In this document: in pieces, positions 1 to 64,000 of the stretch
Numbering within the stretch: the first letter of the stretch is position 1
How the letters are laid out: each line of letters begins with the position of its first letter
NCBI GenBank assembly: GCA_038049695.1
Contig: CP142456.1
Location: 44,434,001-44,498,000 of the forward strand
Length of the DNA: 64,000 bases
Direction of reading: 5' to 3'
Origin: Cinnamomum chago
Taxonomy: Eukaryota; Streptophyta; Magnoliopsida; Laurales; Lauraceae
Notes under the pieces: model-generated
What the model was told of the DNA's origin: nothing
Databases searched by the model: none
What the model saw: only the letters and a program-made list of their open reading frames with translations
Program-made: the position numbers and the translations under genes

Positions 1-1277
1 AAAGAATTCCAAATCCAAGTATGACCGAACTTGAGGAATAACCGCCCTTACCGGACCTAGTAGTTACACCAGTGCCTTGTCGTAGTGGGATGATTGTCAG
101 AGCCCCTGACAGGTTCTCATTCTTGAGAGAGTCTTACGAGGCAATCCCGGAAGAACCGGAACAAGATCCCTGTAACTATGATGAAGCAATTAATGACATA
201 GATTCGGGACGTTGGGAATATGCTATGAAAGCTAAGATGGAGTCTATGTACTCCAATCAGGTCTGGACACTTGTGGACTTGCCTGCCAGTATTAAACCTA
301 TTGGGTGCAAGTGGGTCTACAAGAGAAAGAGAGGACCAGATGGTAGAGTGGAGACCTTTAAGGCCAGGGATATTGCAAAAGGGTATACTCAGAAAGAGGG
401 TATCGATTATGAGGAAACCTTCTCACCGGTAGCCATGCTCAAGTCCATCAGGATACTCTTATCCATTGCGGCTCATCTCGATTACTAGATTTGGCAAATG
501 GATGTCAAGATAGCGTTTCTCAACAACCATCTTGAGGAAGACATCTATATGGTGCAGCCAGACGGTTTTGTAGCTAAAAACCAAGAGCAAAAAGTTTGCA
601 AGCTGCAGAAGTCTATTTATGGACTGAAGCAGGCATCCCGAAACTGGAACATCAGTTTTGACCAGGCAATCAAGTCATTTGGTTTTTGTCAACATACAGA
701 TGAGTCATGTGTGTACACTAAAAGTTAAGGTGATAGGGTAGTCTTTCTGGTTTTATATGTCGATGACATCCTGCTCCTTGGGAAAGACGTAGGAATGTTG
801 TCAACGGTGAAAGTTTGGTTGGCAAAGACTTTTGATATGAAGGACTTGGGAGAAGCTAGCTACTTCCTAGGGATCAAACTCCATCGAGACCGGAAAAATA
901 GGATGATTGGCTTATCCCAAGTTGCATACATAGATAAGGTACTGGTACGGTATGCAAGACTCCAAGAAGGGTATTACACCTTTCAGGCATGGAGTGCACC
1001 TTTCCAAGGATCAGTGTCCTAAGACACCTAAGGAAAAGGAACAGATGAGGTCGATACCATACGCTTCGGCTGTTGGTAGCCTGTATACTATGCTGTGTAC
1101 TAGACTGGATATCTATCATGCAGTGGGCCTAGTAAGCAGATATCAGTCTAACCCAGGACCTGAACATTGGACTGCTGTAAAATGTATTCTCAAATACTTG
1201 AGAAGGACTAGAGATTACATGTTAATTTATGGCAGTGATGAGCTGATTCCAGTTGGATACACAGATTCTGACTTCAT
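1..1277 (+). pseudogene. Copia polyprotein: reverse transcriptase and RNase H N-terminal part
   Basis: Copia RT copies element RNA into DNA in cytoplasmic particles. Seen: the RT entry around 230-480 ([14 protein letters not shown], then [24 protein letters not shown]), a segment from 498 (MDVKIAFLN), the KSIYGLKQASRNW block near 610-650, and the catalytic YVDD at 756-767. RNase H follows from about 1000 (SAVGSLYTMLCTRLDIYHAV, KYLRRTRDYMLIYGSD) up to TDSDF at the CACTA junction. In-frame stops occur near 486 and 726 and there is a frameshift near 945-955, so no full product is possible. The reading resumes at 11919 beyond the CACTA insert. Upstream of about 70 the frame is open only in pieces. 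Confidence 0.92.
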
Positions 1278-1640
1278 CACTACAAAAAAATTGTCTTAAT
1301 TAGTCACTTTTAAAGTGTCTTAAAAAGTGGTTTGTGTTGCTTTTCTGATTACTATGCAAGCGTCTTATCTGCCGGCGTCACTAAAAGTTCGTAAAAGCGT
1401 CTCAAGAAATACATTTGTTGTGTCAGTTTCTGTTATGAAAGAGACAAAAAAATGGTTACTTGTGTCACTTTAAACCCAAAAGTGACACTGAAATAACTTA
1501 AAAGCGTCACAAGAAAGACAACTTCGTTGTCTCGTTTTTCAAGAGCAGTGATCAATATGTTGTTTTCGGACCAAAAGTGACACAAGTAGTCATCAGTTGT
1601 GACAGTTTCCATAGAAGTGAGATACCATCCATTTTTTTAA
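1278..1640. repeat. CACTA left terminal inverted repeat and subterminal repeats
   Basis: The 13-bp TIR CACTACAAAAAAA (1278-1290) is followed by scattered GTGTC/GCGTC motifs and their complements (agtcactttt, gcgtcactaaaag, gcgtctcaag, gtgtcactttaaacc, agtgacactg, gcgtcacaag, agtgacacaag) up to about 1640. The same words recur on the right side. By analogy with En/Spm these are transposase accessory binding sites; that role is inferred. Confidence 0.88.
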
Positions 1641-2929
1641 AAATAAAAATGCAATATATACATTACTAATAACATGCTGCAGTATGGATACACTTTCAAA
1701 TCACTAAACCTGCCTTACAAAAGATGCAAAAAAATATAGATAGCAACATTCAATAAGAACCATTTCATTAATTAGAAATTAATCACCATTCACATTAAGG
1801 AACGTACTTGCTCGTCCACGCACTAAATCAAACAAACTATTCAAAACATAACCAATTTCAATCCATCCATAATCCAAACTATTTACATTAACCTTCGAAT
1901 TCGTAACCAAAGCGTCACGACATATTCCAAAACCTTCACAAAAGCATCCAAAAAAAGGCAACCTACATTCTAAACAATTTCCGGAAATCCCTAACTAACC
2001 AAAATTAACTTAACCTAATTAGTAGTGTAAGTCCGCGGGATCCGAACCCTAGAGGGGGGGGGGGTGAATAGGGTGAGCTTCATTTATGACCAATTTTAAT
2101 CAATTTTAACTTCTTTAAAACAAACTAGTCACAAGTGATGATTATCAAACAAAATGCGGAAGCTTAATGAAAACAATCACCACAAAGCAAGCACCATCAC
2201 ACAAGGATTTATAGTGGTTCGGCCTCAATGCCTACATCCACTACCGGCTTGTGATCCAACACCCCACCTGATTTCCACTATTTATGCTTTTCAATAGGCT
2301 AAGCAATAACCTTTACAATATGCTTTTCAAGGCTAAGCAATAACCTTTACAATGATGTTTTTCAAGGCTTAACATCAACCTATACATTATGTTTTTATAG
2401 GCTAAGCAATAACCTCTTCAACCACAAGGTTGGTTATCTCTCAAATTAGTGTCTATCATACACTTGATGGAGATTCAATTTAGCTCATTACATTTGCCTC
2501 TAAAATAGGCGGATATGAAAATGAAAATCTAATACACACACACACACTATGAATGCAAAGATGAAAGTACATGATGTGTGTGTGCGATGTCCTCAATCAT
2601 TTTGAAAATGAAAGCTCATAAATGTATGCCTAAGGCTTTTAAAAGTTCTAGCTCATAAAAACATTTATGATTGAGGAAGAAATGCAAGTCACATGTTAAA
2701 AGTAACAACTTATTAATGATATCAAAGATTCACAAGTTGTATGAAATTAATTAGCTCTAAACATGTGATGCATAGGGATGTTAATCAAATCAACAATGTA
2801 GCTCAAAACATAAAAATAGATTTGATTGAAATTAGGGGACAAATCATATGTAATTATAAATACAACTTGAAAATGATATACCAATCAATGCAAAGCAAGT
2901 TGTGAAACTTTAAAACAAATTCACATATG

Positions 2930-3540
2930 ATTTGTAAAGATGTTGAATCCACAACATAAGATATATTTTGAAAGAGATTTTCTTATGATGAAAAACAACA
3001 CCCAAAGATTCAACCAAGTATATGAATCATGTTACATATAATTTCAAAGATTCTTTCATTAACATGATCTACTTAGATTTACCAAATAAAGTACTACTTG
3101 GATTGAATCAAATGGTTGTGCATCCAAAACAATAGATCAATTCAAAATATAAAACATGCTAAGGATACAACACATCATAGATTAACATGCTACTAAAGAT
3201 TTATCAAAGATAAAACAAAACATGAAAACATATGATTTGTAAAGAAGTTGAATCCAAAGCATAAGATAGTTTTGAAAGTGATTTTCTTATGTTGAAAAAC
3301 AACAACCATAGATTCAACCAAGTATAGGAATCATGTTACATATAATTTCAAAGGTTCTTTCATTAACATGATCTACTTAGATTTACCAAAGATAAAGTAC
3401 TACTTGGATTGAATCAATGGTGATGTATCCAAAACAATAAATCAATTCAAAACATAAAACATGTTAAGGACACAACACAACATAGTTTATCATGCTACAA
3501 ATGATTTACCAAAAATAAAACAAAGCATGAAAACATATGA
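2930..3540. repeat. Tandem 305-bp duplication inside an alpha LTR
   Basis: Two consecutive, slightly diverged units each begin with catatgatttgtaaaga and run through the words gttgaatcc, cataagata, ttcaaccaagtat and acatgatctacttagattta. The shared word catatgatttgt ends at 2935 and 3240, giving the period. The same doubling is seen in the LTR at 8746-10960. The alpha LTR at 38104-39972 has only one unit. Confidence 0.8.
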
Positions 3541-3736
3541 TTAAGGAAAGTAGAGCCTACTTGGTGATTTAACTTCATTAATCCAAGCTTTAGCTTTCCT
3601 AATGACCCCCTTCATCCCTTAGTTCATTTCCCTTTGATATGCCTCAAAACCTCTCAAGGAGGGGCTTAAAAATCTCAATTTTTGGCAAAGGAAAGAACTC
3701 ATATTTATAGAAAAAATTCCCAACGGCTAGCCACCC

Positions 3737-3861
3737 GGTCGACCCCATGACAGGGCCTGGTCGACCGGGTACACACAACGGTCATATTTCTGGCCGTTGG
3801 TGTACAGTGACCCAGTCGACCTGCAGTGTGGCCGGTCGACCAGCCACATTGTTGGTTGACC
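3737..3861. repeat. Palindrome cluster, core GTCGAC (alpha LTR)
   Basis: GGTCGACC occurs at 3737-3744, 3759-3766 and 3834-3841, with decayed copies AGTCGACC at 3814-3821 and GGTTGACC at 3854-3861. Between them sits an imperfect hairpin with arms caacggtca and tggccgttg. In LTR orientation a TATAAATATGAG-like TATA box follows directly (minus strand near 3700-3710), so the cluster may sit in the promoter-proximal part of U3. No function is known to me. Confidence 0.85.
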
Positions 3862-4241
3862 CCCTGGGACCAAAATTCCCAAAAAATCATATTTTCAAAG
3901 TATTTCTTTGGGGAACTTTTGGGCCACTAAACCAAGCTGAATGACATGTTTTAAACCAAACCAAGATGTTTAAAAACATGAAACACAAAAAGCCTAAAAA
4001 AGATTCGACATTTTAAAACCAAAGGCTAGCTTGATTTAATAAAACTCTTTTCTAAAACAAATGCATCCAAGATTAAAAACAAAACATGCATAAATCAAAA
4101 CTTTAACAATTCTTAAAAACAATGCATGTATAAAACAAGATTTCAAGATTTCTTAAAACAATGCATATGTGTGTAAATTCAAATGATGTGAATATGTTAA
4201 TGCATCAATCAAATTGCAAACACAAAATCCCTAACAAGTAG

Positions 4242-7200
4242 ATCCACTTAGCAAAAGGCATTCCATCTTCGTTTAATTAAGTTCTTCATTCACCTACAAA
4301 ATAATAACAATTTGACTATGTATCAATAATATAATCAAGTAAGAAGGAGAGTTTAACCAACAATATCAAGGATTCATGTTAAAGAGAAAACATTTTGTCA
4401 CTAGAGAAAGAGCAATTGAAACACTAGCAGTTCACATGTCATAAGATCATAGTAGCAAGCAAACTAGGAGCAATCAATAATTCACTAATATGATGACCTA
4501 GTATTCCTATCACCATCTACAACTAACACTCAATAAGCATTAACGTACCGAAAACTATGCAAGTTAATCACAGACAGTCCACCCCCCCTCCCCCTCCCCC
4601 CTCCTAATGATATGTGATGAAGTGTGAAATGCATCATGAACTAAAAAACTCCACCTACCCAAGTGCATGGTGCAGACAAAAATGCATGAATCAATTCACA
4701 TTGATGATAGTCCGATGAAGAAACAGGTAGTCACTAAGCCTAAAAACTGAAATGCACATTAAATTAAGTGTATCGTCACTAAGCCTTGCCATGAAATCTT
4801 CTCAACTATACAAATTGAACTCCTAGGTATACCTTTATAAAGGAAGAAATCCTTGGATGAAGTCGATAAACTCAAGTCGGATCTTATCTATTTCTTTGGT
4901 GGTGTATGTCTTTATGCTGGCCAACTCCATAACTTGTTTTGAGAAAAAGCAAGTTAGTGTAGTCATTAGTGTAAGAAAACTAGTTAAGGAACTTTTACTC
5001 ATTCTTTTGTGTAAGAAAACTAGCTAGTGTAATTAAAGTTCCATCCCATTCTTTTGTTTTTCTCTTTCTTTTTAATAGAACTTTTAATTATTGAGCAAAA
5101 AAAATATATTTATTTATTTGTGTATAACTATTTTTTTCATCTTGCGTTTGAGCGATTGACCGGCATCAGCAAAAAAGTGTCGCATAAAACTCATCGCATA
5201 ATAACCACATACAATTTTGTCTCCTTATTGTGGGCACTGTGGACAAATGTCATATAGACAAATGGTAAGAGTAACAAACCTTGCATCTTCATTGCATAAA
5301 TAGGCATGCTTACCGTCACATACTCCCAATCTGGGTTCGGATTTAACCTTCTCGGCTTTCCAGAAGACAAGTTTGATATTTGAATTGCTCTAAAAATCCT
5401 AAGAAATTATCGTCAAGGAAAATAAAATATATACACTAAGGGGAAAAAATAAGAGATAGAGATACTTTATGTTTGTAGCATCGAGGGGGGTTTCATCGAG
5501 GGGGCTCTCCGTATTGTGGGGCTGATGGGTGTTCTCATGTGTAGGAACACTTGAAAAATCAGAAGCAAGATGCCTTTCCCCATGATATCTCCACAGAACA
5601 TAAGTTATGTCGATACCATGTCTAAAAAGATGATTTCTGACTTCCTTCTTAGTTAACTCATGGAGATTCCCACAGTCTTTGCATGGGCAGTGCATATAAC
5701 TTTCTTCATCCTTTGCAAAACTAAGAAGATTGTTAACCCCTTCAATGTATTCATTCGAATTTCTCAGCTTGGACATCCAAGACTTGTCGATTCCAAATTA
5801 ACAAAAATCCTGAAATTATAAAACACCAAAATTTTCAAGAAAATCACAGACATATAATTCTTCGTAGCCATGACATGTAAGCACCCACCTAACATCTTTA
5901 TCTAACATATGACAAATAGAAAACTGCAAAAGGGACAAAAAGATATACTCATGGAATCCCAACCCTTTTAAAATGAAACCAGGTATATGGCCTATGCGGC
6001 TATACATTGTTTTTCAATTAGTTAGTAATTTAGTACACATGCTAGCTTAGCCAGTTTAACATGGCCTGGTAAAGAACTAAAGATAATTAATATTTGGACC
6101 ATGACCATGTTGCTTCTTATCAAATGAATCTTTTAACAAATCTCAAATCAGCATAGCATCTTACTTAACAAAAGAAATGAAAGAAAAACAATGTTCAAGC
6201 TATGCCCATCAGATTTAAAAAGTACTCCTCTAAGACAACAAGAACCAAGTCATTAATGTGATACACTTAATCAGATCCGACATCAAACTAAGGTCTAAGC
6301 AATATTAAAAAAAAAATGAAACAATTTCGAGGGAGATTGAAAATGAAATTTAGTTGTAGAACCCTAAGTCTTGTTCTTACACACTCTTTGCCATTAATGC
6401 ACTCCACATGACTCTAATCACCCACTCTTCTCTTCCAAGGAAAACAACTCTCTTTCCCTACTTGTCATGGTCATAGTGTCATGTAAACTAAGTTATTTAT
6501 CTTATAGACCCCTCATAAAAAATTTAGGGTCACATCTTAGTGCTGAAAATTTTCCAAGTGTAGCATCTCTGTGGAAGACGAAAACTTCATCATCATTACC
6601 AACTCCTCCCCACAATCTTAGCCACAAAACAAACACCACCAATGTGGTTCCAAATGAGAAGGCAGAACTACAACTCATTTGGGGTTGACTTTCTACAAAT
6701 ATTGGAAGATTAGACTATCTGGCTTAGAGATTAGTACAAGCACAACTTATAATAATAACTTTTAGTAGCATTTCATCAAACAATTGGTGTTCATGCTAAT
6801 TAAGAACCATAAAAAAAAAACTCATCAATCAAAAACCAAACTCCACCCAATCAACACACATATGAAACCGGCAAAGGAAAATATAACCTAACTTCACCCT
6901 CCATTACAACAACAGCATCAAATAATGTAACAAGTCCTACATTATAAGAAAAAAAAAGGACGTTTCTCATTCAACTAATTTAAAATGGAGATTTTGGAAC
7001 AACATATGATTCAAGACTTGGAACAAAGAAGTGCTTGGAAACCTTAAGGAAAAAAATTAAGGAGTTGACTACGCCACCAAACAAATTTGAAAATGTCCTT
7101 GTTGGTAATTCATTCATGGAAAATAATCTATCAACAATCAGATTCCCATTAACTATATAATCCATCAGATCATTCTTAGGGGCTCCGTTTCATGTTTAAT

Positions 7201-8745
7201 TGATGCATACCCAAAACCCCAAAAATTGGCTATTAAGAATAAATCTTAGAAAAAATGCTATCATTGTTATTTCAACCAGAATATAGTAAATCCCACTTCT
7301 AGAAAGAAAACAAAAGAGAGAGCAAAGCCAGTGAAACTTTAAGATCATGAGGGGCTCAGAGACTTCTTCAAAATTGAGGATGTGTGAATCCCTGTATATC
7401 TAAAAGTAGTTCATTTTTTTGTTAAAAAAAATCCTTGGAACTCTCAGATTATTGACATTCAAAATAGAACAGTGATACATATAATGATAATCGTCAAAGC
7501 ATGAAAATCAAGTTCACAAAAGTACTTTTTGGAGACCTTGAATATTAAGACGCAACACACAAGTCAAAAGCCCTAAAATTCAAAGCTCTATTGTTTATTT
7601 AATGGCACCTAATTTCACACCAGTAAGGTTTAGAGACCTGGAACTCCAAAATGCTCCAAAACCCAAAACCCAAGATGTAGGGAAGGAAGTAAAACATGCA
7701 TCTTTCTACCGTTAAAAGAAAAATGAGATTGAGAGAGTCAAATAGACACTACCTCAAGACCAATGCCTTAGGGAAGAAAGGAAAACATGAATCTTTCTAC
7801 CATAAAAAAGAAAACGAGATTGAGAGAGTGTACCTCAATACTGAGGCCTTTGATGGTGTGTGAGAAGCTATCCTCTGTTAGTCACATATACACTATATGA
7901 GGAAAAAATGGTACATGAAAGAAACAGAGAAAAGAAAAGGAGAGGATAAGGGAGAAGAAGATGCACCTTAGGGCTGAGAGAGGAGACGGCTTTGGCCAGT
8001 GGCAGCAGAGCCTTGATTGACAATTTACCCAAGTTCTGTTTGATTTTGTTAAAAAAAGACAAGAGTGTTGTGTACTTTGACGGCAGAGCCTTGATTGACA
8101 TCGCCCTAAGTGAATGGAGTAGGGTCCATGAGATACATCCGTACAAGAACACAATCACTGAAAAATTTGAGGTCTAACCATAATGGTAAATAAATTTTCT
8201 TAAAAAGGGAGTTCATGTTTTACGACATTAAATTGTTTGAATGTCTCTGGCCCTCTGAATCCAAGTATGAGCGTTTCAAAAACCAGACCATAGTTGGTTT
8301 CATGCCAGTTTAACTACCACCACCTACATTAATATGCAATATTTCACAACATATTTTAATGACACTCAAACTGATTTACCGACCAGTTCAACATCTCCTA
8401 CCAACTTCAGCAGAGATTAACAAAACTGGAACTATCATAACCAGACATAACCGATGTAATTAACATCGCCATTTTCCCATTTCCATTTCCCAAACACCAA
8501 TTAGTATGCAATCATATGCCATCAAAACAACCCTAATTAAATAAAATCAGGTAATGTAACAAAGAATATCATAAACAAAAAGCCCTAAATCAAAACGACC
8601 GTAACCCTAACCATGAAACAGAAATCAAACAAACATAACTGAGAACCCTAACTTCTTTGTGCAGTGCCTAAAATAATGAAGGGTGAGAGGGAGACAGAGG
8701 CAACATACTTAGACATTAAAAACAAAGAAGGCAGAGAGGGAGAGT
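4242..8745 (-). other. CACTA internal region, decayed exons, otherwise unassigned
   Basis: AT-rich sequence between the two solo LTRs. The only stretch I can tie to a family is the transposase-associated exon at 5590-5793 (minus). Two other minus-strand stretches look protein-like: about 4850-4930 (contains LASIKTYTTKEIDKIRLEF) and about 5300-5400 (contains KPRRLNPNPDWEYVT, followed by a GTAAGC donor-like site). They may be remnants of a second CACTA gene; this is weak. The short open frames elsewhere (5054-5257, 5816-6007, 6467-6688, 7868-8177) look like chance. Nothing else is recognised. Confidence 0.5.
5590..5793 (-). pseudogene. CACTA transposase N-terminal exon (transposase-associated domain)
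   Basis: On the minus strand the reading IDKSWMSKLRNSNEYIEG, then a HCPCKDCGN cysteine motif, then VRNHLFRHGIDITYVLWRYHGE matches the transposase-associated domain (PF13963) at the N-terminus of plant CACTA Tnp2 proteins. The expected initiator Met before DKSWM is Ile here, so the original start may be lost; the next Met is at 5776. The frame runs on to 5399 with non-family sequence that may be intron. No Tnp2 catalytic domain follows in the visible 1.2 kb downstream, so this is an orphan exon. Confidence 0.8.
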
Positions 8746-10960
8746 TGAAAGTCCTGGGGATCCGAACCCTAGAGGGGGGGGGGGTGAATAGGGTGAGCTT
8801 CATTTATGACCAATTTTAATCAATTTTAACTTCTTTAAAACGAACTAGTCACAAGTGATGATTATCAAACAAAATGCGGAAGCTTAATGAATACAATCAC
8901 CACAAAGCAAGCACCATCACACAAGGATTTATAGTGGTTCGGCCTCAATGCCTACATCCACTACCGGCTTGTGATCCAACACCCCACCGGATTTCCACTA
9001 TTTGTGCTTTTCAATAGGCTAAGCAATAACCTTTACAATATGCTTTTCAAGGCTTAGCAATAACCTTTACAATGATGTTTTTCAAGGCTCAACATCAACC
9101 AATACACTATGCTTTTATAGGCTAAGCAATAACCTCTTCAACGATAGGTTGGTTATCTCACTAAATTAGTGTCTAACATACACTTGATGGAGATTCTATT
9201 TAGCTCATTACATTTGCCTCTAAAATAGGCGGATATGAAAATGAAAATCTAATACACACACACACTATGAATGCAAAGATGAAAGTACATGATGTGTGTG
9301 TGTGATGTGCTCAATCATTTTGAAAATGAAAGCTCATAAATGTATGCCTAAGGCTTTTGAAAGTTTTAGCTCAAAAAACGTTTATGATTGAGGAAATGCT
9401 AATCACATGTTAAAACTAACTTGTAAAAGATATACATTTGTATCCTAAACAAGTTGTGAAAATTCAAAGACCAAAACATGTGAAGCATAGGGATGTCAAT
9501 CAAATCAACATGTAGCTCATAAAACATAAAATTAGATTTGATTGAAAATAGGGGACAAATCATATGTGATTATAAATACAACTTGAATATGTTATACCAA
9601 TCAATGCAAAGCAAGTTGTGAAACTTTAACACAAATTCACATATGATTTGTAAAGATGTTGAATCCACAACATAAGATATATTTTGAAAGAGATTTTCTT
9701 ATGATGAAAAACAACACCCAAAGATTCAACCAAGTATATGAATCATGTTACATATAATTTCAAAGATTATTTCATTAACATGATCTACTTAGATTTCCCA
9801 AATAAAGTACTACTTGGATTGAATCAATGGTGATGCATATAAAACAATAGATCAATTCAAAATATAAAACATGCTAAGGATACAACACATCATAGGTTAA
9901 CATGCTACTAAAGATTTATCAAAGATAAAACAAAACATGAAAACATATGATTTGTAAAGAAGTTGAATCCAAAACATAAGATAGTTTTGAAAGTGATTTT
10001 CTTACGATGGAAAACAACAACCAAAGATTCAACCAAGTATATGGATCATGTTACATCTAATTTCAAAGATGTTTCCATTAACATGATCTACTTAGATTTA
10101 CCAAGGATGAAGTACTACTTGGATTGAATCAATGGTGATGTATCCAAAACAATAAATCAATTCAAAACATAAAACATGTTAAGGATACAACACAACATAG
10201 TTTATCATGCTACAAATGATTTACCAAAAATAAAACAAAGCATGAAAACATATGATTAAGGAAAGTAGAGCCTACTTGGTGATTTAACTTCATTAATCCA
10301 AGCTTTAGCTTTCCTAATGATCCCCTTCATCCCTTAGTTCATTTCCCTTGAATATGCCTCAAAACCCCTCAAGGAGGGCCTTAAAATTCCCAACATTTGG
10401 CAAAGGAAAGAACTCATATATATAGCAAAAAGTGCCCAACGGCTAGTCCCCGGTTGACCTGGAAACAGGTCTCGGTCGACCGGGAACACACAACGGTCAG
10501 AAATATGACCGTTGGAGCTCTGGGGCAAATTCTGCCTGCAGTGTTCCCGGTCGACCGGGACCCCTGGGCCGGTCGACCGGCCACACTGCTGGGACCAAAA
10601 ATTCCAACTTTTGCATATATCAAAGATTTTCTTGGTGGAACTTTTTGGGCGATAAAATCAAGCTTGAATACATGTTTTAAATTATTCTAAGGGGTTTAAA
10701 AACATGAAACACACAAAGCCTAAAATGATTCAAAACTTTAAAACCAAAGGCTAGCTTGATTTCTAAAACTCTTTTAAAAAACAAATGCATCCAAGTTTTA
10801 AAAGCAAAACATGCATAAATCAAAACTTTTACAACTCTTAAAAAACAATGCATGTATAAATCAAGATTTCAAGTTGTTCTAAATCAATGCAAGTGTGTAA
10901 ATCAAATGATGCTAGAATGAAAATGCATCCATCAAATTGCAATCTACAAAAACCCTAACA
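8746..10960 (-). mobile_element. Solo LTR, alpha family (2215 bp)
   Basis: Begins TGAAAGTCCTGGGGATCC, ends ACCCTAACA, with TSD agagt at 8741-8745 and 10961-10965. It matches the LTR at 2026-4236 almost throughout, including the 305-bp tandem duplication, so both are of one subfamily. The two TSDs differ, so these are two separate insertions in the same direction, not the two LTRs of one element. It carries its own palindrome cluster at 10453-10583. Confidence 0.93.
10453..10583. repeat. Palindrome cluster, core GTCGAC, with 16-bp perfect palindromes (alpha LTR)
   Basis: Contains GGTTGACC (about 10452-10459), GGTCGACC (about 10473-10480), the 16-bp palindrome TCCCGGTCGACCGGGA at 10545-10560 and another, GGCCGGTCGACCGGCC, at 10567-10582. 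A perfect hairpin with arms CAACGGTCA and TGACCGTTG and a 6-nt loop lies at 10491-10514. The same hairpin recurs at 41644-41667 and 38547-38568 in other alpha LTRs. Confidence 0.88.
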
Positions 10961-10965
10961 AGAGT

Positions 10966-11640
10966 GAGGGAGAGAGAGGCGACAGAGAGAGATTTACCTA
11001 AAGCCGAAAGATCGCCATACTCATAGACGTCTTACCAGAACCGCAAGAGAGCTTCGTGCAATCAAAGGTCGAAGGGTCTGAGACTCTGAGGTCGAAGAAG
11101 AAGGAAGGTTGAAAGACGAAAGGAAGATCGAAGAGTTGGGGTTTTTTTTTCGTTCCACCCTTTTAGATATGGGGCGCTCCATTCAGACATGTGAGGCGTG
11201 GGCCACGGGCCAATACCATTTTAAGGAGAATCTTAAAATCGACCTGGGGCGACCGCCCCATATCACGATCACTTGGGTCCGCCTCTGGGCCTTCGGCGAT
11301 CGATGGCTCGAGGTCCAACGGTGCATCGATGAGAGCGGGCAGACCAGCGAGAAAGGTTTCCGGTTAGGACATAGGAGGCCAACAAGGGTTTCTTCTTGTT
11401 CTTATTTATATATATATATGGGTGTGGCACGTGTATGATGGCAATTTTTATACATGGGTATGGCACGTGTATGGGCATTGAGATATAAAAAAAACAAAAC
11501 AAAACTGCTGCTTTTATATAAAATAAATATGGGTAGAAAATAAATAAATAAAAATATATATGGGGTAGATATGGGCATTGTGTCGACCAAAACTGCCCCT
11601 TTTATATGGGGTAGATTTCCCGAAAGAAAATAACAACCAA
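10966..11640. other. CACTA right internal region, more GC-rich, no gene recognised
   Basis: Purine-rich and then GC-rich sequence inside the CACTA end. An open frame at 11109-11438 (+) shows no family similarity and is probably chance. The word ggcacgtgtatg (a CACGTG G-box) occurs twice, near 11425 and 11465, next to a TA-repeat. On the minus strand this could be the promoter side of the lost transposase gene; that is only inference. Confidence 0.4.
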
Positions 11641-11915
11641 ACTTCTTGTGTCACTTTTGTTTAGTGGGGAAAACCCTCCTCAATATTTAGTTTGGATTAT
11701 TTTAAAAATTTGCTCCGCTAGTGTCACTTTAAGAATAAAACGAGATATAGATTTGTTTTGTGTATGTCGAGTTATAGAAAAGTGACACAACAAACCTCCT
11801 CCTCGTTTACTCCTCCTTTAAAGTGACACATCAGACCATACTGTGTCACTTTATTGTAAAAGCGACACAAAAGCTCAATTCAAAAGCGAGACTAAAAGTC
11901 CTTTTTTTTGTAGTG
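11640..11915. repeat. CACTA right subterminal repeats and terminal inverted repeat
   Basis: Copies of gtgtcactttt, gtgtcactttaag, agtgacacaac, agtgacacatc, gtgtcacttta and gcgacacaaaag lead to the terminal TTTTTTTGTAGTG. They mirror the motifs of the left end. Confidence 0.88.
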
Positions 11916-11918
11916 CAT

Positions 11919-12340
11919 GTTAGATAAGGATTTCAGAAAATCCACCTCTGGTTATGTATTTATGCTTGGTGGCGGAGCTATCAGCTGGAGGAGTATAAAA
12001 CAGGAATGTACCGCTGATTCCACCTCAGAGGCTGAATATGTAGCGGCTTGTGAAGCAGTATGGCTCAAGAGATTCCTTATGGAACTTGGGGGTGGTACCT
12101 TTGGCACGACAGCCGCTCACAGTTTACTATGACGGCAGCGGGACAGTCGCTCAGTCCAAGGAGCCCGGAAGCCATAAAAGCCAAAAGCATATACAGAGGA
12201 AATATCAGTTAGTCAAACAGATTGTGCAGAGAGGTGATATTGCTATTACCAAGATAGCCTCTGCGGACAATCTAGCAGATCCCTTTACTAAGCCTTTGAC
12301 TACCAAACTCTTTGAGCAACATGTAGATGTGATGGCATGA
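11919..12340 (+). pseudogene. Copia RNase H, C-terminal part
   Basis: Continues the RNase H domain interrupted at 1277: [14 protein letters not shown], then [12 protein letters not shown], then a STSEAEYVA block with the conserved acidic residues, and near the end the SADNLADPFTKPL motif typical of the Copia polyprotein C-terminus. Taking out the CACTA insert and one cat TSD keeps the frame across the junction. A frameshift near 12100-12130 separates the two halves of this segment. The open frame ends at 12340, just before the purine tract and the 3' LTR. Confidence 0.92.
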
Positions 12341-12366
12341 GATGCATCCCTGACTGGAATTGAGCC

Positions 12367-12378
12367 CAAGTGGGAGAT
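12367..12378 (+). other. Copia polypurine tract
   Basis: The purine-rich aagtgggagat lies immediately before TGTTAGATTG at 12379. This is the expected primer for plus-strand DNA synthesis. Confidence 0.8.
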
Positions 12379-12461
12379 TGTTAGATTGTGTGGTCTCAAT
12401 CCATCAGTTGATCTAATAAATTGATTAATTTCTTTATTTATCAATAAATTCATGCTTTCCT

Positions 12462-12660
12462 TTCATGAGATGAATGGTGTTTATTACTTAATGCACATGA
12501 CCATTACATATAACGTAATGGTTCATGAGATGAACCGGGTCCCAGTAGTATATTAGACGTGATATATGTATGTGGATGAGATCCACATACGGGAGACGTG
12601 TGTCACAAATCTTATACATAAAATATCTTCACAACCAGTGATGAGACTGGGCATCTCATC
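12462..12660. repeat. Series of hairpins in the copia LTR, three with a GAG loop
   Basis: Perfect stems: TTCAT-gag-ATGAA (12462-12474), CCATTAC/GTAATGG (12501-12521), GGTTCAT-gag-ATGAACC (12520-12536), GTATGTGGAT-gag-ATCCACATAC (12568-12590) and GATGAGA/TCTCATC (12640-12660). The three gag-loop hairpins have different stems but the same ATGAGAT centre. The second is kept in the reverse LTRs (near 29517 and 32817). Confidence 0.8.
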
Positions 12661-13134
12661 TGATAAGGTTGTAGCACTTTGATCACTATGAGATAGTTGA
12701 TTTATCTCGATCATTAGAATAGAAGATTCTAGATCACGGTGCTGGTACATTGGATGTATTGAAGGACCATGAGAAGCACTTTATGAAATACTGTCTCGAT
12801 TTAAGGATTGCTCTCATAATTCCTTAGCAATAGGCTCTCAATCCAGAGACATTGATGAACTCAAGTTTCTGTCTATTCATTTACTTTGAGTCACCAATGA
12901 GTGAGGCCAACTGTAAGTCAACACCAACACCTCGGTGTCTTAGGTACGTGGTAGTAGTACTGTGGGAACATCCAATGATCAAGATTGAATCTATTTATAT
13001 TATCCCCTTGTGCCAATTAATGGATTTATCATTAGTAAGTGCGCACCCATCTCGATTAAGACTTAATTGGATGGTACTGATGATCATTGTGATTAAATGA
13101 GGCACAAGGATAATAAAATGTGGATCTAAGATTG

Positions 13135-16100
13135 TGTCGCGACCCCGGACCGGACCCACGGGACTGATCCGGGATCGGGACACTAATGGTTGTGCGAGGT
13201 GTAGTACACATTATTTAATTCCCCACAAGTGTCCGCGGTGAGGATTTCAGAACCATAAATGAATATTTCTTTTAAGTGCGAAAGCGTGTAGTAAATCAAA
13301 TAGTCAAACCATCCCTAGTCATAAAGACAATACCACAAGTATAAAATACTACATCAGAATGAGCAATGATCATTAGCATGTTTCCCAAGAGTAAGCTAAA
13401 GTTTATACAAAAGATCATTTAGTTACAGTACCCCAGAATAGAGGCCAACAAAGGCCAATAAAGGCCAATATAAACAAAGCAATAACCTAAAAGAATCGTT
13501 AAATAGTTTCCCAAAATGTTGCGTCTCTCGTAGCATCCAGATATCTAAATGACATCATCAGCTTGCCACTCAACTAAGGGCTGCGGTTCACCGACCGCCT
13601 CCTCCGGCTCCTCCTCAAGGTAACCGGCAACGGGACCTGAGTACCAAAGAAAGCTGGGTCAGACACGACGGCCTAGCAAGAGGGTGAAAAGACATAACAA
13701 TAAAACATAACAAATACATTTACCTTTAAAAGCATTTAAACCTGTTAGAACAATAATTTTCATAAAAGAAATGAATCATTTATTGAAAACGTGAGTGCAT
13801 TATAAAGGATATACGAGTAACCAAGGGAGTCGGGAAACCAGGAAGATGTCAACCACACGAAGCTAAGTCCTCTATCACTAAAGTGACAAAGCAAGAACTA
13901 GGCACTGATCTCAATCACTCAAGGTGAGGAGAAACAATGGATCTTATTAATACATATACATATACTATACATGACCACGGTAGCGAGCTGGGCATCGGGA
14001 ACCACAGCAGCAATTTGCGGCATCGGGACAAGACCACGGTAATAACCGAGTAGTGGGATCCAAACTGCAGCTGGCGGGACAAGAGGGGGATCTCCAAATC
14101 AGTGGATCAGACTGAGAAGGTTATCCAAGCTTAGTGGTGCCAACTCATAGGTCAAATAACAAATCGAGACATGTGTAAATAATCAAGTACAAGTAAATAA
14201 ACGGGCGGGGCAAGAATTCTCAAAGCATAATTCTCATTCATGTGGTGCAATGTACTTCAAGACAAGTAACTGTTACAAGTGTAACTTCAATGCTTTCGGG
14301 AAAACAAGTCATGTAATGCAAATCTCGGAAAGAAGGAAATGCAATGAACTATTACAATTTCGGTTAAAATATCGGTTTCAAGATTTATTTAGGGTGAATA
14401 GGGGTCCCGTATGTCGATTGTAATAATGACTTGATACTCCTTGAGTTTGAAGACATTCCGGGCTCCTTATACACTTTGGGATTTCCAAAACTTTAAATGA
14501 GCTTATAGATAGTACTAGACGGTGCGATTAAAAACCAAAACTATAAACAAACCAACCCTAAGCACAATGTTAATCGTGAAGCATCGTACAACCTATTCAG
14601 TCACCGAAAGGGATAGGATTCGCGATACCCAAGGAAATTGACTTCGCGTATAGATATAAGGAAGGTATCGTGTTGTCCCGTAACGTTCAAGATTGAATTT
14701 CATTGGATTCCGATGCAACCAAACTAACCGTGAAGAACGTCGGCTCAAGACATCCTCACATATAGTCAAATGAGTCCAAAAAGGGTAGCCCAAGTCCCAC
14801 CTAAGCCCATCCGAAAACAGGGTAAAAATCCCTTCCAGGAAGGATTTCTCAGTTGGCACGGTCGACCCCGTACACAGCCGCCCCGGTTGACCTGAGAAGG
14901 TCAGGTCGACCTGGTCCCTGTGTGCCCGGTCGACCGAGCCCATGGCGAGTCGACTGGCAGTTGTAACTGAAAAAGCGAGAATAATGTTTTAGTCAGGTTC
15001 CAGAGAACCTGACCCTGTGTCGCTGGTCGACTGAGCCCCCGTGAACGGCGGAACAGAACCCAGGTTTTGTTCTACAGTGAGCTGGGCCTGTTCTCTTATT
15101 TCCTCCTTTCAGCACTTAAACAACCAACACAAGACTAGAGATAAAGAAAGCTATAAATCAATGTTTCGAAGGCATTAAATGAGCTAGCAAGATGCATTAT
15201 GAGCATTTATTTCAACAATGCAAATCATTAAGAAGCATGAGTAAATCACTAATATTTCACCAAATCATTTAAAACTCAAAACACCTAATCATCCACTTGC
15301 CTTACGTCCAAGCTAGCTAAACCAAGCCTCTAATCACCTCTTAAGCTCAATTCCAAGCTACAAGCAAAAACCCCCTAAACAAACCATAAAATGGGTCAAA
15401 CAATGATTGAAGAAGATAGAACTCACAATAATGAAAATGGAGTTTCTCAAGAACTAGAAGAACACAAATCTAGAAGATGGAGAATATTCCTTACTTGGAT
15501 GACCTTCAAATGGAAAGTGTTAGCTCAAAGAAGATCTTGTAATGAGGGGTTTCCTTCACAAATGGTATCAATAGGTAGCCTTCAAGATGAGGAAGAGAAT
15601 GGTGAAGTCTATTTTGATGTTGGTGCAAGCTTGGTGGGAGATTGAGATGGAGAGAGCAAGAAGAAGAAGAGAAAGTTGCCAAAGCAAACCCTAGGTTCTC
15701 TTTTGTGCTGGAAAAGGGAAATGGAAGATGGGTTTCTCCTTATATCAGCAATGAGAATGGGTCCCACTACATAAGAACTATTTGGGCTGAAATCATGTCT
15801 TTCGGCACTTCAAATGAATTCGACGAAGAAGGAAGAAATGATCGCCGAAATATGTAGATTTCAAAAAGTATATGTTTCACGGGTTTCGGGGATATCATGT
15901 CTTGGGTACAGGTTTAGTGTAAAAAGACTGTTCCGCCCTCAAGGCTAGGAAATCGAGTTTCGGGGTCTCAAATGGGAACGGGATCAGCATGAAAGTTGTA
16001 AGGATCAACAAGATAAATGAAATGGGATAAGAATGCAATTCAAAACAGTTCCAGAAAATCCTCTAAGCAAACGCAAGTCGAAAAGGGAACACCCAAAGGG

Positions 16101-16249
16101 CCCCACTAGTCACCAAAACACTCGAAATTCCCCAAAACTTATGACTAAAGCTATTCCAAACCCAACTTAGCCAAAATCACTAATCAAGCTTAGGACTAAC
16201 ACACGACTTAATTAACACTAATCGGTTTCACTCGGGTCAGGGTCTTACA
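13135..16249 (-). repeat. Tekay element 3' LTR (gamma family, 3115 bp)
   Basis: Starts TGTCGCGACCCCGG and ends GGTCTTACA in window orientation. Closely similar to the partner LTR at 19609-22708, with scattered substitutions (for example three differences in about 120 bp near 13261-13380), a small duplication of aggccaataa near 13450-13465, and two missing palindrome-cluster segments near 14859 and 15041. Confidence 0.93.
14855..15035. repeat. Palindrome cluster, core GTCGAC (gamma 3' LTR)
   Basis: Contains GGTCGACC near 14860, GGTTGACC near 14885, GGTCGACC near 14913 and 14929, decayed AGTCGACT near 14947 and GGTCGACT near 15025. An extra stem, AGGTTC/GAACCT, lies near 14994-15009. Compared with the partner LTR it lacks a 20-bp unit and a 14-bp unit. 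Confidence 0.83.
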
Positions 16250-16263
16250 TCCTCCACCCCTTA
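16250..16263 (-). other. Tekay polypurine tract
   Basis: On the minus strand TAAGGGGTGGAGGA abuts the 3' LTR start TGTAAGACC. The position is exact for plus-strand priming. Confidence 0.9.
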
Positions 16264-17681
16264 GGGCATTTGGTCCTCCAAATAAAATATAAGAGTCACC
16301 TCTGGTAGTAGATGTGGATACTTCTTCCGCACTTGATCTTGTAATTCCCACGTTGCCTCTTCCGGTCCATGATTCTCCCATAGTACCTTAACCCACTGAA
16401 TAGACCGTGTCCTCAACTCTTGTTCCTTTGTATCGATGATCTGAACAGGCTTCTCAACATAGGTAGCGTCCTCTCGAATCTCCAATGGCTCATGCCAGAG
16501 CACATGTGACGGATCGTGGACATACTTCTTCAACATAGACACATGGAAAATGTTGTGTACACCAGATAGCTCGGGTGGTAAGGCCAATCTATAAGCCACG
16601 TCACTGATCTTACTCACAATGTCGTAGGGTCCAATGTATCTCCGTGATAGCTTGCCCTTCTGCCCAAATCTCAATGTTCCCCTCGTAGGTGACACTTTCA
16701 AGAAGACCTTGTCTCCTTCTTTGAACTGTAAATCTCTGCGGTGGGAGTCAGCACAGCTCTTCTGTCTACTATGGGACACTTTCAGATGTTCTTGAATCAA
16801 CTTGATTTTGTCGCTGGTCTCACTTACAATAGTCGGTCCATGGAAACTGCGAATGCCGACTTCTTCCCAACATACAGGTGTCCTACACCTTCTGGCATAC
16901 AATGCCTCGAAAGGCGCCATGCCAATGCTCGAATTGTAGCTGTTGTTGTAAGCAAACTCACACAACGGTAATGTCTCATCCCATTGGGTCTTGAAGTCTA
17001 ATACACAAGCATGGAGCATATCCTCAAGAGTTTGAATTGTTCTCTCTGACTGGCCATCTGTCTGAGGGTGATAAGCCGTGCTGAACTGTAATCTCGTACC
17101 CATAGACTCATACTATGTCTTCCAGAACCTCGAGACAAATCTCCTGTCCCTGTCCGATGTGATAGAAACTGGTTGTCCATGTCGACTGACAATCTGTTGA
17201 CAAACAACTCAGCCAAAGGTAGCATGTGCATCTTCTTCCCTGTCCTCATAGCAATGAAATGAGCTGACTTGGTGAGACGGTCCACAATGACCCATATCGC
17301 ATCGTTGCCTCTGCTGGTCCTCGGTAATCCCGAAATAAAATCCATGGTAATATGCTCCCACTTCCATTCTGTGATCTCTAACGGCTGTAACAACCCTGGA
17401 GGCCTCTGATGTTTCACCTTAATCAACTGACAGGTTAAGCAACGTGAGACAAACGCTGCAATCTCTCTCTTCATATTGTTCCACCAAAATCTGCCTTTCA
17501 AATTCTGATACATCTTTGTGCTGCCTGGATGCATAGAGTACTTCGTGTTGTGAGCCTCGGTCATGATGTTGTTTCTCAAATCTTCAAAGTTAGGCACACA
17601 CAGACGGTCACGGTAGTACAAAACTCCATCAACAATACGAAAATCAGGACAGTCTGCTATATGCTCTGAAATCTTGGCCAA
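16261..17681 (-). pseudogene. Tekay integrase with C-terminal chromodomain
   Basis: The minus-strand frame from 17681 carries the HHCC zinc-binding region (EAHNTKYSMHPGSTKMYQ, then CLTCQLIK) and the first catalytic Asp in TMDFISGLP. A second frame (17103-16261) carries the rest of the core (AYHPQTDGQSERTIQTLED, with the catalytic Glu), the GPY/F region (RRYIGPYDIVSKI), a HNIFHVSMLKKY block and a chromodomain (IQWVKVLWENHGPEEATWE, about 16300-16460). Chromodomains tether integrase to modified histones in this lineage. The core is broken by a frameshift around 17000-17150. Confidence 0.92.
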
Positions 17682-18330
17682 CTCTGGATCTTGTAACTGA
17701 CTATCCTTTTCTGAATGAAGGAAGGCTCTGACACTGACATGTTAACTAATAGGACCCCCTTCCTTAGTGGCTGTAGGTCTATGCTCAACTCCTCAAATTG
17801 CTCAAAAATACAAGTGCCACTTAGATTTTCCAAGCCTATTGATTTTCTGCTCAAGGCATCGGCAACTACATTAGCTTTCCCCGGGTGGTACTTGATTGGA
17901 AAATCGTAATCCTTGATATATTCCATCCATATTCTCTGCCTCATGTGCAATTCCTTCTGAGAAAACAAATATTGTAAGCTGCGGTGATCGGAGTGGACTT
18001 TGAACTGGTCTCCATAGAGGTAATGTCTCCACATTTCAACGCGAAAACAACCACTGCTAACTCAAGATCATGGGTGGCATAGTTCTTCTCATGATCTTTC
18101 AACTGTCGAGATCCATAAGCAATCACTTTTCCTTCTTGCATCAACACACAATCAAGTCCCACATTCAAAGCATCGGTAAAAATGGTGAAACCGCCGCTTC
18201 CGGATGGCAAAGTAAGGACTGGTGCTGTAGTCAATCTCTTCTTCAGCTCTTGGTAACTCTCTTCACACTGATCTGTCCATACATATGGTGCATTCTTCCT
18301 TGTCAACTTCGTCAATGGTGACACAATCAA
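17657..18330 (-). pseudogene. Tekay RNase H
   Basis: Minus-strand frames 18330-17941 ([20 protein letters not shown], then [20 protein letters not shown]) and 18034-17657 ([34 protein letters not shown], then ADALSRKS) give a complete gypsy RNase H in two frames. The break lies near 18000-18030. It follows RT directly and leads into integrase, the normal gypsy order. Confidence 0.9.
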
Positions 18331-19299
18331 CGAAAATCTTGCACAAACCTCCGATAATAGCCTGCCAATCCCAGAAAACTTCTAATTTCTGTCACATTCT
18401 TCAGCCTTTCCCAATTCACTACTGCTTCAATCTTGGACGGATCCACTGACAATCCTTCTTTGGAGATGATGTGCCCCAAAAATGCTACTTGGTCTAACCA
18501 AAATTCACACTTGTTGAGCTTCGCATATAGCTGATTCTCTCTCAAGAGTTGCAGTGGTATTCTCAAGTGCTCTTCATGCTCTTCTTTGGTCTTGGAGTAC
18601 AATAAAATGTCATCAATGAATACTACCACAAACTGATCTAGATACTCTGCAAATATCTTGTTCATCAATGCCATGAACACTGCTGGTGCATTTGTCAACC
18701 CAAATGGCATCACTAGGAACTCATAGTGGCCATATCTTGTCCGGAAAGCTATTTTCAACACATCTGATTCTCTAACTCTCAGCTGATGGTAACCGGATCT
18801 CAAATCAGTCTTCAAAAAGTATGAAGCACCCTGCAATTGATCAAACAATTCATCTATCCTTGGCAATGGGACTTTGTTCTTGATGGTCTCTAGATTCAAT
18901 CTTCTATAATCTATACACATTCTCATCGAACCATCCTTCATCTTGACAAACAAGACTGGAGCTCCCCATGGTGAAATACTCGGTCTCACAAAACCTTTGT
19001 CTAACAATTCTTGCAACTGAGTCTTCAATTCTCACAATTCTGCCAGAGCCATTCTATATGGTGCAATAGATATTGGAGTGGTCCCTGGTAACAACTCGAT
19101 AGTGAAATCGATCTCTCTGATGGGTGGTAAGCCTGGATTCTCCTGCGGAAAAACATCTGGGAATTCCCAAACAATTGGGATCTCCTCCACCCCTTGGGAC
19201 CGTTTATCCTCCGTGATAAATGCCAAATAGGCTTCACATCCATTCTCAAAAGTCTATCAGCCTTCAACGCTGAGACAAACCCTAAACAAGGATTCCTCC
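18327..19299 (-). pseudogene. Tekay reverse transcriptase
   Basis: The frame 19028-18327 begins [20 protein letters not shown] and contains the [22 protein letters not shown] and [13 protein letters not shown] blocks, the catalytic FIDD (codons at 18609-18620) and the [10 protein letters not shown] block. It ends with the [13 protein letters not shown] motif that opens the connection to RNase H. The upstream segment (to about 19226) holds the RT N-terminal PGLPPIREIDF-like stretch in a different frame, so a frameshift separates them near 19030. One stretch of 233 codons is uninterrupted, longer than other frames in this element. Confidence 0.92.
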
Positions 19300-19608
19300 T
19301 CTCTCCCTGAAACAACATCCCTGCTGGTGTCTCATCTAACTTGAAAGTAAGGGTCTTATGGAAACAATCCATTGTGGCATGGTACCCTACCAGCAAATCC
19401 ATCCCTAGGATGACATCATAATCATACATCTCGCTTACGAGGTGTCATGATGTTGTAAAACAAGTTGTTAGCACATAATAATCAAATAAAGGGTCACACA
19501 TTGCTCACACAATTCTAGCTAACGAAGCATCTAATAAATCCTCACCACATCCTTAGGATTTCTAGTTTCTTTTAATTGCTTCAAACACGACTCGCTCTGA
19601 TACCAGTC
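19300..19608 (-). pseudogene. Tekay protease C-terminal remnant and leader
   Basis: The minus-strand frame from 19429 opens MYDYDVILGMDLLVGYHA, the second half of a gypsy aspartic protease (the ILGMDWL motif). The catalytic Asp-Thr-Gly lies upstream in intact elements and is absent. Directly upstream of 19429 the sequence reads as untranslated leader up to the PBS. So one deletion took gag and the first half of protease. Confidence 0.85.
19594..19605 (-). other. Tekay primer binding site (initiator Met tRNA)
   Basis: On the minus strand TGGTATCAGAGC lies 3 bp after the 5' LTR. It is the usual complement of the 3' end of plant initiator tRNA-Met, and it fixes the element's orientation. Confidence 0.92.
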
Positions 19609-22600
19609 TGTCGCGACCTCAGACCGGGCCCACGGGACTAATCCGGGATCGGGACACTAATGGTGGTGCGAGGTGTAGTACACATTATTTAATTTCCCAC
19701 AAGTGTCCGCGGTGAGGATATCACAACCAAAAATGAATATTTCTTTTAAGTGCGAAAGCGTGTAGCAAATCAAATAGTCAAACCATCCCTAGTCATAAAG
19801 ACAATGTCACAAGTATAAAATACTACATCAGAATGAGCAATGATCATTAGCATGTTTCCCAAGAGTAAGCTAAAGTTTATACAAAAGATCATTTAATCAC
19901 AGTCCCCCAGAACAGAGGCCAACAAAGGCCAATATAAACAAAGCAATAACCTAAAAGAATCGTTAAATAGTTTCCCAAAATGTTGCGTCTCTCATAGCAT
20001 CCAGATATCTAAATGACATCATCAGCATGCCACTCAACTAAGGGTTGCGGTTCACCGACCGCCTCCTCCGGCTCCTCCTCAAGGTAACCGGCAACGAGAT
20101 CTGAGTACCAAAGAAAATGGGTCAGACACGACGGCCTGACAAGAGGGTGAAAAGACATAACAAATACATTTACCTTTAAAAGCATTTAAACCTGTTAGAA
20201 CAATAATTTTCATAAGAGAAATGAATCATTTATTGAAAACGTGAGTGCAGTATAAAGGATATACGGGTAACCAAGGGAGTCGGGAAACCAGTAAGATGGC
20301 AACCACACGAAGCTAAGTCCTCTATCACTAAAGTGACAAAGCAAGAACTAGGCACTGATCTCAACCACTCAAGGTGAGGAGAAACAGTAGATCCTATTAA
20401 TACATATACATATAATATACATGACCACGGTAGCGAGCCGAACATCGGGAACCACAACAGCAATTTGCGGCATCAGGACAAGACCACGGTAATAACCGGG
20501 TAGTGGGATCCAAACTGCAGCTGGGGGGACAAGAGGGGGATCTCCAAATCAGTGGATCAGACTGACAAGGTTATCCAAGCTTAGTGGTGTCGACTCATAG
20601 GTCAAATAACAAATCGGGACATGCTTAAATAATCAAGTACAAATAAATAAACGGGCGGGGCAAGAATGCACAAAGCATAATTCTCATTCATGTGGTCCAA
20701 TGCACTTCAAGACAAGTAACTGTTACAAGTGTAACTTCAATGCTTTCGGGAAAACAAGTCATGTAATGCAAATCTCGGAAATAAGGAAATGCAATGAACT
20801 ATTACAATTTCGGTTAAAATATCGGTTTCAAGATTTATTTTGGGTGAATAGGGGTCCCGTATGTCGATTGTAATAATGACTTGGTACTCATTGAGTTTGA
20901 AGACATTCCGGGCTCCTTATACACTTTGGGATTTCCAAAACTTTAAATGAGCTTATAGATAGTACTAGACGGTGCGATTAAAAACCAAAACTATAAACAA
21001 ACCAACCCTAAGCACAATGTTAATCGTGAAGCATCGTACAACCTAGTCAGTCACCGAAAGGGATAGGATTCGCGATACCCAAGGAAATTGACTTAGCTAT
21101 AGATATGAGGAAGGTATCGTGTTGTCCCGTAACGTTCAAGATTGAATTTCATTGGATTTCGATGCAACCAAACTAACCGTGAAGAACGTCGGCTCAAGAC
21201 ATCCTCACATATAGTCAAATGAGTCCAAAAAGGGTAGCCAAAGTCCCACCTAAGCCCATCCGAAAACAGGGTAAAAATCCCTTCCAGGAAGGATTTCTCA
21301 GTTGGCCCGGTCGACCTGGTCAAAGCCCGGTCGACCCCGTACACAGCAGCCCTGGTCGACCTGAGATGGTCAGGTCGACCTGGTCCCTATGTGCCCGGTC
21401 GACCGAGCCCATGGCCGGTCGATCGACAATTGTAACTGAAAAAGGGAGAACAGTGTTTTGGTTAGGTTCCAGAGAACCTGACCCTGTGTCGCCGGTCGAC
21501 TGAGCCCCCGTGCGGTCGATTGCGTGAACTGCGGAACAGAACCCAGGTTCTGTTCTGTAGTGAGCTGGGCCTTTTCTCTTATTTTCTCTTTTTAACACTT
21601 ATACAACCAACACAAGACTAGAGATAAAGAAAGCTATAAATCAATGTTTCCAATGCATTATGAGCATTTATTTCAACAATGCAAATCATTAAGAAGCATG
21701 AGTAAATCATTAATATTTCACCAAATCATTTAAAACTCAAAACACCTAATCATCCACTTGCCTTAGGTCCAAGCTAGCAAAACCAAGCCTCTAATCACCT
21801 GTTAAGCTCAATTCCAAGCTACAAGCAAAAACCCCCAAAACAAACCCCTGAAATGGGTCGAACAATGAATGAAGAAGATAGAACTCACAATAATGAAAAT
21901 GGAGCTTCTCAAGGACTAGAAGAACACAAATCTAGAAGATGGAGAAGATTGCTTACTTGGATGACCTTCAAATGGAAAGTTTTAGCTCAAAGAAGATCTT
22001 GAAATGAGGGGTTTCCTTCACAAATGGTATCAATAGGTAGCCTTCAAGATGACGAAGAGAATGGTGAAGTCTATTTTGATGTTGGTGCAAGCTTGGTGGG
22101 AGATTGAGATGGAGAGAGCAAGAAGAAGAAGAGAAAGTTGCCAAAGCAAACCCTAGGTTCTCTTTTGTGCTGGAAAAGGGAAATGGAAGATGGGTTTCGC
22201 CTTATATACGCAATGAGAATGGGTCCCACTACTTAAGAACTCTTTGGGTTGAAATCATGTCTTTTGGGACTTCAAATGAATTCGACGAAGAAGGAAGAAA
22301 TGATCTCCAAAATATCTAGATTCCAAAAAGTATATGTTTCGCGGGTTTCGGGGATATCAAGTCTTGGGTATAGGTTTAGTGTAAAAAGACTGTTCTGCTC
22401 TAAGGCTAGGAAATCGGGTTTCGGGGTCTCAAATGGGAATGGGATCAACATGAAAGTTGTAAGGATCAACAAGATAAATGAAACGGGATAAGAATGCAAT
22501 TCAAAACAATTCCGAAAAATCCTCTAAGCAAATGCAAGTCCAAAAGGGAACCCCCTAAGGGCCCACTAGTCACCAAAACACTCGAAATTCCCCAAAACTA

Positions 22601-22708
22601 AAACAAAAGCTATTCCAAACCCAACTTAGCCAAAATCACTAATCAAGCTTAGGACTAACACACGACTTAATTAACACTAATCAGGTTCACTAGGGTCGAG
22701 GTTTTACA
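19609..22708 (-). repeat. Tekay element 5' LTR (gamma family, 3100 bp)
   Basis: Starts TGTCGCGACCTCAG and ends GTTTTACA in window orientation, followed by the TSD gattg. A TATATAAGG box on the minus strand near 22200 is a plausible promoter. The palindrome cluster (21305-21535) lies several hundred bp downstream of it in LTR sense, so in this family the cluster may be transcribed. Confidence 0.92.
21305..21535. repeat. Palindrome cluster, core GTCGAC (gamma 5' LTR, fuller copy)
   Basis: Contains GGTCGACC near 21309, 21329, 21354, 21374 and 21398, GGTCGATC near 21418, GGTCGACT near 21494 and GGTCGATT near 21513. Flanks are nearly the same as in the 3' LTR, but two segments (about 21309-21328 and 21511-21524) are absent there. 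Confidence 0.85.
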
Positions 22709-23636
22709 GATTGGGTGGGACAAATTTATTCCAATTGATCCATAGATATTGATAGAGGGGCCTACTTGTGGTAATTGGGAAGTTTAGGGTCTTCATTGTA
22801 ATTTATTCCTAAGACTGTAGTGCAATTCCATTTATATAGTGGTATTATTTGCAATGAACTGTGGGCCCGGATTGCACATGAGATGTGGGGTCGCGGTGTC
22901 CTAGTTGGAGCCAGCTTTCTAAGGAATCCCTAGTGGTCCCCACACTAGCCCATGATATTAGAAAGTTACTAATCTTACTTGAGCTCTAAAAGGAAGGAAT
23001 TAGAAAGTTACTATTTCTATTTGAAGTGGGACTTCTAATAGTGGTAATAGTAAGCTACTAATTTGTGTGGAAGTGTGACTTCTAATACAAGTTAGTAACA
23101 GAGTTAAAAGAGGAGTCATGAGGGCTATAAATGAGGGAGTAAACACCCTTGGACGTCCATGAAATATTCCATGATTGTGATTCACGCCCAGCCCATATTG
23201 TGCAAGAGTTGCACACTACTCTCTCTCTCCCTCTTCTAGTTCTCTTCTTGTTTCCTTTAGGGTTTTCTCTTGGAGATCCCACCCATCTTCTTGAGAAAAG
23301 AGATCTGATAGAGGGTCATAGCGTGGAAGACAGCAAGGTCTTGGAGATCTCTAATTGTTTCAAGAAGAGTTCTTAATCAAGTTAATTATCTTCTCCTCCA
23401 TTAGAGCACTACCGGGCTCCAAATGTATAATCTACTTCTCTACTTGGTGTAGATTATTTTGTTGCATGTAGTTGCTGATTTCTATCTTCCAGATAGGTTA
23501 TATTGTTGTACATGATTGATGAGAATGAGGGATTGCATCCTGGATTGGGTTTTGTAGCCTTATGGATAGTTGATCCCTGAGTCAAGTGGGTCAAAAGTTT
23601 TGAAAATCTATCCACGAGGCGCACCTACTTCCAACA

Positions 23637-24134
23637 TATACACCCCTTGGACGTCCTACACTAGAATCCACGCCCAAAACCCCTATGCAAGAGTTGCACA
23701 TCTCTTCTCTTCTTTCTTCTAGTTCTCTTCTAGTTTCCTTGGAGTTTCTAGTAGGGTTTTCTGTTGAAGATCCCACATATCTTCTTGAGAAAAGAGATAT
23801 GATAAATGGGTCATAGCGTGAAAGATCAAAAGGTCTTGGAGATTCTTGTTTGATATGTGAAAGAGGTTCATCATCAAAGAAAGACGTAACTTCTCCATTA
23901 GAGCACAACCGGGCTTCTAAGGTATAATCTACTTCCGTGCATGTTGTAGATTCTTATGGATGCTTGTTGGGTTCTGTTCTATCTTCTAGATATGTTTATT
24001 TACTGATCATGATGGCTGAGATTGAGGACATGGATCTTGGATTGGGTTTTATAGCCTTCTGGATACTTGATCCCTGAGTCAAGTGGGTCAAAAAGTTTTG
24101 AAAACCTATCCACGAGGCCCACCTATTTCTAACA
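23637..24134 (+). repeat. Outer copia-type LTR, right fragment
   Basis: Similar to the last part of the Copia 3' LTR (starting at its equivalent of about 23143), and ends CTATTTCTAACA. Its first bases, tatac, directly follow the Copia 3' LTR end. I read it as the right part of an older solo LTR into which the Copia element inserted, with the left part off the window. After it the sequence is Tat-B coding DNA, beginning tttgg, the expected TSD. Confidence 0.75.
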
Positions 24135-25052
24135 TTTGGTAATCACCGCCAAAGCAAAGAAGACGAAACAAAAGATTGGGGGCAAGTTTGTTGTTTCCTT
24201 CGTGTCTATCATGTAAGACACATATTCAGATTCAGAGCCAGAATATGATACACCGTTAAGCCAAGCTGATACTCAGTAAGTTCAACCTACTCTCACTCCA
24301 TTGGAGACACCTACCGACGTAGAAGACCCTGCGTCTGCTTTCTTCATCGTTCCGGCAACTACGGCAGAAGAAAAGCTAATCTTCTTCCACATATCAGAAG
24401 CTTCTTCATCAAAATCTTCACTTGAACCCTTCCAAAACAAATGTATGCCTTAGCTATCCCTGTATAATGGTACAAGCTATCATGAAGAAAATGGGCTATG
24501 ATGCTTAGAATTCAATCGGTTTAGGAGGCGGCCATTGTATTCTCACGCCATTGGAACCCACCCTGATCAAAAGTCAACTGGAGGATTGGAAACTCCACTG
24601 TCATATAGACAAGTCTTCGTACGGGTTGGGGTATGATCCTGACACTCCCATGGGACAGTTGACACAAAGGCTGCAAAGTTGTTTTTCCAATCAGGCCTCA
24701 ACATCTCATGTTCATGAAGAATTGATCTCCCTGGATATCTCTTTGAAGAGTCACTTGTCGAGAATCCAGGAAGCTCATCCAATTGGTACGATTTCTCTGA
24801 TAATGAAGAAGAATTGCCCGACGACACAGAAACACAGTTTTCTGATCAAGAAGAACCATCATCTCCAAAAGAAGTGCCCTACTTTGACCTAGTTTCAGCA
24901 GATGATTGGGACTATCTCATAGCAAGTCTTGAGAAGAGTACTGATCAAGAAGGCCCATGGACGAAAGCAGAGCCTTGGTTTGTAAATACCTTTGGAACTT
25001 CAGAAGGCCATGTTGAATTGGAAGCCTCCAAAAATATTGTGGAGGAACCACC
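24135..25052 (+). pseudogene. Tat-B linker with G-patch-like motif
   Basis: Corresponds to 59334-60256 of Tat-A. Includes the reading VQAIMKKMGYDA (near 24472-24507), an ILTPLEPTLIKSQLEDWKLH stretch (from about 24540), SSYGLGYDPDTPMGQL, and an acidic stretch (24814-25050: PDDTETQFSDQEEPSSPKEV, then SLEKSTDQEGPW). A Gly-rich G-patch-like segment between protease and RT is known from Ogre-type Tat elements; the link is inference. Frameshifts and stops break it. Confidence 0.75.
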
Positions 25053-26046
25053 TGTTGGAATATAGGTGGGCCATTCGGATAGGTTTCAAAACTTTTGATC
25101 CACTTAATGCAGGGATCAACTATCTAGAAGGCAATAAACCCAATCCAGGATGCAATCTCTCAAACTCATAAACCATGTGCAGCAACATAACCTATCTAGA
25201 AGATAGAAAATAGCACCTAAACATGCAACCACCAAATCTACAATATACAAAGATGTAGATTATACCTTTGGAGCTTAATTGTGCTCTAATAGAGAATTTG
25301 AATTCTTTCTTTGATGATGAACACCTTCACTTAATCAAATCAGAATCTCCAACACCTTTTGATCTTCCAAGCTATGACCCGTATCAGATTCTCTTTTCTC
25401 AAGAAGATGGTGGAATCTCCAAGAGAAAAACCCTAGAGGAAACTAGAAGATAAACTAGAAGAGGGAGAGGAAGAGGAGTGTGCAACACTTGCACAAAAGG
25501 GGCTTGGGCGTGAATTCCAAGATGGAATTAATGCATGGGGACGTCCAAGGCACTCCTCTCCCCTTTTTATAGCACTTAAGCAACCACCTCATTCTAATTG
25601 AAATAGAAGTCTTACTTCCACAATAATTAGTTGTTTACTAAATCACTATTAGAAGTCTTACTTCAAATATGATTAGTAACTTTCTCTTTTTCTAATTAAA
25701 ATAGAAGTCTCACTTCCATTAATAATTAGTAACTTACTATTACCACTATTAGAAGTCTCACTTCAAATAGAAATAGTAACTTTCTATTTCCTTTTAGAGT
25801 TGTACTATAATTAGTATCTTTTTAATATCTTGGGCTAGCGTGGGGACCACTAGGGGTTCCTTAGAAAGCTGGCTCCAACTAGGACACGTGACCCCACATC
25901 TCATGTGCAATCCGGGCCCACAGTTAATTGTAAATAATTCCACTATATAAATGCAATTGCACTCCTGTCTTAGGAATAAATTACAATGAAGACCCTAAAC
26001 TTCCACATTAGCACAAGTAGGCCCCTCCATCTATATCCATGGATCA

Positions 26047-28908
26047 TGTCGTGACCCCGGACAGGATCCCTGGGCCCGCGACGTGTGATGGTGTGTTCTC
26101 CCCACAGGTTCCCCTCGGTGAGGATTCCCGAAACACGCGAAATCTGACTCACATGAACAAGATTGCGGAAGCGTGTAGTAAATCACATCAAGACGAGCAC
26201 TAATAAATCTTTAAGTGCTATGACAAATAATAACAAGACATAGTATCAAAAGAAAGGAGTTAACATGGCATTCCCATCATAGTTCAAGTTATGAGACTAC
26301 ACAAAAGTAAGTTAAGTTTAGTTACATCCCATAAGAGGCCAACAGAGGCCAATACAGCTCTCAAAATGATAAAAGAACCCAAGGACAAAATGTAGCGAAA
26401 CTCAAGACACCGCCCGACATCTAGATGACATTGTCGGGCTGCCACTCTCGGATTGGGGGTGGCTCAAGAGCCTCCTCCGGACGCTCCTCCTCAAAGGCAA
26501 CGTCTCCTGCACCTGGGCACCAACATACAAGGATCAAACACAACGGTTTGGTAGGTAATCAATTTAGGTACAAGTATAGAACCATGAACATTTTAAGAAA
26601 ATCATAAACACGAATCACTGATTTGAAATACTCAATTGAGTGAGGTACATTTTCGAGAATACATAAAAAAACTGAGTAGTACGGATACATATATTATCAT
26701 GAATAGTTACAATCCACAAAGAGCCCATCCTTTCTCTATCATATATAATGAAAAGAGCAAGCACGCACGACAAGCACGATATACATAATATAATCACGAC
26801 ACGATTCCCACATATACGGGGATTCCGACCGCGGAACCGGACATGCACGATATGCTGCAGACAGTCCACATGTTTAAGGACCCCCAGACAGTGATCAAAT
26901 TGAAAGGGCAGTCCAAGCTCACTGGTGTTCACTTAAATTCATGAATGCACAAAACACGCAAAACACTGTCTAAACGTGTCGAGATAAAAAGGGGAAAGTC
27001 ACTTATCAAAACACGACGAACACGACTAGCAAAAGGCATAATTAATATGCATAACACACTTAAGAAGTGACCCTTTTTTCTTGAAACAAATCTTCAAAAT
27101 GAGCTTGTACTAAAACTTCAAAACGAGTACAGCATGATATTCATTGTATCAAAACCGAGTACGAACACAAAGCCTATCAAGCACATGTAAGGACCTTTGG
27201 TTGATCTTTGTATAAACGAAGCCCAAATGTTGGAATTTAAAATAGAATTGGTGTCCCGGAAGTTCAAGGACATCTCGGGTTTCGAGCGCACAATATCAAG
27301 CTAAAGGTCACTTAACATGTTCTAGTTTTCCTTATTGCAAATACTCTTCAAAACAGGCAATTTGTCAATTTCGGTTAGCTAACGGTCAGATGTCGGCTAG
27401 CCGAACTAGGATCTGGCGGCTAGCCGCTAGCTGACTGATAGGCTGACCGCTAGAACTTAGGTCAGAAACTTAGCTCTCTGGAAAAGGAGTCGAAATGACT
27501 TCGGTTGGCTTACGGTTAGCCGAAATGGAAGCTGGCGGCTAGCCGTAAGCTGACCGTAGGGCTGACCGCTGAACCTTGATTCAAAAGCCAGCTACTGGAA
27601 AAGGAACCGCCAAGTTCGGTCACCTCGCGGTTAGCTGCAATGGGGATTTCGGCTAGCTGCCAGCTGACCGACACTGCACGGGAAGTGTAGTTCAGTTCAG
27701 ATTTTGTCATTTCCTTCTTCCTTTCTTCTTGTTTCTCATTCCACCTGCACTCCCCTGAGCCTCCATGCTCTCCAAGGGATAAAACACGCCTCTTTCACAA
27801 TTCCAACATTCAATCCAAGGAATTCCAACATTCAATCCAAGGAAAACATGATCATGAAGCTTTTAAATAAGTTTATATGCAAAATTTATAGAATAACAAT
27901 GTAATCTAAAATACACATGCGACATTGATCCTATAGAGATTGCTTACCTTTGCCCAAATGCTAAACAATCCTCTCCAAGCACTCTTACTCAAGAGCTAAG
28001 CCAACACTACAAGAATCCCAAGGGAAAACAATTCAAACTCAACAAAAATGAAAACAAAGAACCCATTTTCACAAAAGGGTTTGTAAACATGAAAAATAAG
28101 ATTTTAAGGAACTAAAAAGACTTCATTAAGGAGATGGGTTGGAGTTCTTACCTAGAAAAGGTCAAACAAGAGAGGAGGAAGAAAATGGAGCTCTTGCCCA
28201 ACTTGGAACTTCACGAAATTTGCATCAATGGAAAGCTTAGGATGAGAGGAAGAAGGTGATGGTCTTGGAATCTTCTTTGGAGTGTTCTAGCTTGATCATT
28301 CAAGAGAACAAAGTGGAAGGAAAAGGCTTTCTCTCCTTTGGCTGCTCTAGGGTTAGGGTTTGAGAATGAGGAGAGTGAAGGAGAAAGAGAGTAGTTGACT
28401 TAAAACACTTGCAATGGGGCCCAAATGGCCAAATCTTGTATCAATGAAAACATGATCTTGCGGGCCTCGAATGAACTCGACGAAGAAGGATAAAACGATC
28501 CTAGAAATATCTAGTTTTCCAAAAGTATATTTTTGGCATGGTTTTGAGATCTCGAAAATTGTGTCCAGATTTGTGTATAAAAGACAACTTTACCCTTTTT
28601 GGGCTAGAACTTGGGTTTTTGGGCTTCAAACATGAATGGGCTGAAAATGAGAGTTGTAACACATAGTAAAATCATTCAAATGAAATCAAAATCACAATTA
28701 AAACGGAAACCGATGAGATCCTCTCAAGCTTACACATGCACTCAGGCCTTCCTGAGTGTGTCTGACTAACACTAAACGTTCTCAAAATTCCCAAAGCTAT
28801 GTCCAAGACTAAAACTAATTATTTCTACCCAACGACAACTAAACCCATTTAGGACTAAACACCCACTAATCACACACTAATCGAATCGATCTAGGTCGGG
28901 GTCTAACA
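26047..28908 (-). mobile_element. Solo LTR, delta family (Tekay-like, 2862 bp)
   Basis: Starts TGTCGTGACCCCGG and ends GGTCTAACA, with TSD gatca at 26042-26046 and 28909-28913. The sister copia LTR has the unfilled site at 32206-32210. Its ends and overall plan resemble gamma (the Tekay LTR), but it is a separate family. Homologous to the LTR beginning at 34793 except in the palindrome cluster. Confidence 0.93.
27370..27685. repeat. Palindrome cluster, core GCTAGC (delta LTR)
   Basis: Perfect palindromes TCGGCTAGCCGA (27393-27404), GCGGCTAGCCGC (27416-27427) and CGGCTAGCCG (27536-27545), with decayed GGTTAGCT and CGGCTAGCT copies near 27373, 27513, 27630 and 27650. The spacer agctctctggaa (27472-27483) and the ctactggaa near 27592 also occur in the CTCGAG cluster at 46184-46462. 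No GTCGAC or CTCGAG unit is present here. Confidence 0.87.
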
Positions 28909-29688
28909 GATCAATTGGACCTGTCCACCAAATTAGATCCATATCTTATTATCCTTGAGCCCCAATTAATTATAGTAATCATTTGGTACCGATCCAATTA
29001 ACTCTTAATCGGAATGGGTGCGCACTTACCAATGATAAATCCATTAATTGGCACAAGGGGATATTAAAGATAGATTCCATCTTGACCATTGAATGTTCCC
29101 ACAACTCTACTACCACATACCCAAATCACTGAGGTGTTGACCTACAATTGGCCTCACTCATTGGTGATTCGAAGCAAATGAACAGATAGAAACTTGAGTT
29201 CATTAATGTCTTAAGATTATGAGCCTATTGCTAGGAAATTATGAGAGCAGACCTTAAAATAAAGATAGTGTATATAAGGTGCTTCTCATGGTCCTTCAAT
29301 ACATCCAATGTACCAGCACCATGATCCAGAATCTTACGTTCCGATGATCGAGACAAATCACACTATCTCATAGTGATCAAAGTGCTGCAACCTTGTCAGA
29401 TGAGATGTCCAATCTCATCACCGGTTGTGAAGATATTTAAGTATAAGATTTGCAATACATATCTCCTGTATGTGAATCTCATCCATACACATGTATTACA
29501 TCTAGTATACTTGTGGACTCCGGTTCATCTCATGAACCATTATGTCATTTGTATTGGTTATGTGCAAGTATATAATTAAACACCATTCATCTCATGAAAG
29601 GAAAGCATGATTGTATTGATAAATAAAGAAATGAATCAATTTATTACATCATATACTTGGTATTGAGACCATCAAAACTAACGCCACC

Positions 29689-31217
29689 TTCAAACCTTCC
29701 AACAGAAGATCTTGCTCAAAAGATAGAATTGGGGACACTTGATAACCCACGTCCTGTATTCATAAGTAAGAATATAAAGGATGATGAGTTACCCGAGTAT
29801 ATCTCTTTTCTTCATGAGTTCGTTGATTGTTTTACATGGTCTTATGCTGAAATGCCTGGAAGACTAGGGTCCAGGCATTTCAAAATAGCAGTCCACAAAC
29901 TCAATTTGCAAAAAGATATCAAGCCTGTCAAACAAGGCTAAAGAAGATTCCGTCCTGATGTGATGGACAAAATTGAACAAGAAGTTCAGAAACTCAAAAG
30001 CGTTGACTTCATTCGCGAGGAACAACATCCTGAATGGTTAGCCAACATCGTCCCCGTGATAAAGAAAAATGGGCAGATTAGGGTCTGTATTGACTATAGA
30101 GATCTAAATAATGTGTGCCCTAAAGATGAATTCTCGTTCCTCATACCAGAGGTGATGATTGACAACACCTGTGGGTTTGAATGAATGCCATTCATGGATG
30201 GCTTCTCTGACTACAATTAGATAAACATGCATCCTGAAGATGAAAAGCATACATCATTTTGGACCCCGTTTGGCGTGTATTACTTCACTGTCATGCCATT
30301 TGGTCTGAAAAATGCTAGTGCAACATATCAGAGGGCTATGATGAAGATATTCCAAGATATACAGCACAAGATGGTCAAATGTTATGTTGATGACCTTGCC
30401 GTCAAAAGCCGAAGAAAATAAGACAATCTCAAAGATCTTCGAGAAGTCTTCCTCCGACTTCGCAAACACAAACTGCGAATGAATGCACTAAAATGCTTCG
30501 TCGGTGTCTCATCGGGTAAGTTTCTCGGATTCATAGTTCGAAAAATCCGGAATAGAACTTGACCCCACCAAAGTCAAGGCTATCCTAGAAATGCCATCTC
30601 CAAGGACCCTAAGAGAACTAAAAGGGCTTCAAGGAAGATTGGCGTACATCCGATGGTTCATCTCCAATCTGTCAGGGAAGTGCCATCCATTTTCTTGCTT
30701 GATGAAGAAAGGTGTGGACCTTGTTTGGGATGCTGAATGTGAAGCTGCATTTCAAGACATCAAAACATACCTGACCAAACCTCTAGTGTTGGCTGCCCCC
30801 ACAACTGGAAAACCATTCATCTTGTACACAAGTGCTCTTGATTATTCTTTGGGCACTCTAGTCGCACAAGAAAATGATGAAAGAAAAAAAGCTGCTCTAC
30901 ATTACCTTAGTCGCATGTTAGTAGGTGCAGAGCATCGCTACTCTCCAGTCGAAAAAAATGCCTTGTAGTGATGTTTGTCATACAAAAGCCACGTCACTAC
31001 CTACTGTCCAAGACAGTCTACCTGATGTCGAGGATCAATCTCTTAAAGGTCCTTGTCACAAAAGCAGGTTTATTCAATGCTTGACTACCAAAATGGTCCA
31101 TCCTTCTATCGCAATTCGATATTAGGTATGTATCATAAAAAGCAATCACAGATCAAGCTCTAGAAGACTTTCTCGCAGAGCATCCATTGCTTAAATATTC
31201 TCCACTAAAGGATGATC
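29689..31217 (+). pseudogene. Tat-B reverse transcriptase and start of RNase H
   Basis: RT: QKIELGTLDNPRPVFISKNI (from about 29717), KSVDFIREEQHPEWLANIVP, IRVCIDYRDLNNVCPKDEF, the FWTPFGVYYFTVMPFGLKN block, and the catalytic YVDD (codons at 30383-30394). RNase H begins after 30590 (TLRELKGLQGRLAYIRWFIS, VWDAECEAAFQDIKTYLTKP). Stops at about 29940 (CAA to TAA against Tat-A), 30183 and 30219 (CAG to TAG) and a frameshift near 30955 kill the copy. It ends at the TSD tgatc at 31213-31217. Confidence 0.9.
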
Positions 31218-32981
31218 TGTTGGAAAATAGGTGGGCCTTTCAGATAAGTTTCAAAAACTTTTGACCCACTTGATGCAGGGATCAATAATCTAGAAGGCAA
31301 CAATACCCAATCCAGGATGCAATCCCTCAAACTCATAAATCATGTACAACAATATATATTATCTAAAAGATAGAAAACAGCACATAAACATGCAACCACG
31401 AAATCTACAGTATACAAGGATGTAGATATACCTTTGGAGCTTTATAGTGCTCTAATGGAGAATTTGAGTTCTTTCCTTTGATGATGAACACCTTCAATAT
31501 CCAATTCTGAATCTCCAACACCTTTTGATCTTCCATGCTATTACCCGTATTAGATCTCTTTTCTCAAGAAGATGGTGGAATCTCCAAGAGAAAACCTAAC
31601 TTGTAACTCTAAGGAACTAAAGGTGAAAGAGAGGAGAATTTAGAGAGGAAGAGAACTTGTGCAACACTTGCACAAGGGGCTGAAGTTGCTCACACTATTA
31701 TGCACGACCAAGAGGGATTTATTCCTCTTCATATAGCCCTCCAATCCACCTCTTTTCCGATTTGAAATAGAAGTTTAACTCCCATTACAAAATAGTAAAC
31801 TTCTCCCTTGCTAGTTGCCATAAAAGTCTCACTTCCACAACAATTAGTAGCTTTCTCCTTTCTAATTAAAATAGAAGTCCTACTTCCATTAATAATTAGT
31901 ATCTTACCATTACCACTATTAGAAGTCTCACTTCAAATAGAAATAGTAACCTTCCTTTTAGAGTTCAAGTAGAATTAGTATCTTTCTAATAACTTGGACT
32001 AGCGTGGGGACCACTAGGGATTCCTTAGAAAGCTGGCTCCAACTGGGACACACGACCCCACATCTCATGTGCAATCCGGGCACACAGTTAATTACAAATA
32101 ACTTCACTATATAAATACAATTGCACTCCAGTCTTAGGAATATATTATAATGAAGACACTAAAATTCCTCAGTACCACAAGTAGGCCCCTCCATCTATAT
32201 CCATGGATCAAATGGACCTGTCCACCAAATTAGATCCATATCTTATTATCCTTGAGCCCCAATTAATTATAGTGATCATTTGGTACCGATCCAATTAACT
32301 CTTAATTGGAATGGGTACGCACTTACCAATGATAAATCCATTAATTGGCACAAGGGGATATTAAAGATAGATTCCATCTTGACCATTGAATATTCCCACA
32401 GCTCTACTACCACGTACCCAAATCACCGAGGTGTTGACCTACAATTGGCCTCACTCATTGGTGACTTAAAGCAAATGCATAGATAGAAACTTGAGTTCAT
32501 TAATGTGTAAGGATTATGAGCCTATTGCTAGGGAATTATGAGAGCATACCTTAAAGTAAAGACAATGTATATAAGGTGCTTCTCATGGTCCTTCAATACC
32601 TCCAATGTACCAGCACCATGATCCAGAATCTTACATTCCGATGATCGAGACAAATCACACTATCTCATAGTGATCAAAGTGCTGCAACCTTGTCAGATGA
32701 GATGCCCAATCTCATCAATGGTTGTGAAAATATTTAAGTATAAGATTTGCAATATATGTCTCCTGTATGTGGATCTCATCCATACACATGTATTACATCT
32801 AGTATACTTGTGGACTCCGGTTCATCTCATGAACCATTATGTCATTCGTATTGGTTATGTGCAAGTATATAATTAAACACCATTCATCTCATGAAAGGAA
32901 AGCATGATTGTATTGATAACTAAAGAAATGAATCAATTTATTACATCATATACCCTTGGTATTGAGACCATAAAACTAACA
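31218..32981 (-). mobile_element. Solo copia-type LTR (1764 bp)
   Basis: Starts TGTTGGAAAATAGG and ends AAACTAACA, with TSD tgatc at 31213-31217 and 32982-32986. The unfilled site is at 61757-61761 in Tat-A. Same length and orientation as the LTR at 25053-29683 after removal of its insert. It preserves the site that received the delta LTR in its sister. Confidence 0.94.
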
Positions 32982-32986
32982 TGATC

Positions 32987-34792
32987 TCCCAGACGAACCT
33001 GTCTACATTGTGGAGATTTCCTCATCAATTGTTTCATTGGATATGTACTTCGACGACTCAACCAGGATAAATGAAAAAGGAAAGCAGATATCAGGAATTG
33101 ACATTCTCTTTGTTAGTCCAAAAAAATACATGATTCCACACGCTTTCTCGATCTGGAACCATGTTCAAATAATGCAGTAGAATACCAAGAACTGATTATA
33201 GGATTGGAACTCACCCACGAATCCGGCATCACCCTGCTGGAAGCTTTTGGGGACTCTCAATTGATCGTCAACCAGGTGAATCAAAAATTTGAAGTTAGGA
33301 AGCCCGATTTGTTGCCATACTACAATAAGGTGCAATCGCTTTCGAAAAAAGTTTGACATCTGTCACATCAGCCACATCCTCAGAGGTGAAAACATTTATG
33401 CAGATGCCCTGGCTGGACTTGCAGCGTCTATGGCAATCCAAGAAGGGGAAAACATGCAAATTACAATGTGTCAAAGAAGGATTCTCCCTCCTCTTAACAC
33501 ACACCAAGCAGTTGCTAAATACCACCAAATGGTTGGAAGTTGGATATCCATCCTCAAACCTCTGATCGGTGATTGGAGGGATCCGTTCATTGATTACACT
33601 ATGTTCGGAATCCTACCTGAAGATCCAAAAGAATGGGTAAGCATTCAAAGTCGAGCCCCAAACTTTTGTTTGGATATTCCTTTAAAAATCCTTTATAGAA
33701 AATCATTCGACGAAGTACTTTTGTGCTGCTTGTCGCAACAAAAGGCGGAGGAAACACTCAAAGAAGTTCATGCTGGTCTTTGTGGAGCCCATCAGGCCGG
33801 TCCTAAGCTCTACGATCAGATAAAAATTTTAAGTTATTATTGGCCTACCATGGTAGTTGACGCTATGCAATTTACTAAGCGCTGCCGACAATGCCAAGTT
33901 CATGGAGATTATGTCCACATGACTCCAGAATGGCTACATCCTCCAGCGATCTCATGGCCTTTTGAAGCCTGGGGTATGGACATCATGGTCATATCTCTCC
34001 CCCATCAAGCAAAGGTCATCGCTTCATCTTCGCCGCTACAGATTATTTCTCCAAGTGGTCAGAAGCATTTGCGCTTAGTAAAATGAAGACCTCATCAGTC
34101 CTTCAGTTTTTGCTCACCAACAGTATTTGTCGCTTTCGCATACCTAAAAGATTCGTCCATGATAACGGACCACAATTCCGGGATCATAGATTCTATAGGT
34201 TCTGTGACAAGTACAAAATCCAAAGTTGTCCTTCGACTCCATATAATCCGGCAGTGAATGGACTAGCAGAAGCCTTCAACAAGACACTCTGCAAAATTCT
34301 GAAGAAAATGTTCTCTAGTCACAAAAGAGACTGGGGCAACAAACTACCAAAAGCTTTATGGGCCTATCGAACCACTGTCTGAGGACCAAACCATAGGACA
34401 CCATTCTCATTGGTCTATGGATGCAAAGTTGTTGTCCCTTTGGAAGTACAAATTCCTTAAGGGTATTTTTGCAAAATGACATGATGCAAGAAAGAAATGT
34501 CAAATTGAGACTCCGAGAGCTGGATAATCTCGATGAGAGACGGCTCGAAGCTCTACAAAACATTGATCTTTACCAAGCACGCATGGTAAGATCTTTCGAC
34601 AAGAAGGTCAGGCAACGCGCCTACAAAAAGGGAGACACGGTTCTTGCAATAAAAAGGCCAATGGTTTTCTCCCACAAATTCGAAGGGAAGTTCGAACCAA
34701 AATGGGAGGGACCCTTCATCATCAACAAAGTCTTCTCCAACGGCGCATGCGCTTTTCTAAACATGGAGGGCGACAGATTTATTGTTAGACCC
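32987..34792 (+). pseudogene. Tat-B archaeal-type RNase H and integrase
   Basis: From about 33030 to 33440 comes the second RNase H typical of Tat elements (YFDDSTRINEKG, then FDICHISHILRGENIYADAL). Integrase follows from about 33640: HHCC zinc finger (VHAGLCGAHQAGPKL to KRCRQCQ), first catalytic Asp in WGMDIM (near 33976), the DNGPQFRDH block with the second Asp (near 34161), and the Glu in GLAEAFNKTL (near 34270). The C-terminal KGDTVLAIKRPM and FEPKWEGPFIINKV reach 34792. Frameshifts near 33345 and 34080 and a stop at 34381 break it. The delta LTR cuts it near its end. Confidence 0.9.
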
Positions 34793-37021
34793 CGACCCAG
34801 ACTAACTCAACTAGTCTGTGATTAGTGTGTGTTTAGTCTTAAATGGGTTTAGTTACCGTTGGGTTAGAAATAATTAGTTTTAGTCCTGGACATAGCTTTG
34901 GGAATTTTGAGAATGTTTAGTGTTAGTCAAACACGCTCAGGGAGGCCTGAGTGTACGTGTACGTGCAAGCGTGGAAGGATCGTGTTGGTTTTCATTTTTA
35001 ATTATGATTTTGATTTCACTTGAAGGGTTTTATTATTCGTTACAACTTTCATTTTCGCCCCGTCCATGTTTGAAGCCCAAAACCCAAGTTTTGACCCAAA
35101 AGGGGTAAAATTGTCTTTTATACCCAAATCTAGACACAAACTTCGAAATCTCAAAACCATGTCAAAATCATACTTTTTGGAAACTACAATTTTCGAGGAT
35201 CATTTTATCCTTCTTCGTTGAGTTCGTTCGAGGCTTGTAAGGTCATGTTTTCATCGATGCAAGAATTAGACTTATTGGGCCCCATTTGTGAAGTACTTAA
35301 GTCACTTCCCTTTCCCCCTCTTTTCATTCTCAATCCCTAACCCTAGAGAACCAAGCTCTAAGGGAAAACCCTTTTTTCCTTTTCACTTTCTTCCTCTTGA
35401 ATGCACAAGCTAGAGATCTCCAAATAGAATTCCAAGACCACCATCTTCTTCATCTCATCCCAAGCTTCCTATTGATGTCTTTTTCTTGAAAGTTATAGCT
35501 GAGCAAGCTCCCCATTGTCTTCATTCCTTTTCTTTGGGTATCTCTAGGTAAGAGCTTCAACCCATCTCTTCAATGGAATCTTTTTAGTTCCTAAAGATCT
35601 TATTTTGCAAATATGCAAACTCTTTTGTGAAAATGGGTTCTTTGTTTTCATTTTTGTTGAGTTTTGAATGGATTTTCATGGGGTTTTTGTAGTGTTTGGC
35701 TTAGCTCTTGAGTGGGAGTGCTTGAAGAGGATTGTTTAGCATTTGGGCAAAGGCAAGTAATCTCTATACGTTCAATGTTGCATGTGTATTTTTGGATTTC
35801 ATTGTTATTCTTGAAATTTTGATATAAATTTGTTTATAAACCCTATTATCATGTTTTCCTTGGATTGAATGATTGAAATTGTGAAAATGAACCCTTGGTG
35901 AGCATGGAGGCTCTAGGGATTGTTTGTGGTTTAAGGATGGGAAGAAAGGAAGAAATGCTTTAGAAATTGTGCAAGAGAAGAGCTATTTTTGCACTCAACG
36001 AGTACAAGCAAAAGCCTGTTCGCTCGAGCGACCCTTGGATCCGCTCGAGCGACCAGGCCACTGCCTGGTCTGGGCGCAAGCAGAAGCCTGTTCGGTCGAG
36101 TGACCATTGGGTCCGCTCGAGCAAACTATCCACTGTCTGGCCTAGAGCAAGACAGAGAGTTGTCTGCCAGAGCGACATTGTGGTCCGTTCGAGTGAACCG
36201 TCTTGCTCGAGCGAAGTGTCAATTCCGTTCGAACGAACCTGTCAGATTCAGGAAGGAGGATTGTTTCCATTTGTGTATTTGCTTGAGAGTTGAAAACTAG
36301 TCTATGTTAAGGTTTTTGGCTTGACATCGTGTAAATGGAACTTCAAAATGTAAACCGAACTTCGGGCACACCAATTCATGTTTATTTTCTGACATTTGGA
36401 GCTCCAATTATTCAAAGGTCAATTAATAGCCTTAACACATGCTTGATGAATTTCGTGTTTGAACTTCAATTTTGGTGCGATAGGTACCATCATGTATTCA
36501 TTTTGAATTTCAAGTGTAAGCTAGCTCGTTTGAAGATTTGTTTCAAGAATCAAAATGGGGATCACTTCTTAAGCATGTTATGCAAATAATTATGCCTTTT
36601 GCTAGTTGTGCCTTGTCTTGTTTTGATAAGTGATTCTTCCCCCTTTTTATCTCGACGTGTTTAGACTGTGTTTCGCGTGTTTTATGCATTCATGAATTCA
36701 AGTGAACACCACTGAGCTTGGATTGCCCCTTCAGTCTGATCCACTGTCCGAGGGTCCTTAAACTTGTAGACTATCTGCAGATTGGTCGTGTATTTTATTA
36801 CACATCGTGCATGTTCGGTTCCGCGGCCGGAATCCCCGTTTATGTGTGAATTGTGTCTTGTTTATATTATGTATATCGTGCTTGTTGTGCGTGCTTACTC
36901 TTGTCATCAATGTATGATAGAGAAAGGATGGGCTCAATGTCGATTGTAACCATTCATGATATTATAAGTACTCATGTTAGTTTGTTTTAGTATCTTAGCT
37001 TGTTGCATTTTAATTTTATTC
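34793..37021 (+). mobile_element. Delta-family LTR, left part
   Basis: Starts TGTTAGACCCCGACC at 34793, in sense orientation. Homologous in reverse to 26047-28908 through about 36990. The last roughly 0.65 kb of the LTR, up to the expected GTCACGACA end, is missing, because Tat-A begins at 37027. The 5 bp at 34788-34792 (tttat) is the candidate left TSD; the right copy should lie off the window. Divergence in the last 60-70 bp makes the exact junction less certain. Confidence 0.82.
36008..36235. repeat. Palindrome cluster, core CTCGAG (delta LTR)
   Basis: CGCTCGAGCG at 36021-36030 and 36042-36051, with variants CGGTCGAGTG, CGCTCGAGCA, CGTTCGAGTG, GCTCGAGCG and CGTTCGAACG up to about 36235. 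It occupies the same place in the LTR as the GCTAGC cluster at 27370-27685, with homologous flanks on both sides. Confidence 0.87.
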
Positions 37022-37179
37022 ATATTTGTTGACACCAAAAATGTCACTTTGCTGCTTCAACATCAAGAAGCCGCATCCTACTACAAACGGGCAATGCTAC
37101 TTCGAGCATCAAATCTTGCCAGAATCAAACAGAAACTGCAAGATCCTTCAAGACAGCCAAAAGAGGAGTTCACATGAAG

Positions 37180-37890
37180 TGTCGGGCCATTTTGACATCA
37201 TTTGGTCTAACTTCACTCCTCCGGCAGCCAAACAGGCGCTCCTGGCGGCGGCAATGTCGAAGACATCAAAATTTCGATCTGAGCCTACGGATGGTTACAA
37301 AATACCTCCAGAAGGCTCCACGGCAAATTTCAGGTCATTCTGGCCATGTTTGACCCAACTTCAATGCTCCGAAAGAAAATCAAGCCCCTCGGCGGCGAGA
37401 ACCACCGGGACCATTACTCATCAAACAGAGCACATGGGCAGCTTCAACATGCTTCAAAAGGGTTGCACGTCAAATTTCAGGTAATTCCGACAACGTTTGA
37501 CCCGACTTTGACGCTCCGAAAGAAAATCAAGGTTACCGGCGGCGGAGCACCCCGGGACCATGACATCCAAATCGGAGCTAATGGATCATCTCAAAATGAC
37601 TCCAATAGGCTCCCTGTCAAATTTCAGGTCAAAGCTTGACATCTTTCTCGCGGCGAGATCAAGCCTAGCAGCGACGGGACCCCAAACAGCTTCAAAACTG
37701 AAACCAAAGCCGATGGTTGGTCCTATTTACTGCTCAGGAGGCTTCACCTCAAATTTCAGATCATTCCGACATCGTTCAATCTAGTTTCGACTCTTACCGG
37801 AAAATCGACCACAAAGTCTTTGACTTTTTCAAAAAATAGGAAACTTTGTGCTCCGATTTGCACGACTTCTCGTCAGGTTTTCTTCAGGAG
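37180..37890 (+). repeat. Imperfect tandem repeats of about 132-147 bp in Tat-A U3
   Basis: The word caaatttcagg/a recurs at 37324, 37471, 37618 and 37750, each followed by a run like tcattccgacatcgtttgac, then a ggcggcg and gggacc segment. A more decayed unit precedes at about 37180. Open frames over this region (37026-37639) follow the repeat period and look non-coding. Confidence 0.78.
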
Positions 37891-38103
37891 AATCATGCCA
37901 AAAAATGAGGAAAAATGTCAAGAAAAATACAAGAGAAAAAAAAGAAACAAAAGGCTCGAAAAATGGCTGACAAAACGACGACCAAAGGGGAAAAAAATTC
38001 CCCCATGGTCGCCTGCGACCCTGGAAACCTAGGTCGCCGGATTTTTGCCGGAATGCCCGTTTTCCGATCCTTTTCGCGTTTCGAGAGTTCCAGCCCTTGT
38101 GAT

Positions 38104-39972
38104 TGTTAGGAATTTTGTAGATTACAATTTGATGGATGCATTATCATTCAAGCATCATTTGATTTACACACATATGCATTGATTTATAAAGACTTGAAAT
38201 CTTGATTTATACATGCATAGGTTTTTAGACTTGAAGAAATATTGATTTATGCATGATTTGTTTTTAATCTTGGATGTAATTAGTTTTGAAAAGGAGTTTT
38301 AGAAATTCAAGCAAGCCATTGGTTTTATAATTTCGAATCTTTTTTGGCTTTTTATGTTTCATGTTTTAAAACCCTTAGTTTGATTTAAAACATGTTTCCA
38401 AGCTTGGTTTAGTGGCCCAAAGGTTCCCAAGAAAAATACTTTGGAAATATGCAAGAAAAATGCATTTTTGGGAATTTTGGTCCCAGGCCTGTCCTGCAGT
38501 GTAAACTAAAGGCCAGGTCGACCGGGTAAAGAGCCTGTTTTTTTCAAACGGTCATTTTTATGACCGTTGGAGGCCAGGTCGACCGGGGAAGAGCCAGGTC
38601 GACCGGGGGACTAGCCGTTGGGCTGTTTTTGGCCATAAATACTAGTTCTTTCCTTTGTCAAAAGTTAGCAATTTTAAGGCCCTCCTTGAGAGGTTTTGAA
38701 GCCAATGAAAGGGGAATGAACTAAGGGATGAAGGGGACCATTAGGAAAGCTAAACCTTGGATTAATGAAGTTAAATCACCAAGTAAGCTCTACTTTCCTT
38801 AATCATATGTTTTCATGCTTTGCTTAATTATTGGTAAATCTTTTGTAGCATGATAAACTATGATTTGTTGTGTCCTTAACATGTTTTATGTTTTGAATTG
38901 ATCTATTGTTTTGGATGCATCACCATTTGATTCAATCCAAGTAGTACTTTATTTGGTAAATCTAAGTAGATCATGTTAATGAAAGAATCTTTGAAATCAT
39001 ATGTAACATGATTCATATACTTGGTTGAATCTTTGGTTGTTGTTTTTCATCATAAGAAAATCTCTTTCAAATCTATCTTATGTTTTGGATTCAACAACTT
39101 TACAACTCATATGTAACTTTGTTTTAAAGTTTCACAACTTGCTTTGCTTTGATAGGTATATCATTTTCAAGTTGTTTTTATAATTACATATGATTTGTCC
39201 CCTTATTTCAATCAAATCTATTTTTATGTTTTATGAGCCACATTGTTGATTTGATTGACATCCCTATGCTTCACATGTTTTGTTCTTAGATTTTCACAAC
39301 TTGTTTAGGATACAAATGTATATCTTGTACAAGTTATTTTTAACATGTGACTTGCATTCTTTCCTCAATCATAAATGTTTTTATGAGCTAAAACTTTCAA
39401 AAGCCTTAGGCATACATTTATGAGCTTTCAGTTTAAAAATGATTGAGGACATCATACATACACATTGAGCATTCATCTTTGCATTCATAGTGTATGTGTA
39501 TGAATTAGTTTTTCACTTCTACATCCGCCTAATTAAGAGGCATTGTAATGAGCTTAATTGAATCTCCATCAAGTGTATTTTAGACACTAATTAGAGAGAT
39601 AACCAACCTTGTGGTTGAAGAGGTTATTGCTTAGCCTAAGAAAAGCATAGTGTAATAGGTTGATGTTGATCCTTGAAAAACATTATTGTAAAGGTTATTG
39701 CTTAGCCTATTGAAAAGCATAAATAGTGAAAATCCGGTGGGGTGTTGGATCACAAGCCGGTAATGGATGTAGGCATTGAGGCCGAACCACTATAAATCCT
39801 TGTGTGATGGTGCTTGCTTTGTGGTGCTTGTTTTTATTAAGCTTCCGCATTTTATTTGTAATCATCACTTGTAACTAGTTTAAGTTAAAGAAGTTAAAAT
39901 TGATTAAAATTGGTCATAATTGAAGCTCACCCTATTCACCCCCCCTCTAGGGTTCGGATCCCCGGACTTTCA
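38104..39972 (+). mobile_element. Solo LTR, alpha family (1869 bp)
   Basis: Starts TGTTAGGAATTTTG and ends CCGGACTTTCA, with TSD gtgat at 38099-38103 and 39973-39977. It has a single copy of the 305-bp segment that is doubled in the two CACTA-resident LTRs. A TATAAATCC box near 39789 and a short C tract near 39941 lie close to its right end. Confidence 0.94.
38510..38615. repeat. Palindrome cluster, core GTCGAC (alpha LTR, short)
   Basis: GGTCGACC at 38516-38523, 38577-38584 and 38597-38604, each preceded by cca and followed by ggg. The hairpin AACGGTCAT-tttt-ATGACCGTT lies between them at 38547-38568. A cataaatac TATA-like box follows near 38634. Confidence 0.87.
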
Positions 39973-40522
39973 GTGATTTCCTGATAATCTGGTTTTTGAT
40001 GCTCGAAAATGACTGATCTTCATCAACATCACGAATCCGCCGTTAAAAGCATGGAATCATCATTGATCGCTCCAAAATGCCAACCGGCTGACCAAGAAAG
40101 TACAATTTTTGTCCGACCGATCGAGAAATCGATAAGACAGATGGTACCGGCCCGCTGTTAGCTATCTATGAGTGAAGTTGCATGATCATCCGACATTGAT
40201 CAATATGAAGATCCATCCTCGATCATCGCAAGAAGAATTCGAAAAGTGTTAGATCTACATAGTTTGCAATTTGATGGTTAACATATGAATGCATTTTCAT
40301 CACATCACCTTATCTCTCTATTGCATTTTGATTTCTTGAAAATCATGTTTGAAATTTAACCTTATCTCGTTTTATTCAAAATTCCTTTGGTTGATTTCAT
40401 TTTATGTCAAAATGTTATTTTATTTGACTTAGGAATCATTTTATTCTATGTTAATTTTTGCTCCATTTTTTTTTCTAGTAAAAAACTTCAGTTTCTCTGA
40501 CTGCTCTTGCTGTCAGTCAGCT

Positions 40523-40855
40523 TGTCGGTCGAGTGTCGGTCGACCGACATGTGAACCGAGCTGAGCCGAGCCTTTGTCAGTTCCATTTCCAGCAAACAAT
40601 TTTTCTGTCAGTCAAGCTGTCGGTCGAGTGTCAGTCGACCAAAGTAGTCTCTGAACTTGACCGAGCTTCGTGTCGGTTCCTTTCCCAGAGAGCGTGTTTT
40701 TCAGTCCTTTTTCTCTGTCGGTCAGGTGTCGGTTCCATGTCGATCGACCGAATGAGACTCGGTGAACCGACAAGAGAAAAGTTTCTAAAATTTATGACCG
40801 TTGTAAATTTGACCGTTGACCGAACCCTGTCTGTCAGTCAACCGACAAGAGATCC
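40523..40855. repeat. Palindrome cluster, core GTCGAC (beta 5' LTR)
   Basis: The 16-bp perfect palindrome TGTCGGTCGACCGACA lies at 40534-40549, next to a half-decayed TCGGTCGAGTG unit. Further copies: TCAGTCGACCA near 40630, TCGATCGACCGA near 40740, and a decayed cluster end near 40840. Single TCGGT and ACCGA half sites fill the gaps. A TATA-like ccttatttaataag follows at about 40870. Confidence 0.84.
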
Positions 40856-41574
40856 GTTGGACACTGTTTTCCTTATTTAATAAGAATTCTCCCTGGTTTG
40901 CATGAGAGTCTTAGAGAGTCTCCTTGGAGACCAATCTTGGGAGTTTTCTAGTGAACATTTTTCAAACCCAAGATCAAGTATTACACAAAGGAGCAAGGGA
41001 AACAATTTGAAGAGACAAAGCTTGATTACAAAAGTTAAACATCCTTGTAAGCTTTGCTCCTCATTTGTTACATGCTAATATTGTTAGGGATTTTGTATTT
41101 GCAATTTGATGGATGCATTTTCACTTTAGCATCATTTGAATTTTCACACATGCATTGTTTTAGAAAATCTTGAAATCTGGTTTTATACATGCATTGGATT
41201 TTAGACTTGTAGAATTAATGATTTATGCATGTTCTGTTTTTAAACTTGGATGCATTTGTTTTAGAATCCAAACTCTTTTGAAAACCTAATTCTTTGTGCA
41301 TTACTTTTGAGAAATCAAATTGAGGATTTAGGTTTGTGCCTTGCATACATTCATCATTTTCAGAATCATTTTTGTATGCATTTAAATGTGAAAAGAGTTT
41401 TATCAAATCAAGCAAGCCATTGGTTTTAAAGTTTCGAATCAATTTAGGCTTTTTGTGTTTCATGTTTTTTAAACATCTTAAGTTGATTTAAAACATGTTT
41501 AAGCTTGGTTTAGTGGCCCAAAAATCCCCACAAAGAAATACTTTGAAAATATGCATTTATGGGAATTTTGGTCC

Positions 41575-41715
41575 CAGGGGGTCGACCAGCAGTGTGGGCC
41601 GGTCGACCGGCCACATTGCAGGCCGATTGGGTTCCTGAAGCACCAACGGTCATTTTTCTGACCGTTGTGTGTACCCGGTCGACCGAGCCCTGTCATGGGG
41701 TCGACCGGAGACTAG
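41575..41715. repeat. Palindrome cluster, core GTCGAC (alpha LTR)
   Basis: GGTCGACC units near 41580, 41601 (inside GGCCGGTCGACCGGCC), 41687 and 41700, with the perfect hairpin CAACGGTCA/TGACCGTTG at 41644-41667. It reads as the mirror of the cluster at 3737-3861, with the same cores, spacing and hairpin. Confidence 0.87.
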
Positions 41716-42374
41716 CCGTTGGACTGTTTTTTGGTTTAAAGTCCATTCTTTTCCCATCTTTCAAAAGGCTTGTTGGATGAACTTTTGAGACCTTTTTGGA
41801 GCCTAAGAAAGGGGAATGAAGTGTTAAAGCTAGAAGGCTTTTTGGAAATCAAATGCTTGAGTTTTAAAACGGTATATCTTACTTGTCATTTTGATTTCCA
41901 TTCAAATTAGAATCTATGCATGTTTAAATCTTTGTATTTTCTTTTATGCATGATTTCTAGTTTTTAAAGAGTTGTTTTGCAAACTCATTATCATCTTTGG
42001 AATATTAAGAATGGTTTGCAAACTCTCTTGTCTAATTCACATGTGTTCTTAGACTTTAATATTCATACAACTTGTTTTAGTTCATTTCTTTAAGTTGTTT
42101 GAATCTTTCATGTGATTAGCATTTATCTTCAGTCATCATTTTCTAAGCTTTGATTTTAAAATACATCAAGCATTCATTTAGGAACTTCATTGTAGAAATT
42201 GATTGAAGTAAAGCATTCATACACTTGTGCACACACTTCAGCTTCTTTAGTGTATGTTTGTAATTTGTTTTAAACTTTCATATTAGCCTATTTAAGAGGC
42301 AATTTCAATTGTGCTTAAATTGTATCTCTTAGAGTGATCTTTTGTGAAGACACCTTCTTTGAGAAATCTTTATT

Positions 42375-42515
42375 TGTAAAGGTTATTGCTTAGCCTAAGA
42401 AAAGCATTGTGTATAGGTTATTGCTTAGCCTTGAAAAGCATCTTGTAAAGGTTGTTGTTGAGCCTAGAAAAACAACATTGTAAAGGTTATTGCTTAGCCT
42501 AGTAAAAAGCATAAA
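42375..42515 (+). repeat. Array of about 35-bp repeats (ggttattgcttagcc) in alpha/beta LTRs
   Basis: Four units of the form aaaggttattgcttagcc followed by ttgaaaagcat and a short linker. The same array occurs, with different unit numbers, at 2285-2425 and 9005-9145 (reverse), 39617-39722, 43375-43490 and 51825-51965. Each unit holds the inverted words TGCTT and AAGCA. Confidence 0.82.
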
Positions 42516-43721
42516 TAGTGGAAATCCGGTGGGGTGATTGGATCACAAGCCGGTAGTGGACGTAGGCATTGAGGCCGAACCACTATAAACCTTTGTGTTG
42601 TGGTGCTTGCTTTTGTGGTGATTGTTTATATTAGCTTCCGCATATTGTTTGATTAATCATCACTTGTGACTAGTTTATGTTAAGAAATTAAAATTGGTCT
42701 AAATTGGTCATATTTGTAGCACACCCTATTCACCCCCCCCCCCTCTAGGGTTCGGATCCCCGGACTTTCAAATATATCTTATTGGAAAATTTCTTGTAGC
42801 ATGCTAACTTTGATGAGTTGAATCCTCTACATTATCTTTGATTTATTCTTTATAGGATTCATCAATTAGTCTCATACCAAGTCATTGCCTTCTTATTTAA
42901 ATCATGCTTACTTCAACTTTCTTGTTTTCATTAGATGCATGATTAATCTACTTGGTTGAGTCTTTAACTAGTTGTTTTCACTCTATGATCTCATAGTAAA
43001 TATTTAAATTATGAAAACAACTTTGTTCCTTCATTACATGTTCCGTATGTACAACTTGCATTCCTTGATTATTGCAATCTTTAGAAGTTGTCTTTTTGAA
43101 AAAGAACATGTAATTTGCAATAAAACTTCAATCTAATTATTTCTGTTCTTCAAACTTTGAAATGCTTTGAGCACATATCATTTGAGCCTCACTTTCAACC
43201 TTGATTGAAGTTTACACAAATACATCATGTGCATTCATCTTTGCATTACATAGAGTGTTGTGTGAGTTTACTTTAGACTTTCATATCAGCCTATTTAAGA
43301 GGCATTGTATTTGAGCTTATATTGTATCTCTTAGAGTGTTTGTAAAGACATTTTCTTTGAGAAATTTTCACTTGTAAAGGTTATTGCTGGGCCTTAGAAA
43401 AGCATAGTGTATAGGTTATTTCTAAGCCTAAGAAAATCATATTGTAAAGGTTATTGCTTAGCCTATTGAAAAACATAGATAGTGGAAATCCGGTGGGGTG
43501 TGATCACAAGCTGGTAGTGGATGTAGGCATTGAGGCCGAACCACTATAAATCATTGTGCGATGGTGCTTGCTTTGTGGTGATCGCTTTTAGCTTCCGCAT
43601 TTATTTTGATTATCATCACTAGTGACTAGTTAAGCCTTAAGAAATTTAAAATTGGTCACTATATTGAAGCTCATCCTATTCACCCACCCCCCCTCTAGGG
43701 TTCGGATCCCGGACTTACAAT

Positions 43722-43733
43722 CAGTATCAGAGC
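43722..43733 (+). other. Beta primer binding site (Met-tRNA-like)
   Basis: The sequence cagtatcagagc begins 2 bp after the 5' LTR and differs from the usual TGGTATCAGAGC only in its first two bases. It supports the LTR boundary and orientation. Confidence 0.8.
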
Positions 43734-43847
43734 CTTGTGATCTATATTAGGATCAAGTGCCTTGGAAAATCTTTATTAGGTGTAAAAACCCTGAGTCTAA
43801 ACCCTAGTGCTGTGCTTTCTTGATAATCATTTATTACGGATTCCACT

Positions 43848-46800
43848 GTGATAGATTGTGTAGATTCTTCTCTTAAAGTCAAAATCCCTTGCTTTGTAGA
43901 TGAAGATTTCTTGAATGAAAAAGATGCTAGTCAATCTATAGAAGAAGAATTTCTTGAAAATGAAGATGGTATCCAACAAGCTTATAATGATCTCTACACC
44001 TTCTCCATAGAACTTGTTAAGGAAAATAAGAAATTAAAAGCAGAATATGAAAAGCTATCAAAAGCTTTAAACACTTCTCATAATGAAAGTAGAGATAAGA
44101 ATGAAACTACAAGTTGTCTAGATTCTAAGTTGTTGATCTCTTTACATAACCTATCTAATGCTCAAATTAATTCAGATGAATTGAAGATAGGATATGGTGA
44201 ACTTTTTAATGAAAATGTTAAATTAAGAGATCAAATTCTGAGGCAAAACATAATCATTAACAATTTAGAATCCAAGTTAACAACTTCTGAAGCTATACTA
44301 TCTGAAACTCAAATCAAATTAAAAGATGTGGAACTTGGATCCAATTTGGTTGATGAACTCAAATTGAAATTAAATCTTGCCTACAAAGAACTAAACAACT
44401 TGAAGGAAGTGAAAGAGGATAATTCTATTCTTAGAGATCAAATCACTATTCTTAGTGATTACAAACAAAAGTATGAGAATAGGTTTACTCATGGAGAAGT
44501 TAATTTTGAACAATTATTTAAAATGGGTAAATTTCATAAAGATATGACTGGTCTTGGTTTTAATTGGAAAACCCCTCTTGAACCTGGATTTACTAATACC
44601 TTTGTTAAAGGTGAAAACTCTCTTCCAAAAAATCATGTTTCCTTGCCCAAGATAAAGTGCAATTACTGTGGAAATGATGGGTGTCGCAACCCCGGACCGG
44701 GCCCCCACGTGACTGACCCGGGATCGGGACATTTATTAATGATGATAGGGATGATGATACTACAGCATTTAAATGATTCCATACATTTATTTAATTTCCC
44801 ACAGGTGTCCGCGGTGAGGATATCACAACCATAGATGAACATTTCTATTAAGTGCGGAAGCGTGTTGTAAATCAAATGATAATTCACTTCTAATCACAAG
44901 ATAAGTCACATGTATAGACAAGTATCAGAATGAGCAATGATCATTAGCATGTTACCCAAAGTAAGTTAAAGTTTATACAAATATCACTTAATTACATTTC
45001 CCAAAAATAGAGGCCCACAAGGCCAATATAACCAAAATACCAATCCAAAGAATGGTTAAGTAGTTTCCCAAAATATATAAAGTCTCTCATAGCAACCAAA
45101 CGTCTACATGACGTCATCAGCACGCCACTCAACTAACTGTTGCGGTTCTACGACCGTCTCCTCATGCTCCTCCTCGGGATAACCAACAACGGGATCTGAG
45201 TACCAAAGAGTAGGTCAAACACGACGGTTTGGCAAATGGATCAAACACAATGACAATATGAAAAATACATGCATTTACCTCCAAAAACATTTGAACCTGT
45301 TTAAATGACAATTTCTCTAAACAAGATAACACATTTATTCAAATACGAGTATGCATCATAAAACATGTAAAGGTAACCAAAGGAACGGGAAATAATCAAG
45401 ATGGCAACCACACGAAGCTAAGTCCTCTATCACTAAGGTGATAGAGCAATAACTAGGTACTGATCTCAGTCACTCAGGGTGAGGAGAAGCAGTGGATCTT
45501 ATAAATACATATACATATACTTTACATGACCACGGTAGCGAGCCGGGCATCGGGGACCACAGTAGCAATCTGCGGCATCGGGACAAGACTACGGTAATAA
45601 CCTAGTAGCGGGATCCAAACTGCAGCTTGCGGGACAAGAGGGGGATCTCCAAGTCGGTGGATCAGACCAACAGGGTTATCCAAGCTTAGTGGTGCCGACT
45701 CATAGGTCAAATACAATCGAGACATATGCAATTAATTAAGTACAATAAATACACGGGCAAGATGGGGGTGCTCAAGGGCACACTATCATTTCATGTGGTG
45801 CAATGCACTTCAAGACAAGTAGCTATATCAAGTGTAATTCAATGCTTTCGGGAAAACAAGGCATGTAGTATAAATCTCGGAATCGATAAAGTACAGTAAA
45901 CAATTGACATTTCGGGTAAAATATCTATTTGGAGTGAATAGGGACTCCGTATGTCAATCTACTAACACTCGGTACTCTTTGAGTTTGGGGACATTCCGGA
46001 CTCCTTATACACTCCGAATTTTTCAAAACCTCAAATGACATCTTCGTGATATGGTTTCTTTCACGAATGGCCTCATACATTGCTTAGCAAATCTCCTTGA
46101 CATGGAGGGTTTCCCAAAGAATAGTCCCAATACGTTGAAATAGTTAATCATTGTCCCAAACATAGCCTTCACCCACAAGGCTCATCGCTCGAGCGGACTG
46201 GAGAGTTCGCTCGAGCGAGTAGCTCTCTGGAATGGTTGTCTGGGTGGGTTCGCTTGAGCGAAGTTGAGGTCACTCGAACGAACTCATTGGGTCGAGCGAA
46301 GTTTATAGTGCGTTCGAACAAACAACTCTCTGGAACAGGTTCTGGGATATCCGCTCGAGCGACCAAGGGTACGCTCGAGCGACCAAGCTACTGGAATGCT
46401 CCGAACCCTTCTCTGGATAGGTCGCTCGAGCGAAGTGTCATGTTCGCTCGAGCGAACTGTCCAGAAACTGATTCAGTTCAGCTCCTCTCTATCTCTTACT
46501 TCTACGACCCCTTTTAACCACTTTTATACATCAGATGAGGAGTCTAAAACTCCATTCAAATAACATCAAATATTTCACCACATCCATCCCATTCTCCTCC
46601 ATCCATATCACATTCAATACAAGTAAAGAAAGAAGGAAACCATTTCATATAAAATATATATTTGAGACAAAACAAGAGGAATTAAATGCTATGAACCAAC
46701 ACATCTCTTGGACCATAAATGTACCATTAATACTCTATCATGAGCATTCATTTCAAAACGAGGCAATAAATATGCATTAATGGAAAATATCCAAAGTCAA

Positions 46801-48173
46801 TGAAAGCTTAGGAAAAATCATGCATCCACTTGCCTTGGTCTTTAGTAAGCAAATCAAGCTCTAACAAGTCCTTTAAATCAAAGGTCCAAGCTACAAGGAA
46901 AATCCCAAAATAAAACCCTAAAGAGTCAAAACATAGAATAGGAAGAAAGAAGCTTCAATAACAAAGATGGAGATTCCCTTAAGCTAGGAGAACACAATTC
47001 TAGAAGAAGGGAAGGGTTACTTACTTGTAAGGTCCTCTAATGGACAAGGTGAGCTCAAAGGAAGTCTTGTAATGGAGGGTTTTCTCTAGCAATGGTACCA
47101 ATAGAGAGCTATGGTGATGAGGAAGAAGGTGATGATCTCCTCCTCTCAATTTGTGCAAGGTTGGTGGTGAGTTTGGTGATGGAAAGCAAGAGCAAGAAGA
47201 AGGCAATGGAAAACCCTAGATTCACTCTCTTGTGCTGGAAAAAGGAAATGGAAGGGGAAAGGGTTTCCTTATACACAAATGGGGAGTGGGCTCCACCACT
47301 AGAAATCTAATTAGGCTGGATTCATGGCTTTCGGGACTTCTAATGAATTCGACGAAGAAGAGAAAAGTGATCGTCGAAATATCTAGTTTCCAAAAAGTAT
47401 ATGTTTCGCAGGTTTCGGGAATATCAAGTTTTGGGTACAGATTTTGTGCACAATGACTGTTTTGCCCTCAAGGCTATGAAATCGGGTTTCGGGATCTCAA
47501 ACGGGGACGGGATCAACATAAAAGTTGTAGGGATTAACAATACCAATAAGATGAGAATAAAACAATGAATGAAAAATCTCCGATAAATCTTCAAGCGTAT
47601 GCAAGGTCATAAAAAGGAACCCCCCCAAAGGCCCCCACTAAGCACAAACAATCAAAATTCCCCAAAACTATATCAAAAGCTATTCAAAACCCAACTAAGC
47701 CAAAATCACTAATCAAACTTAAAACTAACACACGACTTAATTAGTACTAATCGAGTTCTCTCGGGTCGGGGTCTTACAATGGGCACCTAAGATTTGATTG
47801 TAAAACTCAAAGGAATCATGAGACTAATCAAATGAAATCGGTTCAATTTGGTTCTAAAAGTCTTAATCAATTTAAACCAAAACTAAAGGAATCAATAAAA
47901 GAGGAACCTTCAAATTTACCTCCTTTAACACCCCATATGAAAGATCTCTTGAAGAAAATTGAGAATCTAAATTTTAAGATCAAAAATCAAAAGGAGGAGG
48001 AAGTTATAAAAGAAATCCACCAACACCATAAGACAATTCATTTTCCTCAAGTTAATATCAATCAAGATGAGAAGTCTTTCTGCCAAGTGAAATCCTCAAG
48101 TGTTAGTGATTTTTCTAAAAATAATATGCAAGAAAAGTCCTTTCAAGACTTTAGGTGGATTCCCAAAAGTTAA
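43848..48173 (+). CDS. Beta gag-type protein (coiled coil and zinc knuckle), split by a solo LTR
   Basis: Open from 43848 to the insertion (278 codons), then from 47784 to 48173 in the same frame once the LTR and one atggg are set aside: about 407 codons with no stop. Residues about 45-215 are heptad-rich (LVKENKKLKAEYEKL, NVKLRDQIL, DELKLKLNLAYKELNNL), a likely coiled coil. A GLGF and FVKGE stretch follows, then a zinc knuckle CNYCGNDG whose His and last Cys lie just after the insert, completing CX2CX4HX4C. It ends FRWIPKS, resembling the gag-protease border of copia polyproteins. The usual N-terminal copia gag (UBN2-type) domain is missing. Start is the first Met; upstream of it is leader. 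Confidence 0.8.
44682..47778 (-). mobile_element. Solo LTR, gamma family (Tekay type, 3097 bp), inside beta gag
   Basis: Starts TGTCGCAACCCCGG and ends GGTCTTACA, with TSD atggg at 44677-44681 and 47779-47783. Homologous along most of its length to the Tekay LTRs at 13135 and 19609, but its palindrome cluster (46184-46462) uses CTCGAG where those use GTCGAC. Confidence 0.94.
46184..46462. repeat. Palindrome cluster, core CTCGAG (gamma solo LTR)
   Basis: CGCTCGAGCG at 46186-46195, TCGCTCGAGCGA at 46207-46218, further perfect copies near 46351, 46371, 46423 and 46444, and decayed ones (CGCTTGAGCG, CACTCGAACG, GTCGAGCG, CGTTCGAAC) between. Spacer agctctctggaa (46221-46232) and ctactggaa near 46390 match the delta cluster at 27370-27685. 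Confidence 0.88.
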
Positions 48174-48667
48174 ATTCAAAAGAAATCCTAAAGTTTTTTT
48201 TTTATTTAAAAATAAATAATTTTTTTTTTGCTGAGTTCGGTCGACCGAACTCTTGGTTGTCGTTCAACCAACAGTGCACAGTGGCTTTTAAAACCATGCG
48301 CATAACTGTTCATTTCGGTCTCTCTCTCGGTCAGCTCCTTCCTCTCCATTTCTAGGGCATCTTCCATTCCCTTCTTCCTCATTCCATTCTACCCTTTCTT
48401 GAAGGTAATTTCTCTCCTTTCTCCATTTATTTTTCATTAGTTTCATCTCTCTTTGTGCTACCTGTGTTGAATGGTGTTTGTTGTAATTGTGTAGGATTTT
48501 TCCATAATCTCCAACCTCTCTCTAATCTTTACATCCTCTTGTTTCTTTGTCTTGTTTAGCTTTGTTTCTTCTTGCTTGACCTCTTTCTTGTATTTTGCAC
48601 AACTTTTTCATTGGTATTCTCTCCATTCCTCCTTGAAACTGTTTGTGCCCACCAAGTGTTTGAGAAA
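48174..48667 (+). promoter_or_regulatory. Beta intergenic leader with a 20-bp palindrome upstream of ORF2
   Basis: After gag come poly-T/A runs, then the perfect 20-bp palindrome GAGTTCGGTCGACCGAACTC at 48233-48252 and a second hairpin TTGGTTG/CAACCAA at 48253-48271. The rest is a C/T-rich stretch up to the ORF2 ATG at 48668, resembling a 5' UTR. The palindrome has the same GTCGAC core as the beta LTR clusters. A promoter or splice role is possible but not shown. Confidence 0.6.
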
Positions 48668-49852
48668 ATGCCTCCAAGAATGAAAAAGACTACTCCTCGT
48701 CCAGCCAAGAGAGGAAGAACCTTCTTTGCATCCTCTAGTAGACCACTTGTTGGTAGTCCCCATGATTCCCCATCCTCATCTTCTTCGCTTGAGTCAAATG
48801 TCTTAAAACCAAATAAGAAAATCCTTGAAAATCTACAAGGTAGATCTATTAGTGTAGAGAGAAGAGTCTTGGTGGACCAAATCAAAAACTTTGATCTTAG
48901 AGAGGTTGTAAGGAGAGTGGGTTGGGAAGGCATTTTATTTTGGGGGGGCAATGCATATCCCACTCTTGTCAAAAACATGTTTGCATCCATTTCTAGCACC
49001 AAAATTGAAGATATTTCTTGCACTTGCACCATTTCCTTCACTGACAGAGATGAAGTGATTACACCTGAAAAAATAGGATCCATTATTGGTGTCCCTTGTT
49101 CTCCAAATGGCATCACTCTTATTTCTGAATCTCTCTCTGAAGAAGAGAAGAGAAAAGCTACATCTGACATTTGTGATTTCTATTCTGAATGGGATTCTAA
49201 AAAACATCATCTCACCCTGAACTCCCTTATTCCTATATATCGGATCATTCATAACATCTTTACTTACAATGTTTATCCGAGAATGGGAAATCAAACTCAA
49301 TTAACAGCCTATATGGTGAGTATTCTATCAAAAGTTACCACTGGAGTTCCCATTTGCCTTCCTTCAATCATCTGTCATTCAATCATAAAGTTTCACAACA
49401 CAGTTGGATAGAAAAATGCTATTCCTTTTGGGTTTTTCATGTCTCAATTAGCCCTCTCCTTTGGAATTCCTAAACCTTTGAATGAGAAACCAATTTTCAA
49501 AACTCCTTTCTCGGTGGCAAATTTGAACCAAATGAAACTGATTCCAAACAATTAGGTTCCTATTGCAGATGATCCTCCATTAGCTCAATAGCCACCTAGT
49601 CCTCATCCTCCTCCTCCTCGTGCCTCGTCCTCTAGGCAAAGTACCTCTCCTCATCCGGCTGCCTCAACCTCTACTCATGATCGTCTGGTAGCCATAGAGA
49701 GAGACATTGGCTACATGAAGGGAGAGCAGAAGAAGATGAAGAAGACGGTAAACAAGATCTTCAACTACCTGTCGGTTGTCTCCAAGAGTTGTAGAGGAGA
49801 TGATGTGGCTGCACCTCCATCTCCGTCTCCTCCTCCACCAGACTCAGATTGA
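48668..49852 (+). pseudogene. Beta ORF2: plant transposon-associated protein, three internal TAG stops
   Basis: Frame from the ATG at 48668 (MPPRMKKTTPRPAKRGR) to a TGA at 49850-49852, 394 codons, with TAG at 49409, 49553 and 49589. N-terminus basic and Ser-rich; residues about 55-170 (RRVLVDQIKNFDLREVVRRV, GGNAYPTLVKNMFASIS, GSIIGVPCSPNGITL) resemble the plant domain listed as putative plant transposon protein (PF20167-like). The C-terminal part is Pro-rich, followed by a Lys-rich helix (GEQKKMKKTVNKIF) and a Pro-rich end. The frame is also open upstream to a Met at 48572, whose first 26 residues are hydrophobic like a signal peptide. Its place after gag recalls the env-like late ORF of SIRE elements; that is inference. 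Confidence 0.72.
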
Positions 49853-50413
49853 AAGTGGACATCTTTTTGACATCACTTTCTTTTGAAGTTTCTTTGGTAT
49901 ATTCTGTGGTGATGTCCTTATTTTTTATAATAGATATGGTGTAATGGTTGTGTTTTCTGACTTCATACTTATGGATATTAACCTTGCTTTAAAATTAAAA
50001 ATCTATTTGGTTCTTATTTTCAATCTTATTGAATCTATGTTGTGTGTTGTATGTCTCTCTTTCTATTATATTGTCTGGAAACGATGCATCTATATATACT
50101 CAATGCTACGTGAAGAATCGTGTTTGCAAGTATTCTTGTTTTTCAGATGAGACATCAATTTGATGACAAGGGGGGGGAATAGTAAGGACATGTCGATGTT
50201 AGAGAATTATGGAGACAATCGAATCTTGAGTTGTGCTATGCAAAGAAGAAATAAGGGGAGCACAAATTATGGGGGAGCCAAGATAATGGGGGAAGCAAGA
50301 GCAAGATAATGTTTGAAGTGTTTGAAATGGTTGATCAACAAAGGGGGAGATCTAGACTATTGATTGGTGTGTGTGATCATTAATGTTTGCCATCAAATTG
50401 CAAAGGGGGAGAT
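49853..50413 (+). other. Beta 3' untranslated region and polypurine tract
   Basis: No coding signal. G-rich runs occur at 50169-50178, 50270-50290 and 50344-50350. The purine tract caaagggggagat (50401-50413) sits directly before the 3' LTR and should prime plus-strand synthesis. Confidence 0.8.
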
Positions 50414-52171
50414 TGTTAGATCTATATAGTTTGCAATTTGATGGTTAACATATGCATGCATTTTCTTCACATCACCTTATCTCTCTATTTCATTTTGATT
50501 TCTTGAAAATCTTGTTTGAAAATTAACCTTATCTTGTTTTATTCAAAATCCCTTTGGTTGATTTCATTTTATGTCAAAATGTTATTTTATTTGACTTAGG
50601 AATCATTTTAATCTATGTTAATTTTTGCTCCAAAGATTTTCTAGTAAAAAACTTCAGTTTCTCTGACTGTTCTTGCTGTCGGTCAGCTTGTCGGTCGACC
50701 GACATGTGAACCGAGCTGAACTGAGCCTTTGTCGGTTCCATTTCTAGCAAACAGTTTTTCTGTCAGTCAGGCTGTCGGTCGAGTGTCAGTCGACCGAAGT
50801 AGTCTCTGAACCTGACCGAGCTTCGTGTCGGTTCCTTTTCCAGAGAGCATGTTTTTCAATCCTTTTTCTCTGTCGTTCAGGTGTCGGTTTCATGTCGGTC
50901 GACCGAATGAGACTCGGTGCACCGATAAGAGAAAAGTTTCTAAAATTTATGACTGTTGTAAATTTGACCGTTGGGGTCGGTCGACCGACAAGAGATCCGT
51001 TGGACACTGTTTTCCTTTGTTAAGAAGAATTCTCCTTGGTTTGCGTGAGAGTCTTAGAGAGTCTCCTTGGAGACCAATCTTGGGAGTTTTCTAGTGAACA
51101 TTTTTCAAACCCAAGATCAAGTATTACACAAAGGAGCAAGGGAAACAATTTGAAGAGACAAAGCTTGATTACATAAGTTAAACATCCTTGTAAGCTTTGC
51201 TCTTCTCATTTGTTACATGCTAATATATCTTATTGGAAAATTTCTTGTAGCATGCTAACTTTGATGAGTTGAATCCTCTACATTATCTTTGATTTATTCT
51301 TTATAGGATTCATCACTTAGTCTCATACCAAGTCATTGCCTTCTTATTTAAATCATGCTTACTTCAACTTTCTTGTTTTCATTAGATGCATGATTAATCT
51401 ACTTGGTTGAGTCTTTAACTAGTTGTTTTCACTCTATGATCTCATAGTAAATATTTAAATTATGAAAACAACTTTGTTCCTTCATTACATGTTCCGTATG
51501 TACAACTTGCATTCCTTGATTATTGTAATCTTTAGAAGTTGTCTTTTTGAAAAAGAACATGTAATTTGCAATACAACTTCAATCTAATCATTTATGTTCT
51601 TCGAACTTTGAAATGCTTTGAGCACATATCATTTGAGCCTCACTTTCAACCTTGATTGAAGTTTAGACACATACATCATGTGCATTCATCTTTGCATTAC
51701 ATAGAGTGCTGTGTGAGTTTACTTTACACTTTCATATTAGTCTATTTTAGAGGCATTGTATTTGAGCTTATATTGTATCTCTTAGAGTGTTTGTAAAGAC
51801 ATTTTCTTTGAGAAATTTTCACTTGTAAAGGTTATTGCCGAGCCTTAGAAAAGCATAGTGTATAGGTTGTTGCTAAGCCTTAGAAAAGCATATTGTATAG
51901 GTTATTGCTAAGCCTAAGAAAGCATATTGTAAAGGTTATTGCTTAGACTATTGAAAGCATAGATAGTGCAAATCCGGTGGGGTGTGGATCACAAGCCGGT
52001 AGTGGACGTAGGTGCGATGGTGCTTGCTTTTTGGTGATTGCTTTTAGCTTCTGCATTTATTTTGATTATCATCACTAGGGACTAGTTAAGCCTTAAGAAA
52101 TTTAAAATTGGTCACTATATTGAAGCTCGCCCTATTCACCCCCCCTCTAGGGCTCGGATCCCGGACTTACA
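50414..52171 (+). repeat. Beta 3' LTR (1758 bp)
   Basis: Starts TGTTAGATCTATATAG and ends CCCGGACTTACA. Carries the unfilled target aatat (51222-51226) of the alpha LTR in its partner, and four 35-bp units (51825-51965). About 30 bp containing the conserved gaggccgaaccactataaatc box are missing near 52010. Confidence 0.94.
50683..50990. repeat. Palindrome cluster, core GTCGAC (beta 3' LTR)
   Basis: TGTCGGTCGACCGACA at 50689-50704, then CAGTCGACCGA near 50788, TCGGTCGACCGA near 50896 and TCGGTCGACCGACA near 50978. Unit makeup differs from the 5' LTR cluster at 40523-40855, although the flanks match closely. Confidence 0.86.
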
Positions 52172-53189
52172 AAAAGATGCGGCACGGCCAACGACTCTTC
52201 AAATTCCCAGCGACCACTTAATGTTGTCAATTGACCCAACTAAATGCGGTCATTAACTCATTATTTTGGACGGCCCAATCAGAAGCAAGGAAATGGGAGT
52301 TACAAGTCAAAGCCATCATGGCATTAAAGCTATGAAACTCCTCTCATCATGGAGATTAAAGGCGATTAAAAGCCCATCATTCTCTATCAGCCAATCAGAT
52401 TCAAGGAAAAAGGAGTTACAAAATCAAGAAATAAAAAATTGTAACTCTTCCCATCATGGAGCTTTAAATCCATCAAAGCTCATAAACACTCCTAAATGGC
52501 TACCAAAGGCCTATAAATAGGAAATCATTCCAAGAAGAACAGATCCAGAAATCCATCCAAAAAAAATCAAAGAAAAATCAGCTAGAAAGATCATTCAGAA
52601 TTCCCTGAAGCTCTGAAGAGACTCTGTTGCAACAAACACCACAAGGTGATTGAAGTCCCTTGGGGGGGCACTCGTCCCAAGGCAAAGCCCCCCTCTTCTC
52701 ATAGCCAACATGGCCTAGACGCGGCTTTTCAGCCCGTCTCTTCATTTTTTTCATTGGATATAGGACCTTCCTTTGGTCCTTATCCTTTAAAAAAACTGAA
52801 GTCCAAGCCAAGCTAAAGAATTAAAGCATCAAGCGTTATCATCTGAAGGACGATGGCGAAGTCCATACATGACTTGCGACCGTCGATCTGAACAGGTCCC
52901 CACAATTTCCTGAGAAGTCAGATCTCTTTTCTTACTTTTCTGTTGTATTTTGTATTTTCTTTAAGAGACAAAAAATCACATTTCTTGTCTTTCTTCATTG
53001 ATGAGATTTGTAAATCACCTTTCACGGCAAACAAAATGAAATCGCCTCTCATAGAATTTTAAAAACCTTGTCTCTTTTCTTAAATATATGTGCAATGGAA
53101 AGTTAGAAAAAAGGTTGATTTCCTTTCTACTTGCAAAGGTGGATCTCCGGATCACCATTTCTAAATTCCAAGTATAATAGAAAATCTGG

Positions 53190-54550
53190 CATACCTGTAC
53201 AAAAATGTTGATACCCGCCTTTCTCCCCCTTTCTTCCCTCCATTCGGCCTCTCTCGGTGACCCCGGGGACGGATGGGAGAGGAAAGGAAGGAAATTGGGT
53301 CCATCAAGCTGGCATACCCGGTGGGACTCCGTTCATTTGAGAATGCAACGCTTGAATTCTTAGGCTCCTTTCTAGTTGGTGGCCTATGTTGGATCTTACT
53401 TAAAAGAAAAAAAATACATGAGATGGGATTTTTGGAAAATTTCTACCTTTGAACTTATTTCCATTCTTTCTCACTTAAAAAAAAAATTTGATTTCTTTTT
53501 TGGATTAAATTTTGAGAAACTTTGATCCTCTCCTCTTTGAACTTGATAGCTCACAGAAATGTTCGCAGCTATTGTTCTTATTGGGGAATGGGCCATCCTT
53601 TCACTTTCATGAGTCCGATAGGGATTTCCAAAAAACTCTTCAAAAAAAACTCTTTAAATTTTTTTTTCTTTTGGAATAAAATTTGAGAAAGTTTGGTCCC
53701 CCCCTCTTTGGATTTAGCGCTCATAGAAATGTTTGAGCCCTTATTCGGATTGGAACACCGTTCGTTCTCTTTGATGAATCCATTAAAAAAATCAAAAAAC
53801 TTTTCAAAACCCACTAAGGTTGCACCAATTGCGTTATTTGACCAAAGTGGATCTAAGAAAAGCCTTGTCCAGAGTGTGGAGATAGCTAGACTATTCGAGG
53901 CAAGGGTCCTCCAAACGGGTTCATTAAGTAATCCTACCTTTACCTAGGGGTTGATCTATCTACTAAGGTTTCATAAGGCCGAATTGAAAACCTTTGTGTT
54001 CCTTTCAAAAAAAAAATTTCAAAGAAAAAACTTTAAAAAAAATCGTCATTTTTGGGTTTACATCTGAGAAATCTTGATTCATTCCCTTTCGGATAAAAGC
54101 TCGCGGAAATTACTTGTAGCTTGCGTTCGGATTGGAACACCATTTGCTCACTTTTATGAATCCGATTTTGACCTTTCAAAAATCCTATCTCGTGTCTATT
54201 CCAAGGATGCGATTTACAACATTTGTGCCTAGCGGTGCTAGTACGCCCTTCCGGGTCTACTGTATTCGCGACCGACACATTTGTATCTCCAACCTTATAT
54301 CATCTTACCTCGAGTGAGCCTCGCTTCTCGGTAATTTGAATTAAGGTCTACAATTGCTTTTAGCAGTCAATGGAATGCTCGCTCTAAGCCTCCCGTACTT
54401 GTGTTCAGAACAATTGTATCCTCTATGGCTTTTTGCCTTTTTCACCTCGCTTGGACTGGGCCATGTTCCCCTGAGCGATTTGAAAAGACAAAATCATAGC
54501 TCTTTCCCATTTATGATATCTATGTTCTTGTGATTACTAATGGACGTGGT
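53190..54550 (+). other. Tat-A leader with degenerate repeats
   Basis: No coding signal. Starts with ctggcatacccggtgggactcc near 53308, a form I associate with the leader start of Tat elements. A module of about 170 bp recurs at about 53514, 53685 and 54066: gagaaa-ctttg, a pyrimidine run, a gctcatagaaatg segment, then attggaacacc and atgaatccgat. Poly-T/poly-A runs separate the copies. Confidence 0.65.
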
Positions 54551-54569
54551 CTTGTTTCAGAAGTTTTCC

Positions 54570-55302
54570 AAAAACTAACAATGGCAGCTTCATTAACCAT
54601 CACTTTCGATGAGAACAAGTACCAACTCATGCTCCAGGAGAAGCAGAACAAGCACATTCATAAGCGCCTGCCAACTGCCGAAGCGTCACCTCCCTCGGCA
54701 AATCTCAAAACACCGGGTCGACCTCTACTCCCCGGACTATCATCTTCGGGTCGCTGGGACCGTTCCCACTTCCCATAGAGGAAACTGCACCTGCTAAGAA
54801 GCAAAAGATCGCCCCGCAACGTGTCACTGCCATGACACCAAGGGCGAACACGAAGAAGCCTGAAGCCGGTGACAACCCCACGAAGCCTCAACCCGCAGAG
54901 AACCAGGTCTACCCTAAGACTTGGTCCCCAAGACCTTCACCAAAACAAAGGAGGTCCTGAACATCTGTAAAGCCAGTATACCTGGTCCCCCTCAAAGAAA
55001 ACCGGTTATATCCTCTTACATACATGAAGGAGGAGAAACCAGTCCCTTGCCTGACAAAGAAGTCAACCCATCATGAGTCGGCTTGCTCCTATAAGCCAAA
55101 AATCAAATCATACATCACCAGGCCTTTACAAGAACCTGCCAAGGCCTGCAGTTCGACCCTTTATCTCAACGGGGGCCGAACTCGCAAAATTCAAAGCTTC
55201 ACTATGACAGTAGAAGGATTGAGTCCAGATCCTATCTATGCCCAGCTTCAAAGAAGACAGGCTCGGCTGCTACGCTTGAGGGAGTACATCTTTCATCGCT
55301 AA
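54570..55302 (+). pseudogene. Tat-A upstream reading region (possible ORF1 or gag N-terminal part)
   Basis: Open stretches at 54530-54778 (MAASLTITFDENKYQLMLQE) and 55024-55302 (KEEKPVPCLTKKSTHHESAC, then FTMTVEGLSPDPIYAQLQRR) are separated by frameshifts. The position before gag recalls the extra ORF of Ogre-type elements. I do not recognise a domain. Runs of charged and Pro residues suggest real former coding sequence rather than chance. Confidence 0.5.
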
Positions 55303-55315
55303 AGCCCAGTCAGAG

Positions 55316-56968
55316 TTGACAGAAGCTCAAATTGCCCGTCGTATACATCGCCACATGTCGTATCGACAAAAGATACTAGAGAAGCGAAGGACCCAGAATC
55401 CTATCCTCCAAGTCTCCCAAAAATGGGTCGAAAAAGAAAGACCCAATCAAGTTGTTGCTGTTCATATGGCTGGCAAAACCAGAAGACGCCAGAAGTCAGC
55501 AATTAAACTTCATGTCCGACGACCGGTGACTCGCAGCGTCTCCCGGACACGAAGACATCTAGAAGAATCTTCTACTCCTTCAAGCCAAGGACAACGGAGT
55601 AATCCTTACTCAAGCTCTTCAAGAATGAGCCCCAGCTCAGTCACCAGGACGATCTCCTCATTCGAATCATGGGGAATGAACGTCTTGGCTACAAACTCTG
55701 AGCCACCTCGCAATCCACCTCCTGATGAAACGACCGTACGCATCCAGCAATTGGAGCAAGGTCAGCAGAGGATTGAGGCTCTGATGGAAAATCTTCTTCT
55801 CGCTTTTCAACGTCAAGAAAACAACCAACCTCCTCTAGATAAAGAGGAAAATGCAGAAAATAATGAGTCACGCGCCCTTACCAAAAAGGACGTTGACGAT
55901 ATCCTCGCCAAAGCAAGAGAAGAGGACGCATTAAAGGAGCACGGGATCAAGCCACCATATCCCTTATGGATGGACTCGGTCCCATTTCCTGCAAAATTCA
56001 AATAACCTACTCTCCAAACATATACGGGGAAAGGTTCAGCCAGACAACATGTCATCCACTTCAAAATACTGATGGGAGCTATCACGGATCAAGATGCCCT
56101 TAAGATCCATCTCTTTGCAAGTACCCTAAAAGGTACGGCCTTCGATTGGTACTCCACTTTGCCAGAGGATTCCATCCAAAATTGGGCCATGCTAGAGACA
56201 CGCTTCCTGACTCACTTCAAAGGTGAGGATCATCTTGTTACTATGGCACAACTCTGTAGCCTAAAATAGGGAGAGAATGAGTCAACTTACGACTTCATTC
56301 ACAAGTGGAAGGCGATGGCATAGAAATGCTCCGATGTGCTGCCACAAGCGTCGCTCGTCGACATCTACCGTAACAACATGAGAGAGAGAGGATCCGCTCC
56401 ATGATTATCGGTAACAAATAAAAAAAACATGGGAAAACTCCTAGCAACAGCTATGGAGGCTGAAACGGTGATCAAAGACCTCAACAGTCAGCAGTCATCA
56501 AAGAAAGAGCCGGCTACCATTACGACCTCAAAGCCAAAGAAAAAGGAGGTTCTTAATGTGCAAACCAAGTCAGCTCCTCAGCAGCCAAAGAAAGGTGAAA
56601 ACAAAGCTGCAGGTAAGAAACCTGAACTATTTGATGCCTTCAGAGAAAGAATAGAGAAAAAATACATGTTCGATGAAGATGTTGAAGAAATCTTCGAGGC
56701 TCTCGTAGCAAATGGCAAACTCACCTTACCTGAGCCCAAAAGACCGGGAGATGTTGGCAAAACCAACGATCCCCGGTATTGTCCATACCATCAGATGATC
56801 TCACATCTTCTCGATCAATGCTTCATTGTGAGAGAGACGATCAACGAGATGTGGAAAAACGGAGTCATCACCTTTGACAAAAACTATGGGTCTGCCTCCG
56901 TCAACATGATGTTGTATGGACAAACTTCAGAGTCACCAAAGGAGAAGACCACTACTTCCTTATGGTGA
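55316..56968 (+). pseudogene. Tat-A gag
   Basis: Gag builds the particle and binds RNA. 55316-56005: Arg/Ser-rich basic stretch (KTRRRQKSAIKLHVRRP, SVSRTRRHLEE), a helical stretch (IQQLEQGQQRIEALMENLLL) and the start of the capsid-like part (PYPLWMDSVPFPAKFK). 56072-56269 and onward: KIHLFASTLKGTAFDWYSTL, then TRFLTHFKGE, the retrotransposon gag domain (PF03732-like). 56429-56968: Lys-rich linker, then a zinc-knuckle-like CX2HX4HX4C (56780-56821) of the kind seen in Tat gag. Stops near 56003, 56267 and 56322 and a frameshift near 56400 break it. Confidence 0.82.
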
Positions 56969-58146
56969 TAAAAATGACCCATACGTCCCAAGAGTTGGTT
57001 CCTTATCCAACACCAGACGAACAACCTATATGGGTGCATCCCGATCTCCAAGAAGATGAAAATTGGGAGATCGTCAAAACAAAGCCTACCACTCAACAGC
57101 GAGGGCAAGCCAAGAGACAACTCCGCAACCTCAAACAACGGGAAAAAGCTCAACCAAAGCAAGAGGTCCCTGAAAAGGCAGAGACCTCTTCCACTACTTC
57201 GCTGGGGGCAACGGAAGAATCCAAGGCTTCAAAGATGGTAAGAAAATTTACCCTTGGTGATTTCATGCCACCTCAATTTAGAAATGAAACTGCGCAAGGG
57301 GCATCATACTCTTGCAATTCGGTGAGTGGATTCTCCACGGATGGATACGAGTCCAGTGACACCGACGAGTGGGAGGAATCCCTTGAAATAGGAGAATACC
57401 TTTCTAACGAAGAATGGATCCCCGAATCTCATCTTATGCCGGTAATCTGGTGTAACCCATATCAGCAACAAGGATCTTGGTCCGATGATGAAGAAGACCA
57501 AGAGCCTGTTCAAGAAAATCCAGTTGACTCAGCACCCTTCAACGCTCCAGTGGAAACCAATCGTGTTGAACCACAAGGGGCATACAAAGAAGAAAATTTG
57601 GCTCCCATGCCTGATCTTGAAGAGCATGCAAGGATCCTACAGGGCCTTGCCTTAGAACAAGAGCAAGATCTTCGCGATCAAAATCCGGAACCGGAAGTCC
57701 CTGAAAATCAACAGGTACCTCCTCCCTCAATTCTTGAAAATGAAAAAAATTGTTGGATAGAAGATCCTCTCACATTCGATGATGAACCCGACTCCTAACA
57801 GTCCACTCTGGGGGAATCTCCCATCAAGGCAACTTGCAATGTGATAGTTCAGGATGATAGTGCCTCTGAAGCATCATCTACCGAAGACAAGTACTCTCCA
57901 GCTACACCTGATAGTATATCTTCCGGAGCAACATTTTCTCAGGTGACTTCCACTGAGATAACACCTTCTCAGCCTTCGTCCCTTGAAACCGTGACGTCGC
58001 AACTCACAGCCCTTCCGACCGATCATCCTGAAGAAACTTCAGCCGATGGAGACATGGTCGATTGGTCCAAGATACCTGACCTCATAGGAGACGTCTGGAC
58101 CAACAAATTACTCAATGAAGGAGAAAAGTTGCTGGATGTTGTTTAG
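56962..58146 (+). pseudogene. Tat-A gag-protease linker (acidic)
   Basis: Two open stretches (56962-57798 and 57841-58146) rich in Glu, Asp, Gln and Pro, with no recognised domain. The first contains FTLGDFMPPQFRNET and DEWEESLEIGEYLSNEEW. They keep the phase of the polyprotein apart from a stop at 57798 and another at 58144. Similar unstructured acidic linkers separate gag and protease in Tat elements. Confidence 0.6.
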
Positions 58147-58149
58147 GAC

Positions 58150-59250
58150 TTGTTCCCGGAAAATGCTCCATGTAACACAATCACTAAGGATGGTGACTCT
58201 GCTGTAGACACATCTTCAGCAAATGAGAAGAATGAACCCTTGGATCCCAAGGACGATCTTCCAAATGAAGACCCTTCTCAAGAAGCTCTTGAAGTTGGTA
58301 GAGGTATCCGTTCTGGCCGGGATTACCACAAAAATTACAACCAATCTTCTTCTTCTTCTTATGTAAATCCTTTGGGAACACAAAATGTAAACGCCCCAAG
58401 TGGCAACAATAATGAACACGTAGGCCCGAAGGAGGCTTTCAAGTACGACTTGATTGAGCACTTCAAACACATCCTGGACTTATTACGAATGTCTCCACAA
58501 ACTCGTGATAGTCTCATTTCAGAACTACAAAGGCTGAATGCGGATGTCGACAAACATGCCCCACAAGTCCTACAAATTGAAATGGACTATAGGGTCAAAA
58601 AATTAAATACTCCCTCAAAGGAAGAAAAGAAGAAAACCGAGGGATCAGGCATTGAATGCCTCTCGGTACAGAAAGCAGCAAGTGCAACCATCTCCTTCGG
58701 TAAGGATGACCTCCTGCAAGGCAAGACAAAGCACAACCGACCCCTGTACTTCACAGGGTACATTAAAGAAATGCCGATACACAGAGTCCAGATCGACCCA
58801 GGTTCTGCACTCAACCTCATCTCTACTTTGACACTTGAAGAGCTGGGCATCCCACCTAGGAAGCTGAGTCACACGTCTGTATCCATCTTTGGATATGATG
58901 GGACCGCTCAAAGGCCTATCGGCAAAATCAGGTTCAAGTTGCAAATCGGTGATCTTATCTCTGAAGTCACTGTGTATGCAATAAGAACCCCTTCATGCTA
59001 CAACATCCTTCTCGGACGCCCCTGGATACACGAGAATGGTGTCGTCCCTTCAACCCTACATCAATGCATCAAGTTCGTCGGCAACGACGGCTCGATACAT
59101 CGAGTGTTTGCAGACAAAAAGCCCTTCACAGGCAAAGAAGTCCATTTTGCAGATGCTCAAATGCACAGAGATGAAAAAGAAGAAAAGGAGAAAGAAACAA
59201 CACCCTTTGCCGAAAATCTCCAGAAAGATAAAGGCAAAACTCCTCGGTGA
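58150..59250 (+). pseudogene. Tat-A aspartic protease
   Basis: Cleaves the polyprotein. Seen: PLYFTGYIKEMPIHRVQIDPGSALNLIS with the catalytic Asp at 58795-58797 (DPG where DTG/DSG is usual), FGYDGTAQRPIGKIRFKLQI and the ILLGRPWIHE motif near 59010. The N-terminal third (58150-58600) is an acidic linker. 366 codons are open, unusually long for this decayed element. A TGA at 59248 ends the frame, and the reading moves on downstream. Confidence 0.85.
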
Positions 59251-60960
59251 TCATCGGAAGAAAATAAACCTTCCGGAAAATCCGAAGAGAACAATCCATC
59301 TCCCTTCATTGTCTCCCCCAAATCTTCAAAGCCTTTGGTCATAACAACCAAAGCAAAGAAGACAAAGCAAAAGTCTGGGGGCAAGTTTGTTGTCTCCTTC
59401 GTGTCTATCATGCAAGACACGGATTCAGAGTCAGAGTCAGAAGACGACACACCGTCAAGCCAAGCTGACACTCAACAAGTTTAGCTTGATTTAGCTCCAA
59501 TAGAGACACCTGCTGACATAGAAGATCCTATGTTTGCTTCCTTGTTGTTCCGACAACTTCAGCAGAAGAAAAGTTAATCTTCTTCCACAGATCAGAAGCT
59601 TCTTCATCAAATTCCATGCTTGAACCTTTCCAAAACGAAGGTATGCCTCAACTATTTCTATATAGTCCTGTGGCACAAGCTATCATGAAGAAAATGGGTT
59701 ATGACACTCAAAAACCAGTTGGTCTGGGGCAAAGTCGCGATATTCTCACACCATTGGAGCCCGCCTTGACCAAAAGTCAACAGGAAGATTGGAGACTCTA
59801 CGGTCATGTAGAAAAATCTTCACATGGGTTGGGGTATGATCTCGACACTCCCATGAGACAGTTGATTCAAATGCTGAGGAGTCGATTTGCCGACCAAGCC
59901 TTAACATCTCATGTCCTTGAAGACATCAATCTCCCTAGATATCTCTTTGAAGAATCATCCGTTAAGGATCCAGGAAGCTATACCGATAAGTATGATTTCT
60001 CCGATGATGAAGAGGAATTGTCCGGTGATACAGACATGTGGCATTCTGACCCAGAAGAACCATCGTCTCCAAAAGAAGTACCCTACTTCGACCCAATTTC
60101 AACAGGCGATTGGGACCACCTCATAGCAAGCCTTGAGAAGATCACCAATCCTGAAGACCCATGGCCAGAAACAAAGCCTTGGCCTGAAAATGCCATTGAA
60201 ACTCCAGAAGGTTTCGTTGAAATGGAAGCCTCCGAAAATATTGTGGAGGAACCACCTTCGAACCTTTCAACAAAAGATCCTGTTCAAAAGATAGACTTGG
60301 GAACACCAGTTAACCCACATCCTGTATTCATAAGCAAGAATATAAAGGATGATGAGTTGCCTGAGTATATCTTTTTTCTTCGTGAGTTCGTTGATTGTTT
60401 TGCATGGTCTTACGCTGAAATGCCTGGCTTAGACCCCAAAATAGCATTCCACAAACTCAATCTGCAAAAAGATATCAGGCCTGTCAAACAAGGCCAAGGA
60501 AGATTCTGTCCAAACGTGATGGATAAAATTGAGAAAGAAGTTCAAAAACTCAAAAGCGTCGGCTTCATCCGTGACGAACAGCATCCTGAATGGTTGGCAA
60601 ACATCGTCCTCGTGATAAAGAAAAATGGGCAGATCAGGGTCTGTATAGATTTGTAGAGACCTATATGGCGCTTGCCCCAAAGATGAGTTCCTGCTCCCCA
60701 TACCAGAGGTGATGATTGACAACACCTGTGGGTTTGAGCTAATGACATTCATGGATGGATTCTCCGGCTACAATCAGATAAAGATGCATCCTGAAGATAA
60801 AAAACGCACATAATTTCGGACCCCATTTGGCGTGTATTGCCATTTGGTCTGAAAAATGCTGGTGCCACATTTCAAAGGGCTATGATGAAGATATTCCAAG
60901 ATATGCAGCACAAGACGGTTGAATGTTACGTTGATGACCTTGCCGTCAAAAGCAGAAGAA
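59251..60960 (+). pseudogene. Tat-A G-patch-like linker and reverse transcriptase
   Basis: From about 59335: KAKKTKQKSGGKFVVSFVSI. From 59616: IMKKMGYDTQKPVGLGQSRD and SSHGLGYDLDTPM, a G-patch-like stretch, then an acidic part (FSDDEEELSGDTD). RT: VKQGQGRFCPNVMDKIEKEV, SVGFIRDEQHPEWLANIVLV, IRVCIDL, a frameshift/stop at 60654, then CPKDEFLLPIPEV, MDGFSGYNQIKMHPED, a short deletion near 60838, FGLKNAGATFQRAMMKIF, and the catalytic YVDD at 60927-60938. Same order as Tat-B, which is intact where this copy is deleted. Confidence 0.88.
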
Positions 60961-61740
60961 AAGAAGACCATCTGAAAGACCTTCGGGAAGTCTTCCTCTG
61001 ACTTCGCAAACACAAACTGCGAATGAATCCCCTGAAATGCTTCTTCGGCGTCTCATCAGGTAAGTTTCTCGGATTCATGGTCCGGAAAGCTGGAATAGAA
61101 CTTGACCCCATCAAAGTCAAGGCTATTCTAGAAATGCCTTCTCCAAGAACCTTAAGAGAACTTAAAGGACTTCAAGGAAGGTTGGCATACATTCGACAGT
61201 TCATCTCCAATCTGTCAGGAAAGTGCCGTCCATTCTCTTGCCTAATGAAGAAAGGTGTGAACTTTGTTTGGGATGCTGAATGTGAAACAACATTTTAAGA
61301 TATCAAGTCATACCTGAACAGACCTCCAGTGTTAGCTGCCCCTACCACTGGAAAACTATTCATCTTGTACACAAGAGCTCTCGACCATTCCTTGGGTGCC
61401 TTGCTCGCACAAGAGAATGACGAGGGAAAAGAAGCTGCTCTATACTACCTCAGTTGTATGCTGGTAGGTGCGGAGCATCGCTACTCTCCAGTCGAGAAAG
61501 AATGCCTTGCCGCGATGTTCGTCATACAAAAGCTGCGTCACTATCTGTTGTCCAACACAGTCTACCTGATTTTGAGGATCAACCTCTTAAAAGTTCTCGT
61601 CACAAAAACAGGTTCTCTCAATGCCCGACTGGCAAAATGGTCCATCCTCTTATCACAAGTTGATATCAAGTATGTACCACAAAAGGCAATCAAAGGCCAA
61701 GCTCTAGCAGATTTCCTTGCAAAGCATCCGTTGCCTAAAG
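60961..61740 (+). pseudogene. Tat-A RNase H
   Basis: Starts after RT: a TGA near 61001 (CGA in Tat-B), then KCFFGVSSGKFLGFMVRKAG, TLRELKGLQGRLAYIRQFIS, VWDAECETTF and a TAA at about 61298 (CAA in Tat-B). The second part, LAAPTTGKLFILYTRALDHS, GALLAQENDEGKEAALYYLS, then KYVPQKAIKGQALADFLAKH, completes the gypsy RNase H and its tail. Confidence 0.87.
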
Positions 61741-61779
61741 ATTCCCCACTCAGAGATGATCTCCCATACGAACCTGTCT

Positions 61780-62426
61780 ACAACATGGAGAATTTCTCAC
61801 CAAATGCCTCCTGGGACATGTACTTTGACGGTACAACCAGGACAAATGAAAAAAGAAAGCTGATCTCGGGAGTTGGCATCCTCTTTGTTAGCCCCGACAA
61901 GCACATGATTCCACATGCTTTCTCGTTACTGGAACCATGCTCAAACAATGAAGTTGAATACTAAGCGTTGATTGTAGGATTGGAACTAGCCCTCGAATCC
62001 GACATCACCATGCTGGAAGTCTTAGGAGACTCTCAACTGATCGTCGACCTGATGAATCAGAAATTTGAAGTCAGGAAGCCTGATTTGTTGCCGTACTACA
62101 ACAAGGCACAATCACTTCGCCAAAGGTTTGACATCTGCCACATCACCCACATCCTCAGAGGTGAGAATATCCGTGCAGATGCCCTGGCCGGACTTGCTAC
62201 ATCCATGGCGATCCAGGAAAGGGAAAACATGCAAATCACAGTGTGTCAAAAAAGGATTCTCCCTCCTCTTAACACACACCAAGTAGTTGTTGAATGCCTC
62301 CAATTGGCCGTAAGTCGGATCTCCATCCTCAAACCTCCAATCGGCGATTGGAGAGATCCGTTCATTGATTACACCATGTTCGAAATCCGCCCTGAAGATC
62401 CAAAAGAACGGGTAAGCATTCAATGA
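61780..62426 (+). pseudogene. Tat-A archaeal-type RNase H
   Basis: A second RNase H domain, a hallmark of the Tat lineage. WDMYFDGTTRTNEKRK carries the first Asp, EPCSNNEVEY (Glu) follows, then a TAA at 61962 (CAA in Tat-B), LEVLGDSQLIVDLMNQKFEV with the third acidic residue, and ILRGENIRADALAGLA with the last Asp. Two frames are joined by the single stop. Confidence 0.88.
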
Positions 62427-63577
62427 CGAGCCCCAAACTTTCATTTGGACATGCCTTCAAAAATGCTTTAAAGAAAATCCTTCGACGGAGTACTTCTGCG
62501 CTGCTTGTCACAACAAGAGGCCGAGGAAACCCTCAAAGAAGTTCATACTGGTCTTTGTGGAGCTCATCAGGCTGGTCCCAAGCTCTACATCAGATAAAAA
62601 GGTTGGGATATTACTGGCCTACCATGGTAGCTGACGCCATGCAAATTGCTAAACGTTACTGCCAATGCCAAGTTCATGGAGACTTTGTTCATATGCCTCT
62701 AGAATGGCTACGCCCCACAGCAATCTCATGGTCGTTCGAAGCTTGGGGTATGGACATCATAGGTCTTATCTCTCCCTCGTCAAGCAAAGGTCATCGCTTC
62801 ATCTTCGTCCCTACGAATTATTTCTCCAAGTGGTCAGAAGCGCTTGCGCTCAATGAAATGAAGACCTCATCAGTCCTTCAATTCTTGCGCATCAACATTA
62901 TTTGTCGCTTCGGCATACCTAAAAGATTTGTTCATGATAACGGACCGCAATTCCGGGATCACCGATTCTACAAGTTTTGCGACAAATACAAAATCCAGAG
63001 TTGTCCTTCGACTCCATACAATCCAACAACAAACGGACTAACAGAAGCCTTCAACAAGACACTCTGCAAAATCCTCAAGAAAATGGTCTCTAGTCACAAA
63101 AGAGATTGGGGAGACAAACTACCTGAAGCTTTGTGGGCTTATCGAACCACCGTTCGTGGACCAACCCATAGCACACCGTTCTTTTTGGTCTATGGATGCG
63201 AAGTTGTTGTCCGTTTGGAAGTACAAATTCCTTCCTTAAGGGTATCTTTACAAAATGACATGACGCAAGAAAGCAATATCAAACTGAGACTCCAAGAACT
63301 GGACAATCTCGACGAAAGACGGCTCGAAGCCTTACAAAGTAATGAGCTGTACCAAGCACGCATGGAAGCATCTTTCGACAAAAGGGTCTGGCAACGCGCC
63401 TACAAAAAGGGTGACTTGGTTCTTGCAATAAAAAGGCCAATGATTGTCGCCCACAAATCCAAAGGCAAACTCGAACCAAAATGGGAGGGACCCTTCGTCA
63501 TTGACAAAGTCTTCTCCAACGGTGCATACGCACTTCTAAACATGAAGGGTGACAGATGTATGCAGTACTACCCTTGA
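62427..63577 (+). pseudogene. Tat-A integrase
   Basis: Inserts the DNA copy. The open frame 62423-63577 has a shifted N-terminus (the HHCC finger is partly in another frame up to about 62600), then RLGYYWPTMVADAMQIAKRY. Catalytic residues: Asp 62753 (WGMDII), Asp 62936 (VHDNGPQFRDH) and Glu 63044 (GLTEAFNKTL), giving the classic D-35-E spacing. The C-terminus, KKGDLVLAIKRPM and LEPKWEGPFVIDKVF, is the expected GPF region. No chromodomain, as usual for Tat. Confidence 0.9.
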
Positions 63578-63740
63578 AGTTCTTGAAGCGAGTTCTGCCC
63601 ATCAACGACAAGTTCTTGAAGCGGTACTACCCTTGAAGACTTACGCCAATGGGTCAGAGCATTGCCTGCACGGCCAAACCCTATTTCCAGGTACTTGCTT
63701 GTAAACCCACTTCTTTTGGAATTTTTACCCTTATGTTAAG
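63578..63740 (+). other. Tat-A tail after pol
   Basis: Non-coding. The words gttcttgaagcg and actacccttgaag each occur twice within 70 bp (63565-63640), a small local duplication. The last bases, ttaag (63736-63740), are the candidate TSD of the next LTR. Confidence 0.6.
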
Positions 63741-64000
63741 TGAAAGTCCGGGGATCCTAACCGTAGAGGGGGGGGGGGGGTGAATAGGGTGTGCTACAAA
63801 TATGACCAATTTTAAACAAATTTAATTTCTTAACATAAACTAGTCACATGTGATGATATACCAAACAAGATGCGGAAGCAAACAAATGAATCACCACAAG
63901 CATACACCACAACACAAAGGTTTATAGTGGTTCGGCCTCAATGCCTACGTCCACTACCGGCTTGTGATCCACTCACCCCACCGGATTTCCACTATTTATG
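63741..64000 (-). mobile_element. Alpha-family LTR, cut by the window edge
   Basis: Starts TGAAAGTCCGGGGATCC, followed by a long G tract (about 63769-63780), the TATAAACC box on the minus strand near 63920 and the ccactaccggcttgtgatcc segment common to all alpha LTRs. Whether it is solo or the end of a full element cannot be seen. Confidence 0.88.

Follow-up and report, generated by a model that had tools for sequence, protein, structure and literature searches.

Palindrome arrays in the LTRs of the window

The window, a stretch of 64,000 nucleotides from Cinnamomum chago contig CP142456.1, contains long terminal repeats (LTRs) of several retrotransposon families, and ten palindrome clusters were catalogued in it, each with one predominant core (Table 1). 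In addition to the clusters of LTR copies B and B', at least eight lie in LTRs A1, A2, A', C1 and C2 and in the LTRs at 2026-4238 (D2), 8746-10962 (D1) and 41081-42770 (D3). B has perfect palindromes of at least 10 bp at 27374, 27393, 27416 and 27536, and B' has them at 36020, 36042 and 36226. For B and for B', 0 of 1000 dinucleotide shuffles contained as many copies of a single palindromic hexamer as the cluster itself, and the same test on five other clusters of the window likewise gave 0 of 1000. These are clustered, high-copy palindromes within an LTR, as in the repeated-motif (RM) arrays of Sirevirus type. The CGG-CCG signature is present in the A, B, C and D arrays, whereas A' and B' have CGC-GCG instead. 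The arrays are CpG-rich, though not in every LTR the richest window.

Table 1. Positions of LTRs, palindrome arrays and associated features in the window.
Feature	Position	Strand	Remarks
LTR copy B	26047..28908	-	solo LTR, TG..CA ends, target-site duplication GATCA
Array of B	27370..27690	-	core CGGCTAGCCG, partial tandem units of ~117-119 bp, spacer word TCCTTTTCCAGAGAGC
LTR copy B'	34784..37021	+	3' part without alignment to B
Array of B'	36005..36240	+	core CGCTCGAGCG, 72 bp tandem unit
LTR A1	13135..16249	-	3' LTR of Ty3/gypsy chromovirus A
Array of A1	14840..15080	-	core GTCGAC
Element A pol pieces	16261..19031	-	RT, integrase zinc-binding domain, SH3_Tf2-1, sub-threshold chromodomain
LTR A2	19609..22708	-	5' LTR of element A; PBS-like TGGTATCAGAGC at 19605 down to 19594
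Array of A2	21300..21560	-	core GTCGAC
LTR A'	44682..47778	-	solo LTR, target-site duplication ATGGG; inserted in gag-like region of element C
Array of A'	46160..46480	-	core CTCGAG
LTR C1, first part	40247..41081	+	Sirevirus-like; GTCGAC array ~40500-40860
LTR C2, first part	50414..51226	+	Sirevirus-like; GTCGAC array ~50670-51000; several GGGGGA-type polypurine tracts precede
Perfect palindrome, 20 bp	48233..48252	+	upstream of ORF with weak Transposase_32 match, element C
Array of LTR D1	10440..10600	-	core GTCGAC; just upstream of TATA-like stretch (by eye)
Array of LTR D2	3720..3850	-	core GTCGAC, one GCTAGC among them
Array of LTR D3	41560..41720	+	core GTCGAC

The arrays of B and B' occupy one slot between homologous flanks

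A preliminary description of this DNA had claimed that B and B' are homologous on both sides of their clusters, and pairwise alignment bears this out: positions 27821-28908 match 35880-34783 at 81.5% identity, and 26686-27265 match 36970-36357 at 78.7%. Homology is lost at position ~1236 of the B LTR and comes back at ~1596, and this interval, which has abrupt edges, is the palindrome cluster. Although the flanks on either side are ~80% identical, pairwise comparison of the 300-360 bp segment between them detected no similarity of the B array to the B' array. The last ~640 bp of B has no alignable counterpart in B'. The further claim that the B array is built on GCTAGC and the B' array on CTCGAG, with one core in most units of each copy, also holds, in that exact GCTAGC occurs 5 times in the B cluster and 0 times in the B' cluster, and exact CTCGAG 4 times in B' and 0 times in B. 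To judge from these alignments, each array looks like a unit that can be replaced while its flanks stay conserved. Insertion of a foldback or miniature element into the LTRs could also leave abrupt homology edges, and there are inverted repeats within the array, but the array stands in the same slot of both B and B', and we regard this origin as very improbable.

Elements that carry the arrays

In element A, RT lies upstream of integrase and SH3_Tf2-1, and the chromodomain is below the Pfam cut-off. The best solved match of its RT is a gypsy-type RT/RNase H, with Ty3 named second. One B-family element, of which the integrase end was read, has H2C2 and SH3_Tf2-1 before its 3' LTR. By pol order and integrase-end domains, element A and the B family (the latter from that one integrase end) are classed as Ty3/gypsy chromoviruses; by these characters neither is a Ty1/copia Sirevirus. 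Their long LTRs and the PBS are consistent with a possible place in the Del/Tekay lineage. Multiple polypurine tracts precede the 3' LTR of element C (by eye), as in Sireviruses, and no RT or integrase match was found among its three ORFs of at least 150 amino acids between 43720 and 50414. With no pol found in the window, the Ty1/copia status of element C is read from the polypurine tracts and the layout, and we call it Sirevirus-like.

Core type and array turnover among genomic copies

The test proposed in the preliminary description was carried out in the host genome with queries made of the flanks alone, the array being left out. GCTAGC was present in all 28 B-type copies, the window's own B included; these were kept from 30 loci, L072 and L085 being dropped with their downstream flank absent. 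CTCGAG was present in all 16 B'-type copies, whose array stretches came from 16 of 43 rows (ranks 2-16 and 20; the first row is the window's B'), with low counts in some of them (one in L090; two in L093, L097 and L105). A query that contained the array, and was therefore biased, gave at least one GCTAGC in 37 of the 38 loci kept out of 40; L029 had no exact one and L031 had one CTCGAG. This set overlaps the 28 copies and was not added to that count.

Because the cores are constant among the copies read of both subfamilies, repeated switching of the core, as had been envisaged, is not supported, and within the subfamilies core type tracks the tree. A core type that tracks the tree is the outcome that the preliminary description had itself named as refuting its claim. 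Its broader proposal, that something replaces or homogenises the whole set of units, fared unevenly. Replacement of the array between subfamilies is supported by the conserved flanks and the unrelated segment that they appear to enclose, whereas ongoing homogenisation within arrays is not, since units at the same position in different copies are more alike (0.81-0.82) than units of one array (0.73), in a comparison of 16 arrays with two detected units, made with rough unit anchors on a set that differs from the length classes of the tree.

The size of the arrays changes often: size class, defined by length, requires 6 changes on a quick flank-only tree of the 28 B-type copies, or 4 when well-supported branches alone are counted. 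Between copies of one family, the concentration of indels in arrays was not significant (2 of 11, 2 of 4 and 3 of 18 events).

Array kinship compared with LTR kinship

Compared with C2 on the same strand, all 28 B-type arrays scored higher than any of 150 shuffles (mean 68, against a shuffle maximum of 40). When the palindromes were masked, 23 of 28 still scored above every one of 200 shuffles, both with C1 and with C2, whereas none of the 28 rose above the shuffles against C1 or C2 on the opposite strand, or against B'. When the B cluster was compared with 636 tiles of the window, C tiles took the first five places. The identity between B and C is modest and their cores differ, so C itself is not the donor. 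Without masking, 13 of the 28 B-type arrays also exceeded the shuffles against D1, but after masking none did. The masked similarity of B' to A' is weak and strand-nonspecific (6 of 16 on the same strand, 4 of 16 on the opposite), and that between A and D consists mostly of palindromes (masked z -0.8 and -0.7 with D3; 4.4 for A1-D1). Array kinship conflicts with LTR kinship, the B array resembling that of Sirevirus-like C more than that of B'.

These affinities might have arisen with no exchange, if arrays evolved in place in each lineage by tandem amplification and the shared spacer words (TTCCAGAGAGC and others) were convergent sites for the same host factors. Tandem units are indeed present in both arrays (a self-match of 27394-27556 to 27513-27670 in B and the 72 bp period of B'), array size changes frequently, CGGTCGACCG has been reported from a Vitis Sirevirus as well (PMC2829016), and some versions shuffled in blocks of 16 and 24 bp reached the observed B-C scores (1 and 2 of 300 for C2; 6 and 32 of 300 for C1). 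However, the B-C similarity is strand-specific and collinear over ~285 bp in the best copy, which convergent short sites do not predict, and the B and B' arrays have nothing detectable in common despite flanks that are ~80% alike. We consider evolution in place unlikely, if a serious alternative.

Spacing, symmetry and promoter position of the palindromes

Adjacent palindromes are 19-24 bp apart in 13 of 28 pairs from six clusters (random mean 2.8), and a best-window test, which allows for this range having been noticed before testing, gave 0 of 10,000. When clusters are counted in place of pairs, significance is weak (6 of 6, p 0.034; p 0.046 and 0.092 with five-cluster subsets). C1 is without this spacing, having two dyads with 204 bp between them. 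A distance of 19-24 bp corresponds to about two turns of DNA. Palindromes are somewhat less variable than spacers: over 18 arrays, dyad columns scored 0.898 and other array columns 0.833 (p 0.026), with dyad columns set on one reference copy, one of whose five dyads is not conserved.

In element A, a TATA-like box lies ~650 bp before the array, and by eye the arrays of A and A' are apparently 600-900 bp downstream of such a box. By eye, too, those of D1 and D2 fall just upstream of a TATA-like stretch, as a Sirevirus-type RM does a short way before the promoter, which would probably place them outside the transcript. No clear TATA-like box is visible in B or B'.

The palindromes might instead act as RNA: within a transcribed leader they would form hairpins or kissing loops and so help genomes to dimerise, a role that the preliminary description had suggested might be under selection. 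In five clusters the fold is better than in any of the 100-200 shuffles made of each (z -3.6 to -7.4), the lowest-energy window falls in the array in the six LTRs scanned, and in A and A' the array is downstream of the TATA-like box. Such folding is expected of any palindrome, however, the window of lowest z-score in C2 is outside the array, and the D1 and D2 arrays have the upstream position described above. On the sense strand, the pairs that break symmetry within dyads number 10 G-T and 13 A-C, and those between paired dyads 8 G-T and 6 A-C, small counts from related copies; since these show no G-U bias, nothing points to kissing-loop RNA. We judge an RNA role improbable.

A second reading has host small RNAs arising from hairpins in the arrays or targeting them, the diversity of the arrays reflecting escape from silencing. 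Passages of two papers describe palindrome-rich LTR regions of maize Sireviruses as small-RNA hotspots of high sequence variability (PMC5311732, PMC10760457), and the arrays of the window are rich in CpG, though not always the richest part of the LTR. The core type, however, is stable over 28 and 16 copies, with no copy-by-copy shift, and silencing escape likewise seems a poor prospect.

Proposed origin of the arrays and relation to known systems

The reading that we prefer, and hold to have about an even chance of being correct, is that each cluster is a putative cis-regulatory array of palindromic protein-binding sites in the LTR, as are the repeated motifs of Sireviruses, and that the B and B' arrays differ because the whole array was replaced in the ancestor of one subfamily. 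Another LTR family may have supplied the new array through recombination or template switching; the B array would share ancestry with that of a Sirevirus-like element, and B' would be linked to the A' lineage by a shared core and, weakly, by its spacers. The array would then have been passed on as a block, with units gained or lost. In function, a dimeric DNA-binding protein may sit on each palindrome, with neighbouring dimers bound to the same side of the helix; which protein binds would depend on the core. More tentatively, and with less confidence than doubt, we suggest that two superfamilies share a pool of exchangeable arrays: a chromovirus subfamily would have taken a Sirevirus-type array whole, its type then being fixed for the life of the subfamily, with a grammar of two helical turns that extends across cores and is read by dimeric host proteins.

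If control arrays do move between superfamilies, co-resident retrotransposons could trade regulatory switches without trading genes, and unrelated families could respond to the same signals. Core type would offer a simple marker with which array exchange could be tested across plant genomes, and a testable prediction on what binds follows from the recurring spacing.

Arrays of this kind are already known as Sirevirus palindromic motifs and plastic Del CpG islands; what is new is their presence in LTRs of chromoviruses, with affinity across families. A protein scan of IMG/VR gave 7 candidate stretches and no relative, and a PBS-junction pattern found 11 loci there, of which BLAST matched none to the window. 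A GTDB scan gave 8 loci, none with an array, and the one closest to element A stops short of the array position. In a literature search by palindrome letters, the titles among the matches listed were unrelated to retrotransposons.

Bousios et al. (2010) described the Sirevirus RM as CpG-rich palindrome clusters with a CGG-CCG signature, also found upstream of env, whose intervening bases vary by element (Vitis CGGTCGACCG, Citrus AATCCGGCTWRCCGGATT), and called them Sirevirus-specific among Ty1/copia elements, the group compared (PMC2829016). Window arrays C and D fit this description. In contrast, A and the B family are Ty3/gypsy chromoviruses. The core CGCTCGAGCG, which B' and A' have in common, is without CGG-CCG, and the A and A' arrays are apparently downstream of the TATA-like box. 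According to the parts of Cruz et al. (2014) cited here, Del LTRs have plastic 5' CpG islands, with none in the eudicot group (PMC4029996). The likeness lies in long chromovirus LTRs with a CpG-rich segment whose sequence and length vary, flanked by better conserved stretches; unlike the present analysis, those parts report neither core types nor cross-family affinity, and the string "palindrom" occurs 0 times in the main text.

Modular evolution of U3 in Tnt1/Retrolyc1 is similar in that subfamilies diverge in the regulatory segment of their LTRs and have the rest of the element in common, but the portion of that work cited here concerns one copia superfamily and has no cross-family palindrome arrays (PMC1838419). 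Regulatory sequences have been exchanged among pararetroviruses (PMC5491270), and Onsen has undergone intra-family recombination (PMC5668417). As here, non-coding control blocks or LTRs recombine between co-resident retroelements; the partners there are viruses or members of one family, whereas the affinity in the window would cross superfamilies if C is copia.

Related LTRs carry palindrome arrays with different cores

Nested LTR retrotransposons crowd the window, which is, judging by its element types, plant nuclear DNA, from a genome of 1.06 Gb, and ten palindrome clusters were catalogued in it; an additional copy of family D, at 38517-38598, lies outside this set. In each of seven clusters tried, a single palindromic hexamer (the core) was present 4-6 times, a recurrence equalled by none of 1000 dinucleotide shuffles for any of the seven. 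Exact cores were unmixed across the ten clusters, save for a single GCTAGC in D2; in C1, AAATTT equalled GTCGAC in count (2).

Features in the window and the predominant core of each palindrome cluster
Feature	Coordinates	Strand	Predominant core	Remarks
LTR B	26047-28908	minus	GCTAGC	solo; target-site duplication GATCA
LTR B'	34784-37021	plus	CTCGAG	3' part without alignment to B
Element A	13135-22708			3.1 kb LTRs
LTR A1	13135-16249		GTCGAC
LTR A2	19609-22708		GTCGAC
LTR A'	44682-47778		CTCGAG	solo
LTR C1, first part	40247-41081		GTCGAC
LTR C2, first part	50414-51226		GTCGAC
LTR D1	8746-10962		GTCGAC
LTR D2	2026-4238		GTCGAC
LTR D3	41081-42770		GTCGAC

The preliminary description had pointed to homologous flanks around clusters with unlike cores in LTRs B and B', and this feature is real: the flanks are ~80% identical on each side of the array. 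Homology ended at B position ~1236 of the alignment and resumed at ~1596, and the interval between these edges holds a GCTAGC array in B and a CTCGAG array in B', with no detectable similarity between the two (z -1.4 with palindromes masked). By eye, the presumed leaders of the two LTRs each show a splice-donor-like AGGTAAG (B, 28142-28156, minus strand; B', 35543-35555, plus strand); if it is used, the B/B' array could be intronic.

Core type is constant within each sampled subfamily

We searched the host genome with only the part of each LTR upstream of the array, hence with queries blind to core type. The B query gave 6969 candidates, of which we scored 40 and took 30 loci. Both flanks were present in 28 of these (B itself included); all 28 contained GCTAGC, in 2-5 exact copies each, and none contained GTCGAC or CTCGAG. 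The B' query gave 5869 candidates; we scored 40 and, for the 16 at ranks 2-16 and 20, read stretches of ~650-680 bases. CTCGAG was found in 16/16, in 1-8 exact copies each, and GTCGAC in 0/16; two stretches held a single unplaced GCTAGC, perhaps in the flank, as at window position 36520. Therefore, core type is a constant subfamily character in the sampled copies, which cover flanks at about 83-89% identity only and not the deeper region between the subfamilies. Repeated switching of cores among copies, as had been proposed, was not seen in this flank-only sampling, and the B/B' difference is one or a few subfamily-level events.

Among B-family LTRs L021-L057, the 525 bp before the array fell into two groups (83-91% versus 72-77% best local match to B), unlike the downstream flank, which was mostly at 85-93%; these LTRs may be mosaic.

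Array carriers include chromoviruses and a Sirevirus-like element

The 5' LTR of element A is directly followed by the PBS-like TGGTATCAGAGC, which we take to be the initiator-Met complement. Element A encodes a reverse transcriptase (best solved matches, RT/RNase H (4ol8) and Ty3 Gag-Pol), an integrase zinc-binding domain and SH3_Tf2-1, as well as a chromodomain that scored below threshold. Among the organism-named matches of its reverse transcriptase, nearly all came from eudicot plants, though this alone does not place the host. In L076, a B-family element located outside the window, integrase H2C2 and SH3_Tf2-1 immediately precede the 3' LTR. Therefore, element A and the B family are Ty3/gypsy chromoviruses, and we infer that they belong to the Del/Tekay lineage. 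Over 3.7 kb, element A is matched at 82% identity by a contig deposited under the name Streptomyces clavifer (BMWJ01000031.1; locus positions 1-3816), which is probably plant contamination.

Element C has several polypurine tracts of the GGGGGA type and an ORF matching Transposase_32 below threshold. Its gag-like frame contains, by eye, a zinc-knuckle-like stretch and had just two relatives, both unnamed. Element C is Sirevirus-like, but the window yielded no pol for it. A perfect 20 bp palindrome, GAGTTCGGTCGACCGAACTC, lies at 48233-48252, upstream of the Transposase_32 ORF, a position that recalls the additional motifs described ahead of env in Sireviruses. LTR A', with its target-site duplication (ATGGG), spans 44677-47783, inside the zinc-knuckle-like stretch.

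Arrays of B resemble those of element C

Compared on the same strand, 28/28 B-type arrays exceeded the maximum of 150 shuffles against each of C1 and C2, and with palindromes masked 23/28 scored higher than all of 200 shuffles, again for each. The corresponding opposite-strand counts were 4/28 and 6/28 unmasked and 0/28 masked. Against B', 0/28 scored above shuffles, unmasked and masked alike. Other comparisons gave 0/28 unmasked and 2/28 masked for A', 13/28 unmasked and 0/28 masked for D1, and, on the opposite strand, 2/28 masked for D3 and 1/28 unmasked for A1. When the B cluster was matched to 636 window tiles, the top five were all C tiles, and TCCTTTTCCAGAGAGC and CGGTTCCTTTTCCAG are common to B and C2. 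Block shuffles, which keep words and break their order, rarely reached the B-C2 score (<=2/300) and more often the B-C1 score (up to 32/300 with 24 bp blocks). B and C therefore have spacers of common ancestry, or have converged strongly, despite their differing cores. The B array probably came from a relative of C, or else its core was altered after transfer. Arrays of the B' type showed a clear likeness to A' only with palindromes included (scores 64-132); masked, 6/16 scored above shuffles on the same strand and 4/16 on the opposite strand.

Palindromic repeated motifs have been described in Sirevirus LTRs by Bousios 2010 (PMC2829016), which gives CGGTCGACCG in Vitis and AATCCGGCTWRCCGGATT in Citrus and reports that the motifs are absent from the other Ty1/copia elements compared. 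Cruz 2014 (PMC4029996) describes Del LTRs with plastic CpG islands, none in the eudicot group; its main text never uses the string "palindrom". PMC5311732 and PMC10760457 relay that, in maize, LTR regions rich in palindromes are hotspots of small RNAs; the latter adds that maize Helitrons hold the same palindrome, an earlier case of one palindrome across different element classes. Modular evolution of the Tnt1 U3 (PMC1838419) and recombination of LTRs or regulatory blocks (PMC5668417, PMC5491270) have also been described. Among the papers listed by searches of an open-access library, we found none reporting palindrome arrays in chromovirus LTRs or array affinity across superfamilies. The arrays are real and belong to a known kind of feature, which occurs also in chromovirus LTRs; new here is the evidence for a constant array type within each subfamily and for kinship among arrays that can cut across that of the LTRs. 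Of the original proposal that whole sets of cores are replaced or homogenised, repeated switching fails in the sampled copies, and wholesale array replacement between subfamilies is, with moderate confidence, the best reading.

Palindrome spacing and array inheritance

In six clusters, 13 of 28 pairs of adjacent palindromes were separated by 19-24 bp, against a random mean of 2.8 (best 6-bp window test, 0/10,000). Counted by cluster the effect was weaker, with p 0.034 for 6/6 clusters and p 0.046 and 0.092 for subsets of five, and C1 did not show this spacing. Among additional copies from these families, adjacent spacings of 22-23 bp made up 37/137 in 38 B-type loci and those of 21-22 bp 27/84 in the 16 B'-type stretches (flank dyads included), each set reflecting shared ancestry rather than independent cases. 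Two turns of B-DNA measure ~21 bp, which favours proteins bound on one helix face. A stem between neighbouring palindromes would be compatible with the spacing alone, but broken pairs had no G-U bias (10 G-T versus 13 A-C; 8 versus 6).

By length, 18 of the 28 B-type arrays were short and 10 were longer by about one unit of 117-119 bp. On a quick flank-only tree of these copies, size class required 6 changes, 4 of them imposed by well-supported branches; 27/500 label shuffles were as low. In 16 arrays where two units were detected, same-position units agreed at 0.81-0.82 between copies and units within one array at 0.73, so arrays look to be inherited as blocks. Despite containing CpG sites, palindrome columns of the 18 short arrays were less variable (0.898) than other array columns (0.833; permutation p 0.026), with the upstream flank at 0.863. 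The 10-mer CGGCTAGCCG was present in 10-12 of the 18 copies at four of five reference dyads, the fifth not being conserved among them. Between D1 and D2, the arrays are 71% identical and the remainder of the LTR 93%, and the array modules are rearranged.
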